The translations under genes were made by a program, and so were the position numbers. A stretch of 64,000 nucleotides of DNA. Source: Pseudomonas sp. sp1636 (GTDB lineage: Bacteria > Pseudomonadota > Gammaproteobacteria > Pseudomonadales > Pseudomonadaceae). Each line of letters starts with the position of its first letter. Within the stretch, counting starts at the first letter, position 1. Of this stretch, positions 1 to 64,000 are shown piece after piece. Below the pieces are notes generated by a model. It saw only the letters and a list, made by a program, of their open reading frames with translations. It was not told the origin of the DNA and did no database searches. The DNA lies in assembly GCF_030376615.1 (NCBI RefSeq), contig NZ_JARRAB010000005.1, forward strand, positions 124,001 to 188,000. The letters are read 5' to 3'.

Positions 1-394
1 GGCGTCCGGCACTGCCGGGCCGATGGGGGCGCTGGTCATCGGTCTGGCGTCGGGGGCGATCTGTTTCTTCTGCGCCACCAGCCTGAAACGTAAGTTCGGC
101 TATGACGACTCCCTGGATGTCTTCGGCGTGCATGCCGTGGGCGGCATTGTCGGCGCCATTCTCACCGGGGCGTTCGCCGCGCCGGCGTTGGGTGGCTTCG
201 GCACGGTGGAGAATATTCCCGCGCAGTTGTGGGTGCAGGTCGAGGGCGTGGCCTTCACGGTGGTCTATACCGCGGTGCTGACCTTTGTGATTCTGAAAGT
301 GATCGACCTGGTAATGGGCCTGCGGGTCAGCGACGAGGAAGAGACGGTCGGTCTCGACCTCGCCTTGCACAACGAGCGTGGCTACAACCTGTAA
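1..394 (+). CDS. amtB: Ammonium transporter AmtB, C-terminal part (5' end outside window)
   Basis: The reading frame is open from base 2 and ends at the stop at 392-394, so about 130 C-terminal residues are present. AmtB is an inner-membrane trimeric channel that conducts ammonia after ammonium recruitment. The visible part holds the last transmembrane helices, including the second pore histidine in FGVHAVGG, and the cytosolic tail with the conserved GLRVSDEEE segment that contacts GlnK. It ends in the family-typical HNERGYNL. A glnK gene is expected just upstream but is not in the window. A second amt gene follows after 79 bases. The AmtB call is firm; the exact start cannot be seen. Confidence 0.93.
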   Translation, partial: ASGTAGPMGALVIGLASGAICFFCATSLKRKFGYDDSLDVFGVHAVGGIVGAILTGAFAAPALGGFGTVENIPAQLWVQVEGVAFTVVYTAVLTFVILKVIDLVMGLRVSDEEETVGLDLALHNERGYNL

Positions 395-473
395 GCACAC
401 GGAGTGCGCCCGGAGCCAACCCGGGCGCCTTAACCGAACAGCGCTATAAAAGCGCGCCGGCAAGAGGTGAACC

Positions 474-1724
474 ATGGATAACACAGCATTGACTGCATTG
501 CAGTACGGCTTCGATACCTTCTACTTTTTGATTTGCGGTGCTCTGGTGATGTGGATGGCAGCGGGTTTCGCCATGCTCGAAGCCGGTCTGGTACGGGCGA
601 AGAACACCACCGAAATCCTCACCAAGAACATCGCCCTGTACGCGGTCGCCAGCGTCATGTACCTGGTGATCGGTTACCACATCATGTACTCCAGTCCGGA
701 AGGCGGCATCCTGCCGAGCCTGGGCTTCCTGCTCGGTGCTGAAAACAGCGTCGAGTCGGTTCTCGCCGGCGGTGACGATGCGCCTTATTACTCGGCGCGT
801 TCGGACTTCTTCTTTCAGGTGGTGTTCGCCGCCACCTGTATGTCGATCGTCTCCGGTGCCGTGGCCGAACGCATGAAGCTATGGGCCTTCCTCGCCTTCG
901 CCGTGGTCATGACCGGCTTCATCTACCCGGTGCAGGGCTTCTGGAAATGGGGCTCGGGCTTCCTCAACGAAGCCGGCTTCCTCGATTTCGCCGGCTCCGG
1001 CGTGGTGCACATGGCCGGTGCCTCGGCTGCCCTGGCTGGCGTGCTGCTGCTCGGTGCGCGTAAGGGCAAGTACGGCGCGGGCGGCCAGGTCAACGCCATT
1101 CCGGGAGCCAACCTGCCGATTGCCACCCTGGGGGCCTTTATCCTGTGGATGGGCTGGTTCGGTTTCAACGGTGGCTCGCAGCTGAAGATGAGCACCATCG
1201 AAGACGCCAACGCCGTGGCTAACGTCTTCGTCAACACCAACATGGCCGCCGCCGGCGGCCTGATCGCGGCGATGATCGTGGCGCGCATCCTGTTCGGAAA
1301 ATCCGACCTGACCATGGCCCTCAACGGCGCTCTGGCCGGTCTGGTGGCGATCACCGCCGAGCCGCTGACCCCGAGCGCCCTGCAAGCGACCCTGATCGGT
1401 GGGGTCGGTGGCGTGCTGGTGGTGTTCGCCATCCTCGGCCTGGACAAGCTCAAGATCGACGACCCGGTCGGCGCCATTTCGGTGCACGGCGTGGCCGGTA
1501 TCTGGGGCCTGTTGGCGGTGGTGCTGACCAACCCGGATGCCACCCTTGGCGCCCAGTTGCTCGGCCTGGCCTGCATCTTCGCCTGGGTGTTCGGCGCCAG
1601 CCTGATCGTCTGGTCGCTCATCAAGCTGGTGATCGGCCTGCGCGTCAGCGAGGAGGAAGAGTACGAAGGCGTGGATATCGCCGAATGCGGGATGGAAGCC
1701 TATCCGGAATTCACTAAAAGCTGA
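474..1724 (+). CDS. Second ammonium transporter, Amt family
   Basis: This 416-residue protein is a full-length Amt family channel with about 11 membrane segments. It has the twin pore histidines, one in GSGVVHMAGA near residue 180 and the other in ISVHGVAG near residue 340. It ends with the cytosolic motif GLRVSEEEE, as in the preceding AmtB. The start ATG at 474 follows AGAGGTGAACC, a good ribosome binding site. It lies 79 bases after amtB on the same strand and is closed by a strong terminator, so it could be the distal gene of a glnK-amtB-amt transcript. It is clearly diverged from the partial AmtB and is not a recent duplicate. Its separate role is unknown. Confidence 0.93.
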   Translation: MDNTALTALQYGFDTFYFLICGALVMWMAAGFAMLEAGLVRAKNTTEILTKNIALYAVASVMYLVIGYHIMYSSPEGGILPSLGFLLGAENSVESVLAGGDDAPYYSARSDFFFQVVFAATCMSIVSGAVAERMKLWAFLAFAVVMTGFIYPVQGFWKWGSGFLNEAGFLDFAGSGVVHMAGASAALAGVLLLGARKGKYGAGGQVNAIPGANLPIATLGAFILWMGWFGFNGGSQLKMSTIEDANAVANVFVNTNMAAAGGLIAAMIVARILFGKSDLTMALNGALAGLVAITAEPLTPSALQATLIGGVGGVLVVFAILGLDKLKIDDPVGAISVHGVAGIWGLLAVVLTNPDATLGAQLLGLACIFAWVFGASLIVWSLIKLVIGLRVSEEEEYEGVDIAECGMEAYPEFTKS

Positions 1725-1742
1725 TTGCCGGCGATTTAAAGC

Positions 1743-1771
1743 AAGGGCGCCCAAAGGCGCCCTTTGTTTTT
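1743..1771 (+). terminator. Rho-independent terminator after the amt genes
   Basis: A 9-bp GC-rich stem (AAGGGCGCC / GGCGCCCTT) with a CAAA loop is followed directly by a T-rich run. It lies 18 bases after the amt stop codon. Confidence 0.9.
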
Positions 1772-1958
1772 TCTGACAGCACGCTAGAATGCGCGCCGAT
1801 AAGCACTGTTATGCGACACGGCGGTGTTGATCCGGGCCAGCGCGAGAAGCGGCTGGGGCTTTGCCAGGCAAGGTCATTTGAATTTTTTCCGGCGACGTAC
1901 GATAGATCACGGCGCTGGGCTATAACTAACCTGCTTATCGCAAGTCATGAGGTTGAAC

Positions 1959-2285
1959 ATGAGCGACGAAGATCTGGAACAAGACGAGCTGGACGGGGCT
2001 GACGAGGAAGGTGGCGAGGAAATGGCTGCCGCCGATGATGTCGACAGCACTGATGACGACGGCGACGAAGTTGTCAGCAGCGGCAAGAGCAAGGCCAAGG
2101 CCAAGGCTGCGGTCAATGTCGAAGAGCTGCCGAGCGTCGAAGCCAAGCAGAAGGATCGCGATGCCTTGGCGCGCGCCATGGAAGAGTATCTGGCGCGCGG
2201 CGGCAAGGTGCAGGAGGTCGAGCCTAACGTGGTTTCCGACCCACCGAAGAAACCCGATAACAAATACGGCAGTCGCCCTATCTAA
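1959..2285 (+). CDS. sutA: RNA polymerase-associated protein SutA
   Basis: This is a 108-residue, very acidic protein. In Pseudomonas SutA binds RNA polymerase and supports transcription, notably of ribosomal genes, during slow growth and starvation. The family pattern is clear. It has a disordered acidic N-terminal tail (EQDELDGADEE), a central helix around EAKQKDRDALARAMEEYL, and a C-terminal tail with EPNVVSDPPKKPDNKYGSRP. The ATG at 1959 (MSDEDLEQ) was chosen over an in-frame ATG 12 bases upstream because it matches the conserved family start. It stands alone between the amt terminator and the convergent yigB gene. Confidence 0.92.
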   Translation: MSDEDLEQDELDGADEEGGEEMAAADDVDSTDDDGDEVVSSGKSKAKAKAAVNVEELPSVEAKQKDRDALARAMEEYLARGGKVQEVEPNVVSDPPKKPDNKYGSRPI

Positions 2286-2342
2286 CCGCCCAGGCGAGGC
2301 GGGTCGTTTATCAACGGCCTGCCAAGGGTTTGGCCGTCCCGC

Positions 2343-3038
2343 CTACGCCCAGCTGTGCAGCAGCGCCGGTAATTCGGCCAGGCTGCGGATTTCGCCATCG
2401 GCGCGCTTGTCGCCTTCCCAGGTGTTGCCCTGCGGGTTGAACCAGATCGCCCGCAGGCCGGCCGCCTGGGCGCCGGCGATGTCGTCGCAGGGATGGTCGC
2501 CGACATGCACGGCGTGCTGTGCGGCAATGCCGGCACGCTTGAGGGCTTCCTGAAAAGGCTTGGGATCGGGTTTGCCGACCCCGAGTTCTTCCGCGCACAG
2601 GGCGAACTGGAAATAGTCGGCCAGGCCCAGGCGCCGGATATCGGCATTGCCATTGGTAATCACCCCGAGCTGGAAGCGATTGGCCAGGGTCTCCAGGGTC
2701 GGGTGTACCTCGGCGAACAGCTCGACCTGATGGCGCGCGGCGAGAAACACCTGAAAACCACCCTCGGCTAGCGTTGCGGCCTCGCCAGACGGATAGCCGG
2801 CACCGGTCAGGGCGCCCAGCAGAATGCGCCGGCGCAGTTCGCTGAGGCGATATTTGAGCGAGGGTTCGGCTTGCAGCAACTGCGCGCGAATCGTCCACAG
2901 GTGTTCGATCGGCACCGCACCCAGGCGTGGCGCATACATGCCCAGCCAGTTGCGCAGGGCCGCTTCGGCGTCCTGCATCACTGGGCTGACGTCCCACAGG
3001 GTGTCGTCGAGGTCGAAGGTGATCAACTGAATGCTCAT
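2343..3038 (-). CDS. yigB: HAD-superfamily hydrolase YigB (FMN phosphatase type)
   Basis: This 231-residue cytosolic HAD phosphatase resembles E. coli YigB, which dephosphorylates FMN and other small phosphates. Motif I is FDLDDTLWD, with Asp9 the likely nucleophile and Asp11 the acid/base. Motif II is VITNGN, the motif III lysine lies in [10 protein letters not shown], and motif IV is [13 protein letters not shown]. The start codon overlaps the xerC stop by four bases, so the two are translationally coupled as in the E. coli xerC-yigB pair. This is the last gene of the lppL-lysA-dapF-DUF484-xerC-yigB run. The substrate is inferred from the family. Confidence 0.88.
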
Positions 3039-3931
3039 TCGCTGCTGCCTTTGCGTTTGGCCCGTGGGTGGGCGCGGTCATACACCGTGGCCAGGTGCTG
3101 GAAATCCAGGTGGGTGTAGACCTGGGTGGTGGCGATGTCGGCATGGCCGAGCAATTCCTGCACCGCGCGCAAGTCCTGGGAGGACTCCAGCATATGGCTG
3201 GCGAAGGAATGGCGCAGCATGTGCGGGTGCAGATTCTGCCCGAGTTCGCGCGCCCCGGCCTGGCGTACCCGCAGTTGCACGGCGCGCGGGCCGAGCCGAC
3301 GGCCTTGCTGGCTGATAAATACCGCGCCATCGGCCGGCTTGGCCAGGGCGCGCAAGGGCAGCCACTGCTCCAGCGCCTGACGCGCCATGCGCCCGACCGG
3401 CAGCTCGCGGGCCTTGTTGCCCTTGCCCAGCACCCGCACCAGGCCGTCGCGCAGATCCAGGTGGTCGAGGTTGAGGCCGACCAGTTCGGCCAGGCGCAGG
3501 CCCGAGGAATAGAACAGCTCGAGCATGGCCTGATCGCGGCGGGCGATGAAGTCGTCCTCGACCGCGCCGTCGAGCAGCTGCGCGGTGCGGTCGGCATCCA
3601 GGGTCTTGGGCAGGCGCTGTTGGCCTTTCGGCGGCGTCAGGCCGCTGGCCGGATCGTTCTGGCAATGGCCTTCGCGGATCAGGTAGCGGTACAGCCCGCG
3701 CGTCGCCGAAAGCAGGCGGGCCAGGCTGCGGCTGGACTGGCCCTCGAGGTGCAGGCGGGCGATCAGGCGGCGCAGGCGCGCGGCGTCCAGCGCGCGCCAT
3801 TCGGCGATCTGCTCGCGTTCAGCGAAGGCGACGAGCTTGGCCAGGTCGCGGCTATAGCCGTCGAGGGTGTGTTTGGAGAGCTGACGCTCGCTGCGCAGGT
3901 GTTCGAGGTAGGCGTCCAGATGATCTTGCAT
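3035..3931 (-). CDS. xerC: Tyrosine recombinase XerC
   Basis: This 298-residue site-specific recombinase acts with XerD at dif to resolve chromosome dimers. The N-terminal SAM-like core-binding domain covers about residues 1-90 and the catalytic domain the rest. The catalytic residues are visible in order: Arg in SSGLRLAEL, Lys in GKGNKARE, His and Arg in [10 protein letters not shown], His in LLGHADI, and the nucleophile Tyr in TTQVYTH. The ATG follows a GGGGAGC ribosome binding site. It sits 75 bases after the DUF484 gene and overlaps yigB by four bases. XerC is preferred over XerD because of the dapF-DUF484-xerC-yigB context. Confidence 0.95.
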
Positions 3932-4006
3932 GGTTGCTCCCCGGGGCCTTGTGGGCGCGGGTGTAGGGGGGGCGGGCGGCGATCCGCTTCAGCCCAGCCT
4001 ACGTGA

Positions 4007-4711
4007 TTAACGCACCGAGCGCAGCGGCGTGGCGAAGCGCGGCAGAACCCGGGCCAGGACTTCGGCGATATAGCCAAGGAACAGGGTGCCCAGGGAGCTC
4101 TTGTAGTGCTGCGGGTCGCTGCTGCCGATTGCCAGCACGCCATGCAGACCCTGATAGGACAGCGCGACCACTGCTGCCGAGCCGACTTGCCGGGCTTCAC
4201 TTTCGCCGAACAGGAAGTTCAGTTCATGCTCGCGCAACACGCCGCAGATGGTCTTGCCGCCGGCCAGCAGGCCGCCGATGGCCTGATGCGCTTCCGCGCT
4301 GCTGACCGAACGGCCGACCGCGAGCGACGTATCGCTGAACAGGATCAGGCTGACGAAGGGCACCTGGAACTGGTGGCGCAGGCTGTCTTCCACGGTGCTG
4401 ACCACCTCCTCGAGGCCGGCGGCGTCGAGCAGGTCGAGCACCAGGCGGCGGGTCTTGTCGAACAGGCGGTCGTTGTCGCGGGCTACATCCATCAATTGCG
4501 AGAGGCGGTGGCGCATCTCGATATTGCGCTCGCGCAACAGCTTGACCTGGCGTTCGACCAGCGAGATGGTGTCGCCGCGCTGGTGCGGGATGCGCAACTC
4601 GGGAATCAATTCGTCGTGGTCGATGAAGAATTCCGGGTGCCGACGCAGGTAGTCGGCGACTGCCGCCGAGTCGAGTTCGAGTGGTTGGGGCGAATCCTGC
4701 TGGTCGGTCAT
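4007..4711 (-). CDS. DUF484 family protein (GAF-like)
   Basis: This is a 234-residue soluble protein of the DUF484 family, found beside xerC in gammaproteobacteria. The N-terminal part carries the family pattern [19 protein letters not shown]. It is followed by a coiled-coil stretch (about residues 55-85) and a C-terminal GAF-like domain. No catalytic motif is evident and its function is not known. The start at 4711 overlaps the dapF stop (ATGA), which favours it over the longer reading frame beginning at 4792. It is probably co-transcribed with dapF and xerC. Confidence 0.88.
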
Positions 4712-5538
4712 AGGCGAACCTGTCCTTCGTACACGCGCATCGCGGGTCCGGTCATCATAACGGGCCGATCCGGGCCTGCCCACTCGATGCACAGCTTGCC
4801 GCCGGGCAGCTCGAGCTGCACCGGCGAGTCCATCCAGCCTTGGCCAATCGCCGCCACTGCCGCCGCGCAGGCGCCGGTGCCGCAGGCCTGGGTTTCGCCG
4901 GCGCCGCGCTCCCAGACGCGCAGTTTGGCATGCTGGCGGTCGATGACTTGGAGAAAACCGACGTTGACCCGCTGCGGAAAGCGCGGATGCTGTTCCAGTT
5001 TCGGCCCCAGCTCATGCACCGGCGCCTTGTCGACGCTGTCGACGCGCAGCACGGCATGCGGGTTGCCCATCGACAGGGCGGCCAGCTCGACTGTTTGCCC
5101 CTCGACCTCGACGCGGTAGCTCAAGGCTTGCTGTTCGGCCTGGAAGGGGATTTGCGCCGGCTGCAGGCGCGGTGCGCCCATGTTCACGCTGATCTGGCCA
5201 TCGGGACGCACGTCGAGTTCGATGATCCCGCCCTTGGTTTCCACCCGGATCTGCTTCTTCATGGTCAGGCGCTTGTCCAGCACGAAGCGGGCGAAGCAAC
5301 GGGCGCCATTGCCGCATTGCTCCACTTCCGAGCCGTCGGCGTTGAAAATCCGGTAGCGGAAGTCGACATCCGGGTTGCTCGGCGGCTCCACCAGCAGCAG
5401 TTGATCGAAGCCGACGCCGGTGTGGCGGTCGCCCCACTGCTTGGCGTTCTTCGGCTGGATATGCGCGTGCTGGCTGACCAGGTCGAGAACCATGAAATCG
5501 TTGCCGAGGCCGTGCATTTTGGTAAAGCGCAATAACAT
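4708..5538 (-). CDS. dapF: Diaminopimelate epimerase
   Basis: This 276-residue enzyme converts LL- to meso-diaminopimelate for lysine and peptidoglycan synthesis. The two catalytic cysteines are visible in [13 protein letters not shown] and [13 protein letters not shown]. The N-terminal KMHGLGNDF signature is also present. The start at 5538 gives [15 protein letters not shown], the standard family start. The frame stays open upstream to 5634, but that stretch overlaps lysA. It lies 10 bases after lysA and overlaps the DUF484 gene by four bases. Confidence 0.96.
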
Positions 5539-5548
5539 CAGGATGCCC

Positions 5549-6802
5549 TTATGGTGCTGGCGGCAGCTGGCTTTCGCCCGCAAAGAGTTCGCTGAGGGTC
5601 TCGCGGCGGCGCACTGCGAAGGCCTGCTCGCCATCTACCATCACCTCGGCGGCGCGGCCGCGGGTGTTGTAGTTGGAGCTCATGACGAAGCCGTAGGCGC
5701 CGGCCGAACACACTGCCAGCAGATCGCCTTCGGCCAGCGCCAGGCGACGATCCTTGGCCAGAAAATCACCGGTTTCGCAGATCGGCCCGACGATGTCGTA
5801 GTTGCGCGTCGCGCCATCGCGCGGCCGCACCGCCACCACGTCCATCCAGGCCTGGTACAGCGCCGGACGGATCAGGTCGTTCATCGCCGCGTCGACGATG
5901 GCGAAATCCTTGTGCTCGGTGTGCTTGAGGTACTCGACCTGGGTCAGCAGCACGCCGGCGTTGGCGACGATGGAGCGGCCCGGTTCGAACACCAGAGCCA
6001 GGTCGCGCCCGCCAATGCGCTCACGCACCGCCTGAATATAGGCGCCGGCCAGTGGTGGCTGTTCGTCGCGGTACTGCACGCCGAGGCCGCCGCCGAGATC
6101 CAGGTGCTGGATGCGAATGCCCTGTGCGGCCAGTTGATCGATCAGCGCCAGGAGGCGATCCAGGGCATCGAGGAAGGGCGGCAGGCTGGTCAGTTGCGAG
6201 CCGATGTGGCAGTCGACGCCGACCACCTGCAGGTTCGCCAGGGCGGCCGCGCGGGCGTAGACCCCGGGCGCCTGTTCGATATCGATACCGAACTTGTTTT
6301 CTTTCAAGCCGGTGGAAATATAGGGGTGGGTGCCGGCATCCACGTCCGGGTTGACGCGCAGGGAAATAGCCGCGGTCGTGCCCAGTTCGGCAGCGACCTG
6401 TTGCAGGCGCTCCAGCTCATCGACGGACTCGACGTTGAAGCAGTGCACGCCGACCTGCAACGCCCGGCGCATGTCGTCGCGGCTCTTGCCGACGCCGGAG
6501 AAAACGATCTTGCCGGGCTCGCCGCCGGCGGCCAGAACCCGCTCCAACTCGCCGCGCGAGACGATGTCGAAGCCGGCGCCGAGACGCGCCAACACGTTCA
6601 GCACGCCGATATTGGAGTTGGCCTTGACGGCGAAACAGACCAGGTGCGGCACGCCCTGCAAGGCATCGGCATAGGCTCGGTACTGCGCCTCGATATGGGC
6701 GCGGGAGTAGACGTAGGTCGGCGTGCCGAAATCTTCGGCGATGGCGGACAGCGCCACGCCTTCCGCGTACAGCTCGCCGTCGCGGTGGGTGAAAGCTTGC
6801 AT
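5549..6802 (-). CDS. lysA: Diaminopimelate decarboxylase
   Basis: This 417-residue PLP enzyme decarboxylates meso-diaminopimelate to lysine. The PLP-binding lysine is in CFAVKANSN near residue 60. Other family marks are [10 protein letters not shown], the HIGSQ motif, the glycine-rich [20 protein letters not shown], and the catalytic Cys in GPICETGDF near residue 345. The ATG is 9 bases after the lppL stop, and dapF follows after 10 bases. The order lppL-lysA-dapF is the usual Pseudomonas arrangement. Confidence 0.96.
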
Positions 6803-6811
6803 GGAGCCCCC

Positions 6812-6949
6812 TTAGAGAAAGATGTCTCTGTCGCGTTCTTGCGCCGTTTTCCCGTCATCCGGCAGATACAGCGGGCCTTTCTGGCCACAGCCGGCGAGCA
6901 GGGACGTGAGGGCGACGAGCGCGATAAGGGCAGTCAACAGCCGCTTCAT
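6812..6949 (-). CDS. lppL: Small lipoprotein LppL
   Basis: This is a 45-residue lipoprotein. It starts MKRLLTALIA and has a clear lipobox SLLAGC with the lipidated cysteine at residue 21. GQKGPLYLP follows, the conserved motif of the LptM/LppL small lipoprotein family, and a short charged tail ends the protein. In E. coli the related LptM assists assembly of the LPS translocon; whether LppL does the same is inference. It is the first gene of the lysA-dapF-xerC run, with a predicted -10 box 36 bases upstream of the start codon. Confidence 0.9.
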   Translation of the reverse strand: MKRLLTALIALVALTSLLAGCGQKGPLYLPDDGKTAQERDRDIFL

Positions 6950-7250
6950 GGTGAAGTCCTTGTAATAAAGCATGATTGCGCCGGAGTATACCGACCCCCC
7001 GGCGCCTTGCCTATGCGCCAGGATTCCCGTCTGGCGGGGCTTTGCCCGGATCCTTGGCGCCGGCTAACGGGTTTCGCCACGGCACGCAGGGCGGCAGCGG
7101 ATCATCCGCATATACCGCTGTATACTGCGCCTCTTCGCTTGCCTGGCTGGCTATGCTTGCCCTGCGAACCAGCCCCAGCCATCGTCCGCGAGGTTTTCCC
7201 CGCGCCCCTGGCACCTTTTGACGCACCTGAATTTTTCGAGGACATCCGCA
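6950..7250. other. Divergent intergenic region between lppL and cyaY
   Basis: These 301 bases hold the presumed promoters of both divergent units. On the minus strand there is a TATACT at 6985-6990. On the plus strand another TATACT lies at 7121-7126, about 125 bases before cyaY. Between them the sequence is GC-rich, with CCGGCGCC at 6999-7006 and GGCGCCGG at 7056-7063 bounding a loosely self-complementary segment. No gene was recognised. Confidence 0.4.
6985..6990 (-). promoter_or_regulatory. Predicted -10 box of the lppL-lysA-dapF operon
   Basis: TATACT on the minus strand, 36 bases upstream of the lppL start. No good -35 box was seen at normal spacing, so the promoter may be weak or activator-dependent. 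Confidence 0.45.
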
Positions 7251-7583
7251 ATGAGTTTGACCGAAGCCCGCTTTCACGATCTGGTCGATACCGTACAGCA
7301 AGCGGTGGAGGACATTTTCGATGACAGCGATCTGGATCTCGACCTGGAAAACTCGGCGGGTGTGCTGACCGTGCGTTTTGAAAACGGCACGCAGCTGATC
7401 TTCAGCCGTCAGGAGCCGATTCGTCAGCTGTGGCTGGCGGCCCGCGCCGGCGGTTTTCACTTCGACTACGATGAAGCCAGCGAGCGTTGGATTTGCGACA
7501 GCAGTGCCGAACTGCTGGGTGAAATGCTCGCACGCATCACCCTGGAGCAATCGGGAGCCAGTCTTGAGTTCGAAGAGCTCTGA
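7251..7583 (+). CDS. cyaY: Frataxin-like iron donor CyaY
   Basis: This 110-residue frataxin homologue binds iron through an acidic ridge and modulates Fe-S cluster assembly on IscS. The acidic first helix is seen in VEDIFDDSDLDLDLEN, and the sheet with QLIFSRQEPIRQLWLAA is highly typical. The ATG at 7251 (MSLTEARFHD) follows GAGGA and matches the family start. An upstream in-frame ATG at 7218 was rejected. The last 20 bases overlap the DUF1289 gene in another frame. Confidence 0.95.
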   Translation: MSLTEARFHDLVDTVQQAVEDIFDDSDLDLDLENSAGVLTVRFENGTQLIFSRQEPIRQLWLAARAGGFHFDYDEASERWICDSSAELLGEMLARITLEQSGASLEFEEL

Positions 7584-7788
7584 GTCAGATTTGGGCGCGG
7601 TGCCCGAGCAGGCTGCGCCGCTGATCGCCTCGCCGTGCGTGCGCCAGTGCTGCCTGGACGAGGGCGATATGTGTCTGGGCTGTGGCCGATTGCTCAACGA
7701 GATCCTCGAGTGGGGCAATGCCGATGAGGCGCGCCGACGGGGCATTTGTCGTAGCGCCCAGGTGCGCTTGCGGCAGGGTCGAGACTGA
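7564..7788 (+). CDS. DUF1289 family cysteine-rich small protein
   Basis: This is a 74-residue protein with the DUF1289 pattern SPCVRQCCLDEGDMCLGC, followed by GRLLNEILEW and a final RGICRSAQ. Its four or five cysteines suggest a metal or Fe-S site; the function is unknown. The frame has no convincing ATG. A TTG at 7564 preceded by GGGAG with a 6-base spacer is the best start and gives a 20-base overlap with cyaY, suggesting translational coupling. A strong terminator follows. Confidence 0.82.
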   Translation: MSSKSSESDLGAVPEQAAPLIASPCVRQCCLDEGDMCLGCGRLLNEILEWGNADEARRRGICRSAQVRLRQGRD

Positions 7789-7841
7789 CCGGCCGACCTT
7801 GTTTATTTGAATGGCTGTGATACGGTCGACTCGACCAGTGT

Positions 7842-7873
7842 AAAACCCCGTCATCAGGCGGGGTTTTGCTTTT
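7842..7873 (+). terminator. Rho-independent terminator after DUF1289
   Basis: A 9-bp perfect stem AAAACCCCG / CGGGGTTTT with an 8-base loop is followed by GCTTTTTT. It separates the cyaY-DUF1289 pair from rnk, whose start is about 30 bases further on. Confidence 0.9.
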
Positions 7874-7905
7874 TTCGCCTCCAGTAAAGGACAGTTGAGC
7901 CGACC

Positions 7906-8313
7906 ATGACCAGTGCACCGCCAATCACCATTACCCGTCTCGATTTACAGCGTTTGGAGCGTTTGCTCGACAGCCTGGAAGAGTTCGGCCCGGGTGCTGT
8001 CGCCCTGCAGGCCGAGTTGGATCGGGCCGACGTGGTTGGCCACGACCAGGTGCCCGCCGGGGTGGTGACCATGAACTCGCGGGTGCATTGTCGCGAGGAA
8101 AGCAGCGGCAAGGACTATCACCTGACCCTGGTTTACCCGCAGGACGCAGGCGCCGAGGGCAAGGTGTCGATCCTCGCGCCGGTGGGCAGCGCCCTGCTCG
8201 GCCTCAGCGTTGGCCAGCACATCGACTGGGTCGGGCCCGGTGGCAAAGCGTTGAAGTTGACCCTGTTGGCCGTGGAGTACCAGCCGGAAGCGGCCGGCGA
8301 ATACAGCCGCTGA
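7906..8313 (+). CDS. rnk: Nucleoside diphosphate kinase regulator Rnk
   Basis: This is a 135-residue protein of the Rnk family. It has a short N-terminal helical region and a C-terminal GreA/GreB-like FKBP-fold domain (about residues 45-130, with VYPQDAGAEGKVSILAPVG and GLSVGQHIDW). Rnk contacts RNA polymerase, and in Pseudomonas it was described as a regulator of nucleoside diphosphate kinase and alginate production. It starts just downstream of a terminator, so it must have its own promoter there. It converges with cyaA. Confidence 0.9.
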   Translation: MTSAPPITITRLDLQRLERLLDSLEEFGPGAVALQAELDRADVVGHDQVPAGVVTMNSRVHCREESSGKDYHLTLVYPQDAGAEGKVSILAPVGSALLGLSVGQHIDWVGPGGKALKLTLLAVEYQPEAAGEYSR

Positions 8314-8341
8314 ACCGCGCTCTGGCGGCCTGCGCGCCGGC

Positions 8342-11188
8342 TCAGGCTTTTTCCAGGGCGGTGTTGAGCGCCGCTTCCAGGCGAGCCTTGTAGCGCAGGT
8401 AGTGAACGGTCTGGGCCCGAGCGTCGCCGAGCACGGCGGACAGGTCGAGGTCGGTGATGTAGCACGGGTAGCGCTCGCCCCCGCGGCGTTGGGCGAGGAT
8501 GTGCCGGGCCACGGCGGCGAACAGGTCGCCGGCATATTCCAGCTCGGAAAATTCACGGTGGTTGCAATACAGGGTCACGTGGGCGCGCTTGCCGTCGACC
8601 GGCTCGACTATCGCCTGCACGTCGTAGAAGGGGTGGCTCACCGGCGCTGCCGGCGGCGGGCGCAGCTCCACCTGGCGGGCGCGCTGCGGCGCCGCCGGCA
8701 GGACTTCGTAATAGAGCACCTCCAGCGCAGTCAGGGGGATCTGGCTGTCCAGCGGCAGCAAGGCATTGCGCCGGTACAGCAGCGATTGGAGGAAGCGCTG
8801 CAGCGGCGTCAGCAGGCTTTGCTCGTCGCGAAACGGCATGCTCTGGCGCCACAGCGCGTTGTGTTCGTCGAGCAGGGTCAGTTCGGCCAGGCCACTGTCT
8901 TCGTGGCGCCGGTAGAACACCTGGATGCACTCGGGGCGGCCGAGCGGCAGGATCAAGGCCAGGTCTTCGCCTTCCAGAGCGTTGCGGTCGAGGCGCAGCA
9001 GGCTGTAGCCAGGTTGCTCCTTGCCGAGGTGTTCGAGCAGCGCCGGCATGCCCGTCAGGGCGGTGTGGCTGACCTGCCCCGGGGTCAGTTCGAGCAGGTG
9101 GTATTGCTGCTTGATTTGCAGCAGGTAGCGGTTGTGTTGCGTACCGGCGAAGTTATCCAGGGTGTCGCGAAACAGTTCCTCGACCCGCTCGGCGATGGTC
9201 GTGGCCCGGTTGCGGCAGAAGCAGCGCACCCGCAGCTTGGGTTTGCTGCCGCTGGCCGGCAGGCTGTTGAGAAAATCGCGCAGGCAGTCGAGCAGGGCAT
9301 GGGGGCCGTCATAGCGGCTGACCAGCAGTTCGTTCCAGCTGTTCAGGTTGACCTGGTCGATGGTCAGCACCAGATTCTCGCGCACCCCGGAATAACCCAA
9401 GGCATCGATTCGCTCGGTGGTCATGTGCACATTCATCTGGCTGTGCTGCTTGAGCGGGTCGATGCCGACATTGACCAATAGCAGCACTTCGCCGGGTACG
9501 CTGGCGCGCAGCAGGGCGCTTTCCTCGATCGCTGGCAGCGGCAGCGGCACCGTCTGTTGCAGGCTGCTCAGCAGGTTGGACAACTCGAACTCGCTCAGGT
9601 CGCTGGCGCCCGGGTGCAGCGACAGCCGCGTGCTGCTGTCGATGACGCCGTTGCGATGGCTCCAGGCGAGCAGCTCGATCAGTTCGCGGGCGCGTTTGAG
9701 CGGGGCGAAATCGGCCCATTCCTGGGCGCCGAGACTGCCGCCAAACAGCGCCCACTGGCTTTCGTTGGGGGTGGGGCAGTGAACCAGGGTCAGGGTGTCT
9801 TCGCCCAGATCCGGGGCGATCCCCGGGTTGATGAATTCGATCTTGCCGGCCTTGCGCTCGAAGGCGGCGTACAGGCGTCGGCCGAGTACCCCGAGGTCGC
9901 GGCTGTTGAGCGAGCTGCCGGCCTGGGCGGCGCGGGCGAATTGGGAGAGGAAGCGGTAGCTGTAGGTCAGTTCGTTGACCAGCGCGCGGCGCTCGGCGTC
10001 GACCTGGCGCACCTTCCACTGGCTGCGGCTGTCGAGCATCGCCAGTTGCCGGCTGTCCCAGTTCCAGTCGCAGGTCAGACGCTCGAGCAGCAGGCGTTGC
10101 CAGCTTTTGCGGCGGTCGCGCGGCGGCCGGCTGAGTTTCTTGTTGATTTTCAGGTACAGGCAGCGGCGGATCAGCTCCAGGCGCTCGGTTTCGCCGCGCC
10201 CGCTCAGGTATTCTTCCAGGCGGCGGTACACCACGATGTAGGGATCGAGTTCGTCGAGGTCGAGGCGATTGCAGAAGACCGCTTGCTTGAGGCGCAGCGC
10301 CAGGCATTGCACCTGGGGGTGTTCGCTGGCGTAAACCTCGGTGAGCAGCAGCTTGAGCACCGACTTGTAAGGGGATTCGATGCCCTTGAACAGCTGCCAC
10401 ATGCCGGCGCCGATGAATTCGCCCGGCGGAATCTGCGCCAGGTGACCGAGGTCGAGCACCTCCTCGGCGCGGATAAAGCGCTTGCTCAGCAGGATGTCGA
10501 TGTAGGCGTGGTAGCGCTGCTCCTCGTACACCGGCACCAGCCACCAGAGCGGGATGCGCCCGGCCAGCCAGATCGCCGTGCGGTAGAACTCGTCGAGCAA
10601 CAGGTAGTGCTGGGTGGTGCCGCAATCGTCCGAGGTCAGCCGCGCCTCGCGGTCGCCGACGCTAAAGCGCAGCGGGTCGATCAGGAAGCAATGCGCTTCG
10701 GCGCCCTGGGTCGCCGCCCAGGCCTCGAGCTGGTCGCACTTCTTGCGCAACTCGGTGAGTTCCTGGGCGCTGAGGTCGGGCGCGTGACACACCCACAGAT
10801 CCATATCGCTTTGCTCGGCCTGGGCCACCGTGCCCAGGCTGCCCATCAGGAACAGCCCATGTATCGGCAGCGCGTTGTTGCCGCGGCGTGCCTTGTAGAC
10901 GAAGGAACGGGTCAGGCGCTGCGCCTCGGCAAGCAGATCGGCGTCGGGCTCGAAGCCGCTCAGCCCGGCCGGCGTCAGCCCGGACACATAACCCGGCAGC
11001 AACGGATGATTGACGTGAAACAGCAGTGGCAGCAACTTCAGAACCGACTGCTGACGGCTCGACAGCGCCTGCATGGCGCGCTGCAGGCGGCCGTCGTTGA
11101 CCTTGAGAAAGCGCGCCCGCAGCTGAGCCAACACCTTGCGGTCGATCCCTTCGTCGATATCCGGGCGGATTTCCTGAGTACGGCTCAT
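8342..11188 (-). CDS. cyaA: Class I adenylate cyclase CyaA
   Basis: This protein of about 948 residues makes cAMP from ATP in the cytosol. The N-terminal catalytic domain carries the class I signature LFLMGSLGTVAQAEQSDMDL, with the metal-binding acidic pair in SDMD near residue 125. It is followed by LLLDEFYRT and IPLWWLVPVYEE and a long C-terminal regulatory region. In P. aeruginosa this enzyme is the minor cyclase beside CyaB. The start MSRTQEIRPDIDEGIDRK at 11188 was chosen by family similarity. The frame extends 9 codons upstream to 11215, and neither start has a strong ribosome binding site. Confidence 0.93.
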   Translation of the reverse strand: MSRTQEIRPDIDEGIDRKVLAQLRARFLKVNDGRLQRAMQALSSRQQSVLKLLPLLFHVNHPLLPGYVSGLTPAGLSGFEPDADLLAEAQRLTRSFVYKARRGNNALPIHGLFLMGSLGTVAQAEQSDMDLWVCHAPDLSAQELTELRKKCDQLEAWAATQGAEAHCFLIDPLRFSVGDREARLTSDDCGTTQHYLLLDEFYRTAIWLAGRIPLWWLVPVYEEQRYHAYIDILLSKRFIRAEEVLDLGHLAQIPPGEFIGAGMWQLFKGIESPYKSVLKLLLTEVYASEHPQVQCLALRLKQAVFCNRLDLDELDPYIVVYRRLEEYLSGRGETERLELIRRCLYLKINKKLSRPPRDRRKSWQRLLLERLTCDWNWDSRQLAMLDSRSQWKVRQVDAERRALVNELTYSYRFLSQFARAAQAGSSLNSRDLGVLGRRLYAAFERKAGKIEFINPGIAPDLGEDTLTLVHCPTPNESQWALFGGSLGAQEWADFAPLKRARELIELLAWSHRNGVIDSSTRLSLHPGASDLSEFELSNLLSSLQQTVPLPLPAIEESALLRASVPGEVLLLVNVGIDPLKQHSQMNVHMTTERIDALGYSGVRENLVLTIDQVNLNSWNELLVSRYDGPHALLDCLRDFLNSLPASGSKPKLRVRCFCRNRATTIAERVEELFRDTLDNFAGTQHNRYLLQIKQQYHLLELTPGQVSHTALTGMPALLEHLGKEQPGYSLLRLDRNALEGEDLALILPLGRPECIQVFYRRHEDSGLAELTLLDEHNALWRQSMPFRDEQSLLTPLQRFLQSLLYRRNALLPLDSQIPLTALEVLYYEVLPAAPQRARQVELRPPPAAPVSHPFYDVQAIVEPVDGKRAHVTLYCNHREFSELEYAGDLFAAVARHILAQRRGGERYPCYITDLDLSAVLGDARAQTVHYLRYKARLEAALNTALEKA

Positions 11189-11308
11189 GCGCAGGCTCGG
11201 CGGGCAATGCGCCAAGACGCTAAGCCGGTCTTGGCGAGGTGCGGATGGGGCGCCTTAGCGCCCACGCGATTGCCCGCTGGCGCAGGCGGCGTGGGCAGTG
11301 GCGGCGGC

Positions 11309-11554
11309 TCAGGCGGTTTCGGTCACATTGAGAATGGTCAGCAAGGATTGCGCATGTTCGGCCGCCTCCAGCCCCAGGCTGGTCAGGTAACCGCCATCTT
11401 CCTGAGTGACCAGGCCTTTGGCGTGCAGACGTTTGGCCGCGGCAATCGCTTGGGGCGCGGCGACATGATGAACCTTGAGGCCTTCCTGGGTGTTGCCCAG
11501 GTTAAACAGGGCGAGAAGATCCAGTTCAGCAACCAACTCAGGGGTAAAGGACAT
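11309..11554 (-). CDS. TIGR02647 family small protein
   Basis: This is an 81-residue soluble protein of the TIGR02647 family, seen in Pseudomonas next to cyaA. It starts MSFTPELVAELDLLALFNL, and the core LHAKGLVTQEDGGYLTSLG looks like a small winged-helix fold. The ATG follows GGAG. A DNA-binding role is suggested by the fold alone; nothing is established. It may be co-transcribed with cyaA, 120 bases downstream. Confidence 0.82.
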   Translation of the reverse strand: MSFTPELVAELDLLALFNLGNTQEGLKVHHVAAPQAIAAAKRLHAKGLVTQEDGGYLTSLGLEAAEHAQSLLTILNVTETA

Positions 11555-11691
11555 AAGTGCTCCAGGCTCTGGTAAACAGGGGCCGGGCAGCGCGTGTGCC
11601 CGACGGGTTGAGTCCCGCGTGGATGAAGCGAGGCGCGGGTGTGTGCAGTGTAGCGAGACGCGCGGTTGCGCGCAGGGCTAAGCGACTAGCG

Positions 11692-11970
11692 TCAGGATGT
11701 TTCGTTAGGCAATTGCGGCAAGGCGCGCAGGGCTTGCTCGTAAGCCGCGCTATCGAATGGTCGATCCTCGTCGAGCATGGCCTTGATCTCATGGGCCAGT
11801 ACCATCGCCATCAGTTGCAAGATTTCTTCCCGCGCGTAACCGACCAGGCTCAGTTTGTTCAGGGTGGCCAGGGTGGCAGGCGGCTCAGCGGTCGCGAGCT
11901 GATTCTCGATGGCCTGGATCAGGGCTTCTTCGGCAAACGCCTCGTCTTCGTTGTCGTCGTGTTCGCTCAT
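11692..11970 (-). CDS. Conserved Pseudomonas hypothetical protein, 92 aa
   Basis: This is a small acidic helical protein. The N-terminus (MSEHDDNEDEAF) is acidic and probably disordered. The rest, LATLNKLSLVGYAREEILQLM and MVLAHEIKAMLDEDRPFD, looks like two or three helices. I recall similar proteins at this place in other Pseudomonas, but no function is known. The start at 11970 was preferred over the in-frame one at 12180, because the upstream extension has no family-like sequence. Confidence 0.72.
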   Translation of the reverse strand: MSEHDDNEDEAFAEEALIQAIENQLATAEPPATLATLNKLSLVGYAREEILQLMAMVLAHEIKAMLDEDRPFDSAAYEQALRALPQLPNETS

Positions 11971-12498
11971 GGTGGGCTTATCCGTGGACTGAGCATGCAG
12001 TGTGCCAGCGCCGAGTCGGCTGCGCCATGCGTCGCTTGGCCGTAGCCAGCCGTGTTGCCGCTCGGCCGGTTTGTCTCGGGCGCTCAGAACCGTCCTGGCC
12101 AGGTACGGTTGGCTCTGCGCAATGGCAAACCGGACGGTAACGATGTTTGCCGCGCGAGGTGCAGTGTTGATCCATGTCAATCTGCCACTACCTGGTGTGC
12201 GGTATTGGTAAGACCGCTAGGGTCACCCTCCACTTAATTAAGCTTTATTGCTCTGGCCTGTGCATGGCCTGTTTCCTCGTGGCCTGAAAGACCGTGAAGA
12301 GGTTCTCGACTGCGGCGACCGTCTCCAGGTGCCTGCTGCTGATGTTGCGCTATGTCAACAATGGGGCCGTTTGGCTCACTAACCCCCCTGGGGTTTGTGT
12401 GGCTCCCGTTCACAACCTTTGAGCGCCATTTGCGGCGAGACGCAAAAACGGAGAACTGTTGATCCTGAAGTTAGAACGTTTTTATGGAGGGCGTCGCC
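11971..12498. other. Divergent intergenic region, 528 bases
   Basis: This lies between the 92-aa gene (minus) and the GGDEF/EAL gene (plus). It contains the palindrome CTTAATTAAG at 12233-12242 in an AT-richer patch, three GGCCTG copies between about 12255 and 12290, and a small hairpin AACCCC-CCT-GGGGTT at 12381-12395. GAGACGCAAAAACGGAG near 12438 faintly recalls part of a GEMM c-di-GMP riboswitch, but no complete fold could be built. No gene was recognised. Confidence 0.4.
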
Positions 12499-15400
12499 AT
12501 GTCGACTGAAGTGGCCGAGGTATGCCCGAAACGGGCATCGAAGAGCCGCTGGCTACGGATCAATGTCAACCAGAAAATGGTGATCAATTTTCTGCTGATA
12601 TTGCTGGTCGCCGCCGCCAACGTGAGCGTGGTGCAAACGATGCTGCGCGACCTCAAGGGGGTGGCGGAGACGGTTGGCCAAGCCGGCAAGTTGCGTGTGT
12701 TGAGTCAGAAAATCGCCTTCGAAACCAGCCTGGTGTTACGCCTGGAAGGGCACAAGCAAGAGCAGGCCATCGCCACCATTGACGCCTTCGAAATGCATTT
12801 GAGTGGCCTGGAGCGGGGCGACAACGTATTCGGCCATAACGCCATGACCTTATCGACCCAGATAACCCCGCTGGTGGCGTCGATCCGGCCGAAGTGGCAC
12901 TCCTATCGCAGTCACATCGAATCTCTTCTCGAAATGCGCACCCCCGCTGGGGAGGTGGCCGCCGAGTTGGGTCGCGTCCACGCCGAGGCGGGGCAACTGC
13001 TGGGAATTGCCGAGGCGATTGTTGAGGCGCTGACCATTGAGGCGCAGCAAACCCAAGAACGCGGCCTGCAGGAGGTCTATGCGCTGCTGGTGGTGGATGT
13101 GCTGGTGCTGTTCGGGATTTTCCTGCTTGCCCGCAAACAGATTGTCCACCCGCTGCGCGACCTGGCCCGGTACAGCCGGAGGCTCGGTGCGGGGGATTAC
13201 CGCGTGCGCTCGAATTTTCGCGGCACTGATGAAATCGGCGAGTTGGCCGCTGCCTTCAATTTCAGTGCGCAGCAGATTGAAGAATTGATTACCAGCATCG
13301 ACCTCGATCGGCACCGATTACGGCGGGCAGAGTCGATCTTCCGGGGGCTCGCGGAAAACTCGGTGGTGGGCGTGTACATCGTCCAGGAGCACAGGTTCCA
13401 ATACGTCAATCTGAAAATGGCCGAGATGTTCGCCTATAGCCAAGGCGAAATGATCGCCTCGCTGGGCGTTCTCGACATCGCCAGCGAGGCCGATCGCAGT
13501 CTGGTTGAATCGAATATCCAGAAACGCCTGTTCGGCGAAGCCCGTGCGGTCAACTACGAAATGCGAGGCCGGAAAAAGGATGGCTCAACCTTTGATGTAG
13601 AAGTGTTTGGCTCGAAGATGGACGTCGACGGCAAGACCGCCACGATCGGCATCATGCTCGACATCACCGAGCGCAAGCGGGTCGAGCGCGCGTTGAAGGT
13701 GTTAAGCGCGTGCAATCAGGCGCTGATTCGCGCCACCGACGAGTCTGCGTTGCTTACCGAAATTTGCGGCATCGTCCAGCAGCTAAGCGGGCATCCCTTT
13801 GTCTGGGTCGGTTATGCCGATGATGAGGCGAGCAAGTTGGTGCGACCCGCGGCCAAGAAGGAGGCGGTGGCCGGGGCGCTGCCCTTCACGGCCGGCGAGT
13901 TGAGTTGGGATGATTCGGCGCGTGGCAGCGGCGTTACCGGAACCGCGATCAGAACCGGGCGCACCGCCGTTGTGAAATACGGGCAAAACAATCTGCAGTA
14001 TCCGCCGTGGCGTGATTTTCTGATCGAGCATGGCATCCAGTCGGGCATGGCGTTGCCGCTGATAACGGAACGCAAGGTGATTGGTGCGCTGACCATCTAT
14101 GCGCAGGACGCCGCGGCCTTTACCGCCAGTGAAATCAGGGTAGTGGAGGAACTGGCCGGCAGTTTGGCTTACGGCATTACCGCGTTGCGGGCTAATTGCG
14201 CCCGCCAGCACTACGCGCAACAACTCATGCATCAGGCCACGCACGACGTGCTGACCGGCTTGGCCAACAGAAGCTTGCTGAGCGACCGGATCAAGCAGGC
14301 GATCGCCTCGGCAGAGCGTAGCGGGCGGGCGGCAGCCTTGTTGTTGCTCGACCTCGACTGCTTCAAGGTGATTAACGACAGCCTGGGTCATCCGGCCGGC
14401 GATGCATTGTTGCAGGCCGTCGCCGAGCGCCTGTGTTCCCTGGTGCGCAAAGCCGACACGGTGGCGCGTTTGGGCGGCGACGAGTTTGTCATCGTGCTTC
14501 CCGGTCTGGTGAAAGTGGCGGATGCCAGTCTGGTCGCGGGAAAGATCCTGAGTGCGCTTGCCAACCCCTTTGTGATCGACCGCCAGGAGTTGCATATCGG
14601 GGTCAGCATCGGCATCAGCCTCTATCCCCAGGACGGTACGCACGAGGAGGTGTTGCTGAAAAATGTCGACTTGGCCATGTACCGGGCCAAGTTCGAAGGA
14701 CGCAATAAGTTCCACTTCTATACGGAAGAATTGAATATCCATAGCCGGGAACGGCTGGCGCTGGAGTCCGACCTGCGCGGTGCCCTGGAGCGCGGTGAAC
14801 TGCTGCTGCATTACCAACCGCAAGTGGCCCTGCACAGCGGCGAGATCGTCGGCGTCGAGGCCCTGCTGCGCTGGCAGCACCCCGCGCGGGGGATTCTGGC
14901 GCCCGCGCAGTTCATTCCCATCGCCGAGGAGAGCGGACTCATTATTCCGCTTGGCGCCTGGGCGATTAAGACCGCCTGTGCCCAGCAGCGGGCTTGGCGG
15001 GAGGCAGGACTACCCCCGCTCAGGGTCGCGGTGAATATTTCCGCGCATCAGTTCCGCCGCCACGACCTGCTCGCCGTGGTGGCAGAGGCGTTGCAAGAAA
15101 CCGCGATGGAAGCCCGTTATCTGGAGTTGGAACTCACCGAAACCGCGATCATGCAGGAGCCGGAAAAGGCCATCCCCGTTCTGTTGGAGTTAAAGGCGCT
15201 GGGCCTGCACCTCGCCCTGGATGATTTCGGCATGGGTTACTCCTCACTCAACTACCTGCGCCAGTTTCCGCTGGATGTTCTGAAAATAGATCGATCCTTT
15301 GTCAACGATCTGACGTCGAGCACGCCCGGCGCAAGCATTGTCAAAACCATTATTTCGCTGGCCCACAGCCTGGATCTGAAGGTGATTGCCGAAGGCGCGG

Positions 15401-15588
15401 AGACCAAGGCGCAGTTGGATCTGTTGAGCGCATACGGCTGCGACGAAGTGCAGGGTTTCTATTTCAGTAGACCCGTACCGGCCGCTGAGCTGGCGTGCCT
15501 GTTTAATTCATGGGGGGAGCTTGAAGCCAGGCCGGCAGACGAAGAATTGATAACATCTAAAAGCGGAGCGGAACATGAGAGTACTTAA
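12499..15588 (+). CDS. PilJ-like/HAMP/PAS/GAF sensor with GGDEF and EAL domains
   Basis: This protein of about 1029 residues is predicted to make and/or degrade cyclic di-GMP. A first membrane segment lies near residues 28-44. A periplasmic helical region resembles the PilJ type IV pili sensor ([14 protein letters not shown]). A second membrane segment lies near 192-212, followed by HAMP, PAS (about 278-395) and GAF (about 400-560). The GGDEF domain has an intact GGDEF at 659-663 and an inhibitory RKAD site just before it. The EAL domain has E787-A788-L789, ELTET and [10 protein letters not shown], so both active sites look complete. The start at 12499 is preferred because GGAGGG sits 7 bases upstream; the ATG at 12484 overlaps that ribosome binding site. 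The last 14 bases overlap the chemoreceptor gene. Confidence 0.9.
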
Positions 15589-17230
15589 CAACTTCAGCAT
15601 CAAGACCCGCCTTATTGCCTTGATCGGTTTTTTGGCGCTGTTGATGGTGGTCATAGGCGTGATAGGGCTCAAGGGTATGTTCAACTCCAACGAGTCACTC
15701 AATGACGTCTATCGCGACCAGCTGGTTTCCACGGGCAGGATTGGTCAGATCATGAGCTTGTTGCGCGATAACCGTATCCAGGTGCTCCTCGCCCTGCAGC
15801 ATGACCCGCGCAGCGGCTATAACTCGCTGCATCGGCACCCGGTCGAGCTGCATGTCGATATGATCGAAGCCAATATCGAGAAAATCAGCGCTATCTGGCA
15901 AGCCTACATGGCCGACCCCAGAGGCGGCGAGGAGCAAGGCTTGGCGCAGGACTTCGCCAGCAAGCGTGCGATCTTCGTCAGCGATGGCCTGCGCGCGACC
16001 ATGGCGGCCGTCGCCGGTGGCCAGTTTGATGCAGCCGGCAGTCTCACCGTGAACCGCCTCGAGTCGACCTTCTCCGCGGTGGCCGCCGCTGCGGATGCGC
16101 TTCTGCAGCTGCAACTGGATTCGGCCAAGGCGGAGTTCGTCGCGGCCGAAAGCGAGTACCGCCTGATCCGCAATAGCATGCTTGTCCTGCTCACCCTGGC
16201 CATCGGCCTCGGTATCGCCCTGGCCTGGGGCATCATTGCCGCCATCGGCAGCGCCGTTGCCGAACTCGAGCGGGTCAGCGGGCAGATGGCCGAGGGCGAT
16301 CTGACCGTGCAGGCGAACTACCAGGGTAACGACGAACTGGGCCGAATTGCGCATGCCTTCAATCGTATGCGCGAACGTTTTCACGGCATGCTGCTGCAGC
16401 TTTCCAGCGCCACCACTCAGCTGGCAGCCGCAGCGGAGGAGACCTCCTCGGTGAACCAGCAAACCGGCGCGGGCATTCGTCAGCAACAATCCGAGATCGA
16501 GCAGGTGGCAACGGCCATGCATGAGATGGCCGCCACCGTTCAGGAGGTGGCGCGCAGCGCTGCCGGGGCTGCCCAGGCGGCACAACAGGCGGATCTGGAC
16601 GCCGCAGATGGGCGGCAGGAGGTCAGTCGCACCATCGATGCCATCGATCTCCTCGCCACTGAGGTGGAGCAAGCTTCGGCGGTGATCCTGCAGTTGGAGC
16701 AAGACACCGACAAGATAGGTGGCGTGCTGGAGGTGATCCGCGGTGTTGCCGAGCAGATCAACCTGTTGGCCCTCAACGCCGCCATCGAGGCCGCGCGCGC
16801 GGGAGAGCAGGGCCGTGGTTTTGCCGTGGTGGCCGACGAGGTGCGTACCCTGGCTTCGCGTACGCAGCAATCGACCAGCGAAATCCAGGAGATGATCGAA
16901 CATCTACAGATGGGCTCCGCCAATGCGGTGAAGGTCATGGGCGCCAGCCGCAGTCGGGCCCAGGACGGGGTAGCACAGGTGGCTCGAGCCGGCACCACTC
17001 TGGAGTCCATCACCCGTGCCGTGGCCACCATCAACGACATGAACGGCCAGATCGCCTCCGCCGCCGAGGAGCAGAGCTCGGTCGCCGAGGAAATCAACCG
17101 GAATGTCGTCACCGTCAGCCAGGTTGCCGAACAGACCAGCGTGGGGGCGCAGCACACGGCAACCGCCAGCGAAGAACTGGCACGCTTGGCCGAGCAATTA
17201 CAGGCATTGGTTGGCCAGTTCCGTATTTGA
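15575..17230 (+). CDS. Methyl-accepting chemotaxis protein
   Basis: This 551-residue chemoreceptor has a first membrane segment at about residues 10-32, a periplasmic four-helix-bundle sensor ([16 protein letters not shown]), a second membrane segment at about 190-212, HAMP, and a long cytoplasmic signalling domain. The conserved hairpin tip that contacts CheA/CheW is seen at [19 protein letters not shown] (about 390-410). There is no CheR-binding pentapeptide at the C-terminus, which ends QALVGQFRI. The start overlaps the end of the GGDEF/EAL gene by 14 bases, so the two are co-translated and probably share an input. The ligand is unknown. Confidence 0.92.
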
Positions 17231-17291
17231 GGACGGGACAGCAACGCGGATCCGCCGAGTCGCTGGCGCCGCCAGAACCCGCACGTCAAGC

Positions 17292-17321
17292 GCATCGCCG
17301 CGGATAAAGCGGCGGCGATGC
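17292..17321. repeat. Inverted repeat between convergent MCP and TonB receptor genes
   Basis: A perfect 10-bp stem GCATCGCCGC / GCGGCGATGC with a 10-base loop sits in the 218-base convergent gap 17231-17448. There is no T-tract, so it is either an imperfect terminator or a REP-like relic. Nothing else was recognised in this gap. Confidence 0.4.
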
Positions 17322-17448
17322 CGGGGCTCCTGGCGATGGCCCAAGCCAAGGCCGGGAATAACGCTCGCGCCGGCGTTCGATTCGTTCGCGACCGCTGCAG
17401 GACGCCGTCGTTGTCCAGACGTCGGCGTCATACGCCCAAGCTCCGGAT

Positions 17449-19554
17449 TCAGAAGCGGTAGTTGAGACCCACGCCCAGGCTGCGGCCATTGCCGGAGAGG
17501 AAGGTCGGCTGGTTGGCGTTGGCACGATTGCGGATCACGAAGCTGCTGGCGTAGACCTCGTCGCTGAGGTTCTCACCCTGCAGATAGAGGCTTAGCTGCT
17601 CATCGGCCCGGTACTCGACCTTGAAGCCCCACAGGGCGTAGGCGTCCTGATAGTTGTCGGCCGTGTTGGCATGGTCGGTCGGGGTGTCCCGGGGTATCCA
17701 GCGCAGGTTGGGGCCGGCGCTCCAGGCGCCGCTGCGGTAGAGCAGCTCGCCGCCGAGCACCTGGCGCGGCACGCCGGCGATGCGCTTGCCGGCGAACTCG
17801 CCGCCGCGGAAGCGGAAATCGCTCAGGGTCCAGGCCAGGCGATAGGCGAACTCGCCGGGTGCGACCGCCAGGTTCAGCCCCGGCAGGGTGCCGCTGAGGC
17901 CGAACTCGATGCCCTGGTGGCGGGTGCGGCTGGCGTAGTTGTAGGTGCCCACCTTGACCCCCAGGCTGTCGCTGGTGGAAATCAGCTCGTCGTCGACCTC
18001 GCTGCGGTACAGCGCCAGGCTCCAGGCGCTGGTGCCGAGGCGACCCTGGCCGCCGACCTCGACGGTTGTGGCGCGCTGCACATCGAGCTGCACCAGTTCG
18101 GCGCGGGCCATGGCCGGATTGGCCGGCGACACCGTGCCGCTGACGATTTCCCAGAAGGTCGGCGCCTCGTGGCTGCGGCTGATATTGGCGTACCAGCGCT
18201 GCGCCGGGGTTGGCGTCCAGTTCACCCCGAGCTTGGGCGTGAAGTAGTTCCAGTCCTGATCCAGCCGGGGACCCGCATTGGCCGAACGCGCATCGCGGCG
18301 CACGGCGCTCCACTTGGTCTCGGCGACCAGGGTCCAGTCGCTCGCCAAGTGCCAATCCAGTCCGGCGAGCAGGTCGCGGTTCTCCGCCGCCAGGTCGAAG
18401 TCGCCGTAGCGCTGCAGGCGCCGGCCATCCTGCGGGCTGTTGGCGTACAACTCGCGGGCCATGTCGCTGTGCGACCAGCCGAGGCCCAGGCGGTAGTCCA
18501 GGCTTTGCCAGCTGCCATCGAGCTGCCATTGCGCGCCCAGGGTCTCGCTGGCGGTCAGGGTGTGGCTGAGCGGGTCGGTGAAGTCGTCGTCGGTGTGCTG
18601 GGCATAGACGCCGAACCCCTGGCGCAGGCGCTCGTCGCCCCATTGCGTGCGGTTGGCGATGCGCAGCTGCTGGGTGTCGCGGTGCGGGTCGCGGCGGTAG
18701 ACGTTGAGCAGCTTGTCTTGTGGCGAGTTGCCGTCGCCCAGGACGCTGCGCGGATCGTCTTCCAGACGGGCCTTGGGGATGACGTTGGGGACCTCGAAGG
18801 TCAGGTCGCTCCAGGACAGGTAGCTGCGGTTCTCGATGCCATCGGCCAGGCGCAGGCCGAAGTTGCTCTGCACGATGCTGCGATGCGAGGCGGAGTGGTG
18901 GCGGTAGCCATCGTACTGATCCTGGCTGACGCTGACCCGTCCATCCAGGTCGCCCTGCTGCATGCCGGCCGCGGCCTGCAGGCCATAACGGCCGAAGCTG
19001 CCGGCGTCCAGGCGCAGGCGGGCGCTTTCGTCGGCGCCGGTCAGCGACTGCAGGTCCAGCTCGCCGCCCAGGGTGGTGGCGCCGGGGCTGGTCGCATTGG
19101 CACCGCGGCGGGCACTGATCAGGGCGCTGTTGCGCGGTTCCAGCAGGCCGATGACGAAGGAACCGTCGGCCTCGTTGAGCGGCAGGCCGTCCTGGAGCAA
19201 TAGCACGCCACGGTTGAGCGGATTGCTCTGGATGCCCGAGCCGCGGATGTTCAGGCGCGGCTGGTCGGTGGCGCCGAAGAAGTCCTGGATGACGATGCCC
19301 GGCTGGTAGTCCAGCGCATCGCGCAGGGTGGCCAGGCGGGTTTCCCGCTGCGGCTCGGCCAGGTTGGTGGCGCCCGGCACGCGCGCCAGGCGTCGGCGTT
19401 CCTGCTCGAGCGAGGCGCCGAGCGGGGCCGCCTGACGCTGGCCGCTGACGGTCATGGCGTCCAGCACCGTGATATCGGCGGCCAGCGCCATGCACGGCAG
19501 CGCCGCGGACAAGGCCAGGCTGAGTGCGGTTCTGGGCAGAGCGGGATGGGACAT
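17449..19554 (-). CDS. TonB-dependent outer-membrane receptor
   Basis: This 701-residue receptor imports an unknown substrate across the outer membrane using TonB energy. A signal peptide ends near residue 25 (CMALAADI). A TonB-box-like segment, ITVLDAMTVSG, follows. The plug domain (about 70-185) shows ALDYQPGIVIQ, PRLNIRGSGI and LLLQDGLPLNEADG. The rest is beta-barrel, ending in the typical GVGLNYRF. There is no N-terminal signalling domain, and I see no cluster of His or Met that would point to copper. It is the last gene of a five-gene operon with an ABC importer, 34 bases after the 4-TM gene, so receptor and importer likely act on one substrate. Confidence 0.9.
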   Translation of the reverse strand: MSHPALPRTALSLALSAALPCMALAADITVLDAMTVSGQRQAAPLGASLEQERRRLARVPGATNLAEPQRETRLATLRDALDYQPGIVIQDFFGATDQPRLNIRGSGIQSNPLNRGVLLLQDGLPLNEADGSFVIGLLEPRNSALISARRGANATSPGATTLGGELDLQSLTGADESARLRLDAGSFGRYGLQAAAGMQQGDLDGRVSVSQDQYDGYRHHSASHRSIVQSNFGLRLADGIENRSYLSWSDLTFEVPNVIPKARLEDDPRSVLGDGNSPQDKLLNVYRRDPHRDTQQLRIANRTQWGDERLRQGFGVYAQHTDDDFTDPLSHTLTASETLGAQWQLDGSWQSLDYRLGLGWSHSDMARELYANSPQDGRRLQRYGDFDLAAENRDLLAGLDWHLASDWTLVAETKWSAVRRDARSANAGPRLDQDWNYFTPKLGVNWTPTPAQRWYANISRSHEAPTFWEIVSGTVSPANPAMARAELVQLDVQRATTVEVGGQGRLGTSAWSLALYRSEVDDELISTSDSLGVKVGTYNYASRTRHQGIEFGLSGTLPGLNLAVAPGEFAYRLAWTLSDFRFRGGEFAGKRIAGVPRQVLGGELLYRSGAWSAGPNLRWIPRDTPTDHANTADNYQDAYALWGFKVEYRADEQLSLYLQGENLSDEVYASSFVIRNRANANQPTFLSGNGRSLGVGLNYRF

Positions 19555-19588
19555 GAGGGACTCCAGGTAACGGCGAAAGGGAGACGGA

Positions 19589-20032
19589 TCACCAGCTCAG
19601 GTAGAACATGCCCTTGGCCAGCAGGACGATGCCGACCATGTGGCTGAATACGCTGAGGTGGATGCGGCGGAAGTAGCGCGAATTCATGCGCCCGCTCCAC
19701 AGCAGGAACATGGCGCTGAAGAAGTGCCCGAGCACGCTGCAGGCGAGGAGGATTTTCAGGGTCAACAGGGTGGCGAAGGAGGATGCCAGCGGCGCGCTCA
19801 AGGCCGGCCAGTAGCGCAACCAGACCATGCCCAGGCCGGCGGCGAACAGCACCAGCAGAACCCAGGGCATCAATCGCCGGGCGCGCCGGCCGATGCCCTG
19901 CTCGACTAGGCGCATCACCTCGGCCGGCACATGCTTGCGCACGCTTTCCAGGATCAGCACCTCGAAGAACACCGTGCCGATGAACAGCAGTGCGGCGAAC
20001 AGGTGCAGGGTGTGCAGGATCGGGTAACTCAT
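19589..20032 (-). CDS. Four-TM inner-membrane protein, CopD/DUF2269-like
   Basis: This is a 147-residue protein with about four membrane helices. Histidines sit at the start of helix 1 (ILHTLHLFA), in helix 3 (LGHFFSAMF) and in helix 4 (FSHMVG), as in CopD-like and cytochrome b561-like small proteins that may hold haem or copper. The start overlaps the stop of the ATPase gene (ATGA), so it belongs to the ABC/TonB operon. Its role there is not known; metal or haem handling is inference. The longer open frame upstream lies inside the ATPase gene and is not used. Confidence 0.75.
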   Translation of the reverse strand: MSYPILHTLHLFAALLFIGTVFFEVLILESVRKHVPAEVMRLVEQGIGRRARRLMPWVLLVLFAAGLGMVWLRYWPALSAPLASSFATLLTLKILLACSVLGHFFSAMFLLWSGRMNSRYFRRIHLSVFSHMVGIVLLAKGMFYLSW

Positions 20033-20730
20033 GAGGGGTTCGACTCCAGGTTCAGCAGGACGCTTTGCAGGTTGTTGGCGGTCGCGCGGCGCGCCTCGGC
20101 ATCGCCGGGTGCGGCGATGCCGAAGCCGCGTCCCCGGCCGCTGTCGAGCAGCACGCAGCGATCGACCAATTCGATCAATTCGTGGGGGTGATGGCTGACG
20201 CACAGCAGCGTCGCGCCGGTGTGTTCCAGGCCCTCGCGGCACAATTGGGTCAGCGCGCCGCGCAACGCCGGGTCGAGGGCGCTGAAGGGTTCGTCGAGCA
20301 GCAGCAGCTCCGGCTGCACGGCGAAGGCCCGGGCCAGCGCCACACGCTGCGCCATGCCACCCGACAGCTGGCCCGGCCAGGCCTGGGCGTACTGCTCCAG
20401 GCCGACCCGTTGCAGCCAGTGCAGGGCCAGCCGGCGCGCCGCAGCGGCGCCGTGGCCGACCGCGCGCAGGGGGATCTCCAGGTTCTCGCCGACCCGGCAC
20501 CAGGGCAGCAGGCGCGGTTCCTGGAACACCAGCACGACGTGGTGGAAGTCGCTGCGGCACTGCCCGCCCTGGGCCGGCAGCAGCCCGGCGATCAGCTTCA
20601 GCAGGCTGCTCTTGCCGGCGCCGCTGGGGCCGAGGATGCCGACCCGCTCGCCGGCCTCCAGGCGCAGGTCGAAACCGTCCAGCACCGGCCGGCCGCCCAG
20701 CTGCAGGTGGACGTCGCGATAATCAAGCAT
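20029..20730 (-). CDS. ABC transporter ATP-binding protein (SsuB/TauB type)
   Basis: This 233-residue ATPase belongs to the nitrate/sulfonate/taurine importer class. Walker A is GPSGAGKSS (34-42), the Q-loop is VFQEPRLLPW (68-77), the signature is LSGGMAQRVALARA (122-135), Walker B is LLLLDEPFSALDP (142 onward), and the H-loop is CVSHHPHE. It overlaps the permease gene by 8 bases and the 4-TM gene by 4, so the operon is tightly coupled. The family class does not fix the substrate. Confidence 0.9.
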   Translation of the reverse strand: MLDYRDVHLQLGGRPVLDGFDLRLEAGERVGILGPSGAGKSSLLKLIAGLLPAQGGQCRSDFHHVVLVFQEPRLLPWCRVGENLEIPLRAVGHGAAAARRLALHWLQRVGLEQYAQAWPGQLSGGMAQRVALARAFAVQPELLLLDEPFSALDPALRGALTQLCREGLEHTGATLLCVSHHPHELIELVDRCVLLDSGRGRGFGIAAPGDAEARRATANNLQSVLLNLESNPS

Positions 20731-21496
20731 GGGCGGGTACCTGCCAGCGGCTCAGGTAACGCTGCAAGGGCTGCAGCAGGCTGAACTCCAGCCCGGCCAC
20801 CAGCAGCAGGAGCAGCAGGGTCCAGGCATACAAGCCGGCGCTGTCGAAGGTGCTGCGGGCATTGGCCAGGGCGAAGCCGGCGCCGCTGTCGGCGCCCAGC
20901 ACTTCGGCCATCACCACCAGGCGTACCCCGCCGCAGGCGGCGATCAACAGGGCGGCGGTCAGGGGCGCGGCCAGCGCCGGCACGTACAGATGGCGCAGCC
21001 GCTGCCAGGGGCCGAGACGATAGACATGGGCCATCTCGATCAGGCTGCGATCCACCAGCAGCATGCCCTTGACCGTGTTCACGTACATCCCCGGCGCCAG
21101 CATCAGCACGCTGATGAACACCACCATCGCCGAACCGAGGCCGAACCAGAGCATCGCCAGCACTACTACCACCACCGGCGGAACCGCCATCAGCAACCAG
21201 CGCAGCGGCTCCAGCAGACCGCGCAGGCGCGCATCCAGACCGGCCAGCACGCCGAGGCAGAAACCCAGGGTGCAGCCCAGGCCGACGCCCAGGCCGATGC
21301 GCCCCAGGCTGACCAGCCCATGCTGGTGAAACTCCTCGCTGCCGAGCAGTTGCACCAGCGCCTGCAGGGTCTGCCAGGGGGTGGCCATCAGCAGGGTGCC
21401 GAGGCGTTGCGCGGTGAGCTGCCAGGCGATCACCAGCAACAGCACGCCGAGGACGGCCCAGTAGCGCGAGGTGGGGCGTTGTCTCTGCAGTTTCAT
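20723..21496 (-). CDS. ABC transporter permease (SsuC/TauC type)
   Basis: This 257-residue inner-membrane permease has about six helices. The ATPase-contact EAA-like loop is visible as EMAHVYRLGPWQRLRHLYVP. The start at 21496 overlaps the stop of the substrate-binding protein gene by 4 bases, which selects it over the long upstream frame lying inside that gene. It forms the import channel with the following ATPase. Confidence 0.88.
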   Translation of the reverse strand: MKLQRQRPTSRYWAVLGVLLLVIAWQLTAQRLGTLLMATPWQTLQALVQLLGSEEFHQHGLVSLGRIGLGVGLGCTLGFCLGVLAGLDARLRGLLEPLRWLLMAVPPVVVVVLAMLWFGLGSAMVVFISVLMLAPGMYVNTVKGMLLVDRSLIEMAHVYRLGPWQRLRHLYVPALAAPLTAALLIAACGGVRLVVMAEVLGADSGAGFALANARSTFDSAGLYAWTLLLLLLVAGLEFSLLQPLQRYLSRWQVPAHA

Positions 21497-22509
21497 GGCC
21501 CGTAGAACTCCGCCGCGGGCAGGCGGCCGCCGATGGCCTGCGGGTTGTGCTCGCCGAGCAGCCGATACAGCGCTTCCAGCTGTCCGCGCACTTCGTGGGC
21601 CGGGCGACTGTCCAGGCGGGTGGCGCGGATCGAGGCGGCGATGGCCGCTACCGGCAGATGCGGCAGATGGCGCTGCACCAGTTCGGCGCAGGCCTGCGGA
21701 TCGCCCGCGCACCAGCGCGCCGAGTGGCCATAGGCGCGTTCCACGGCTTGGCTCAGCTCGAGCTTGCGCGCGGCGCGCGCGCTGGCCATCAGGCCTGCCT
21801 GGGGCAGCTCCGGTTGTTCGGGGAAGGCCTGATTCCAGGCGGCCTCCAGGCTCTGCGCGCGGTACAGCGGCGCGCCGCCCTGCTGTTGGTTGCGCCACAG
21901 CAGCAGCGACACCGCCGGCTCGACCAGCAGCACGTGGTCGGCCTGCCCGGCCAGCAGCAGCGCCTGCGCATCCTGGCTGTCGCGCACATGGCGCAGGCGC
22001 AGATCCTCGCCGGCCCGCAGGCCATGGGCGCGCAGCAGTTCGTTGACCAGCAACGCCGGCAGGTCGCGCTGATAGGGCAGCAGCAATTCCTTGCCTGCCA
22101 GGTCGGCGAAGCCCTTGATCTGCGGATCGCGGCTGACCAGCCAGAGGATGCCCCACACCGAGATGCTCAACAGGCGCACCGGCTGGCCGCGGTTGGCCAG
22201 CAGCGCCGGCAGGTTGCTCGGCGCCGCGGTGAAATCGATGGCGTCGTTGGCCAGCAATGCGCCCAGCTGATCCGGGTTCTGCCAGAGGCGGAACTCGACG
22301 CGCTCGGCGAACTCGGCCAGTGCCCCGCTGTCGACCATGTGCAGCAGCGGGAAGCTCACCACCGCGGCCGGACCGGCCAGGCGCACGACCTCTTCGCGCG
22401 GCGGGGTGGCGCTGCCGTGCAGGCTAAGGGAGATGAGCAGCAGCCCGGTTGCGCCGAGGAGCAGACGACGAACCGGATTGATGTTAATGCGAACTAGACT
22501 TATCTTCAT
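21493..22509 (-). CDS. ABC transporter substrate-binding protein (TauA/NMT1-like)
   Basis: This 338-residue periplasmic protein starts MKISLVRININPVRR and has a hydrophobic signal segment to about residue 34. The mature part has the TauA/SsuA/NMT1-like pattern. This includes VSFPLLHMVDSG near the start, DAIDFTAAPSNLPALLANRG, and a central DLAGKELLLPYQRDLPALLVN. The ligand cannot be told from sequence. It is the first gene of the five-gene minus-strand operon, with only 34 bases between its start and that of the divergent regulator. Confidence 0.82.
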   Translation of the reverse strand: MKISLVRININPVRRLLLGATGLLLISLSLHGSATPPREEVVRLAGPAAVVSFPLLHMVDSGALAEFAERVEFRLWQNPDQLGALLANDAIDFTAAPSNLPALLANRGQPVRLLSISVWGILWLVSRDPQIKGFADLAGKELLLPYQRDLPALLVNELLRAHGLRAGEDLRLRHVRDSQDAQALLLAGQADHVLLVEPAVSLLLWRNQQQGGAPLYRAQSLEAAWNQAFPEQPELPQAGLMASARAARKLELSQAVERAYGHSARWCAGDPQACAELVQRHLPHLPVAAIAASIRATRLDSRPAHEVRGQLEALYRLLGEHNPQAIGGRLPAAEFYGP

Positions 22510-22542
22510 TCGCAAATATTCGCAGCCGTCACGGGATTCGCA
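22488..22542. promoter_or_regulatory. Cluster of TTCGCA half-sites in a divergent promoter
   Basis: TTCGCA occurs at 22509-22514, 22519-22524 and 22537-22542, and its inverse TGCGAA at 22488-22493. That is four copies in 55 bases, two of them exactly 10 bases apart. The cluster spans the 34-base gap between the importer operon and the Crp/Fnr regulator and runs into the first codons of the substrate-binding gene. It may be the operator of that regulator. The classical TTGAT-N4-ATCAA box is not present; only one half (TTGAT at 22478-22482) was seen. Confidence 0.45.
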
Positions 22543-22543
22543 C

Positions 22544-23257
22544 ATGACAAATATCAAGTCGCCGGCTAACCGGCTCGACGCCCTGAAGCTGTTGCGCGCC
22601 CATGCATTCTTCGCCGATTTGCCCGAAGCGCTGTTCGCCCCGCTGCTCAGCCCGCGGGGCCGGCAGGAGGTGGCGGGCGGCGAACTGCTGTTCCGCGAAG
22701 GCGATCGCGCCGGGCACTGCCTGCTGGTGCAGCACGGCTGCGTCGAGCTGTTCAGGTTCACCGCCGATGGCGAGGAGCGGGTGTTCCAGCTGTTCGGCAG
22801 CGGGCAACTGGTCGGCGATGCCGCGATGTTCATGGCCCACGGCCGCTACCCGATGAACGCCAGGGCACAATCCACCACAGTGGCCTACCGCTTGAGCCGC
22901 ACGGCCTTGCGCAGTGCCTGCGAACAGTATCCGCCGCTGGCCATGCGCCTGCTGGAAAGCCTCGGCCAGCGCCTCTATCGGCAGGTCAATGAAGTCGACT
23001 GGCTCACCTCCAGCTCGGCCGCGCAGCGGCTGGCGGCCTACTTGCTGAACCTGCAACGCAGCCAGGGCGCCGCCATCGGCCTGCCGATCAATCAGCGCCA
23101 GTTGGCCGCCCACCTGGGCATCCGTGCGGAGTCGCTGAGTCGGCTGTTTTCCGAATGGCAGCAGCGCGGCCTGGTGCGGGGGCGCCAGCGCGCCTGGGAG
23201 CTGTGCGACCTCGGTTATCTGCAGCAGTTGGCGCAAGGCGCCACGCGCTCCTTCTGA
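22544..23257 (+). CDS. Crp/Fnr-family transcription regulator, DNR-like
   Basis: This 237-residue regulator has an N-terminal cyclic-nucleotide-type sensory domain (about 20-135, with GELLFREGDRAGHCLLVQHG), a long dimerisation helix (RLYRQVNEVDWL) and a C-terminal helix-turn-helix (QRQLAAHLGIRAESLSRLFSEW). There is no N-terminal cysteine cluster, so it is not an Fe-S FNR/ANR. The segment AAMFMAHGRYPMNARAQ resembles the P. aeruginosa NO-responsive regulator DNR. Divergence from the ABC/TonB operon and the nearby nnrS suggest it controls both. The NO response is inference. The longer frame from 22337 runs through the divergent gene and was rejected. Confidence 0.85.
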   Translation: MTNIKSPANRLDALKLLRAHAFFADLPEALFAPLLSPRGRQEVAGGELLFREGDRAGHCLLVQHGCVELFRFTADGEERVFQLFGSGQLVGDAAMFMAHGRYPMNARAQSTTVAYRLSRTALRSACEQYPPLAMRLLESLGQRLYRQVNEVDWLTSSSAAQRLAAYLLNLQRSQGAAIGLPINQRQLAAHLGIRAESLSRLFSEWQQRGLVRGRQRAWELCDLGYLQQLAQGATRSF

Positions 23258-23311
23258 GGCCGTGCCGGCTGGTGTCGCGGCACCCCCAACGTGCGCTCAA
23301 TCATCAAAAGC

Positions 23312-23410
23312 ATCGCGCCGGGGCGGCCCTCCTACAAAAGCAGCGGGCACCACAAATCCCTGTAGGAGGCGCGACCTCGCGGCGATAGCGGACAACGTCC
23401 GCTCCCACGG
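23312..23410. repeat. REP-type repeat cluster
   Basis: At least two, probably three, Pseudomonas REP-like units are present. One is TGTAGGAGGCGCGACCTCGC at 23361-23380 on the plus strand. An inverted partner (CCTCCTACAAAAG, 23328-23340) and a third unit reading GTGGGAGCGGACGTTGTCC on the minus strand end near 23408. They fill the convergent gap between the regulator gene and nnrS and may act in 3'-end stabilisation or termination. Confidence 0.7.
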
Positions 23411-23432
23411 AAAGCGACAGATGATCCGTTTC

Positions 23433-24587
23433 TCAGCGCTCCGCCAAGCTGCAGCGCGGGCTGGCGGGATGGGCATCGCGGCTCTGCCAGAGCAGCACCG
23501 CGAGTGCCAGATAGGCCAGCGCCCAGCAAGTCGCGGCGAACAGCAACCAGCCCTGCTGCTCCAGGCCCAGCAGTGGCGGCAGCACCCGGGCCAGTGCGGC
23601 CAGGCTGAGCAGCAGAGCCAGCGGATGGATCCAGCGCCGGGCGTTGGCGTCGCGGAAGCGATAGATCAGCCGGGTGCGCGCCATTACCGCAAAGGTCAGG
23701 CTGCCCAGCGCGCCGATGCTCAGGGCGTGCAACGTTGCCGTCACCGGCAGCGCTGACAGCAGCCTGCTCAGCCCGAACAGCAGCAGACCGATGGCGAGCC
23801 AGGCGTAGCCGAGCAGCAGAACCAGCAGATCCACACGTTTGCCGCAATGCCAGGGTTGCCAGCGCAGCAGGCGGATCGCCGCGAGTATGCTGGCGGCGAC
23901 CAGCAGCCCGCCAACCAGAGGTTCGAGCAGTGGCCAGGGCGGCAGGTTGAACAGCAGAGCGAGCAACAGCAGGATCAACCCGGCGCCTTCGAGCTGCGGT
24001 TGTACGCGTGCCGCCAGCTGACGTCCCTCGCTCTGCGCATGCCCGGCAAGCGCCGGAGCGATGATCCGCCCCCCCATGAAGAACAGCAGCACGGCGATCA
24101 GCAGCAGGGCTTCACTCAGCAGGGGCAGGGCGAGGGGCTGGCTGAAGCCGCTGCTGGCGACGGCACTGAGCAGGCTCAGGCCGGCGACGACCGGGGCGAC
24201 GATCTGGTTGCGCCATTTCTTCGCGGCGCCGAGAAAGCGCGGCACGACCTTCCAGGCCAACCCGGCGCCGAACAGCGCGGCGCTCAGCAGTGTCAGCCAG
24301 GATCCCGGCCAGAGCAGGAAGCCGAGGCGCGCCAGTAGCCAGCAGCCGAGCAGGGCGAGGGTCAGGCGCATCGGCTGCGGGCCGAGCAGGTAGCCGGCAA
24401 TTACCGCCAGGGCGAAACCGAAGAGCATTTCATGGGCATGTCCGGCCGGGGTGGCCAGCCCGGGCAGAACGGGGACCAGGCCGAGCATGGTCAACACCGA
24501 CCAGGGTAGCAGCAGCGCCGCATAGAGTGCGGCCGCGGGAAAGAACCAGGCGTTGGCGAAGGGCAGGCGCGGTTTTCGCGGGTGCAT
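23433..24587 (-). CDS. nnrS: NnrS family haem/copper-type membrane protein
   Basis: This is a 384-residue membrane protein with about 12 helices. The NnrS family hallmarks are visible: PAGHAHEMLFGFALAVIAGYLL near residue 45, then LHALSIGALGSLTFAVMARTRL late in the protein. NnrS proteins bind haem and copper and protect against nitric oxide stress; they usually lie under NO-responsive Crp/Fnr regulators. The start MHPRKPRLPF at 24587 has GGAG 7 bases upstream. It lies 58 bases downstream of argH on the same strand and converges on the DNR-like regulator. The symbol follows the family name. Confidence 0.88.
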   Translation of the reverse strand: MHPRKPRLPFANAWFFPAAALYAALLLPWSVLTMLGLVPVLPGLATPAGHAHEMLFGFALAVIAGYLLGPQPMRLTLALLGCWLLARLGFLLWPGSWLTLLSAALFGAGLAWKVVPRFLGAAKKWRNQIVAPVVAGLSLLSAVASSGFSQPLALPLLSEALLLIAVLLFFMGGRIIAPALAGHAQSEGRQLAARVQPQLEGAGLILLLLALLFNLPPWPLLEPLVGGLLVAASILAAIRLLRWQPWHCGKRVDLLVLLLGYAWLAIGLLLFGLSRLLSALPVTATLHALSIGALGSLTFAVMARTRLIYRFRDANARRWIHPLALLLSLAALARVLPPLLGLEQQGWLLFAATCWALAYLALAVLLWQSRDAHPASPRCSLAER

Positions 24588-24610
24588 TGCGCAGCTCCGG
24601 CAGGAAGCGG

Positions 24611-24630
24611 GACGGGGCCTGCGCCCCGTC
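24611..24630 (-). terminator. Hairpin between argH and nnrS
   Basis: A stem GACGGGG / CCCCGTC with a 6-base loop lies 16-35 bases after the argH stop. There is no T-tract, so it may only attenuate, leaving some argH to nnrS read-through. Confidence 0.35.
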
Positions 24631-24645
24631 ACCGAACAGCAGCTG

Positions 24646-26040
24646 TCAGCGGCCGGCGAGCAGCTCGCGACCGCGCTGGGCTGCGGCGCGTACCTGGTTC
24701 GGTGCGGTGCCGCCGATGTGGTCGCGGGCGCCCACCGAGCCTTCCAGGGTCAATACCGCAAACACATCCTGCTCGATCTGGGTGCTGAACTGGCGCAGTT
24801 CGTCCAGGCTCATCTCGGCCAGATCCTTGCCGTTGTCGACGCCGTATTTCACCGCGTGGCCGACGATCTCGTGGCAGTCGCGAAACGGCAGGCCCTTGCG
24901 CACCAGGTAGTCGGCCAAATCCGTGGCGGTGGAGAAACCGCGCAGCGCCGCCTCGCGCATGATCGCGTGCTTGGGCTTGAGCGCCGGGATCATGTCGGCG
25001 AAGGCGCGCAGGCTGTCGCGCAGGGTGTCGGCGGCGTCGAACAGCGGTTCCTTGTCTTCCTGGTTGTCCTTGTTGTAGGCCAGCGGCTGGCCCTTCATCA
25101 GGCACAGCAGGCCCATCAGTGCGCCGAACACCCGGCCGCTCTTGCCGCGCACCAGTTCGGGTACGTCGGGGTTCTTCTTCTGCGGCATGATCGAGCTGCC
25201 GGTGCAGAAGCGATCCGGCAGGTCGATGAACTGGAACTGCGCGGACGTCCACAGCACCAGCTCTTCGGAGAAACGCGACAGGTGCATCATGGCGATCGAG
25301 GCGGCGGCGCAGAATTCGATGGCGAAGTCGCGGTCCGACACGCCGTCCAGCGAGTTGCCGCCGACGGCGTCGAAGCCGAGCAATTGGGCGGTGACTTCGC
25401 GCTCGATCGGGTAGGTGGTGCCGGCCAGCGCCGCCGAGCCGAGCGGCATGCGGTTGGTGCGTTTGCGGCAGTCGAGCAGGCGCTCGTAATCGCGGCTGAG
25501 CATTTCGAACCAGGCCAGCAGGTGATGGCCGAAGGTCACCGGTTGCGCGGTTTGCAGGTGGGTGAAGCCGGGCATGATGGTCGCCGCTTCGCGCTCGGCC
25601 TGCTCAAGCAGGCCCTGTTGCAGGCGGGTGATCTCCTTGATGATCAGGTCGATCTCGTCGCGCAGCCACAGGCGGATGTCGGTGGCCACCTGGTCGTTGC
25701 GCGAGCGGCCGGTGTGCAGCTTCTTGCCGGTCACGCCGATGCGGTCGGTCAGGCGCGCCTCGATGTTCATGTGCACGTCTTCCAGGTCGGTGCGCCAGTC
25801 GAACTGACCGGCTTCGATCTCGCCCTGGATCTGCGTCAGGCCGTCGACGATGGCATCGCGTTCGGCGTCGCTGAGCACGCCGACCTTGGCCAGCATGGTC
25901 GCGTGGGCGATGGAGCCCATGATGTCGTGGCGGTACAGACGTTTGTCGAATTCGACGGAGGCGGTGAAGCGGGCGACGAAGGCGTCGACCGGCTCGCTGA
26001 AGCGGCCGCCCCAGGATTGATTGGTTTTTTCAGTGCTCAT
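24646..26040 (-). CDS. argH: Argininosuccinate lyase
   Basis: This 464-residue enzyme cleaves argininosuccinate to arginine and fumarate, the last step of arginine synthesis. The fumarase/aspartase superfamily signature [12 protein letters not shown] is present near residue 280. [12 protein letters not shown] and [15 protein letters not shown] are further conserved blocks. The start is [16 protein letters not shown]. It is divergent from algZ, as in P. aeruginosa. The 267-base gap holds no recognised gene. Confidence 0.97.
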
Positions 26041-26307
26041 GGGTTTCGCTCGGCTGGTGCGCTAAGAAAGGCGGGCCGCAGGTGGCGGCCAGCGTGGCGG
26101 AAAAGTCCGTCGATAATAACAGGCTGGCAAGCAAAATCGCCGTGCCGGTTTGTCGCTCGCTGGGGTGACGCCAGCTTGGGCGCTGTTGTGCGGATCACAG
26201 TTTGCCGAGGTAGGCCGCATTTCAGCGTTTTATTTTGCCCGACTGGGGCTGGCTCGCTTGCCGCCCGGCCGGGCCACGGGGAAACTGCGCCGATGGAGAC
26301 TCAATGG

Positions 26308-27375
26308 ATGAACAATAAAAACATGACGGCGCCCAGCGACGACTTCTTCGTCCCGGAACTCTGCGAGCCGGAAGCGCTGCTGAGCATGGTCTTGCTGGCC
26401 GAGCTGCTGGTGCTGGTGCTGGTGCTGGCCGAGCCGATGGCGCCCGGCTTCGACTGGGTGCGCCTGGCGCTGACCTCGCTGTTCGTGCAATGGAACCTGC
26501 TGCTGTCGGCGGCGCTGCTGTGTCGTTTGCGGCCCTTGCTGGCGCGCTGGCGGGCGGCGCTGGCCGGGGTGCTGTGCTGCCTGATCGTGGTCGGGCTGAC
26601 CCTCGGCTGCACCGCGGTGGCCGATTATTACGACCTTGGCGGGCCGCTGCCACAGGCTGGCGAGTTCAATCTTTACCTGCGCCACGCCTTGATCAGCATG
26701 ATCATGTCGGCGCTGCTGCTACGCTATTTCTATCTGCAGAGCCAATGGCGGCGGCAGGAGCAGGCCGAGCTGCGCGCGCGCATCGAATCCTTGCAGGCGC
26801 GGATCCGCCCGCACTTTCTGTTCAACAGCCTGAACAGTATCGCCAGCCTGGTGGTGGTCGACCCGTTCAAGGCCGAACAGGCGGTGCTGGATCTTTCCGA
26901 CCTGTTTCGCGCCAGCCTGGCCAGACCCGGCAGCCTGGTGCCCTGGAGTGAGGAATTGGCGCTGGCCAAACGATATTTGTCGATCGAACACTATCGTCTT
27001 GGCGAGCGACTACAGTTGCAATGGGAGGTAGTCGATGTGCCGAACGATTTGCCGATTCCGCAGCTGACGCTGCAACCCTTGCTGGAGAACGCCTTGATCT
27101 ATGGCATCCAGCCGCGCATCGAGGGTGGCTTGGTGCGTGTCGAGGCGAGCTATAGCGATGGGGTGTTCCAGTTATGCGTCAGCAACCCTTATGAGGAGCC
27201 AAACGAGCAGCCGCCTTCGCGTGGGACGCGCCAGGCGCTGGGTAATGTCGATGCGCGCCTTGCGGCACTTTTCGGGCCGCGGGCCAGTCTCAGCGTGGAG
27301 CGCCGTGACGGCCGCCACTTCACCTGTCTACGCTATCCATGTGCGAGACTCACGCAGGAAGGCCGTGCCTTATGA
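26308..27375 (+). CDS. algZ: Sensor protein AlgZ/FimS (LytS-type kinase)
   Basis: This is a membrane sensor of about 355 residues and the partner of AlgR in control of alginate, twitching motility and virulence. The N-terminal half has about four to six membrane helices (VLLAELLVLVLVLAEP and others). The C-terminal half is a His_kinase (LytS-like) module with the phospho-acceptor His near residue 169 in RIRPHFLFNSLNS, and the N-box TLQPLLENAL. The start at 26308 has GGAG 9 bases upstream; an in-frame ATG at 26293 would overlap that site. The stop overlaps the algR start (ATGA). Confidence 0.92.
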   Translation: MNNKNMTAPSDDFFVPELCEPEALLSMVLLAELLVLVLVLAEPMAPGFDWVRLALTSLFVQWNLLLSAALLCRLRPLLARWRAALAGVLCCLIVVGLTLGCTAVADYYDLGGPLPQAGEFNLYLRHALISMIMSALLLRYFYLQSQWRRQEQAELRARIESLQARIRPHFLFNSLNSIASLVVVDPFKAEQAVLDLSDLFRASLARPGSLVPWSEELALAKRYLSIEHYRLGERLQLQWEVVDVPNDLPIPQLTLQPLLENALIYGIQPRIEGGLVRVEASYSDGVFQLCVSNPYEEPNEQPPSRGTRQALGNVDARLAALFGPRASLSVERRDGRHFTCLRYPCARLTQEGRAL

Positions 27376-28118
27376 ATGTCCTGATCGTCGATGACGAACC
27401 CCTGGCCCGCGAGCGCCTCAGCCGCATGGTCGGCGAGCTCGATGGCTACCGTGTCCTTGAGCCGGCTGCGAGCAATGGCGAAGAGGCTCTGATCCTGATC
27501 GACAGCCTGAAGCCGGATGTCGTGCTACTGGATATCCGCATGCCGGGCCTGGATGGCCTGCAGGTCGCGGCCAAACTCTGCGAGCGCGAAGCGCCGCCGG
27601 CGGTGATCTTCTGCACGGCCCATGACGAATTTGCCCTGGAAGCGTTCAAGGTCAGCGCGGTGGGCTATCTGGTCAAGCCGGTGCGCGCGGAGCACCTCAG
27701 CGAGGCGCTGAAAAAGGCCGAGCGGCCCAACCGGGTGCAGCTCGCCGCGCTGACCCGCCCTGCGGCGGAAAGCGGTGTCGGTCCGCGCAGCCATATCAGT
27801 GCGCGCACCCGCAAAGGCATCGAGTTGATTCCGCTCGATCAGGTAATTTTCTTCATCGCCGACCATAAATACGTGACCCTGCGCCATGCCGGCGGCGAAG
27901 TGTTGCTGGACGAGCCGCTGAAGGCGCTGGAAGACGAGTTTGGCGATCGATTCGTCCGTATCCATCGCAACGCCCTGGTCGCCCGCGAGCGCATCGAACG
28001 CTTGCAACGCACGCCGCTCGGGCATTTCCAGCTGTTCCTCAAGGGCCTCAATGGCGACGCGCTGATCGTCAGTCGCCGGCATGTGGCTGGGGTGCGCAAG
28101 TTGATGCATCACCTTTAA
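27372..28118 (+). CDS. algR: Response regulator AlgR (LytTR type)
   Basis: This 248-residue regulator has the same length as P. aeruginosa AlgR. The receiver domain has the acidic pair DDEP near the start and the phospho-acceptor Asp54 in VVLLDIRMPG. The C-terminal LytTR DNA-binding domain (about 140-245) includes RTRKGIELIPLDQVIFFIAD and RIHRNALVARERI. It overlaps algZ by four bases. A MITE-like repeat starts at the very next base after its stop codon. Confidence 0.96.
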   Translation: MNVLIVDDEPLARERLSRMVGELDGYRVLEPAASNGEEALILIDSLKPDVVLLDIRMPGLDGLQVAAKLCEREAPPAVIFCTAHDEFALEAFKVSAVGYLVKPVRAEHLSEALKKAERPNRVQLAALTRPAAESGVGPRSHISARTRKGIELIPLDQVIFFIADHKYVTLRHAGGEVLLDEPLKALEDEFGDRFVRIHRNALVARERIERLQRTPLGHFQLFLKGLNGDALIVSRRHVAGVRKLMHHL

Positions 28119-28258
28119 CAGGCCGTTGGAAAACTCCCTGCGTTGCCGATGCGTCGTTAAAAACAGGCTCAAAATGCTCATTTACAACCCGTAAACTGCG
28201 CTTTTTCGCCTGTTTTTGCCTAGCCTCGGCTGCCTCGCCTACATTTTTCAACGGCCTG
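28119..28258 (-). mobile_element. MITE-like element, copy 1
   Basis: This 140-bp non-coding element is bounded by inverted repeats: CAGGCCGTTGG at the left and TTTTTCAACGGCCTG at the right. Read on the minus strand, its interior (GGCGAAAAAGCGCAGTTTAC, then TGTAAATGAGCATTTTGAG) matches copy 2 at 56680-56818 closely. It begins exactly after the algR stop codon and may serve as the 3' end of that transcript. No clear target duplication is seen here. Confidence 0.75.
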
Positions 28259-28355
28259 CTAGCGGCTTGGTGCGTAGTCGGGAGCCATTCGAGCTAGGGG
28301 CTTGCGGCCGGCGAGCCTGTTATTATCCTCGGCAGTCCGTTTTCTGGAATTGCCC

Positions 28356-29294
28356 ATGTCCCGCGAAATCCGTATCGCCACCCGTAAAAGCGCCCTGGCC
28401 CTGTGGCAGGCCGAACACGTCAAGGCCCGCCTGGAGCTGGCTCACCCTGGTCTGAAAGTCTGCCTGGTGCCGATGGTCAGTCGCGGTGACAAGCTGCTCG
28501 ATGCGCCGCTGGCGAAGATCGGCGGCAAGGGATTGTTCGTCAAGGAATTGGAAACCGCCTTGCTCGAGAACGAGGCCGACATCGCCGTGCACTCGATGAA
28601 AGATGTGCCCATGGACTTCCCCGAAGGCCTGGGCCTGTACTGCATCTGCGAGCGCGAGGATCCACGCGACGCCTTCGTCTCCAATCGTTTCGACCGCCTG
28701 GATGCACTGCCGGCCGGCAGCGTGGTCGGTACCTCCAGCTTGCGCCGCCAGGCGCAGTTGCTGGCGCGCCGGCCCGACCTGAAGATCCAGTTCCTGCGCG
28801 GCAACGTCAATACCCGCTTGGCCAAGCTGGATGCCGGCGAGTACGACGCTATTATCCTCGCCGCGGCCGGCCTGATTCGTCTGGGTTTCGCCGAGCGCAT
28901 TCGTTCTTCGCTGAGTGTCGAGGACAGCCTGCCCGCGGGTGGCCAGGGCGCGGTGGGGATCGAATGCCGCAGCGCCGATGCCGAGATCCATGCCTTGCTG
29001 ACACCGCTGCACCATCGCGAGACCGCGCTGCGCGTCACGGCCGAGCGGGCGCTGAACAAGCGGCTCAACGGTGGTTGCCAGGTGCCAATCGCCTGTTATG
29101 CGGTGCTCGAAGGCGAGCAATTGTGGTTGCGCGGGCTGGTCGGTCAGCCGGATGGTGGCGTGCTGTTGCGGGCGGAAAATCGCGCGCCGGCGGCGCAGGC
29201 CGAGCCGCTTGGCGTGCAAGTCGCCGAGGCACTGCTGGCCCAGGGCGCCGCGGACATCCTGCAGGCCATCTACGCTGAGGCCGAGCCCGAGTGA
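28356..29294 (+). CDS. hemC: Porphobilinogen deaminase
   Basis: This 312-residue enzyme polymerises four porphobilinogens to hydroxymethylbilane. The dipyrromethane-cofactor cysteine is at about residue 241 in [13 protein letters not shown]. Other signatures are [34 protein letters not shown] and [10 protein letters not shown]. The start [12 protein letters not shown] at 28356 matches the family; the longer frame from 28302 was rejected. The stop overlaps the hemD start. Confidence 0.97.
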
Positions 29295-30064
29295 GCCACT
29301 GGCGCCTGCTCCTGACCCGCCCGGCCGAGGAGTGCGCGGCCCTGACCGCGACCCTGGCCGAGCGGGGTATTTTCAGTAGCAGCCTGCCGTTGCTGGCGAT
29401 TGAGGCCCTGGCCGAGACGCCGGAGCAGCGCGCGACCATCCTCGCGCTGGAGCGTTATTGTGCGGTGATCGCGGTGAGCAAGCCGGCGGCGCGGCTGGGC
29501 CTGCAATTGCTCGACCGCTATCGGCCGCAACCGCTGGCCGAACCGCCCTGGTTCAGTGTTGGCGCAGCCACTGCCGAGATACTCGAGCATTACGGTCTGA
29601 CGGTTTTTTACCCCGAACAGGGCGATGACAGCGAGGCGTTGCTGGCTCTGCCGCAGTTGCAGCAGGTGCTGGCTGCGGCGTTCACCCCTCGGGTGCTGAT
29701 TCTGCGTGGCGAAGGTGGCCGCGAACTGCTCGCCGAGCGCTTGCGCGGTCAAGGTGTGCAGGTCGACTATCTGTCACTGTACCGCCGGCTGTTGCCGTCG
29801 TATCCGCCCGCGGCACTGGCCGAGCGGGTGCAGGCGGAACGCTTGAATGGCCTGGTGGTCAGCAGTGGGCAGGGCTTTAGCCATTTGCTGGAGTTGGCCG
29901 GCGCGCACTGGCCGGCGCTGGCTCGGCTACCCTTATTCGTGCCCAGCCCGCGTGTGGCCGAGCAGGCGCGGGCTGCTGGCGCCGACGTTATTGTGGATTG
30001 CCGCGGTGCGAGTGCTGCGGCGTTGCTGGCGGCGTTGCAAGCGCAACCTGCCCCCGACCTCTGA
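29291..30064 (+). CDS. hemD: Uroporphyrinogen-III synthase
   Basis: This protein of about 257 residues closes hydroxymethylbilane to uroporphyrinogen III. The family is weakly conserved. The N-terminal [17 protein letters not shown], the two-lobed architecture, [10 protein letters not shown] and the C-terminal [19 protein letters not shown] fit. It starts with GTG inside the hemC stop (GTGA), so translation is coupled. It precedes hemX-hemY in the usual order. Confidence 0.9.
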
Positions 30065-30080
30065 TGCAAAGGATGGACAC

Positions 30081-31244
30081 GTGAGCGAAGCGACTAACCC
30101 CGAAGAGCAACAACCGTCGGCAGCGGAGGCGCCCGCTGTTGCGCCGCCAAGCCCTACGGCAGAACCATCGCCGCGCGGCAATCGTCTGGTTCTGCTGGCA
30201 CTGTTGTTGGGCGCCGCGGGCGTGGCGGTGGGGGGCTGGAGCCTGTGGCAGATGCGCAGCCTGGAGGCGCGTGATCAGCTGCAGCTCGCTCAGTTGGACG
30301 CGGCACGCGTGCAGACCGAAACCCTGACGCAGCGTACCCGTGAAATTGACGTCCGCCTGCAGCAATTGCCCGCTGCCGATGAGCTGGATGCGCGCCGCCG
30401 CCTGATCGCGCAGCTGCAAGGCGATCAACAGTTGCTCAACCAGCGTCTGGAAACGGTGCTCGGCGCCAGTCGTCAGGATTGGCGCCTGGCCGAGGCCGAG
30501 CATTTGTTGCGTCTTGCCAGTCTGCGCCTGTCGGCCTTGCAGGATATCGACAGCGCCGAAGCGCTGGTGCAGGGCGCCGACGAGATTCTCCGCGGGCAGG
30601 ACGATCCCGCCGCTTTCGCCGCGCGCGAGCAGCTGGCCAAGAGCCTCGAGGCGTTGCGTGCAACCGTCAATCCCGATCGCACCGGGTTGTTCCTCCAGTT
30701 GGCGGCGTTGCGTGAGCAGGCGGCGCAGTTGCATGCGCTGACCCCGACCTTCGCCAGTGCGGGCGGGGTGCTCAGCGATCTGGCGGCGAAGGGCGATGGC
30801 AGCAGCTGGTGGGCCGAGTGGCTGGAGACGCTGTCGCAGTATTTTCGTATCGACTTCAGCGCCGATCAGAATATTCGCCCGTTGCTCGCCGGGCAGAGCC
30901 TGACCCAGGTACGTCTGGCGCTCAGCCTGGCCCTGGAGCAAGCGCAGTGGGCGGCGCTGCATGGGCAGACCCCGGTATATCGACAGGCGCTGGTGCAGGC
31001 CCGCGAGGTGCTGGATGCGCATTTCGATCTGGAGAACCCCAGCAGTCGTGCCTTGCGCGCCCGCTTCGAGGAGTTGCTCGAGCAACCTGTCGAGGTGGTC
31101 GCCCCCGATCTGAGTGCTGCACTCAACGCCGTGCAGGCCTATATCCAGCGCAAGCAGTCGGCGCGTGAGCGGGTCGAAAGTGCCGCAGCGCTCAGTGAGC
31201 TGCCGGTAGAGGCGGCGCCGAACGTGGAGGAGACTGGCCCATGA
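30081..31244 (+). CDS. hemX: HemX (uroporphyrin-III C-methyltransferase-like) membrane protein
   Basis: This 387-residue protein has a Pro/Ala/Glu-rich cytosolic N-terminus (about 1-35), one membrane helix (LVLLALLLGAAGVAVGGWSLW, about 36-56) and a long helical periplasmic domain with coiled-coil character. HemX lacks the methyltransferase motifs despite its common name, and its role in haem synthesis is unclear. The start is GTG at 30081, preceded by AAAGGATGG; the long frame from 29847 is within hemD. The stop overlaps hemY. Confidence 0.9.
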   Translation: MSEATNPEEQQPSAAEAPAVAPPSPTAEPSPRGNRLVLLALLLGAAGVAVGGWSLWQMRSLEARDQLQLAQLDAARVQTETLTQRTREIDVRLQQLPAADELDARRRLIAQLQGDQQLLNQRLETVLGASRQDWRLAEAEHLLRLASLRLSALQDIDSAEALVQGADEILRGQDDPAAFAAREQLAKSLEALRATVNPDRTGLFLQLAALREQAAQLHALTPTFASAGGVLSDLAAKGDGSSWWAEWLETLSQYFRIDFSADQNIRPLLAGQSLTQVRLALSLALEQAQWAALHGQTPVYRQALVQAREVLDAHFDLENPSSRALRARFEELLEQPVEVVAPDLSAALNAVQAYIQRKQSARERVESAAALSELPVEAAPNVEETGP

Positions 31245-32485
31245 AGCGCGTCTATCTGCTGCTCGCCGTGTTGGCGGTCGCTGCGGGGCTGGCTTTGCTC
31301 GCCCTGGCTGTGGCCGAACACAAGGGCTACGTGTTGTTCGCCTACCAGGGCTTTCGCTATGAGTCGAGCCTGTGGGCTTTCCTGGCGTTGCTCGCGGTGG
31401 TCTGGCTGGCGCTCTACCTGCTGCGTCTGTTGTTGCGCCTGCTGGTCGCCTCGGGAGGACTGGTTAATCCCTGGTCGCGTTTGCATGGCCGTCGCCGCGT
31501 GCGCCTGGCTCGCGAGCAGGGCTTTCTCGATCTGGCCGAAGGCCGTTGGGCGCATGCCTTGCGCCATTTGCGCCGAGCCGCCGAAGGCGAAGAGCAGCCC
31601 CTGGCGTATTACCTGGGGGCCGCCCGCGCAGCGCATCAGCTGGGGCAGCATGCAGACAGCGATCGGTTGCTGGAGCAGGCTCTCGAGCGTCAGCCTCAAG
31701 CCGAGCTGGCCATCGCCCTGACCCATGCCGAATTGCAAGTGGCGCGTGGTCAGGCCGACGCGGCGCTGGAGACCTTGCAGGTGATGGGCGAGCGTCATCC
31801 CCAGCACCAACTGGTCTTGCGTCAGCTGCAGCAGCTGTATGTGCAGCGCGGCGATTGGTCGGCGTTGCTTGGCTTGCTGCCGCAGTTACGCAAGAGCAAA
31901 ACCCAGGATGATGCCCAGTTGGCCGAGCTGGAGCGCCAGGCCTGGTGCGGTCGGCTGGCGGCTGCCGGTCGGGTTGGCGGCGGCGGCCAGGACGCTTTGG
32001 CGGCGCTGGCGCAGGCCTGGCAACAACTGTCAGCGGCGCACCGTCAGGAGCCTGAGTTGTTGGCTGCCTATGCCGAGCAATTGCGCGTGCTGGGCGCTGA
32101 GCCCGAAGCCGAAGAGTTACTGCGTGGCGCACTCAAGCGCAGCTATGACGGTGGTCTGGTGCGACTCTATGGCTTGCTTCGGGGGCGCGATCCGGGCCGC
32201 CAGCTGCAAACGGCCGAGGCTTGGTTGAAGCAGCAGCCGAGCGATGCGGGCCTGTTGCTGACGCTGGGGCGGCTGTGTCTGCAGTGCCAGCTGTGGGGCA
32301 AGGCCAAAGAATATTTCGAGGCTAGCCTGGTGTTTCAGCGGCACCCGGAAACCTGTGCGGAGTTGGCGCGCCTGCTGGCCCGGTTGGGCGAGACCGAGCA
32401 GAGCAATCGTCTGTTTCAGGAAGGCTTGGGCTTGCTCGATCAGCGACTGAACTGCCTGCCTTTGCCGGCCCCACTCGCCAGCTGA
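31241..32485 (+). CDS. hemY: HemY haem-biosynthesis-associated TPR protein
   Basis: This 414-residue inner-membrane protein has two N-terminal membrane helices (about 4-24 and 43-65), separated by the conserved GYVLFAYQGFRYESSLW. A long TPR-like helical cytosolic domain follows. It is linked to coproporphyrinogen/protohaem steps, but its exact action is not settled. It is unrelated to the Bacillus HemY oxidase. Its ATG overlaps the hemX stop (ATGA), and it is the last haem gene in the cluster. A weak inverted repeat (CCGGCCCC / GGGGCCGG) spans its stop. Confidence 0.9.
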   Translation: MKRVYLLLAVLAVAAGLALLALAVAEHKGYVLFAYQGFRYESSLWAFLALLAVVWLALYLLRLLLRLLVASGGLVNPWSRLHGRRRVRLAREQGFLDLAEGRWAHALRHLRRAAEGEEQPLAYYLGAARAAHQLGQHADSDRLLEQALERQPQAELAIALTHAELQVARGQADAALETLQVMGERHPQHQLVLRQLQQLYVQRGDWSALLGLLPQLRKSKTQDDAQLAELERQAWCGRLAAAGRVGGGGQDALAALAQAWQQLSAAHRQEPELLAAYAEQLRVLGAEPEAEELLRGALKRSYDGGLVRLYGLLRGRDPGRQLQTAEAWLKQQPSDAGLLLTLGRLCLQCQLWGKAKEYFEASLVFQRHPETCAELARLLARLGETEQSNRLFQEGLGLLDQRLNCLPLPAPLAS

Positions 32486-32957
32486 CAGGGGCCGGACTTA
32501 TTCGCCATGCGCTTGTGCGCGCTGATGCCGCTGTTGCGGCGGGCCTATTCCTGCGCCAGCAGCATGTTCGGGCGTTTTGGCGTCTTGCCCAGCGGCAGGC
32601 GGCGCGGCATGGCCTGTTAGTGTGTCGATCCGCTTGATGTCGATCATGGGATGGTCCGATGGATAAACCCATGCTGGGCAAGTCGGTCTGCATATGTTGT
32701 AGTGCAAGCGAGCGTGGAGGGGGTTCGGCTGAGTTTCTGTAAGCCAGGCGCCGCGCGGAACACCGATTAAACGCTCGTATGAAATTTCTGGACTGAGCGC
32801 CTTGATGGCGCAGGTTCGCGGGCATAATCTGGCTCGCAAGCGCCGCCGGAAAATTGCCGTTTCGCGGTTGTTTTTCCAAGACCATGTGCCGATTGACAAA
32901 AAAACCGTCTCGGATCGGACGTATAACAGCAATACCGATAAGGGAAGTGAGGCCATC
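32486..32957. other. Intergenic region between hemY and algQ, 472 bases
   Basis: In P. aeruginosa I remember dsbH (a DsbB-type gene) here. No DsbB-like membrane sequence is present in any frame. A short minus-strand frame (about 32498-32647, starting MIDIKRIDTLTG) lacks a ribosome binding site and was not called. TTGACA at 32893-32898 and TATAAC at 32922-32927 lie upstream of algQ, but the 23-base spacing is too long for a standard promoter. Confidence 0.4.
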
Positions 32958-33434
32958 ATGCTCGATAGTTGTCAGAACGCCCAGGAACGTTGGGGTGGTG
33001 TTCACCTGCTGATCGACCGTTGGTTGCAGGAGCGCCAGGAGTTGGTGGGAGCCTATGCGGCCATCAGTAGCGCCCCGCAAGCCCCCGCTACCAATGCACA
33101 AACCCTGCAGAGGTTCTGCGAAATTCTGGTCGACTACGTGTCCGCCGGGCACTTCGAGGTCTATGAGCAGCTCACCAATGAAGCCAAGGCCTTTGACGAT
33201 CAGCGTGGCCTCGACTTGGCCAAGCAGATCTATCCGCGCATTGAAGTGATCACCGAGGTGGCTCTGGCATTCAACGATCGCTGCGACAATGGCGATTGTC
33301 GCGATAGCGTGTCCTTGGCTGAAGAGCTCCAGCACTTGGGGCGCTTGTTGCATGAGCGTTTCGAACTGGAAGATTGCCTGATCGAAGTGCTGCATAACGC
33401 TCATCGGCAGCAGGCTCCGGCTTCCATAACCTAG
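32958..33434 (+). CDS. algQ: Anti-sigma-70 factor AlgQ (Rsd family)
   Basis: This 158-residue helical protein binds RpoD region 4 and shifts RNA polymerase use. In P. aeruginosa it affects alginate and siderophore genes. It is almost collinear with P. aeruginosa AlgQ, including [51 protein letters not shown] and the C-terminal [15 protein letters not shown]. The ATG at 32958 matches that family start and has GGGAAGTGAGG upstream. Confidence 0.95.
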
Positions 33435-33809
33435 CCGGCGGTTTTCAACCACCTGCCAGCAGGGCTCCAGTCGATGCGGTCGAGCGGTTCCGGCTTCGAC
33501 CATCCGGGCCAGTACTCCTCCGGCAGCAGCGCACTATGAGCGTTGCCGGTTCGCTTGGAACATGGGCGAGGGCGCTTGAGCAAAGCGCCCTCGCTCTGTC
33601 GTTCGCCCAAGCCTCGATCGTAGGCCAGAGCCGCGCTATCGGCCGGCGCTTGCGGGCCCAATACATGCAATCAAGGTGTGGGGGGTTGAGCCTTCTGCCG
33701 ACGGCGGCGGCTTTGTGCCCGGCGTGCGCTCGGGCGCAATGTGGGCGCTAGCGACTGGCGAGCCAGGCGTCTAGTATGGGCTGCACCCATACCCGCCTGG
33801 AGGCGCGCC
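33435..33809. other. Intergenic region between algQ and algP, 375 bases
   Basis: It holds a likely algQ terminator (33566-33596) and presumably the algP promoter (TAGTAT near 33771). Minus-strand frames across it are interrupted by the terminator hairpin and were not called. I recall an FKBP-type isomerase gene at this place in P. aeruginosa; it is absent here. Confidence 0.4.
33566..33596 (+). terminator. Likely terminator downstream of algQ
   Basis: A 12-bp perfect stem GCGAGGGCGCTT / AAGCGCCCTCGC with loop GAGCA is followed by TCTGTCG. The stem is very strong but the T-tract is poor, and it is 130 bases from the algQ stop. Confidence 0.55.
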
Positions 33810-34736
33810 ATGTCGGCCACAAAGAACACCAAGAAGTCGGTCAATACCCCTCTGCACCTGCTCCAGCAACTCTCCAGCAGCCTGCTAGAACACCTCGAAG
33901 AGGCGTGTTCGCGCGCACTGATCGATGCTGAGAAGCTGCTTGGCAAGCTGGAGAAGCAGCGCGGCAAGGCCCAGGAAAAACTGCACAAGGCCCGCGTCAA
34001 GTTGCAGGATGCGGCAGTGGCGGGCAAGGCCAAGGCGCAGGCCAAAGCCAAGGACGCCGTTGCCGAGCTGGAAGATTTGCTCGATACCCTCAAGGAGCGG
34101 CAGAGCGAGACCCGCGGTTACATCGTCGGACTCAAACGAGACGCCCAGGAAAGCCTGAAACTCGCCCAGGGCGTGGGCAAGGTCAAGGAGGCTGCCAGCA
34201 AGGCGCTGGGCCGTCGTGAGGCCAAGCCGGCAGTCGCCAGGCCTGCGGCTAAACCGGCAGCGGCGAAAACGCCAGCAGCCAAGACCGCGAGCAAGCCGGC
34301 GGCGAGCAAAGCGCCTGCCAAGGTCGCCAGCAAATCCGCGGCCAAGCCGGCAGCCAGCAAACCGGTTGCCAAAGCAGCGGCCAAGCCGGCGGCCAGTAAG
34401 CCTGCCGCAAACAAGCCCGCCGCCGCGAGACCGGCCGGCAAGGCGCCGCTCAAGTCCACGGCGAAGCCAGTGGTCGCTACCCCTGCAGCCAGTAAACCTG
34501 TCGCCAAAGCAGCGGCCAAGCCGGCAGCGAAAAAACCGGCCGCCAGCAGAACCCAGCCCGCGGTGGCTAAGCCTGCGGTTAAGCCAGCTGCAGCCAAGCC
34601 GACAACTAAGCCCGTGGCTCGGCCTGCGGCGAAACCGGCTCCTAAAGCGGCCGCCAAGCCCGCGGCGGCAGAGCCGGTGGTCAGCTCGCCAGCAGTGCCC
34701 GCCGCAGCCGCCGGCACCCCGCCTACCGCGTCCTAA
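33810..34736 (+). CDS. algP: Histone H1-like regulator AlgP
   Basis: This 308-residue protein has two parts. Residues 1 to about 135 form a charged helical domain (LLQQLSSSLLEHLEEACSRAL, then KLLGKLEKQRGKAQEKLHKAR). Residues 137 to about 300 are almost only Lys, Ala and Pro in KPAA-like units, as in eukaryotic histone H1 tails. In P. aeruginosa AlgP (AlgR3) binds DNA and affects algD transcription. GGAGG precedes the ATG at 33810; the frame from 33741 is longer but lacks support. The last four bases overlap the convergent TIGR02444 gene. Confidence 0.92.
   Translation: MSATKNTKKSVNTPLHLLQQLSSSLLEHLEEACSRALIDAEKLLGKLEKQRGKAQEKLHKARVKLQDAAVAGKAKAQAKAKDAVAELEDLLDTLKERQSETRGYIVGLKRDAQESLKLAQGVGKVKEAASKALGRREAKPAVARPAAKPAAAKTPAAKTASKPAASKAPAKVASKSAAKPAASKPVAKAAAKPAASKPAANKPAAARPAGKAPLKSTAKPVVATPAASKPVAKAAAKPAAKKPAASRTQPAVAKPAVKPAAAKPTTKPVARPAAKPAPKAAAKPAAAEPVVSSPAVPAAAAGTPPTAS
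34219..34680 (+). repeat. Degenerate tandem repeats encoding the AlgP KPAA tail
   Basis: This stretch is built from short degenerate units around GCCAAGCCGGCAGC. Longer blocks recur: the segment around AAAGCAGCGGCCAAGCCGGC appears near 34372 and again near 34508. Such repeats in algP are known to change length by recombination. Confidence 0.7.
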
Positions 34737-35197
34737 GGTTGCAGGGCTGCGGCGCGCAGCAGATGCAGTGCGTCGCGGTTGGCCCCCGTGTTGACGGGGG
34801 CCAGCGCGTGCAGCCAGTCGTGGATGTGCTCGGCGCCGTCGCTCGGCCAGGCATGGCTGGCTGACGCCAGGCGCTGCAATAGTTCGCGTTCGGCCGCCAG
34901 TTCAAGTTGCTTGATCTGCTCGCGCAGCGCCGTCAGGGCGCGGTCGCGGTGGGCGGCGGCGCGCCATTGCTGGCGGATCTGCCTGAGCACGCTGACCACC
35001 TCGCGCTGCCAGGGCTGGGCGATGGCGCGCAGGCCGTCGGCGCGTTCGGCGCTGCAGGCCACGCCGCGGCGGCCGAGCCAGGCGCCGCAGAGCAGCAGGC
35101 AAATATCGCCACCCCGACTCTGCAGGTGCAGGCAGGCGCTCTCGACGCCGGGGCGGCGATAGAGGTCTTCGGCGAATCGCCACAGGTCAGGATGCAT
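34733..35197 (-). CDS. TIGR02444 family protein
   Basis: This 154-residue soluble helical protein belongs to the TIGR02444 family. It starts MHPDLWRFAEDLYRRPGVE, followed by CLHLQSRGGDICLLLCGAWL, the family hallmark. Function is unknown. It is divergent from the ABC-F gene 50 bases away, and its 3' end overlaps that of algP by four bases. Confidence 0.85.
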   Translation of the reverse strand: MHPDLWRFAEDLYRRPGVESACLHLQSRGGDICLLLCGAWLGRRGVACSAERADGLRAIAQPWQREVVSVLRQIRQQWRAAAHRDRALTALREQIKQLELAAERELLQRLASASHAWPSDGAEHIHDWLHALAPVNTGANRDALHLLRAAALQP

Positions 35198-35247
35198 GGT
35201 GCTTTCCGGGTGTGCGGCGGGCGACTCTGGTAGACTCCGCCGCCATT

Positions 35248-37154
<1,907 letters not shown>

Positions 37155-37158
<4 letters not shown>

Positions 37159-37736
37159 GTAGCGCCAGCTGGGAATGGTTGAGCGTCTACCGCGAGCCGC
37201 TGCTGGGTGGCGCTCAGGTGTTGCTGATTCTGCTGTTGGCCTGGCTGCTGCAATTTTTGCTGGCGCGCGGCCTGGGTCGTCTGGCTGCGCGTTACCCGCA
37301 GCTGCCCGCAGGGCTCTTGCTGCCGCTGCGGGGCGGTCTGCGCTGGCTGATCATCGGCAGTGCCTTGATGTTGGTGCTGGAGCGTTTGGGCGTTTCCGCG
37401 CAGGTGCTGTGGGCGGCACTCAGCGGATTTGTCGCGGTGGCGGCGGTGGCGTTCTTCGCCATCTGGAGCGTGCTCTCCAATATGTTCTGCGCGCTGTTGA
37501 TCTTCGTTCTGACGCCGTTCCGCATTGGCGACTGCGTCGAGGTGATCGAGAGTGCCGATAAGCCCGGGGTCAGAGGCCGGGTTGTGGACATCAACCTGTT
37601 CTACACCACCCTGGAAGACCTCAGTGGCGATGCGCCTGGCACCTGGGTGCAGGTGCCCAACAGTCTGTTCTTCCAGAAAGCCGTGCGCCGTTGGCGTAAT
37701 GGCGAACTTCCCGCTCCCCGCAAGCTCGAGATCTAA
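37155..37736 (+). CDS. Small mechanosensitive channel-like protein (MscS family)
   Basis: This 193-residue protein has about three membrane helices and an MscS-like beta domain. The pore-lining helix AALSGFVAVAAVAFFAIWSVLSN and TPFRIGDCVEV follow the MscS pattern. The C-terminal cytosolic vestibule is cut short, so it is smaller than E. coli MscS (286 residues). The start is TTG at 37155, overlapping the yheS stop, because no ATG lies near. Channel activity is inferred. Confidence 0.8.
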
Positions 37737-37741
37737 CCCCT

Positions 37742-38506
37742 ATGGAATGGCTGGCCAACCCTGAACTCTGGGTCGCTTTTCTGACCCTGACCGCCCTGGA
37801 AATCGTCCTCGGCATCGACAACATCATCTTTATCTCGATCCTGGTCAGCCGTCTGCCCAAGGCCCAGCAACCCAAGGCGCGCTTTTTCGGCCTGGCCCTG
37901 GCCATGGGCACGCGAATCATGCTGTTGCTGTCGATCAGCTGGGTGATGCGCCTGACCGCCGATCTGTTCCAGGTCTTCGGCGAAGGCTTCTCCGGGCGTG
38001 ACCTGATTCTGTTCTTCGGCGGCCTGTTCCTGCTGTTCAAGAGCACGGCGGAGATCTACCACAGCCTGGAAGGCGAAGAGGATGGCCAGCCGGCCGGCGG
38101 CAAGGCCTACGGCTTTATCGGGATCATCGTGCAGATCGCCATTATCGACATCATCTTCTCCCTGGACTCGGTGATCACCGCGGTCGGCCTGGTCGACAAC
38201 GTGCCGGTGATGATTGCCGCCATCGTCATCTCGGTGATAGTGATGATGCTTTCGGCCGGCACCATCAGCGCCTTTATCGACAAACACCCGAGTCTGAAGA
38301 TGCTCGCCCTGTCGTTCCTGATCGTGGTCGGAACCGTCCTGATCGCCGAAGCCTTCGGCGTGCACGTGCCCAAGGGCTATGTGTACTTCGCCATGGCCTT
38401 CTCGCTGGCGGTGGAGGCGATCAATATTCGCATGCGTTCGGCTCGTGCTCGTGCCCGTAAGGAAGAGCTGCAGCCGGTGCAGCTGCGCAAAGGTTCGCCT
38501 GACTGA
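37742..38506 (+). CDS. TerC family membrane protein
   Basis: This 254-residue protein has about seven membrane helices and the TerC motifs: ALEIVLGIDNIIFISIL near residue 18 and IIDIIFSLDSVITAVG near residue 138, each with intramembrane acidic residues. TerC/YgdQ/Alx-type proteins are implicated in manganese or other metal export. It is only 5 bases after the MscS-like gene, so the two are probably co-transcribed with yheS. Confidence 0.9.
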   Translation: MEWLANPELWVAFLTLTALEIVLGIDNIIFISILVSRLPKAQQPKARFFGLALAMGTRIMLLLSISWVMRLTADLFQVFGEGFSGRDLILFFGGLFLLFKSTAEIYHSLEGEEDGQPAGGKAYGFIGIIVQIAIIDIIFSLDSVITAVGLVDNVPVMIAAIVISVIVMMLSAGTISAFIDKHPSLKMLALSFLIVVGTVLIAEAFGVHVPKGYVYFAMAFSLAVEAINIRMRSARARARKEELQPVQLRKGSPD

Positions 38507-38601
38507 TTCGCCGGCTGGGCGCGGCCAGCGACAAGAGGTAGGCTAGAGCACCTGCCTCTGCTCGCTGGCAGCCCTTCATCATTCTGTTTGAGGTATCCGT
38601 C

Positions 38602-39231
38602 ATGGCGCTCGAAACCTGGCTTGCGTTCTTTGTCGCCTGCTGGCTGATCAGCCTGTCGCCGGGGGCCGGGGCCATTGCCTCGATGTCCGCCGGGGTGCAA
38701 TACGGTTTCTGGCGCGGTTACTGGAACGCGCTGGGCCTGCAGTTGGGCCTGGCGCTGCAGATCGCCATCGTCGCCGCCGGCGTCGGGGCGATTCTGGCCG
38801 CGTCGGAAGTGGCGTTCAGCCTGATCAAGTGGTTCGGCGTGGTCTATCTGGTGTACCTCGGCTATCGCCAATGGCGGGCCTTGCCCAGCGATATGACGGC
38901 ACAAGCCGAGCGGCCACTGGGGCGGCCGCTGACGTTGGTGTTGCGCGGCTTTCTGGTGAATTTCAGCAACCCCAAGGCCATCGTCTTCATGCTGGCGGTG
39001 CTGCCGCAGTTCCTCGATCCGCAGGCGCCATTGCTGGCGCAGTACCTGCTGATGGGGGTGACCATGATCTGCGTCGATCTGGTGGTCATGGCCGGTTACA
39101 CCGGGCTGGCGGTGCGGGTGCTGCGCGCCCTGCGTTCGCCGCGTCAGCAGCGCATCATGAACCGCAGCTTCGGCATGCTGTTTGTCGCGGCGGCGGCGCT
39201 GCTGGCGACGGTGCGCCGCGCGCCGGCCTGA
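38602..39231 (+). CDS. LysE/RhtB family exporter
   Basis: This 209-residue inner-membrane protein has about six helices. The LysE/RhtB signature ISLSPGAGAIASMSAGVQYG is at the N-terminus, and FLVNFSNPKAIVFMLAVLPQF is in the middle. The family exports amino acids and derivatives such as homoserine lactone. The substrate cannot be told. GAGGTATCCGTC precedes the ATG. A hairpin terminator follows. Confidence 0.9.
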   Translation: MALETWLAFFVACWLISLSPGAGAIASMSAGVQYGFWRGYWNALGLQLGLALQIAIVAAGVGAILAASEVAFSLIKWFGVVYLVYLGYRQWRALPSDMTAQAERPLGRPLTLVLRGFLVNFSNPKAIVFMLAVLPQFLDPQAPLLAQYLLMGVTMICVDLVVMAGYTGLAVRVLRALRSPRQQRIMNRSFGMLFVAAAALLATVRRAPA

Positions 39232-39253
39232 TTGGGCGTTCTGCGCAATGAAA

Positions 39254-39277
39254 GAAGGCGGCCTTTCGGCCGCCTTC
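39254..39277. terminator. Bidirectional hairpin terminator between convergent genes
   Basis: A perfect 10-bp stem GAAGGCGGCC / GGCCGCCTTC with loop TTTC lies between the LysE gene (plus) and the LpoB-like gene (minus). Short T- and A-rich flanks on both sides fit termination in both directions. Confidence 0.75.
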
Positions 39278-39280
39278 TGC

Positions 39281-40024
39281 TTATTGCAGGATCTGAGCGG
39301 GTTCGTCCGGCGGTAGTTGGTTGCGTGCCGGGTAGCTACCGCTACCGTTGCTGGCGGTTCCCAGCAGCTGTTCCTGCAGTTGCCGGGCCACATCCTCGCC
39401 GATAGCTTTGGAGACATCACGAATCACCCGGCCGCGATTGGGCGTGATGCGTCCGTCTTGGCCGTTGACCAGCTTGACATCCTGTCCTTCGCCGATGGCG
39501 GTGAAGGCCGAGGTGATCTCATGGGTTCTGGTGTCAATCAGGCTGAAGTCCGCCACCAGCGTCAGGCCAAGTACCTTGGAGTAGCTGTCGGTATTGGCGA
39601 TGTCGTTGATGTCCTGGCGGAAGTCGATGTCCGACAGGGTGCCGAACAGCACGTAGTCGGCGCCCTGGAAGTGGCCTTGGCGAATCCGTGCAATCACGTC
39701 GTAGAGGCCTTCGTTCTCCTTGGCGGTATAGGGCTTGCCCTGGATCAGCTGGAACATCCGCGACTTGAGGATTTCGCCCTTGATGTCGCCGGTGAACTTG
39801 CGCAGTTCTCCGCGCTCGATGTAGCTGTAGGTTCCTTCCACTTCGGTATAGCTGGACGAGGCGCTGCCGGCGAAACCGTTGACCTGGGCCTGGCTCTGGG
39901 CGCTGGTCAGGTGAATGTATTCACGCACACGCTCTTCGTAGGCCAGGTCGCTCACCGCGACTTTTGGCGCTGCCTGGGCGATGCAGGCCAGACCCAGGGC
40001 GAACAATCCAATCAAGACTCGCAT
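39281..40024 (-). CDS. Periplasmic LpoB-/CsgG-like protein
   Basis: This 247-residue protein has a cleavable signal peptide (MRVLIGLFALGLACIAQA, then APKVAVSDL) and no lipobox. The body has the LpoB/CsgG-like fold pattern, with GEILKSRMFQLIQGKPY, GADYVLFGTLSDIDF and a KAIGEDVARQLQEQL helix. It follows lpoB by one base and is the last of a four-gene envelope operon. It may modulate or partner LpoB. The link to penicillin-binding proteins is inference. Confidence 0.72.
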   Translation of the reverse strand: MRVLIGLFALGLACIAQAAPKVAVSDLAYEERVREYIHLTSAQSQAQVNGFAGSASSSYTEVEGTYSYIERGELRKFTGDIKGEILKSRMFQLIQGKPYTAKENEGLYDVIARIRQGHFQGADYVLFGTLSDIDFRQDINDIANTDSYSKVLGLTLVADFSLIDTRTHEITSAFTAIGEGQDVKLVNGQDGRITPNRGRVIRDVSKAIGEDVARQLQEQLLGTASNGSGSYPARNQLPPDEPAQILQ

Positions 40025-40025
40025 A

Positions 40026-40619
40026 TCAACGCTCCGTGGTCTTGCGGATTTCTTTTTCGTCCATCCATTCGGCCAGACCGCTCTCCACGTCGACCAATTG
40101 CAGGCTGAACTTGTAGAACACGTCCTTGTAGCTGCTGCTGCGTTTGACGATGGAGCTGATCGAGCCTTCCAGGCGGTATTGCGCCGCGATCATGTTGCCG
40201 GTCTTGCTCACCGTGGAGTTCTTGTACAGGCCGCTCTGGTTCTGCAGCTTGAGCTGGTCGACCTGGCTCTGCATGTCAACGTTGTCGCTGGCGAAGCGGG
40301 CGGTACCGCTTTTCATCAGCTGGGTCTTGATCGAGGTGGTGATCTCGCGGGTGTCGATGTACTCGCTGGTCTTGTTCTTCACGTCGTACACCTGTACCAC
40401 CGGACGGCCCTGAAGAATGCCCGATTGAGCCAGCGAACGGGTCATCGACTCGGCGATCATCTGCAGGTCGGTGGAGCCGAACTCGTTGGTCACCAACTCG
40501 ACGGCCTTGCTGTCGCCGTAGCTGATATTGCCGCCGCCGAGTACCGGCGAGGAGGTGGACGCGCAGCCCGCGATCAGCAGGCACAAGGTGGCGATGAGGG
40601 AAAGGCGGGTAAACAGCAT
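40026..40619 (-). CDS. lpoB: Penicillin-binding protein activator LpoB
   Basis: This 197-residue outer-membrane lipoprotein has lipobox LLIAGC with the lipidated Cys19. A short linker and the LpoB domain follow, with VTNEFGSTDLQMIAESMTRSL, GRPVVQVYDVKNKTSEYID and MIAAQYRLEGSISSIV. LpoB reaches through the peptidoglycan to activate PBP1b. As in E. coli, ycfL lies immediately upstream. It is 12 bases from ycfL and one base from the LpoB-like gene. Confidence 0.88.
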   Translation of the reverse strand: MLFTRLSLIATLCLLIAGCASTSSPVLGGGNISYGDSKAVELVTNEFGSTDLQMIAESMTRSLAQSGILQGRPVVQVYDVKNKTSEYIDTREITTSIKTQLMKSGTARFASDNVDMQSQVDQLKLQNQSGLYKNSTVSKTGNMIAAQYRLEGSISSIVKRSSSYKDVFYKFSLQLVDVESGLAEWMDEKEIRKTTER

Positions 40620-40631
40620 CGTGAGGCTCTC

Positions 40632-41027
40632 TTAACGGAACAGGTTGACGGAGTTTTCCGGAGTCTGCACTTCCAGGCGGAAGTCGCTGGCATGCGGTAC
40701 CGGCGCGATGGCGGGCAGGTAACTGGTCTGGGTGCCGTAAAGGGTCAGGCTCTTCCAGCTTTCCTCGTCGGCGACCGGGAAACCATCGCTACCCAGCCAG
40801 GCAAAGCGGTAATACATCGATTTGTTCTTGTGGCTGGTATTGCGCAGCGCGACCTTGACGGTGAGGAAGCCGTTCTCGCGGGCGACGCGCATGGCATCGA
40901 CTTCGATGTGTTCCATGCTTCCCAGCGATACCACCTTGCTGGCGGCGCTGCCCGGTGCCGCAGGCGGAGGGGTGGCACAACCGGCGAGCAAGGCCAGGCC
41001 GAGTAGGGCGAGAATAGTGCGAGGCAT
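40632..41027 (-). CDS. ycfL: YcfL family lipoprotein (DUF1425)
   Basis: This 131-residue predicted lipoprotein has lipobox LLAGC (Cys17). The DUF1425 domain shows MRVARENGFLTVKVALRNTS and YYRFAWLGSDGFPV. Function is unknown, but the family is linked to lpoB. It starts 12 bases after the COG3014 gene on the same strand. Confidence 0.87.
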   Translation of the reverse strand: MPRTILALLGLALLAGCATPPPAAPGSAASKVVSLGSMEHIEVDAMRVARENGFLTVKVALRNTSHKNKSMYYRFAWLGSDGFPVADEESWKSLTLYGTQTSYLPAIAPVPHASDFRLEVQTPENSVNLFR

Positions 41028-41039
41028 GCTGCTTCTCCT

Positions 41040-42440
41040 TTAAATGTCGTTGGCCAGGGCCAGGGGCTGCCCTGCGGCGGGGGTGATGGTGTGGGCAGCA
41101 TTGCCGCTGGTGAAGACTTGACTGCCGGTGACCCGCAATGGAATCACCTGATAGTCCCGCTCGACCTTGATGGTTACCAGCGTGCTGCCGGCCGCGGTCG
41201 GCAGGCGCAGCCGGTGTTCGCCCTTGGCCAGGCGCAGGCGAGCGATCTGCGTGTTGTCCGGTAAGGTGCGCCAGGTGCGTTCGTCGGCGCCCTCGGTAAT
41301 GGCCGAGGCAATACCGACGGCCAAGCCGGCCAGCGGGTTGATATCGTTCAGCTGCTTTTGCGCCACGCTGCGGGTGGCCGCGCGAACGCTGGTGCGCAGG
41401 ATGATGCCGGGCATGTCGTCGCGCAGGGCACGACGGGACATGGCCTCGATGCTGTTCAGCTGAGTCAGGCTCAGCGTCTGCTCGTCCAGGCTCAGACCGG
41501 CGATGCGTGGTGTCGAGGTGTCCGCTTTGATCACCGGGAAAGACAGCGGGGTGATGATCAGGCCGTTGCTGGTCGGAATCGGCAACGGAATGCGGATCGA
41601 GGCGCGAGAGGGGGCGAGGCCGCTCTGTACCACCACTAGTACTTCGCTCTGGCCTATGTCCAGCGGTGCCTTGCTGTCCAGGTCGAGCAGCGCTTGCTCA
41701 AGCAGCGGGGTGTTGGGGAGCAGCTCGGCAGCCTTGCGGTACCCGGGCGCCGCAAGGCCTTTCTCGCCGAGCGCTTCATAAACGAAACCCGAAAGGTAAT
41801 GGCTGAACGCGCTCTGATAGCTGTTTTTCAGATTGACCACTTCGGGGGCGTTGAGCGCCTCGACCGGATAGCCCTGAAGATCCTTGAATTGGGCGGTGAT
41901 GCCCTGTTTCTCGGCTTCTTCCTCGCGTTTGAGGTATTCCTTGTCGCGTAACTCGGCGATCAGCGCTTCGCGCTCATGGGTCTTTTTGATTTCCGTTCTG
42001 GCGGCTTCGAAATCGCCCAGGGCCAACTGGTTGAGCGCCATCTGGGTGGTCAGCATGACCTTCTCGTAGTCGTAGCCTTCATAGCGGCGTACACGGTCGT
42101 TGACCAGGAAGCTGCCAAACTCGCCCAGGTATTTGGCCGGATCGCCGCGCACGGCGTCTTCCCAGACGAGCACGGCCTGGTCGGCACTGCGCCAGGCGTC
42201 CTGGCTAGCCTGGAGGTCGCCTTTGGCGCGCAGCAGCTCGCCCTTCTCGAGGAAATAGAGGAGGTCTTTGTTTTCGCCGGTGTTGTTCTTTTCGAGCAGT
42301 GCCAGGGCCGCATCGACGTTACCGCCCTGCAATTGCAGGCCGGTCTGGGTCAGTTCGTTGTCGTAACTGCGAAAGGCGGCGCAGCCGCTCAACTGCAGGG
42401 AGGCGCACACCAGAAGCGCGAGCAAGCCACGAGATGTCAT
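41040..42440 (-). CDS. COG3014 family outer-membrane lipoprotein
   Basis: This 466-residue predicted lipoprotein has lipobox LQLSGC (Cys20). A helical, TPR-like N-terminal half (LALLEKNNTGENKDLLYFLE, then TTQMALNQLALGDFEAART) precedes a C-terminal beta-rich domain. The family is uncharacterised. It is the first gene of the COG3014-ycfL-lpoB-LpoB-like operon, which suggests a role in envelope growth or division. Confidence 0.82.
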   Translation of the reverse strand: MTSRGLLALLVCASLQLSGCAAFRSYDNELTQTGLQLQGGNVDAALALLEKNNTGENKDLLYFLEKGELLRAKGDLQASQDAWRSADQAVLVWEDAVRGDPAKYLGEFGSFLVNDRVRRYEGYDYEKVMLTTQMALNQLALGDFEAARTEIKKTHEREALIAELRDKEYLKREEEAEKQGITAQFKDLQGYPVEALNAPEVVNLKNSYQSAFSHYLSGFVYEALGEKGLAAPGYRKAAELLPNTPLLEQALLDLDSKAPLDIGQSEVLVVVQSGLAPSRASIRIPLPIPTSNGLIITPLSFPVIKADTSTPRIAGLSLDEQTLSLTQLNSIEAMSRRALRDDMPGIILRTSVRAATRSVAQKQLNDINPLAGLAVGIASAITEGADERTWRTLPDNTQIARLRLAKGEHRLRLPTAAGSTLVTIKVERDYQVIPLRVTGSQVFTSGNAAHTITPAAGQPLALANDI

Positions 42441-42589
42441 GGGGACTCATCCATCGTTTGAGGAAAACCTCCGGCTCTAGCGCCGGGTCGAGGAAATCCG
42501 CTTGGCATGCATGGCTGCTGGCTATCCCTGCCAAGCCCTCATGGACACGAGGGCCAAAATACTTTTTGGGTATATATGGTGGAGGCGCG

Positions 42590-42595
42590 ATTATA
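42590..42595 (-). promoter_or_regulatory. Consensus -10 box (TATAAT) of the lpo operon
   Basis: A perfect TATAAT on the minus strand, about 150 bases before the COG3014 start. The expected -35 position falls within the palindrome at 42597-42630 and has no TTGACA-like match. Confidence 0.5.
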
Positions 42596-42596
42596 T

Positions 42597-42630
42597 TCAT
42601 AAATAGCCATCATATGATGGCTATTTATGA
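42597..42630. promoter_or_regulatory. 34-bp perfect palindrome, likely operator
   Basis: The left arm is TCATAAATAGCCATCAT and the right arm its exact reverse complement, with no spacer. It is AT-rich in a GC-rich genome and lies over the -35 position of the predicted lpo operon promoter. It lacks a T-tract, which argues against a terminator. The binding protein is unknown. Confidence 0.6.
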
Positions 42631-42797
42631 TTGTTTTGATATTGCGGTCACGCAGCAGTGGTGACGGGTGCTAGAGAAGACAGTTTGCGGGGCGTCCTTA
42701 GCCTCGGTTGACAGAGAAACAATCCATTTAATCCCTGGCGTTCTTGCTACACACGCCAGCGTCCGACAGTCTCCCGCAGACGGAGGAAACAACGATT

Positions 42798-43250
42798 ATG
42801 CGTGTCTGGATCGATGCCGATGCCTGCCCGCGTGCCGCGCGCGATCAGTTGGTCAAGTTCGCCCTCAAGCGCCGCTTCGAGGTGGTGCTGGTGGCCGGTC
42901 AGGCGCAAACCAAGCCGGCCTACGCTTGCGTGCGCCTGATCGTGGTGCCGAGTGGCCCGGATGCGGCGGATGATTACCTGGTGGAGCATGCCGTGCCTGG
43001 CGAGTTGGTCATCTGTAGCGACGTGCCGCTGGCCGATCGGCTGGTGAAGAAGGGCGTTGCCGCTCTCGATCCGCGCGGCAAGGAATTCGATGAGGGCAAC
43101 ATGGGCGAGCGCCTGGCGGTGCGCAATTTGTTTACCGATCTGCGCGAGCAGGGCCAGGTCGGTGGTGGCCAGGGGCCTTACGGCGAACGCGAGCGGCAGG
43201 CGTTTGCCAACGCGCTGGATCGTATTCTGACCCGCCTGATGCGAGGCTGA
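42798..43250 (+). CDS. YaiI/YqxD family protein (DUF188, PIN-like)
   Basis: This 150-residue protein has the DUF188 start MRVWIDADACPRAARDQL, in which the aspartates of DADACP resemble PIN-domain metal ligands. ICSDVPLADRLVKKG and ALDPRGKEFDEGNMGERLA are also conserved. A nuclease role is suspected from the fold but not shown. CGGAGGAAAC precedes the ATG at 42798; the frame from 42744 was rejected. Confidence 0.9.
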   Translation: MRVWIDADACPRAARDQLVKFALKRRFEVVLVAGQAQTKPAYACVRLIVVPSGPDAADDYLVEHAVPGELVICSDVPLADRLVKKGVAALDPRGKEFDEGNMGERLAVRNLFTDLREQGQVGGGQGPYGERERQAFANALDRILTRLMRG

Positions 43251-43263
43251 TACCAGGCGCCGG

Positions 43264-43734
43264 CTAACCGCACAGGTAGGTGCCGGTACCTACCGCGACC
43301 AGGGTGCCGTCATCGCTGTGCAGTTCGCTGCGCACCACCGCGACCTTGTTGCCGGAGCGCAGCAGCACGGCGTTGACGGTGAAGTGCTGGCCGCGACCGG
43401 GGCGCAGGTAGTCGATGCGCAGGTCGATGGTGCCCAGCTTGGACAGTCGCGTCAGGCGCTCCTGGCTGGACAGGTGCCGGTGCTTGTCGAAAGCGCCGAT
43501 CAGCGCCATGGCACCCCCGGCGACATCCAGCAACGAGGCGATTACCCCGCCATGCAGGATGCCGTGGACGAAGTTGCCAATTAGCTGATCCTGCATCGGC
43601 AGCTGCATGGTCACTCGCTGCGGACTCAGATCGCCGAGCTGGATGCCCAGCATCTGGTTGAACGGGATGCGTTGGAAAAAGCCGCTCACGGCCTGATGCA
43701 GCTCTTGGCTGAGTTCGAGAGGTGGAGTGGTCAT
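43264..43734 (-). CDS. Hotdog-fold thioesterase
   Basis: This is a 156-residue PaaI-like protein. The family core HGILHGGVIASLLDVAGGAM marks the active-site region, followed by TIDLRIDYLRPGRGQ and KVAVVRSELHSDDG. It probably hydrolyses an acyl-CoA; the substrate is unknown. It is convergent with yaiI, with 13 bases between the stops. Confidence 0.87.
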   Translation of the reverse strand: MTTPPLELSQELHQAVSGFFQRIPFNQMLGIQLGDLSPQRVTMQLPMQDQLIGNFVHGILHGGVIASLLDVAGGAMALIGAFDKHRHLSSQERLTRLSKLGTIDLRIDYLRPGRGQHFTVNAVLLRSGNKVAVVRSELHSDDGTLVAVGTGTYLCG

Positions 43735-43830
43735 GGTGCCTGCCTTTGCGAGATGTGACCCACGCTGCAGCAGCTGGCCGTGCTTGGCCAGAGGCGCGGC
43801 GGGTGTGCCGCGCGCATTGGCCGGTTCGGC

Positions 43831-44490
43831 CTAGATCTGGGTCAGTTCGAGCACCCGGTCGACCAGCTTGTTGATGCCCGAGGCCGCTTCGCTGATCGAC
43901 TGGGCGAGCATGTAGGCTGGCGTGCTGACCAGCTTGTGCGGGTGATCTTCGATAATTTCGCTGACCTCGCACTCGTGGTGAATGGTGCCCATCTGGGCCA
44001 GTGCGGCGGCGGTTTCATGGTCGTTGCCGATGGTGCACACCACCCCGCGGCCGAAGATTTTGGCCGCCAGAACCGGGGCGATGCAGATCAGGCCGACCGG
44101 TTTGCCGGCCTTGACGAAGGCCTGGGTGGCGTTGAGGACGTCGGCCTGCACCGTGCAGTTGGCGCCGCTGATGGCGAAGTCGGAGAGATTCTTGGCCACG
44201 CCAAAGCCCCCAGGCAGGATCAGGGCGTCGAAATCGTCTACGTGCAGTTCGCGGACGTCCTTGATCTTGCCGCGGGCGATGCGGGCGGCCTCCACCAGGA
44301 CGTTGCGCGTCTCGTCCATTTCATCGCCGCTGTAATGATCGACCACGTGCAGTTGCGGCACGTCGGGCGCAAAGCAGTGCACCTTGGCGCCGCGCTGGTC
44401 GAGGCGCAGCAGGGTAATAACGCTTTCATGGATCTCGGCGCCGTCGTAAACGCCGCAGCCGGAAAGAATCACCGCTACTTTTTTGTTCAT
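43831..44490 (-). CDS. elbB: ElbB glyoxalase/DJ-1-like protein
   Basis: This 219-residue protein of the DJ-1/PfpI superfamily starts MNKKVAVILSGCGVYDGAEI. The nucleophile Cys is in GLICIAPVLAAKI near residue 135. DALILPGGFGVAKNLSDFA and HHECEVSEI match ElbB/ElbA, described as glyoxalase III-type with an effect on isoprenoid yield in E. coli. The start at 44490 has GGAG upstream. Confidence 0.9.
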   Translation of the reverse strand: MNKKVAVILSGCGVYDGAEIHESVITLLRLDQRGAKVHCFAPDVPQLHVVDHYSGDEMDETRNVLVEAARIARGKIKDVRELHVDDFDALILPGGFGVAKNLSDFAISGANCTVQADVLNATQAFVKAGKPVGLICIAPVLAAKIFGRGVVCTIGNDHETAAALAQMGTIHHECEVSEIIEDHPHKLVSTPAYMLAQSISEAASGINKLVDRVLELTQI

Positions 44491-44808
44491 TAAGAACTCC
44501 TGGTCACTGGGCCGAGCCAGGGCGGCTGGGCAAATTTTTACGAGTCGGCGGCCGATCCTCGACGAGTTGAATCTGCTGCCTAGAGGCCGTTGACGCGGTT
44601 CTGCTGCGCAAAGCCACTGTTTAGCCTGCTGCTCTTCGTCATTCAATGGCGCGCTATTCGCTGCGAGCGCCGCCGGGGCAGGGCGAGGGGCTTCCCGGTA
44701 ATCCTAGCCCTTGGGCTTAGGCCGCGATATGGCTCGGCATGAATTACCTTCTGCCCGCCATGGTTTTGCCGGCTGGATCGCGCGCGGATCGGGTTCTGGC
44801 GGGGCGGC
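44491..44808. other. Intergenic region between elbB and the DedA gene, 318 bases
   Basis: Nothing was recognised beyond the presumed elbB promoter. The longer minus-strand frame upstream of elbB has no family-like residues. No hairpin with a T-tract marks the end of the DedA gene. Confidence 0.35.
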
Positions 44809-46590
<1,782 letters not shown>

Positions 46591-46608
46591 TCCCGCCAGG
46601 ACGATCCA

Positions 46609-48807
46609 ATGACTACCGAAGGACTCCCCCAGAGCGAATTGCAGACTGCCGAAGCGGCCGTCGCCGAACTGCCAGCGGAAATCCTGCTGCCGATCGAAAC
46701 GCCCACGCCAGCGCCGCCCATGGTGGTGCCGAGCCTGGACGACAGCAGCCTGTATATCCACCGTGAGTTGTCGCAACTGCAATTCAACATTCGCGTGCTG
46801 GAGCAGGCGCTGGATGAGTCCTACCCGTTGCTGGAGCGGCTGAAGTTCCTGCTGATTTTCTCCAGCAATCTGGATGAGTTCTTCGAGATTCGCGTGGCCG
46901 GCCTGAAGAAGCAGATCAACTTCGCCCGCGAACAGGCCGCCGCCGATGGCTTGCAGCCGCACCAGGCGCTGGCGCGGATCTCCGAGCTGGCGCACGAACA
47001 GGTTAGCCGGCAGTACGCGATTCTCAACGACACCCTGTTGCCGGCGCTGGAGAAGCACCGGGTGCGCTTTATCCGCCGGCGTCACTGGAACACCAAGTTG
47101 AAGGCCTGGGTGCGCCGCTATTTCCGCGACGAGATCGCGCCGATCATCACGCCGATCGGTCTGGATCCGACCCACCCGTTTCCCTTGCTGGTGAACAAGA
47201 GCCTGAACTTCATCGTCGAGCTGGAGGGCATCGACGCCTTCGGCCGCGACTCGGGCCTGGCGATCATCCCGGCGCCGCGCCTGCTGCCGCGGATCATCAA
47301 GGTGCCCGAGGAAGTCGGTGGCGCTGGCGACAACTACGTGTTCCTCTCCTCGATGATCCACGCCCATGCCGACGACCTGTTCCAGGGCATGAAGGTCAAG
47401 GGCTGCTACCAGTTCCGTCTGACCCGCAACGCCGACCTGTCGGTGGACACCGAAGACGTCGAGGATCTGGCCCGCGCCCTGCGTGGCGAGCTGTTTTCGC
47501 GGCGTTACGGCGATGCGGTGCGTCTGGAGGTGGTCGACACCTGCCCGCGGCCGCTGCTGGATTACCTGCTCAAGCAGTTCAGCCTGAGCGAGAGCGAGTT
47601 GTATCGGGTCGGCGGCCCGGTCAACCTGACCCGCCTGTTCAGCATCACCGGCCTGGCCAGTCATCCGGAGCTGCAGTATTCGCCGTTCACCCCGGTGATC
47701 CCCAAGCTGCTGCAGAACAGCGACAACATCTTCAGCGTGATCAGCAAGCAGGACATCCTGCTGCTGCACCCGTTCGAGTCCTTCACCCCGGTGGTCGATC
47801 TGCTCCGTCAGGCGGCGAAAGATCCGCACGTGCTGGCGATCAAGCAGACCCTGTACCGCAGCGGCGCCAACTCGGAAATCGTCGATGCGCTGGTCGAGGC
47901 GGCGCGCAACGGCAAGGAAGTCACCGCGGTGATCGAGCTGCGTGCGCGCTTCGACGAGGAGTCCAACCTGGCCCTGGCCAGCCGCTTGCAGGCGGCCGGT
48001 GCGGTGGTGATCTATGGGGTGGTCGGGTTCAAGACCCACGCCAAGATGATGTTGGTTCTGCGTCGCGAGAGCGGCGAGATCGTCCGCTACGCGCACCTGG
48101 GCACCGGCAACTACCATGCCGGCAACGCCAAGCTGTACACCGACTACAGCCTGCTCACCGCCGATGTGGCCCTCGGCGAGGATGTGGCGAAGATGTTCAG
48201 CCAGTTGATCGGCATGGGCAAGACCCTGCGCATGAAGAAACTGCTGCATGCGCCCTTCACCCTGAAGAAAACCCTGCTCGACATGATCGCCAAGGAAACC
48301 GCCCTGGCCAGCGAGGGTAAGCCGGCGCACATCATCGCCAAGTTCAACTCGTTGACCGACGCGAAGATCATCCGCGCGTTGTACAAGGCCAGCCAGACCG
48401 GGGTGCGCATCGATCTGGTGGTGCGCGGCATGTGCTGCCTGCGTCCGGGTATTGCCGGGGTGTCGCACAATATTCAGGTGCGCTCGATCATCGGCCGCTT
48501 CCTCGAACACACGCGGGTGTTCTATTTCCTCAACGAGGGCGAGGAGAAGGTCTACCTGTCCAGTGCCGACTGGATGGAGCGCAATCTGGACAAGCGGGTC
48601 GAGACCTGCTTCCCGGTGGAAGGCAAGAAATTGGTCATGCGGGTGAAAAAAGAACTGGAGGCCTACCTGAGCGACAACACCCAGAGCTGGGTGCTGCAAG
48701 CGGACGGCCGCTACCTGCGCAGCAGCCCGACCGGCAACCAGAACCCGCGCAGCGCCCAGGCCGGGTTGCTGGAAAAGCTGACGGTGCCGCTGGTCAGCGC
48801 ACGCTGA
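46609..48807 (+). CDS. ppk: Polyphosphate kinase 1
   Basis: This 732-residue enzyme makes inorganic polyphosphate from ATP. The N-terminal domain has [14 protein letters not shown] and [16 protein letters not shown]. The two catalytic histidines of the phospholipase D-like domains are at about residue 477 ([11 protein letters not shown]) and about 634 ([11 protein letters not shown]). [18 protein letters not shown] is also present. It is 18 bases after hemB on the same strand. Its last 14 bases overlap the convergent ppx. Confidence 0.97.
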
Positions 48808-50296
48808 GTTCGATGTCGATGCGTTTGAGCCAGCCCGCTTCCTGAGTGAAATCCGCTTGGGTCAGCGGGTTGGCGTTCAGCCAACCCGCGGGAAACACTA
48901 TTTCCAGGCTCTGCGCGCTGGCCTCTAGCTGAACCCGGGGCATCTCCTGGGTACTGCGGATGTGATGGAACAGAATGGCGAAACGCAGCAGCACGCACAG
49001 ACGAACCAGCTTGATGCCTTCGTCGCCGAACTCGCCCAACTTGTCCTTGGGGATATTGCGTCGGTGACCGCGCACCAGCAGAGCGAGCATCTGCTGATCC
49101 ATGCGTGAGAAGCCGGCCAGGTCGGAGTGTTCGATCAGGTAGGCGCCGTGCTTGTGGTACTGGTAGTGGGCGATGTCCAGGCCCAGCTCATGCACGCGGG
49201 CCGCCCAGATCAGCAGTTCGCGATGCCATTCGTCGCCCAGCTCCCAGCTGTCGGCCACTTGATCGAGGGCTTCCAGGGCCTTGTGCTCGACCCGGGCGGC
49301 TTGCTCCAGGTCGACGTGGTAACGCTCCATCAGCGCGCTCAGGGTGCGCTGGCGCACGTCTTCGTGGTGATGGCGGCCGATCAGGTCGTAGAGCACGCCT
49401 TCGCGCAGGGCGCCTTCGGAATGCGACATGCGCTCGATCTCGCAGGCATCGAAAATCGCTTCGAGGATGGCCAGGCCGGCAGGGAATATCCCGCGGCGAT
49501 CCGCTTTGATGCCGTCGAGGTCGAGCTTGTCCACGTCCCCGATCTTGAATATTTTGCGCTTGAGCCAGGCCAGGCCGTCCGGGTTGATCTCGCCGCTGCC
49601 CAGCCCCGCGGCCTGGATCGCCAGGCCGATGGCTTTGATGGTGCCGGCCGCGCCGACCGCATCCTGCCAGCCGAGCCGGCGTAATGCATGCTCGATACCC
49701 ATGATCTCCAGGCGGGCGGCGGTGTAGGCCTGGGCGTAGCGTGCCGGGGTGATCTTGCCGTCCTTGAAGTAGCGCTGGGTGTAGCTCACGCAGCCCATCT
49801 GCAGGCTCTCGCGCAGCAACGGCTCGAAACGCTGGCCAATGATGAACTCGGTACTGCCGCCGCCGATATCGGTCACCAGGCGCTTGCCCGGGGTGTCGGC
49901 GATGCTGTGGGACACGCCGAGGTAGATCAGGCGCGCTTCTTCGCGGCCGGAAATGACCTCGACCGGGTGGCCGAGGATTTCCTCGGCGCGGCGGATGAAT
50001 TCGCCGCTGTTACGCGCCTCGCGCAGGGCATTGGTGCCGACGATACGCACCGCACCCTCCGGCAGGCTGGCGGTCAGTTGGGCGAACCGCCGCAGGCAGT
50101 CGAGGCCGCGCTGCATGGCGTCCTCGCTGAGCAGGCGCAGCTCGTCGATACCGGCGGCCAGCTGCACCTTGTCGCCCAAGCGTTCGAGGATGCGCAGTTC
50201 GCCGTGATCGGCCTTGGCCAACACCATGTGGAAGCTGTTGGAACCCAGGTCGATGGCTGCGATCAAGGGAAATGACTCTGCAGGGGTATGCGGCAT
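48794..50296 (-). CDS. ppx: Exopolyphosphatase
   Basis: This 500-residue enzyme of the PPX/GppA family releases phosphate from polyphosphate ends. The ASKHA-fold phosphate-binding motifs are visible: [15 protein letters not shown] at the N-terminus, then [14 protein letters not shown] near residue 143. The catalytic Glu lies in [12 protein letters not shown]. The C-terminal half is HD-like ([22 protein letters not shown]). The start at 50296 gives [18 protein letters not shown]; the frame to 50464 is not supported. Opposed ppk and ppx with overlapping 3' ends is the Pseudomonas arrangement. Confidence 0.95.
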
Positions 50297-50560
50297 GATC
50301 AGGCTTTCTCGATGCGGAACGCCGCCATCGTGCCACGATAGGCCTGGCACGCCAACGCATACTGATGTCGCAGGCCGTTGTCGAGTGCCTGGCGATCCGC
50401 CAATTTGACGCGTCAGGAGCCGGCACCGGCCAAGCGCGGTGTGAGTTGCGCAGCGCTTCGCCAAGGCCTATAGATAAGCTCAATGGCGTTCGCCTTCCTG
50501 TGCCGGGAAAGGCGGGCTATCATGGCGACCACTTTTTGCTTCCGAACACGGAGACTTTCC

Positions 50561-50887
50561 ATGAGCGAATTCATCACCAATGTCAGCGATGCCAGCTTCG
50601 ACCAGGACGTCATACAGGCCGAGGGTCCGGTGCTGGTCGATTACTGGGCTGAGTGGTGCGGCCCGTGCAAGATGATTGCCCCGGTGCTCGATGAGATCGC
50701 CCAGACTTACCAAGGCAAACTCAAGGTCTGCAAGCTGAACATCGACGAAAACCAGAACACTCCGCCGAAATACGGCGTGCGTGGTATCCCGACCCTGATG
50801 CTGTTCAAGAACGGCAATGTCGAAGCCACCAAGGTCGGCGCGCTGTCCAAGTCGCAGCTGGCAGCCTTCCTCGACAGCAATATCTAA
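50561..50887 (+). CDS. trxA: Thioredoxin 1
   Basis: This 108-residue cytosolic disulfide reductase has the active site WCGPC at residues 32-36 in [14 protein letters not shown] and the cis-Pro loop GIPTLMLF. The start at 50561 ([10 protein letters not shown]) matches the family; an in-frame ATG at 50483 was rejected. A strong terminator follows at once, so it is a single-gene unit upstream of rho. Confidence 0.97.
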
Positions 50888-50904
50888 GTTGCCCCGAATG
50901 ACAG

Positions 50905-50931
50905 AAGCCCCGCAAATTGCGGGGCTTTTTT
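50905..50931 (+). terminator. Rho-independent terminator of trxA
   Basis: A 9-bp stem AAGCCCCGC / GCGGGGCTT with a 5-base loop is followed by a T-run, 18 bases after the trxA stop. Confidence 0.93.
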
Positions 50932-51133
50932 CTGCCTGAATGCTGGACGTGCCAATAAAGCCGGTGTTACATTCGGCCTCGCTGCATTTCCTATGCAGCC
51001 CCCTGCAAGCCGTCGCCGACGCATTCCTACGCGAATACCTTCGATACACGCTGGCGATCCAATCGCCTTTTAGCGGCGCGGCCTCCCAAGCTGAATAGCT
51101 TATTTCCCCTCCTTCATGAATTACGTCATTCCT

Positions 51134-52393
51134 ATGAATCTGACCGAACTCAAGCAAAAGCCGATCACCGAACTGCTGGAACTCGCCGAACAACAGGGCC
51201 TGGAAAACATGGCCCGTTCGCGCAAGCAGGACGTGATTTTCTCGCTGTTGAAAAAACACGCTAAAAGCGGTGAGGAAATCTCCGGTGATGGCGTGCTGGA
51301 GATTCTCCAGGACGGTTTCGGCTTTCTCCGCTCCGCGGATGCCTCGTACCTCGCTGGCCCCGACGACATCTACGTCTCGCCGAGCCAGATTCGCCGCTTC
51401 AACTTGCGTACCGGCGATACCATAGTCGGCAAGATTCGTCCGCCGAAAGAAGGCGAGCGTTATTTTGCCCTGCTCAAGGTCGATACGATCAACTACGATC
51501 GCCCGGAAAACGCCAAGAACAAGATTCTGTTCGAGAACCTGACGCCGCTGTTCCCCACCAAGCGCCTGCTCATGGAAGCCGGTAACGGCTCCACCGAAGA
51601 CATTACCGGGCGGGTGATCGACCTCTGCGCGCCGATCGGCAAGGGCCAGCGCGGCCTGATCGTGGCGCCGCCGAAGGCCGGCAAGACCATCATGTTGCAG
51701 AACATCGCGGCTAACATCGCGCGCAACAATCCCGAGTGCCACCTGATCGTCCTGCTGATCGACGAGCGCCCGGAAGAAGTGACCGAGATGCAGCGCACCG
51801 TGCGCGGCGAAGTGGTCGCCTCGACCTTCGACGAGCCGCCGACCCGCCACGTGCAGGTCGCCGAGATGGTGATCGAGAAGGCCAAGCGTCTGGTCGAGCA
51901 CAAGAAGGACGTGGTTATCCTGCTCGACTCCATCACCCGTCTGGCGCGTGCCTACAACACCGTGATCCCGAGCTCCGGCAAGGTGCTCACCGGTGGTGTC
52001 GACGCCCATGCCCTGGAGAAGCCCAAGCGTTTCTTCGGTGCCGCGCGCAATATCGAGGAAGGCGGTTCGTTGACCATCATCGCCACCGCGCTGGTGGAAA
52101 CCGGCTCGAAGATGGACGAGGTGATCTACGAGGAATTCAAAGGCACCGGCAACATGGAACTGCCGTTGGATCGGCGGATCGCCGAGAAGCGCGTGTTCCC
52201 GGCGATCAACATCAACCGTTCCGGCACCCGCCGCGAAGAGTTGCTGACCGCCGAAGACGAGCTGCAGCGCATGTGGATTCTGCGCAAGTTGCTGCACCCG
52301 ATGGATGAAATCGCCGCCATCGAGTTCCTCACCGACAAGCTGAAAGCGACCAAGACCAACGAAGAGTTTTTCATGTCGATGCGTCGCAAGTAA
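51134..52393 (+). CDS. rho: Transcription termination factor Rho
   Basis: This 419-residue hexameric RNA helicase terminates transcription. The N-terminal [19 protein letters not shown], the RNA-binding cold-shock-like domain ([20 protein letters not shown]), Walker A APPKAGKT near residues 177-184, Walker [11 protein letters not shown] and the Q-loop SSGKVLTGG are intact. The length equals P. aeruginosa Rho with the start at 51134; the ATG at 51116 adds six codons. The 202-base stretch from the trxA terminator is probably a leader carrying the autoregulated promoter; no clear box was identified in it. Confidence 0.97.
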
Positions 52394-52402
52394 AAGCAGC
52401 AA

Positions 52403-52434
52403 GCACAAAAGCCGGGGCAACCCGGCTTTTGTGC
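52403..52434 (+). terminator. Terminator of rho
   Basis: A 14-bp perfect stem GCACAAAAGCCGGG / CCCGGCTTTTGTGC with loop GCAA, 9 bases after the rho stop. The T-run is within the stem arm, as in many Pseudomonas terminators. Confidence 0.85.
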
Positions 52435-52520
52435 GTCTGCGCGGCGGCAATCCTTCTGAATAACCCGGTTCGGCGCTAAACTTTGCGCCCCGACTGGCCC
52501 GCCTGATACGAGGCTCCTGC

Positions 52521-53987
52521 ATGCAATATCGCGACCTGCGCGATTTTATTCGCGGTCTGGAACAGCGCGGCGAACTCAAACGCATTCAGACGCCGGTTTC
52601 CCCGGTGCTGGAAATGACCGAAATCTGCGACCGCACCCTGCGCAAGGGCGGCCCGGCGCTGCTGTTCGAAAATCCCACCGGCTTCGCTATGCCGGTGCTC
52701 GGCAACCTGTTCGGCACGCCCCAGCGGGTGGCCCTGGGCATGGGGGCGGAGGCGGTCAGCGAGCTGCGCGAGATCGGTAAGCTGCTGGCGTTCCTGAAAG
52801 AGCCGGAGCCGCCGAAAGGCCTGAAAGACGCCTGGTCGAAGCTGCCGATTTTCAGAAAGGTGCTGGCCATGGCGCCCAAGGTGTTGAAAGACGCGCCTTG
52901 CCACGAGGTGATCGAGGAGGGCGACGACGTCGACCTCGGCAAGTTGCCGGTGCAGACCTGCTGGCCGGGCGATGTCGGCCCGCTGATCACCTGGGGCCTG
53001 ACCGTGACCAAGGGGCCGCACAAGGAGCGGCAGAATCTCGGTATCTATCGCCAGCAGGTGATCGGCCGCAACAAGCTGATCATGCGCTGGCTCAGCCACC
53101 GCGGCGGCGCCCTGGATTTTCGCGACTGGTGCGAGAAGTTTCCGGATCGGCCCTACCCGGTGGCCGTGGCCCTGGGCGCCGATCCGGCGACCATCCTCGG
53201 CGCGGTCACCCCGGTGCCTGACAGCCTGTCCGAATACGCCTTCGCCGGCCTGCTGCGCGGCCACCGTACCGAGTTGGTGAAGTGCCGCGGCAGCGAGCTG
53301 CAGGTGCCGGCCAGCGCCGAGATCGTCCTCGAGGGGGTGATCCATCCCGGCGAGATGGCCGACGAAGGGCCTTACGGCGACCACACCGGCTACTACAACG
53401 AGGTCGATCGCTTCCCGGTGTTCACCGTCGAGCGCATCACCCGCCGGCAGAAGCCGATCTACCACAGCACCTACACCGGGCGGCCGCCGGATGAGCCGGC
53501 AATCCTGGGCGTGGCCTTGAATGAAGTGTTCGTGCCGATCCTGCAGAAGCAGTTCCCCGAGATCGTCGACTTCTACCTGCCGCCGGAAGGCTGTTCCTAC
53601 CGCATGGCGGTGGTGACCATCAAGAAGCAGTACCCCGGCCACGCCAAGCGGGTAATGCTCGGCGTCTGGTCGTTTTTGCGCCAGTTCATGTACACCAAGT
53701 TCGTCATAGTCACCGACGACGACATCGATGCGCGCGACTGGAACGACGTGATCTGGGCCATCACCACGCGCATGGATCCCAAGCGCGACACCGTGCTGAT
53801 CGACAACACGCCGATCGATTACCTGGACTTCGCCTCGCCGGTCTCCGGCCTGGGCAGTAAGATGGGCCTGGACGCCACCCACAAGTGGCCGGGCGAGACC
53901 AGTCGCGAGTGGGGCCGGGCGATCGTTCAGGATGAGGCGGTCAAGCGGCGGGTCGACGATCTCTGGGCGCAGTTGGGGATCGACTGA
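52521..53987 (+). CDS. ubiD: 4-hydroxy-3-polyprenylbenzoate decarboxylase UbiD
   Basis: This 488-residue prenylated-FMN enzyme decarboxylates the ubiquinone precursor. Conserved blocks are [51 protein letters not shown] near residue 282, [10 protein letters not shown]-type (here [14 protein letters not shown]) and [20 protein letters not shown]. The length fits the family. It is followed after 100 bases by an Fe-S oxidoreductase gene on the same strand, a recurrent pairing in Pseudomonas. Confidence 0.96.
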
Positions 53988-54087
53988 TGCGCCATGGCTG
54001 GATACCTGCGCGACTGCGGTCGCGCTTACTGCACAGCGTGCGCACCCCGGCCAAGACCGTGGGTTGGCGCTTCGGATTGAAAACGCG

Positions 54088-55056
54088 ATGAAAGTGACCT
54101 TGCAACCCTCAGGCGCCGTACTCGAAGTCGAGCGTGGCGAGCGCATTCTCGATGCGGCGCGCCGGCTCGGTTACGACTGCCCGCAGAGCTGCCGCAACGG
54201 CAACTGCCATATCTGCGCATCCCTGCTGGTCAACGGCCGGGTGCGTCAGGCCGGCCAAAGCTATGAGCATGGCGAGGTGTTCGCCTGCCTGGCCGAACCC
54301 GAAGAGGAGTGCGTACTGCTCTGGGACGGTGTGCTGGCCCCTGGCGAGCTGCCGATGCGCGAGTTGAACTGCCAGCTGATCGAATGCCGCGACGCCGGTG
54401 GCGAGGTGTTCCGGGTGCGCCTGCGCGCGCCGGCGGGCAAGCTGCCGCGCTATCACGCCGGCCAGTACCTGCTGTTGCAGCGCGCCGAGGGCGAGTACGC
54501 GGCCTTTTCCCTGGCCTCGGCGCCACAGTCCGGGCGCGAGCTGGAACTGCATATTCTGGCGCGTGACCCGTCCAGTATCGCGGTCATCGAGCACCTGCGC
54601 GGGCAGGGTTTCGCCCGGGTGCAGATGCCGTTCGGCGATACCCATCTGGCCGAGCTGCCGGACGGGCCGCTGGTGCTGATCGCCGCCGGCACCGGCATGG
54701 CGCAGATGCGCAGCCTGATCGAGCACTGCCGCGCCGCCGGCTTCCGCCATCCCGTGCACCTGTACTGGGGCGCGCGGCGGCCGGAAGATTTCTATGAGCT
54801 GCCCTGCTGGGCCGAATGGCAGTCGTTACCCAACCTGTTTCTGCATCGGGTGGTCAGCGACCCTTGTGGCTGGCAGGGCCGTTGCGGCCTGTTGCACCAG
54901 GCGGTGCGCGAGGACTTCGCCGATCTCAAGCCGTTGCATGTGTATGCCAGTGGCTCGCCGACCATGGTCTACGCGACCCTGGACGCCCTGGTGGAAGCCG
55001 GCATGGAGGCCCGGCAGATGCGCGCCGACGTGTTCGCCTACGCGCCGCGTGCGTAG
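54088..55056 (+). CDS. 2Fe-2S flavin reductase (CDP-6-deoxyglucoseen reductase-like)
   Basis: This 322-residue protein joins an N-terminal plant-type ferredoxin domain with a ferredoxin-NAD(P)H reductase module. The 2Fe-2S cysteines are in DCPQSCRNGNCHICAS, with a fourth in VFACLAEPEE. The FAD-binding part shows AFSLASAPQSG, and the NAD(P)H part VLIAAGTGMAQMRSL near residue 200. The real electron acceptor is unknown; position next to ubiD suggests ubiquinone or respiratory metabolism. The ATG at 54088 opens with MKVTLQPSGAVLEVERGE; the longer frame overlaps ubiD. Confidence 0.85.
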   Translation: MKVTLQPSGAVLEVERGERILDAARRLGYDCPQSCRNGNCHICASLLVNGRVRQAGQSYEHGEVFACLAEPEEECVLLWDGVLAPGELPMRELNCQLIECRDAGGEVFRVRLRAPAGKLPRYHAGQYLLLQRAEGEYAAFSLASAPQSGRELELHILARDPSSIAVIEHLRGQGFARVQMPFGDTHLAELPDGPLVLIAAGTGMAQMRSLIEHCRAAGFRHPVHLYWGARRPEDFYELPCWAEWQSLPNLFLHRVVSDPCGWQGRCGLLHQAVREDFADLKPLHVYASGSPTMVYATLDALVEAGMEARQMRADVFAYAPRA

Positions 55057-55129
55057 GCCGGATCGCACTTCACCGATCCAGCGGCGGGCGCTGTAGGGGG
55101 CGGATGAAAGAGCCTCATCCAGCTTTGGC

Positions 55130-56107
55130 TCAGCGTACCTGCACCACCACCTTGCCCACCGCCTTGCGCTGGCCGAGGCTGTCGATCGCCGCGGCGGCCT
55201 GCTCCAGCGGGAAGGTTTGCGAGACCAGCGGCTTGAGTTTGCCGGCAGCGTGCCAGGCGAACAGTTGCTGGAAGTTGGCGGCGTTGTCCTGCGGCTGGCG
55301 CTGGGCGAACGAACCCCAGAACACCCCGACCACCGCCGCCCCCTTGAGCAGGGCCAGGTTGACCGGCAGTTCGGGGATGCGCCCGCTGGCGAAGCCGACC
55401 ACCAGCAGGCGGCCATTCCAGGCGATGCTGCGGATGGCCGCGTCGAACAGGTCGCCGCCGACCGGGTCATAGATCACGTCGGCGCCCTGGCCGCCGGTCA
55501 GGCGTTTGACTTCATCCTTGAGGCTGCAGTCGCTGTAGTTGATCAGCTCGTCGGCGCCGGCGGCCTTGGCCACGGCCAACTTCTCTGCGCTACTCGCCGC
55601 GGCAATCACCCGGGCGCCCATGGCCTTGCCGATTTCCACCGCCGCCAGGCCGACGCCGCCGGAGGCGCCCAGCACCAGCAGGGTCTCGCCCGGCTTGAGG
55701 CCCGCGCGCTGCTTGAGGGCGTGCATCGAGGTGCCATAGGTCATGCCGAAGGCGGCAGCGCTGACGAAGTCCATGTGCGCGGGGATCGGCATGAGGTTAT
55801 AGCTCGCCACCGCCACCTGTTCGGCAAAGCTGCCCCAGCCCGTCAGGGCCATCACCCGGTCGCCCACTTTCAGGTGGCCGACTTTTTCGCCCACCGCCGC
55901 CACCACCCCGGCCGCCTCGCCGCCGGGGGAGAAGGGCAAAGGCGGCTTGAACTGGTACTTGCCCGCGATGATCAGGGTGTCGGGGAAGTTGACCCCGGCG
56001 GCGTGCACCTCGAGCAGCACTTCGTTGGCCTTGGCTGCGGGGTTGGCGACTTCTTCCAGTACCAGGGTTTCGGCGGGGCCGAAGGCTTTGCACAGCACGG
56101 CTTTCAT
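55130..56107 (-). CDS. Quinone oxidoreductase, zinc-independent MDR family
   Basis: This 325-residue NADPH-dependent enzyme of the quinone oxidoreductase group starts MKAVLCKAFGPAETLVLEEV. AAGVNFPDTLIIAGKYQ, PGGEAAGVV and the nucleotide-binding VLGASGGVGLAAVEIGKAMGA (about 145-165) are all typical. The zinc ligands of alcohol dehydrogenases are missing. The substrate is not known. It converges with the Fe-S reductase gene; a weak hairpin GGATGA / TCATCC at 55102-55120 lies between. Confidence 0.9.
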   Translation of the reverse strand: MKAVLCKAFGPAETLVLEEVANPAAKANEVLLEVHAAGVNFPDTLIIAGKYQFKPPLPFSPGGEAAGVVAAVGEKVGHLKVGDRVMALTGWGSFAEQVAVASYNLMPIPAHMDFVSAAAFGMTYGTSMHALKQRAGLKPGETLLVLGASGGVGLAAVEIGKAMGARVIAAASSAEKLAVAKAAGADELINYSDCSLKDEVKRLTGGQGADVIYDPVGGDLFDAAIRSIAWNGRLLVVGFASGRIPELPVNLALLKGAAVVGVFWGSFAQRQPQDNAANFQQLFAWHAAGKLKPLVSQTFPLEQAAAAIDSLGQRKAVGKVVVQVR

Positions 56108-56265
56108 CGGGCTATTCCTCTGCGGGAGTGGGCTTGCAGTGTAAGTGCGAGCGGCAGCCGGTCAACCAGCATGGCGGCTGCTGAATACTCGGGCATAAGC
56201 AGGGGGCTTGGGCCGCCGCCTGACTGTGGCTATGCTAGGGCTCTATCTGTGGAGGAACACACCCT

Positions 56266-56679
56266 GTGAAAGTCTGGATCGCTTTATTGTTGGCCTTGTC
56301 CCTGCCGCTGACGGCGTCGGCCAATGCAAGTAAAGAGGAGGCGAAAGAAGGGGCGGCGCCCGCCGTGGCCTACATAAGTCTGTTTCCGGCACTGGTGGGT
56401 AATTTCGGTTCAGGAACCAAGCTCAAGTACTTCAAGGCGGACATTTCGCTGCGGGTGACGGGGGCGGATGTCGAGGCCACGGTTAAGCACCATGAACCGC
56501 TGATTCGCAACCAGTTGGTCATGCTGTTCTCCCAGCAGACCGAGGAAAGCATGAATGCGGCCGATGCCAAGGAAGCCCTGCGCCAGGAAGCCCTCAAGCA
56601 AGTGCAAGATGTGCTTAACCAGGAAGAGGGCAAGCCGCTGGTGGATGACCTGCTGTTCAATAACCTGATTATTCAATAG
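56266..56679 (+). CDS. FliL-like exported protein
   Basis: This 137-residue protein has a signal peptide (MKVWIALLLALSLPLTASANA) and a FliL-type domain: YFKADISLRVTGADVEATVKHHEPLIRNQLVMLF, then EALRQEALKQVQDVLNQEEG. Unlike flagellar FliL it has a cleavable leader instead of an anchoring helix and is far from flagellar genes. Its function is unknown. The start is GTG at 56266 with GGAGGA nine bases upstream. A MITE-like element begins at the base after its stop. Confidence 0.82.
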   Translation: MKVWIALLLALSLPLTASANASKEEAKEGAAPAVAYISLFPALVGNFGSGTKLKYFKADISLRVTGADVEATVKHHEPLIRNQLVMLFSQQTEESMNAADAKEALRQEALKQVQDVLNQEEGKPLVDDLLFNNLIIQ

Positions 56680-56818
56680 CAGGCCGTTGAAAAATGTAGC
56701 GAGCGAAGGCTAGGCAAGGCGAAATCGGCCGAAAAAGCGCAGTTTACTGGTGTAAATGAGCATTTTGAGGCCGATTTCAACGCCGCATAGCCGAGCGCAG
56801 TAGTTTTTCAACGGCCTG
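56680..56818 (+). mobile_element. MITE-like element, copy 2
   Basis: This 139-bp non-coding element has near-perfect terminal inverted repeats CAGGCCGTTGAAAAA / TTTTTCAACGGCCTG. Its interior (CCGAAAAAGCGCAGTTTAC, then TGTAAATGAGCATTTTGAG) matches copy 1 in opposite orientation. ATAG flanks both ends, a possible 4-bp target duplication that includes the upstream TAG stop codon. Confidence 0.78.
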
Positions 56819-56846
56819 ATAGGGCCAGGCCGCCGGCCAAGGCCTG

Positions 56847-57971
56847 CTAAGCCATCTGCGCCAGGGTTTTGCGAAAGCGCAGCAGGGCGGCGGCGAAAAA
56901 CAGCGTGCCGATGGCGCTGATGGCGAGCAGCTGCGGCCAGACGATGGAGAGCCCGGCGCCGCGGTAGAGAATCGCCTGGGCCAGGCTGACAAAGTGCGTC
57001 GTGGGGGCGGCCAGCATGATCTGCTGCACCAGTTCGGGCATGCTTTCGCGCGGCGTGGTGCCGCCGGAGAGAATCTGCAGCGGGATCAGCACCAGGATGA
57101 TCAGCAACCCCAGTTGCGGCATCGAGCGCGCCACCGTGCCGAAGAAGATGCCCATCGAGGTGGTGGCGAACAGGTGCAGCGCCGCGCCGAACAGGAACAG
57201 GCCAAGCGATCCGCCGATGGGCACCTGCAACCAACGCTGCACCACCAGGGTCAGCGACAGCAGGGTCGCGACCAGCACCACCAGGCCCATCGACCAGACC
57301 TTGGCCAGCATGATCTCCAGCGGCGTGACCGGCATCACCAGCAGGTGTTCGACGGTGCCGTGCTCGCGTTCGCGAATCAGCGCGGCGCCGGTGAGAATGA
57401 TCGATAGCATGGTGATCTGGTTGATCACCTCCATCACCGAGCCGAACCAGGCGCGCAGCAGGTTCGGATTGAACTTCACCCGCACCGCCAACTCGGCGCT
57501 CTGTGCCGGACGGGCACGGTAGCGGCGGACAAACTCGGCGATCTCGCCGGCGCCGATGCTCTGGATATAGCCGGCGCCAGTGAAGGCCTGACTGACCTGG
57601 GTGGCATCGACGTTGAGCTGGATCACGGGCGAGCGCCCGGCCAGTACATCGCGCTGGAAGTTCGCCGGGATGTTCAGGCTGAAGGTGTACAACCCGGCAT
57701 CCATGCCGCGATCCAGCTGGCTTAGGTCGATGCGTGCCGGGGGGCTGAAGTAGGGCGGCTGGAAGGCGTTGATCAGGCGTTCGGAGAGCGGCGACTGATC
57801 TTCATCGACCACGCCGATGGAGGCGTGTGCGAGGCTCTCCGGCATGCTGGTGGCGGCGGAGTAAACGCCGATGCTGAAGGCCCAGACGATCAGCAGCACC
57901 AGTGCGATGTCGCGCTGCAGGCTGCGAAATTCCTTGCAGCCGAGGTGGGCGATATTGGCCAGCTTGCGCAT
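56847..57971 (-). CDS. yhhJ: ABC-2 type permease YhhJ
   Basis: This 374-residue inner-membrane permease has the ABC-2 layout: one N-terminal helix (DIALVLLIVWAFSIGVYSA), a long periplasmic loop, and five C-terminal helices with REREHGTVEHLLVMPVTPLE. Length and context match E. coli YhhJ (about 375). Its ATG shares one base with the rbbA stop. It probably pairs with the permease half of RbbA. The frame open to 58733 lies over rbbA and is not coding. Confidence 0.9.
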   Translation of the reverse strand: MRKLANIAHLGCKEFRSLQRDIALVLLIVWAFSIGVYSAATSMPESLAHASIGVVDEDQSPLSERLINAFQPPYFSPPARIDLSQLDRGMDAGLYTFSLNIPANFQRDVLAGRSPVIQLNVDATQVSQAFTGAGYIQSIGAGEIAEFVRRYRARPAQSAELAVRVKFNPNLLRAWFGSVMEVINQITMLSIILTGAALIREREHGTVEHLLVMPVTPLEIMLAKVWSMGLVVLVATLLSLTLVVQRWLQVPIGGSLGLFLFGAALHLFATTSMGIFFGTVARSMPQLGLLIILVLIPLQILSGGTTPRESMPELVQQIMLAAPTTHFVSLAQAILYRGAGLSIVWPQLLAISAIGTLFFAAALLRFRKTLAQMA

Positions 57972-60712
57972 CAGAGCTCCTGCTTCTTGAGGCAGCCGAC
58001 GCAGAGCAGGGTCAGCAGCGGAATGCTCAGCAGCAGCGCGCCGAACGGGGCGTACAGATCGCTGAAGTCGAGGGCCTTGGAAAAGGTGCCGCGACTGATC
58101 AGCAGAAAATGCGAGGTCGGGTAGAGGGTTCCGATCAGTGCGCCTACCCCCTCCAGCGAGGACACCGGGTAGATCAGCCCGGAAAACTGGATGGCCGGCA
58201 GCAGGGTGGCGATGGCGGTGCCGAAGACCGCGGCGATCTGGCTGCGGGTGAAGGTCGAGATCAGCAGGCCCAGGCCGGTGGCGCAGGTGATGTAGAGCAG
58301 GCCGCCGAGCAGCAAGGTCGGCAGGCTGCCCTTGAGCGGCACATCGAACAGGGTCACGGCCAGGAGCAGCAAGAGGATGAAGCTGAGCATGCCCAGGGCG
58401 ATATAGGGCAACTGTTTGCCGAGCAGGAATTCCAGGCGCGTCACCGGGGTGACGTAGAGGTTGATGATCGAGCCCAGCTCTTTTTCCCGCACCACCCCCA
58501 AGGCGGTGAGCATGGCCGGAATCAGCATCAGCAGCAGCGGGATGACCGCCGGCACCATGGCCTTGAGGCTTTCCACGTCCGGGTTGTAGCGGTAGCGCAC
58601 TTCCAGGCCGGCGGGGCTGGCGGGTTGCGCCTGGCTCGAGCGGCGCGCCAGATTGGCCAGGTAGTCGCTGTGCATGCCTTGCACATAAGCCTTGATGGTT
58701 TCCGCGCGGGTCGGCATGGCGCCGTCGATCCACATGCCGATGTGGGGGCTGCTGCCGCGCTTGAGGTCACGGCCGAAATTCGCCGGGATTTCCACCGCCA
58801 GACTGATTTCGCCGCTGCGCATGCGCCGTTCCAGGTCGTCGTAGTCCTGCAGCGCGGGGCGCTCGATAAAGTAGCGCGAGCCAGACAGGTTGAGGTGGTA
58901 GTCCATGCTGGTGGTGGTCTGGTCGCGATCGAGCACGGCGAAGCTCAGGTCTTGCACATCCAGGCTGATGCCGTAGCCGATGATGAACAGCAGCAGCACC
59001 GTGCCGAGCAGGGCCATGCTGCCGCGAATCGGGTCGCGGCGCAGCTCCAGGGTTTCCCGGCGGCTGTAGCTGAGCAGGCGGCGCAGGCTGAAGCGCTGGC
59101 GCGGGCTTGACGGTGCCGGGTCAGGCTTGGCCGCGGGGCTGGCGGCGACTGGCGCGCCGGCGTTGGCTGCTTCTTCCAGGTAGGCGATAAAGGTCGCTTC
59201 CAGGGTCGCCAGGCCGCGCTGCTGCATCAGTCCTTGCGGAGTGTCGCTGGCCAGTACCTTGCCGGCATGCATCAGCGAGATGCGGTCGCAACGCTGCGCC
59301 TCGTTCATGAAGTGGGTGGAGATGAAGATGGTCACCCCGTCGTTGCGCGACAGGTCGATCATCAACTGCCAGAAGCCATCGCGGGCCACCGGGTCGACGC
59401 CGGAAGTGGGTTCGTCGAGGATCAGGATTTCCGGTTTGTGGATCACCGCCACCGCCAGTGACAAGCGTTGGCGCACGCCCAGCGGCAGGCGCTCGGGCAG
59501 GCTGTCGAGCACGCTGCGCAGGTCGAAACGCTCGGCCATCGCGGTGACCCGCCGGGCAATTTCGGCGCGCGGCACATGGAACAGCTGGGCGTGCAGCACC
59601 AGGTTCTGGTGCACCGTCAGTTCGGCATATAGGGAGAAGGCCTGGGACATGTAGCCGACCCGGCGGCGGGTGGCCATGTCCTTGGGGTTCACCGTCTGGC
59701 CGAACAGCAGGGCTTGGCCCTCGCTGGCCTCGAGCAGGCCGGTGAGGGCTTTCATGGTGGTGGATTTGCCGCAGCCGTTGGAGCCGAGAAAGCCAAAGAT
59801 TTCCCCGCGTTCGATGCGAAAGTTGACGTGGTCGACGGCGACGAAATCGCCGAAGCGGCAGGTCAGTTCGCGTGCTTCGATGGCGCTGCTCGGTTCGTTA
59901 GCGCCTGTAGCCGTCGGCGGCCGCGGTGGAATCACCAGGGCCCGGTGGCCTTGGCGCTTTGCCTCCGGGAGCAGGGCGATAAAGGTGTCTTCCAGGGTGG
60001 CGCAGCCATGGGCGTCGCGCAGCCCTTGCGGGGTGCCGGTGGCCAGTATCTGGCCGGCATCCATGGCCACCAGCCAGTCAAAGCGCTGGGCTTCTTCCAT
60101 ATAGGCGGTGGCGACCAGCACGCTCATCTGCGGGCGCTGGCTGCGGATCCGGGCAATCAACTCCCAGAACTGGTTGCGCGAGAGCGGGTCGACGCCGGTG
60201 GTGGGCTCGTCGAGGATCAGCAGATCCGGGTCGTGGATCAAGGCGCAGCACAAGCCGAGCTTCTGTTTCATGCCGCCGGAGAGCTTGCCCGCCGGCCGCT
60301 CGCGAAAGGCTGTCAGGCCGGTGCTGGCGAGCAGCTCGTCGATGCGCCGGGTGCGCTCGGCCTGACCCTGGCCGAACAGGCGGCCGAAGAAGTCCAGGTT
60401 CTCCAGCACCGACAGCGTCGGGTAGAGGTTTTTGCCCAGGCCCTGGGGCATATAGGCAATATGCGGGCAGACCTGGCGGCGATGGCGACGCTCGCGCATA
60501 TCGCCGCCGAGCACCTCGATCTGCCCGCTCTGGATCTTGCGGGCTCCGGCAATCAGCGCCAGCAGGCTGGACTTGCCGACGCCGTCCGGGCCGATCAGGC
60601 CGACCATGCGTTGTGCCGGTATTTCCAGGCTGAGCGCATCCAGCGCGCAGGTCTTGCCGTAGCGCAGGCTGACCTCACGCAGCCGCGCGACTGTTGCTGG
60701 CGCCTCGCTCAT
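57971..60712 (-). CDS. rbbA: RbbA-type ABC ATPase/permease fusion
   Basis: This 913-residue protein fuses two ABC domains to an ABC-2 permease. ABC1 spans about residues 1-240, with an unusual Walker [22 protein letters not shown] and [19 protein letters not shown]2 spans about 275-510, with [14 protein letters not shown] and [15 protein letters not shown]; its signature is degenerate ([12 protein letters not shown] in place of LSGGQ). The C-terminal 370 residues have six helices and [21 protein letters not shown]. coli RbbA is reported as ribosome-associated, but the domain set fits an exporter with YhiI and YhhJ. The substrate is unknown. Confidence 0.92.
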
Positions 60713-61785
60713 TGGGGAACCTTGATGACCAGGTGCTCAGGCCATTCGACCTGCGGGTCGAGACGTAGGTAGGCCATGCCGGGTACGCCAGTCTTGACCT
60801 GGTGCAGATGACGTTGCAGCAGTTCGGGGGCGATGCGCGCCTTGACCCGGAACACCAGCTTTTCGCGCTCGTTGGCGGTTTCCACGGTTTTCGGGGTGAA
60901 CTGGGCGACGCTGGCCACATAACTGACCTTGGCCGGGATCACGTACTGGGGAATCGCATCTATGACCAGGCGCACTTCGGCCCCCAGAGCGACCCGGCCA
61001 GCCTGGCGTTCGGGGAGAAAGAAGGTCATGTAGACATCGCTCAGATCCACCAGATTGAGCACCTTGCCGCCCGCGCCTATGACTTCGCCAGGCTCGCTCA
61101 CGCGGTATTGCACGCGGCCGCCGCGCGGGGCCTTGAGCTGACTGTCGGCAATCTCGACCTGCAGGCGTGTGACGCTGGCCTGGGCCGCTTCCACCGCCGA
61201 CTGCGCTTCGACGACCTGGGATTGTGCGGCCGTGATTCCCGCAGCGGCCGAGATGACCTGGGAGCGCGCCGCGGCCAAGGCCGCCTGGGTGCTTTGTAGG
61301 CGTGCCAGGTCATCATCCAGTTGTTGCTGGGGCATGGCGTTGCGTTTAACCAGGATGGCGCTGCGGGCATGCCGTTTTTGCGCGGCGGAAACTTCCGCCT
61401 GGCGCTGAAGCACTATGGCTTCGGCGGTGATTTTTTCGCTTTCGCGCAGGCTGACCTGGGCGCGGGCGGTCAACTGGCTGTTCTGCATCTGGCGCATTTG
61501 GGCCTGGGCCTGGGCCAGTTGCGCTTGCAGCACCTGGGTGTCCATGAGCGCGACTATCTGTCCGGGCTGGACGAACTCGCCTTCGTCGACCTCGATGCTG
61601 GCGATGCGTCCGGCCAGCTTGGTTGCCACGTCCACCTCGGTGGCTTCGATGCGGCCGTTGCCGCTGGCGAAAGCTTGGCCCAGGCCAGTGGGGCGCAGCT
61701 CATACCAGAGCAAACCGGTGATTGCCGCGATGATCAGGGCGAGGGTGAGGCGGAGAATCCAATTCTTGCTGCTGGGCATATTCAT
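60709..61785 (-). CDS. yhiI: HlyD-family membrane fusion protein YhiI
   Basis: This 358-residue periplasmic adaptor has one N-terminal membrane helix ([21 protein letters not shown]), a biotinyl-lipoyl-like domain ([21 protein letters not shown]), a long coiled-coil hairpin (about 80-205, [19 protein letters not shown]) and a beta-barrel part ([20 protein letters not shown]). It overlaps rbbA by four bases, giving the order yhiI-rbbA-yhhJ seen in E. coli. An outer-membrane TolC partner must lie elsewhere. A start two codons later (MPSSKNW) is possible. The 217 bases upstream show nothing clear. Confidence 0.9.
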
Positions 61786-62002
61786 CCATGGTGTCTCAAG
61801 GGCAGGAGGGGCATGGCCTGCGCTGCATGCCGCAGGGGCGAGCAGTGGCCGCTTGTGAGCATCGGCCGACTCCAGGCCTGCCGTGCCGCCGGGATGCCAG
61901 GACTCTATCGCGCCGGTCGTATGGATTGTGCTGCAGCGGCTTCGCTCAACCCTTGATGCAGGTCAACCGCAGGCTGCCCCGTGCGCGCTCGCCAGCGCCT
62001 GC

Positions 62003-62452
62003 TCAGCGCATCGCGAGGATGGCCGCCCATTGCTCGGCACTGACCGGCATCACCGACAGGCGACTGCCTTTGTGCACCAGGGGCAGCTCCAGCAAGGCGC
62101 CGTGCGCCTTCAGTGCGGCCAGCGGAATGACCCGGCTGAAGGCTTCGACAAACGCCACGTCGACCGCGCTCCAGGGGTTTTTCTCGTGGCTGGCCTTGGC
62201 GTCGAAGTAAGGGCTGTGCGGATCCAGCGCCGTCGGGTCGGCATAGGCGGGGCTGCTGATGCAGGCGATGCCGGCGATGCCCGGCTCGGGGCAGCTGGAA
62301 TGGTAAAAGAACAAGTGCTCGCCGCTCTGCATGCGGCGCAAGAAATTGCGCGCCTGATAATTGCGCACCCCATCCCAGCGGGCGTGGCCGAGGCGCTGCA
62401 GGTCGTGGATCGACAGTTCGTCGGGTTCCGACTTCATCAGCCAGTAAGGCAT
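62003..62452 (-). CDS. EVE domain-containing protein
   Basis: This 149-residue protein consists of one EVE domain, a PUA-like fold thought to bind modified nucleobases in RNA or DNA. Typical stretches are MPYWLMKSEPDELSIHDL, WDGVRNYQARNFLRRMQSGE and HSPYFDAKASHEKNPWSAVD. GGAG lies eight bases before the ATG at 62452, which is preferred over 62467. The ligand is unknown. Confidence 0.92.
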   Translation of the reverse strand: MPYWLMKSEPDELSIHDLQRLGHARWDGVRNYQARNFLRRMQSGEHLFFYHSSCPEPGIAGIACISSPAYADPTALDPHSPYFDAKASHEKNPWSAVDVAFVEAFSRVIPLAALKAHGALLELPLVHKGSRLSVMPVSAEQWAAILAMR

Positions 62453-62650
62453 GAACTTTGCTCCCAAAAGGCGGTTCTTGCTGCGGGCCGATGGCCGTAC
62501 GCGCAGCTGGCGACCGTTTGGCGCCAGAAATTGCTTGGTTGCGACGACTGGCAGACAATGCCGGCCTTTGCATCAGACGGTTTGTACGGCCGATAAAAAT
62601 AAAACCGCCGGATCACCGTGCGCAGCATGCCTCGAAGGGGGAGGCATCCT

Positions 62651-62782
62651 ATGAAACGTAAGCCAGATCTATTGTGGGTATTAGTCGTTCTGTTCAGCCT
62701 GGGCGTGGTTACCACGGGTTACACCCAGAGCCTATGGGAACGCCAGGGTGATAGGCCGGTTAACGTCTCCGCGCAACCCTGA
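62651..62782 (+). CDS. Small membrane protein, 43 aa
   Basis: A short frame with a strong ribosome binding site (GGGGGAGGCATCCT before the ATG) encodes 43 residues. A basic start (MKRKPD) leads into one membrane helix (LLWVLVVLFSLGVVTTGY), then a polar tail (TQSLWERQGDRPVNVSAQP). I recall very similar small proteins beside fau in other Pseudomonas, which supports expression. Function is unknown. It is convergent with fau and divergent from the EVE gene. Confidence 0.75.
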   Translation: MKRKPDLLWVLVVLFSLGVVTTGYTQSLWERQGDRPVNVSAQP

Positions 62783-62836
62783 GCCGCCCGCCGAGTTCGC
62801 CATGCGCCGCAGGGATCGCGGTGCCGCCAGCACCTT

Positions 62837-63433
62837 TCAGTACCACGCCCTGTCCGTCACCGTCGCCTTGAGCGGCACATCCCAGCTGGCCAATACCAGC
62901 CGATCTACCTGCTGGCATTCATGCGCCAGGCCCAATAAAGTCGGGCTGTGCCATTTTTTGCGCACCCCTCGATACGCCAGGCTGCGGTCGTAGAAGCCGC
63001 CGCCCATGCCGATGCGCCCGCCGTGGCGGTCGAAGCCGACCAGCGGCAGCAACACCAGATCCAGTGCCCATACCTTGCGCTGCTGTGCGCGATTGTGGCG
63101 CGGTTCGGGGATGCGGAAGCGATTGGGTTTCATGGCCTCGTGCGGGCGCACGCGCTGAAACACCATCTTGCTGCGCGGCCAGGAGTTGAGTACCGGCAGG
63201 TAGGTGGCTTTGCCGCGGCGTTGCGCGGCGCGTAACAGCGGCCGCGGGTCGATTTCGCCATCGTTGGGCAGGTACAGGGCGATGTGCTTGGCACGCCGAA
63301 ACAACGGATGTTGCGCCAGTTGTCGATACAGTTGCTGGGCGGCGCGGCGTTGCGCTTGAGTGTCGAGGGCGCAGCGCTGTTGCCGTAGCAGGCGGCGTAA
63401 TTGCGGGCGGGTCAGGTCGGCTGAATCGAGCAT
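62837..63433 (-). CDS. fau: 5-formyltetrahydrofolate cyclo-ligase
   Basis: This enzyme of about 198 residues converts 5-formyl-THF to methenyl-THF with ATP. Conserved blocks are QLRRLLRQQRCALD, IALYLPNDGEIDPRPLL, TYLPVL, and the glycine-rich GRIGMGGGFYDRSL near the C-terminus. The ATG at 63433 is used; an in-frame GTG at 63448 is possible, and neither has a clear ribosome binding site. It starts about 50 bases after the 3' end of 6S RNA on the same strand, as in the E. coli ssrS-ygfA pair, and is probably transcribed with it. Confidence 0.92.
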   Translation of the reverse strand: MLDSADLTRPQLRRLLRQQRCALDTQAQRRAAQQLYRQLAQHPLFRRAKHIALYLPNDGEIDPRPLLRAAQRRGKATYLPVLNSWPRSKMVFQRVRPHEAMKPNRFRIPEPRHNRAQQRKVWALDLVLLPLVGFDRHGGRIGMGGGFYDRSLAYRGVRKKWHSPTLLGLAHECQQVDRLVLASWDVPLKATVTDRAWY

Positions 63434-63483
63434 GATCAGGCGTGGCACCCGTTGCCGGCAGCGGGCAGCAGGTATGAAAATAA

Positions 63484-63661
63484 GACTCCCCGACGTGTCG
63501 CTGTCGGCTTAGCCCTTGAACCCGAAAGTTCAAGGTGGAGGTTGCAGGAGGCGTTAAGGCTTTCCGTCAGGCGGACATGCACACCGGCCCCAACATGCAA
63601 CCCCCGGGTTTGTGCGTATCGGCTCAGGGACATCACCAACTGGCGCACACTCCAGGGAGCG
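63484..63661 (-). ncRNA. ssrS: 6S RNA
   Basis: About 178 bases on the minus strand match Pseudomonas 6S RNA as I remember it. The 5' part reads CCAGTTGGTGATGTCCCTGA. The central conserved section has GGGGTTGCATGTTGGGGCC and GTGTGCATGTCCGCC. The 3' arm has CCTTGAACTTTCGGGTTCAA and ends near CGTCGGGGAGTC. The closing stem pairs CTCCCTGG-like 5' bases with the 3' end region. 6S RNA mimics an open promoter and sequesters sigma-70 RNA polymerase in stationary phase. Location between zapA and fau is the conserved one. Exact ends are approximate. Confidence 0.92.
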
Positions 63662-63667
63662 GTGGCC

Positions 63668-63673
63668 AGTATA
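63668..63673 (-). promoter_or_regulatory. -10 box of ssrS
   Basis: TATACT on the minus strand, about seven bases before the inferred 5' end of 6S RNA and inside the zapA-ssrS gap. Confidence 0.65.
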
Positions 63674-63694
63674 CCCGAATCCGCGGCGTCGTAA

Positions 63695-64000
63695 TCAGCG
63701 AGCTTGGCCATCGCCACCATCATCGTTGGCCAGGGCATGGTCGACGCGCTCGAGCAGGTTGCGCACATGGTCGCGGGTCGAGGTCGCTTGCTGATCAAGG
63801 TTTTGCTGTTTGTGCAGCAGGTCGTGGGTGATGTTCAGCGCGGCCATCACCGCGATGCGGTCGGCACCGATGACTTTGCCGCTGCTGCGGATCTCGCGCA
63901 TCTTGCCGTCCAGGTAGCGCGCGGCGCTTTCCAGGTTGGCGCGTTCGTCCGCCGGGCAGGCGATGCAATATTCTTTGTCCAGAATATGGACGGTAACGGT
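63695..64000 (-). CDS. zapA: Cell division protein ZapA (5' end outside window)
   Basis: About 101 C-terminal residues are visible; the frame is open to the window edge. ZapA binds FtsZ and stabilises the Z-ring. The sequence begins TVTVHILDKEYCIACPADE, followed by RANLESAARYLDGKMREIR, DRIAVMAALNITHDLL and a C-terminal coiled coil. The first few residues are missing. It lies just upstream of ssrS, as in other gammaproteobacteria. Confidence 0.93.
   Translation of the reverse strand, partial: TVTVHILDKEYCIACPADERANLESAARYLDGKMREIRSSGKVIGADRIAVMAALNITHDLLHKQQNLDQQATSTRDHVRNLLERVDHALANDDGGDGQAR

Follow-up and report, generated by a model that had tools for sequence, protein, structure and literature searches.

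A TonB- and ABC-type import operon associated with NnrS and denitrification in Pseudomonas and relatives: a candidate route for haem or another aromatic iron chelate

What might a TauABC-type importer take up when it is encoded together with its own TonB-dependent receptor, beside a DNR-like regulator gene and nnrS? The question is raised by seven genes in the window, i.e. the whole stretch of 64,000 nucleotides from Pseudomonas sp. sp1636 that was analysed (contig NZ_JARRAB010000005.1, positions 124,001 to 188,000). These genes, and two putative regulatory sites among them, lie as follows (positions within the window):

17449..19554, minus strand: TonB-dependent receptor, 701 aa, plug and barrel
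19589..20032, minus strand: 4-TM membrane protein, 147 aa, conserved histidines
20029..20730, minus strand: ABC ATPase, PF00005; nearest NCBIfam models are taurine and sulfonate transporter ones, below cut-off
20723..21496, minus strand: ABC permease, PF00528; nearest NCBIfam models are SaoP/SsuC, none reaching cut-off
21493..22509, minus strand: substrate-binding protein (SBP), 338 aa, clade A, SsuA/NrtA/PqqT-like fold
22495..22513, minus strand: weak Fur-like sequence overlapping the SBP start codon, 11/19
22544..22557, minus strand: FNR/DNR-like box overlapping the regulator start codon, 8/10 consensus positions
22544..23257, plus strand: Crp/Fnr-family regulator, DNR-like, divergent
23433..24587, minus strand: NnrS-family protein, PF05940

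The operon reads SBP, permease, ATPase, 4-TM gene and TonB receptor gene, with overlaps of 4, 8 and 4 bp between the first four genes and a gap of 34 bp before the last. The Crp/Fnr gene diverges from the SBP start at a distance of 34 bp and is followed by nnrS and then argH, which confirms, at these coordinates, the layout described in an earlier note on this DNA. Gene order is identical in Pseudomonas borbori (locus L023), whose proteins are 89-96% identical to those of the window, and the operon was found again in many other taxa; the arrangement is therefore not due to chance.

By fold, the importer belongs near the NitT/TauT-type systems SsuABC, TauABC and NrtABC, with which it also shares a single permease and a single ATPase gene. 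The AF2 model of the SBP (pLDDT 93.8) matches 3hn0 with a Z-score of 30.8 and SsuA with 26.1, and its SsuA/NrtA-like fold is reflected in Z-scores of about 25-26. Its sole convincing PDB relative by sequence is again 3hn0, titled 'Nitrate transport protein'. Yet the scores fall far short of the family cut-offs: 26.8 bits with SsuA_fam (cut-off 163.5), 17.9 with NMT1 (20.5) and 23.9 with Phosphonate-bd (27). As every curated model scored under its cut-off, membership of the sulfonate or nitrate importers was rejected. The window's family further differs from these importers in having its own TonB receptor at most loci, NnrS or the 4-TM gene within the operon, and Fur-like as well as FNR/DNR-like boxes. 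We know of no member of this SBP family with an established ligand; the four tryptophans that are invariant in it (W76, W119, W225 and W266) are compatible with a planar aromatic one, and together with the likewise invariant D149 and E197 they may line the binding pocket.

An HMM map of the loci, restricted to those with at least 4 kb downstream (which left out 8/48 clade-B loci and 1/36 clade-A loci), separates two clades by their partners. In clade A, to which the window belongs, the ATPase gene is followed by the 4-TM gene, present in 29/35 loci, and a PqqU-like TonB receptor is encoded in 33/35; in the sister clade B, as in other relatives among the proteobacteria, the gene immediately behind the ATPase gene is nnrS, and 24/40 clade-B loci have a TonB receptor. 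Coupling of a TauABC-type importer to its own TonB receptor, which the earlier note had called unusual, is thus common in this family. The note had also reasoned that a cluster occurring mainly without DNR or NnrS would speak against a role connected with NO, and here the outcome is divided. Against such a role, 33/35 clade-A loci have no NnrS within 6 kb and 2/35 have one. For it, at least 25/35 have a Crp/Fnr gene of the window type and 18/35 one for globin-DUF1971, and NnrS is nearby in 39/40 clade-B loci (24/25 when dereplicated). The genome to which the window belongs carries a second SBP-permease-ATPase-nnrS set beside another Crp/Fnr gene (best PDB relative DNR, 86 bits); beyond this set lie a haem-type TonB receptor gene, a gene for a protein like SLAM-dependent lipoproteins and a SLAM gene. 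The ATPase profile of the HMM map included an out-of-frame translation from this second set, but none of the counts depends on the ATPase.

The NnrS protein of the window is a member of PF05940 (E 1.8e-52; 179.4 bits against a gathering score of 28). Close relatives of it (E <= 1e-60) were found in 2/199 genomes of the genus sample, its own and that of P. borbori, and in both they adjoin the operon. Among plasmid-borne relatives, NnrS was detected by HMM in 14/19 regions, with the plasmid copies of Paracoccus denitrificans and Neisseria, which have no annotation, read by HMM alone. Some of these relatives sit in NO/nitrate islands, with nap and NnrU in one setting and pseudoazurin, NnrU and a second NnrS elsewhere; others have haem/iron neighbourhoods, one with hutW, hutX and FeoA, another with ferritin, FTR1 and a Fur-family gene.

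The neighbouring regulator has P. aeruginosa DNR as its nearest solved structure (3dkw, 87 bits). Its first cysteine is residue 59, so there is no N-terminal Fe-S cysteine cluster, in agreement with the earlier description of a DNR-like protein without Fe-S cysteines. With regard to the haem-dependent NO sensing of DNR, the alignment places histidine H20 opposite DNR chain position 14; H20 is kept in 19/43 aligned rows and H190 in 22/43. The FNR/DNR-like box of the window exceeds the best of 60 shuffles (8/10 versus 7) and overlaps coding sequence, and the Fur-like site does not rise above shuffles, which reach 12, strong Fur boxes being confined to relatives. Across the family, a Fur 7-1-7 score of at least 11/14 was found upstream of 19/52 loci versus 28/539 control upstreams, and an FNR/DNR score of at least 9/10 upstream of 19/52 versus 24/539; the controls were drawn from the loci themselves (their other upstream regions), and relatedness among the loci persists. 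Clade A alone has such FNR sites in 3/21 loci and such Fur sites in 7/21. The 52 loci are what remains of 55 dereplicated ones after removal of L082, which was short, and of L028 and L029, which had no gene calls; the window is represented by its near relative L023. Some SBP start codons were guessed by length, and a few upstream windows have probably been placed wrongly as a result, an error that would make the promoter counts too low.

Co-occurrence extends the association to denitrification itself. NirS, NirK or NosZ is encoded in 51/56 SBP-bearing genomes versus 52/185 class genomes (four of which carry an SBP relative), a comparison to be read with the composition of the 56 in mind: they are 47 genomes picked from 78 non-duplicate named loci plus nine others, with Achromobacter, other Alcaligenaceae and Stutzerimonas strongly represented, and hence no random sample. 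Five of them (G015, G130, G586, G590 and G597) have none of the three enzymes at the thresholds used. In the genus sample, 6/199 genomes, the window's own included, encode an SBP homologue with 42% identity or more, and eight further genomes with only weak matches (25-30%) were counted as negative; NosZ is encoded in 4/6 positive versus 24/193 other genomes (p 0.004, relatedness ignored). Together with NnrS, globin, YtfE or DNR-like neighbours and the FNR/DNR-like boxes of the family, this supports the link to NO and denitrification that had been proposed, and makes it stronger than the sequence of the window alone could show.

Clues to the cargo come from the outer-membrane receptors. A PDB sequence search with the window's receptor found YncD/PqqU (E 3e-25 and 4e-25) and no other relative at E <= 0.001, which, with the PqqT-like fold of the SBP, recalls the PqqU (YncD)/PqqT pathway; the receptor differs from PqqU, however, in reaching 116.4 bits with the equivalog model NF041535 (cut-off 1200), and the operon differs from that pathway in its setting among genes and sites related to NO and iron. 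With the haem-receptor model TIGR01785 (cut-off 316.85) the receptor obtains 64 bits. Two types of clade-B receptor have this haem-receptor model as their best one, with 251 and 202 bits, and the SLAM-linked receptor obtains 223, all under the same cut-off. The clade-B type searched against the PDB found PhuR first and ShuA next, with the copper receptor OprC behind both. Clade-B members resemble TonB-dependent haem uptake of the PhuR/ShuA kind at the outer membrane, but the inner-membrane ABC components are TauABC-like, and NnrS is part of the operon. The haem ABC importers HmuUV and PhuUV are of the BtuCD-like type. A further likeness is to SLAM-dependent haemophores: a SLAM gene is present in 7/40 clade-B loci, and in three genomes of the genus it is accompanied by the lipoprotein-like gene and by one for a haem-type TonB receptor.

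On the name of the lipoprotein-like gene, the PDB search did not bear out 'hemophilin'. The protein has a single match, which is transferrin-binding-protein-like (E 5e-4), and 'haemophore' is thus a label by analogy.

Starting from the observed gene content and its conservation, the association with NO and denitrification and the enrichment of both kinds of site in the family, we read the window operon as an importer, responsive to iron and to NO or anoxia, of haem, a haem-like compound or another aromatic iron chelate, a reading that we hold with about even confidence. The earlier idea of a haem-type compound or metal chelate is favoured by the Fur-like boxes of the family, the haem-type receptors of clade B and the haem/iron gene islands; what does not fit is the window's own receptor, which is nearest to PqqU, a PQQ receptor. 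The proteins make up a complete Gram-negative uptake route, from the TonB-dependent outer-membrane receptor via the periplasmic SBP to the NitT/TauT-type ABC importer, and are joined by the histidine-bearing 4-TM protein of the inner membrane. The DNR-like regulator most likely turns the operon on upon exposure to NO or anoxic respiration, and iron limitation probably induces it as well via Fur, at least in relatives. Enzymes of denitrification and NO detoxification have cofactors that NO damages, and the imported chelate could provide them with haem and iron. At the inner membrane, NnrS and the 4-TM protein might handle what is imported, either the cofactor as such or the adduct it forms with NO.

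Other cargoes have to be weighed against haem or an iron chelate. Were the operon to import a copper chelate and thereby feed NosZ, NirK or NnrS during denitrification, this would suit the description of NnrS as a haem- and copper-containing protein in PMC10256816, the presence of NosZ in 40/56 SBP-bearing genomes, the match of a clade-B receptor to OprC and the weak similarity of one 4-TM homologue to CopD (E 0.005, below cut-off). Copper for NosZ is weakened, though, by the 16/56 genomes without NosZ at E <= 1e-80 and by the iron-type Fur boxes, and haem/iron neighbours likewise count against copper, which leaves this an unlikely explanation. The cofactor PQQ, or a PQQ-like quinone, would account for the kinship of the window's receptor and suit the invariant tryptophans, and among structures whose titles name a ligand, PqqT with PQQ is the best fold match of the SBP (Z 26.3-26.7). 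That value is tied with SsuA and 3un6, however, PqqT is absent from the matches of an SBP profile search against the PDB at E <= 0.01, the receptor remains far below the PqqU cut-off and clade-B receptors are of the haem type. Nor do we know of anything that would connect PQQ with NO or Fur, which further counts against this cargo and makes it, in our view, improbable.

A third possible cargo would derive from NO, for instance an iron-nitrosyl complex or a nitrosated chelate, with NnrS as its acceptor. The close linkage of NnrS and the combination of Fur-like with FNR/DNR-like boxes agree with it, as does the relief by V. cholerae NnrS of stress from iron-NO complexes (as cited in PMC10256816), but haem-type receptors and haem-use genes at several loci favour haem itself, and we give the proposal little credence. 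Least credible is ordinary uptake of sulfonate or taurine (TauABC/SsuABC) or of nitrate, with TonB and NnrS as accidental neighbours. The SsuA/NrtA-like fold and the resemblance of ATPase and permease to taurine and sulfonate transporter components are what one would expect from it; against it stand the scores far under all such cut-offs, the near-constant NnrS of clade B, the Fur-like and FNR-like boxes, and the lack of a sulfonate-oxidising gene in the window operon and in the scanned representatives of recurrent neighbour clusters (10/42 clusters), although an Azospirillum region does have an annotated tauD at a distance of about 8.5 kb.

If haem or an iron chelate is indeed the cargo, the family may represent an undescribed class of haem or haem-like import, in which a TauABC-type importer has NnrS, or in clade A the 4-TM protein, as its cofactor acceptor at the inner membrane and is under joint control by iron and NO, the role of NnrS being cofactor trafficking rather than NO sensing. 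We put this forward tentatively and consider it doubtful. To our knowledge, the biochemical job of NnrS has not been established. Rodionov et al. 2005 (PMC1274295) place NnrS, accompanied by denitrification genes, in NO-responsive regulons under NsrR, DNR, NnrR or NorR, a setting like the present one; the words 'ABC transporter', 'TonB' and 'taurine' are absent from their main text, and an importer partner is not described there under these words. Neither there nor in the accessible portions of PMC6769254, PMC9409073, PMC12282271, PMC5398030, PMC10256816, PMC4714114 and the other literature covered, few subscription papers among it, was a description of an ABC-NnrS module found. NnrS occurs in many NO-exposed bacteria, and its near-constant presence in one TonB/ABC import operon means that the puzzle of this 'NO stress protein' could be answered by identifying a single ligand. 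Should that ligand be haem or an iron chelate, iron supply would be tied to denitrification, and TauABC-type importers would prove capable of iron-cofactor uptake.

The 4-TM protein, which takes the place of NnrS behind the ATPase gene in clade A, has invariant H10 and H125 and nearly invariant H103 and H131 among 34 aligned sequences. It has no match in Pfam (E <= 0.01), the models for HemJ/CopD-type 4-TM haem or copper proteins included, or in NCBIfam; the CopD-like homologue also matches DUF2269 (E 0.009), again under cut-off. Its predicted structure is a four-helix model (pLDDT 90), for which Foldseek returned no PDB match at E <= 0.001. Paralogues in the same genome adjoin nnrS/ytfE and hemN.

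Members from Clostridia and Parabacteroides have no TonB or NnrS gene among their nearby annotations (for a Parabacteroides plasmid with a 3hn0-like SBP, none in 18 annotated features); the Clostridia member is flanked by hcp and hemerythrin genes. On the Parabacteroides plasmid a ferritin-like gene lies ~6 kb from the 3hn0-like SBP.

The window operon encodes a genuine import module that is conserved and has ties to both NO respiration and iron; the accessible literature that was searched holds no description of such an ABC–NnrS system. Its five minus-strand genes, encoding a periplasmic substrate-binding protein (SBP), a permease, an ATPase, a histidine-bearing 4-TM membrane protein and a TonB receptor, as well as the divergent Crp/Fnr gene and nnrS, lie where the earlier note had placed them. 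Pfam recognized the TonB plug and barrel, the ABC ATPase and permease, NnrS, and the cNMP-binding and Crp helix-turn-helix domains of the regulator, whose best match among solved structures is DNR of P. aeruginosa (87 bits). The SBP returned sub-threshold Pfam matches only and the 4-TM protein none. Membership of the taurine, sulfonate or nitrate transporter families was rejected, as the NCBIfam models all scored far under their cut-offs.

The family was surveyed using one genome per species, keeping the best 80 of 287 relatives. In a tree of dereplicated SBPs, the window falls inside clade A (24 members, support 1.0), where the Crp gene is followed by SBP–permease–ATPase–4-TM–TonB. Clade A loci carry the 4-TM gene in 29/35 cases, the TonB receptor in 33/35, globin-DUF1971 in 18/35 and a window-type Crp/Fnr gene in at least 25/35 (counting high-scoring frames alone). 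In the sister clade B (Stutzerimonas, Thauera, Azonexus, Comamonas, Arcobacteraceae and others), 24 of 40 loci carry a TonB receptor, which belongs to one of three further types. The adjacent nnrS pointed out in the earlier note does not extend to clade A generally, where NnrS occurs in just 2/35 loci; adjacency is typical of clade B, with NnrS in 39 of the 40 loci having at least 4 kb downstream (24/25 dereplicated). Two Alcaligenaceae loci (L040, L041) have clade A SBP–permease–ATPase, Crp and globin genes with the 4-TM and TonB genes absent nearby. At about 10900–13500 of L090 (Stutzerimonas kunmingensis), the permease match is split into two pieces about 1.2 kb apart, perhaps by an insertion, and a 610-aa open frame is called between SBP and ATPase.

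NnrS was detected by HMM in 14 of 19 plasmid regions with an SBP relative, its gene lying 3′ of the ATPase gene in all 12 annotated regions among these 14. Using an Agrobacterium operon NnrS as query (match over at least 65% of length), at least 43 of 45 plasmid records had an SBP within about 6 kb and the other two had none among the SBP matches listed, many records being near-identical strains and the query itself coming from such an operon. Searching with the second NnrS of the window genome gave a Diaphorobacter record in which NnrS and SBP lie about 12 kb apart, a second Allorhizobium NnrS separated by about 10 kb from the SBP there, and one Paracoccus yeei record with no SBP among the matches listed. 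In a Pseudomonas nitroreducens plasmid (L123), a relaxase gene is annotated directly 3′ of the permease gene, and the ATPase, 4-TM and TonB genes are not annotated within the stretch shown. A 2.17 Mb Neisseria gonorrhoeae record (L133), chromosome-sized yet filed as a plasmid, holds a distant SBP–permease–ATPase set, and downstream of it lies a region that matches NnrS weakly (70 bits). The Dysgonomonadaceae-labelled plasmid CP070277.1 may carry a wrong taxon label; it equals Martelella plasmid NZ_CP066787.1 in length, and both are from cold seep.

The window genome itself encodes a second SBP on another contig (42% identical), followed in the same orientation by permease, ATPase and nnrS (PF05940, 258 bits). 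Just past this nnrS, a Crp/Fnr gene lies on the opposite strand, again with DNR as top PDB relative (86 bits), and beyond it stands the following group:

L003 (second contig of the window genome), 3441–9475: haem-type TonB receptor, SLAM-dependent-lipoprotein-like gene and SLAM gene, adjoining the second copy

The top model for this receptor is a haem/hemoglobin receptor (223 bits, cut-off 317), and the lipoprotein-like protein scores 74 bits against a cut-off of 80. The same trio accompanies SBP–permease–ATPase–nnrS copies in two other genomes of the genus (L026, L027). An 81% paralogue of the 4-TM protein is encoded directly 3′ of another nnrS (365 bits), beside norR (above cut-off) and a YtfE-type gene that matches ScdA_N and hemerythrin; a 53% paralogue adjoins hemN (above cut-off). 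The genome also has two nosZ above cut-off and three cytochrome-d1 matches, the latter on one contig.

Denitrification genes co-occur with the SBP more widely. At identical thresholds (NosZ E ≤ 1e-80; NirK counted above cut-off), 56 SBP-bearing genomes included 40 with NosZ (32 above cut-off), 26 with a cytochrome-d1 match and 31 with NirK, and comparing the lists gave at least one of the three in 51. The corresponding numbers in 185 class genomes were 29, 32 and 12, with any of them in 52; this baseline covers only the window genome's own gammaproteobacteria-like class, whereas the largely hand-picked 56 span several. Within a genus sample, NosZ occurred in 4/6 SBP-positive versus 24/193 other genomes.

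Neighbouring genes point to NO and iron. NO-side neighbours across the family comprise globin-DUF1971, YtfE, NnrS, NnrU, nap genes, pseudoazurin and Rrf2 regulators, with hcp and hemerythrins in a Clostridia member. These neighbours, the NnrS linkage in clade B and the denitrification genes bear out the NO connection proposed earlier. On the iron side are hutW, hutX, iron ABC genes and FeoA (Cereibacter), ferritin, imelysin, FTR1 and a Fur-family repressor (Nitratiruptor), an iron ABC system (Bartonella), and, in clade B, FeoB (4/40 loci) and SLAM (7/40). TonB receptor aside, iron genes are absent from the annotation of several NnrS-bearing plasmid regions, and both NnrS and TonB from that near the Clostridia and Parabacteroides members.

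Promoters of 52 dereplicated loci were compared with 539 other upstream regions of those loci and 1040 shuffles. Fur 7-1-7 scores of at least 11/14 occurred in 19/52 loci (28/539 and 9/1040 in the controls) and were common to both clades (12/31 in B, 7/21 in A). FNR/DNR scores of at least 9/10 were equally frequent (19/52 versus 24/539 and 12/1040), mainly in clade B (16/31 versus 3/21). Eight Stutzerimonas-type loci (L086–L088, L090, L091, L096, L098, L100) have perfect copies of both. The window's FNR-like box scores 8/10 (60 shuffles peak at 7), and its Fur-like stretch does not exceed shuffles. In the Pseudomonas loci, the FNR-like and Fur-like sites overlap coding sequence, and their conservation there is therefore not independent evidence.

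As to cargo, a haem-receptor model scores highest for two clade B receptor types, PhuR being the first match of the one searched, and PqqU is nearest to the window receptor family. Haem is therefore our best single guess for the family as a whole, while for the window operon itself a PQQ-like compound or another aromatic iron chelate is also a candidate. Together with the iron/haem neighbours and Fur-like boxes, the haem-model receptors agree with the haem-type or chelate cargo foreseen in the earlier note. Receptors of alpha-proteobacterial ABC–NnrS operons belong to the window receptor's family (412–487 bits with the clade A profile; 32–35% identity to the window receptor). By inference, a planar ligand would fit the invariant residues of the SBP, among them four tryptophans, D149 and E197. 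A fold search of solved structures with the confident window SBP model (pLDDT 93.8) ranked 3hn0 top (Z 30.8), with PqqT bound to PQQ, 3un6 and SsuA tied next at Z 26–27.
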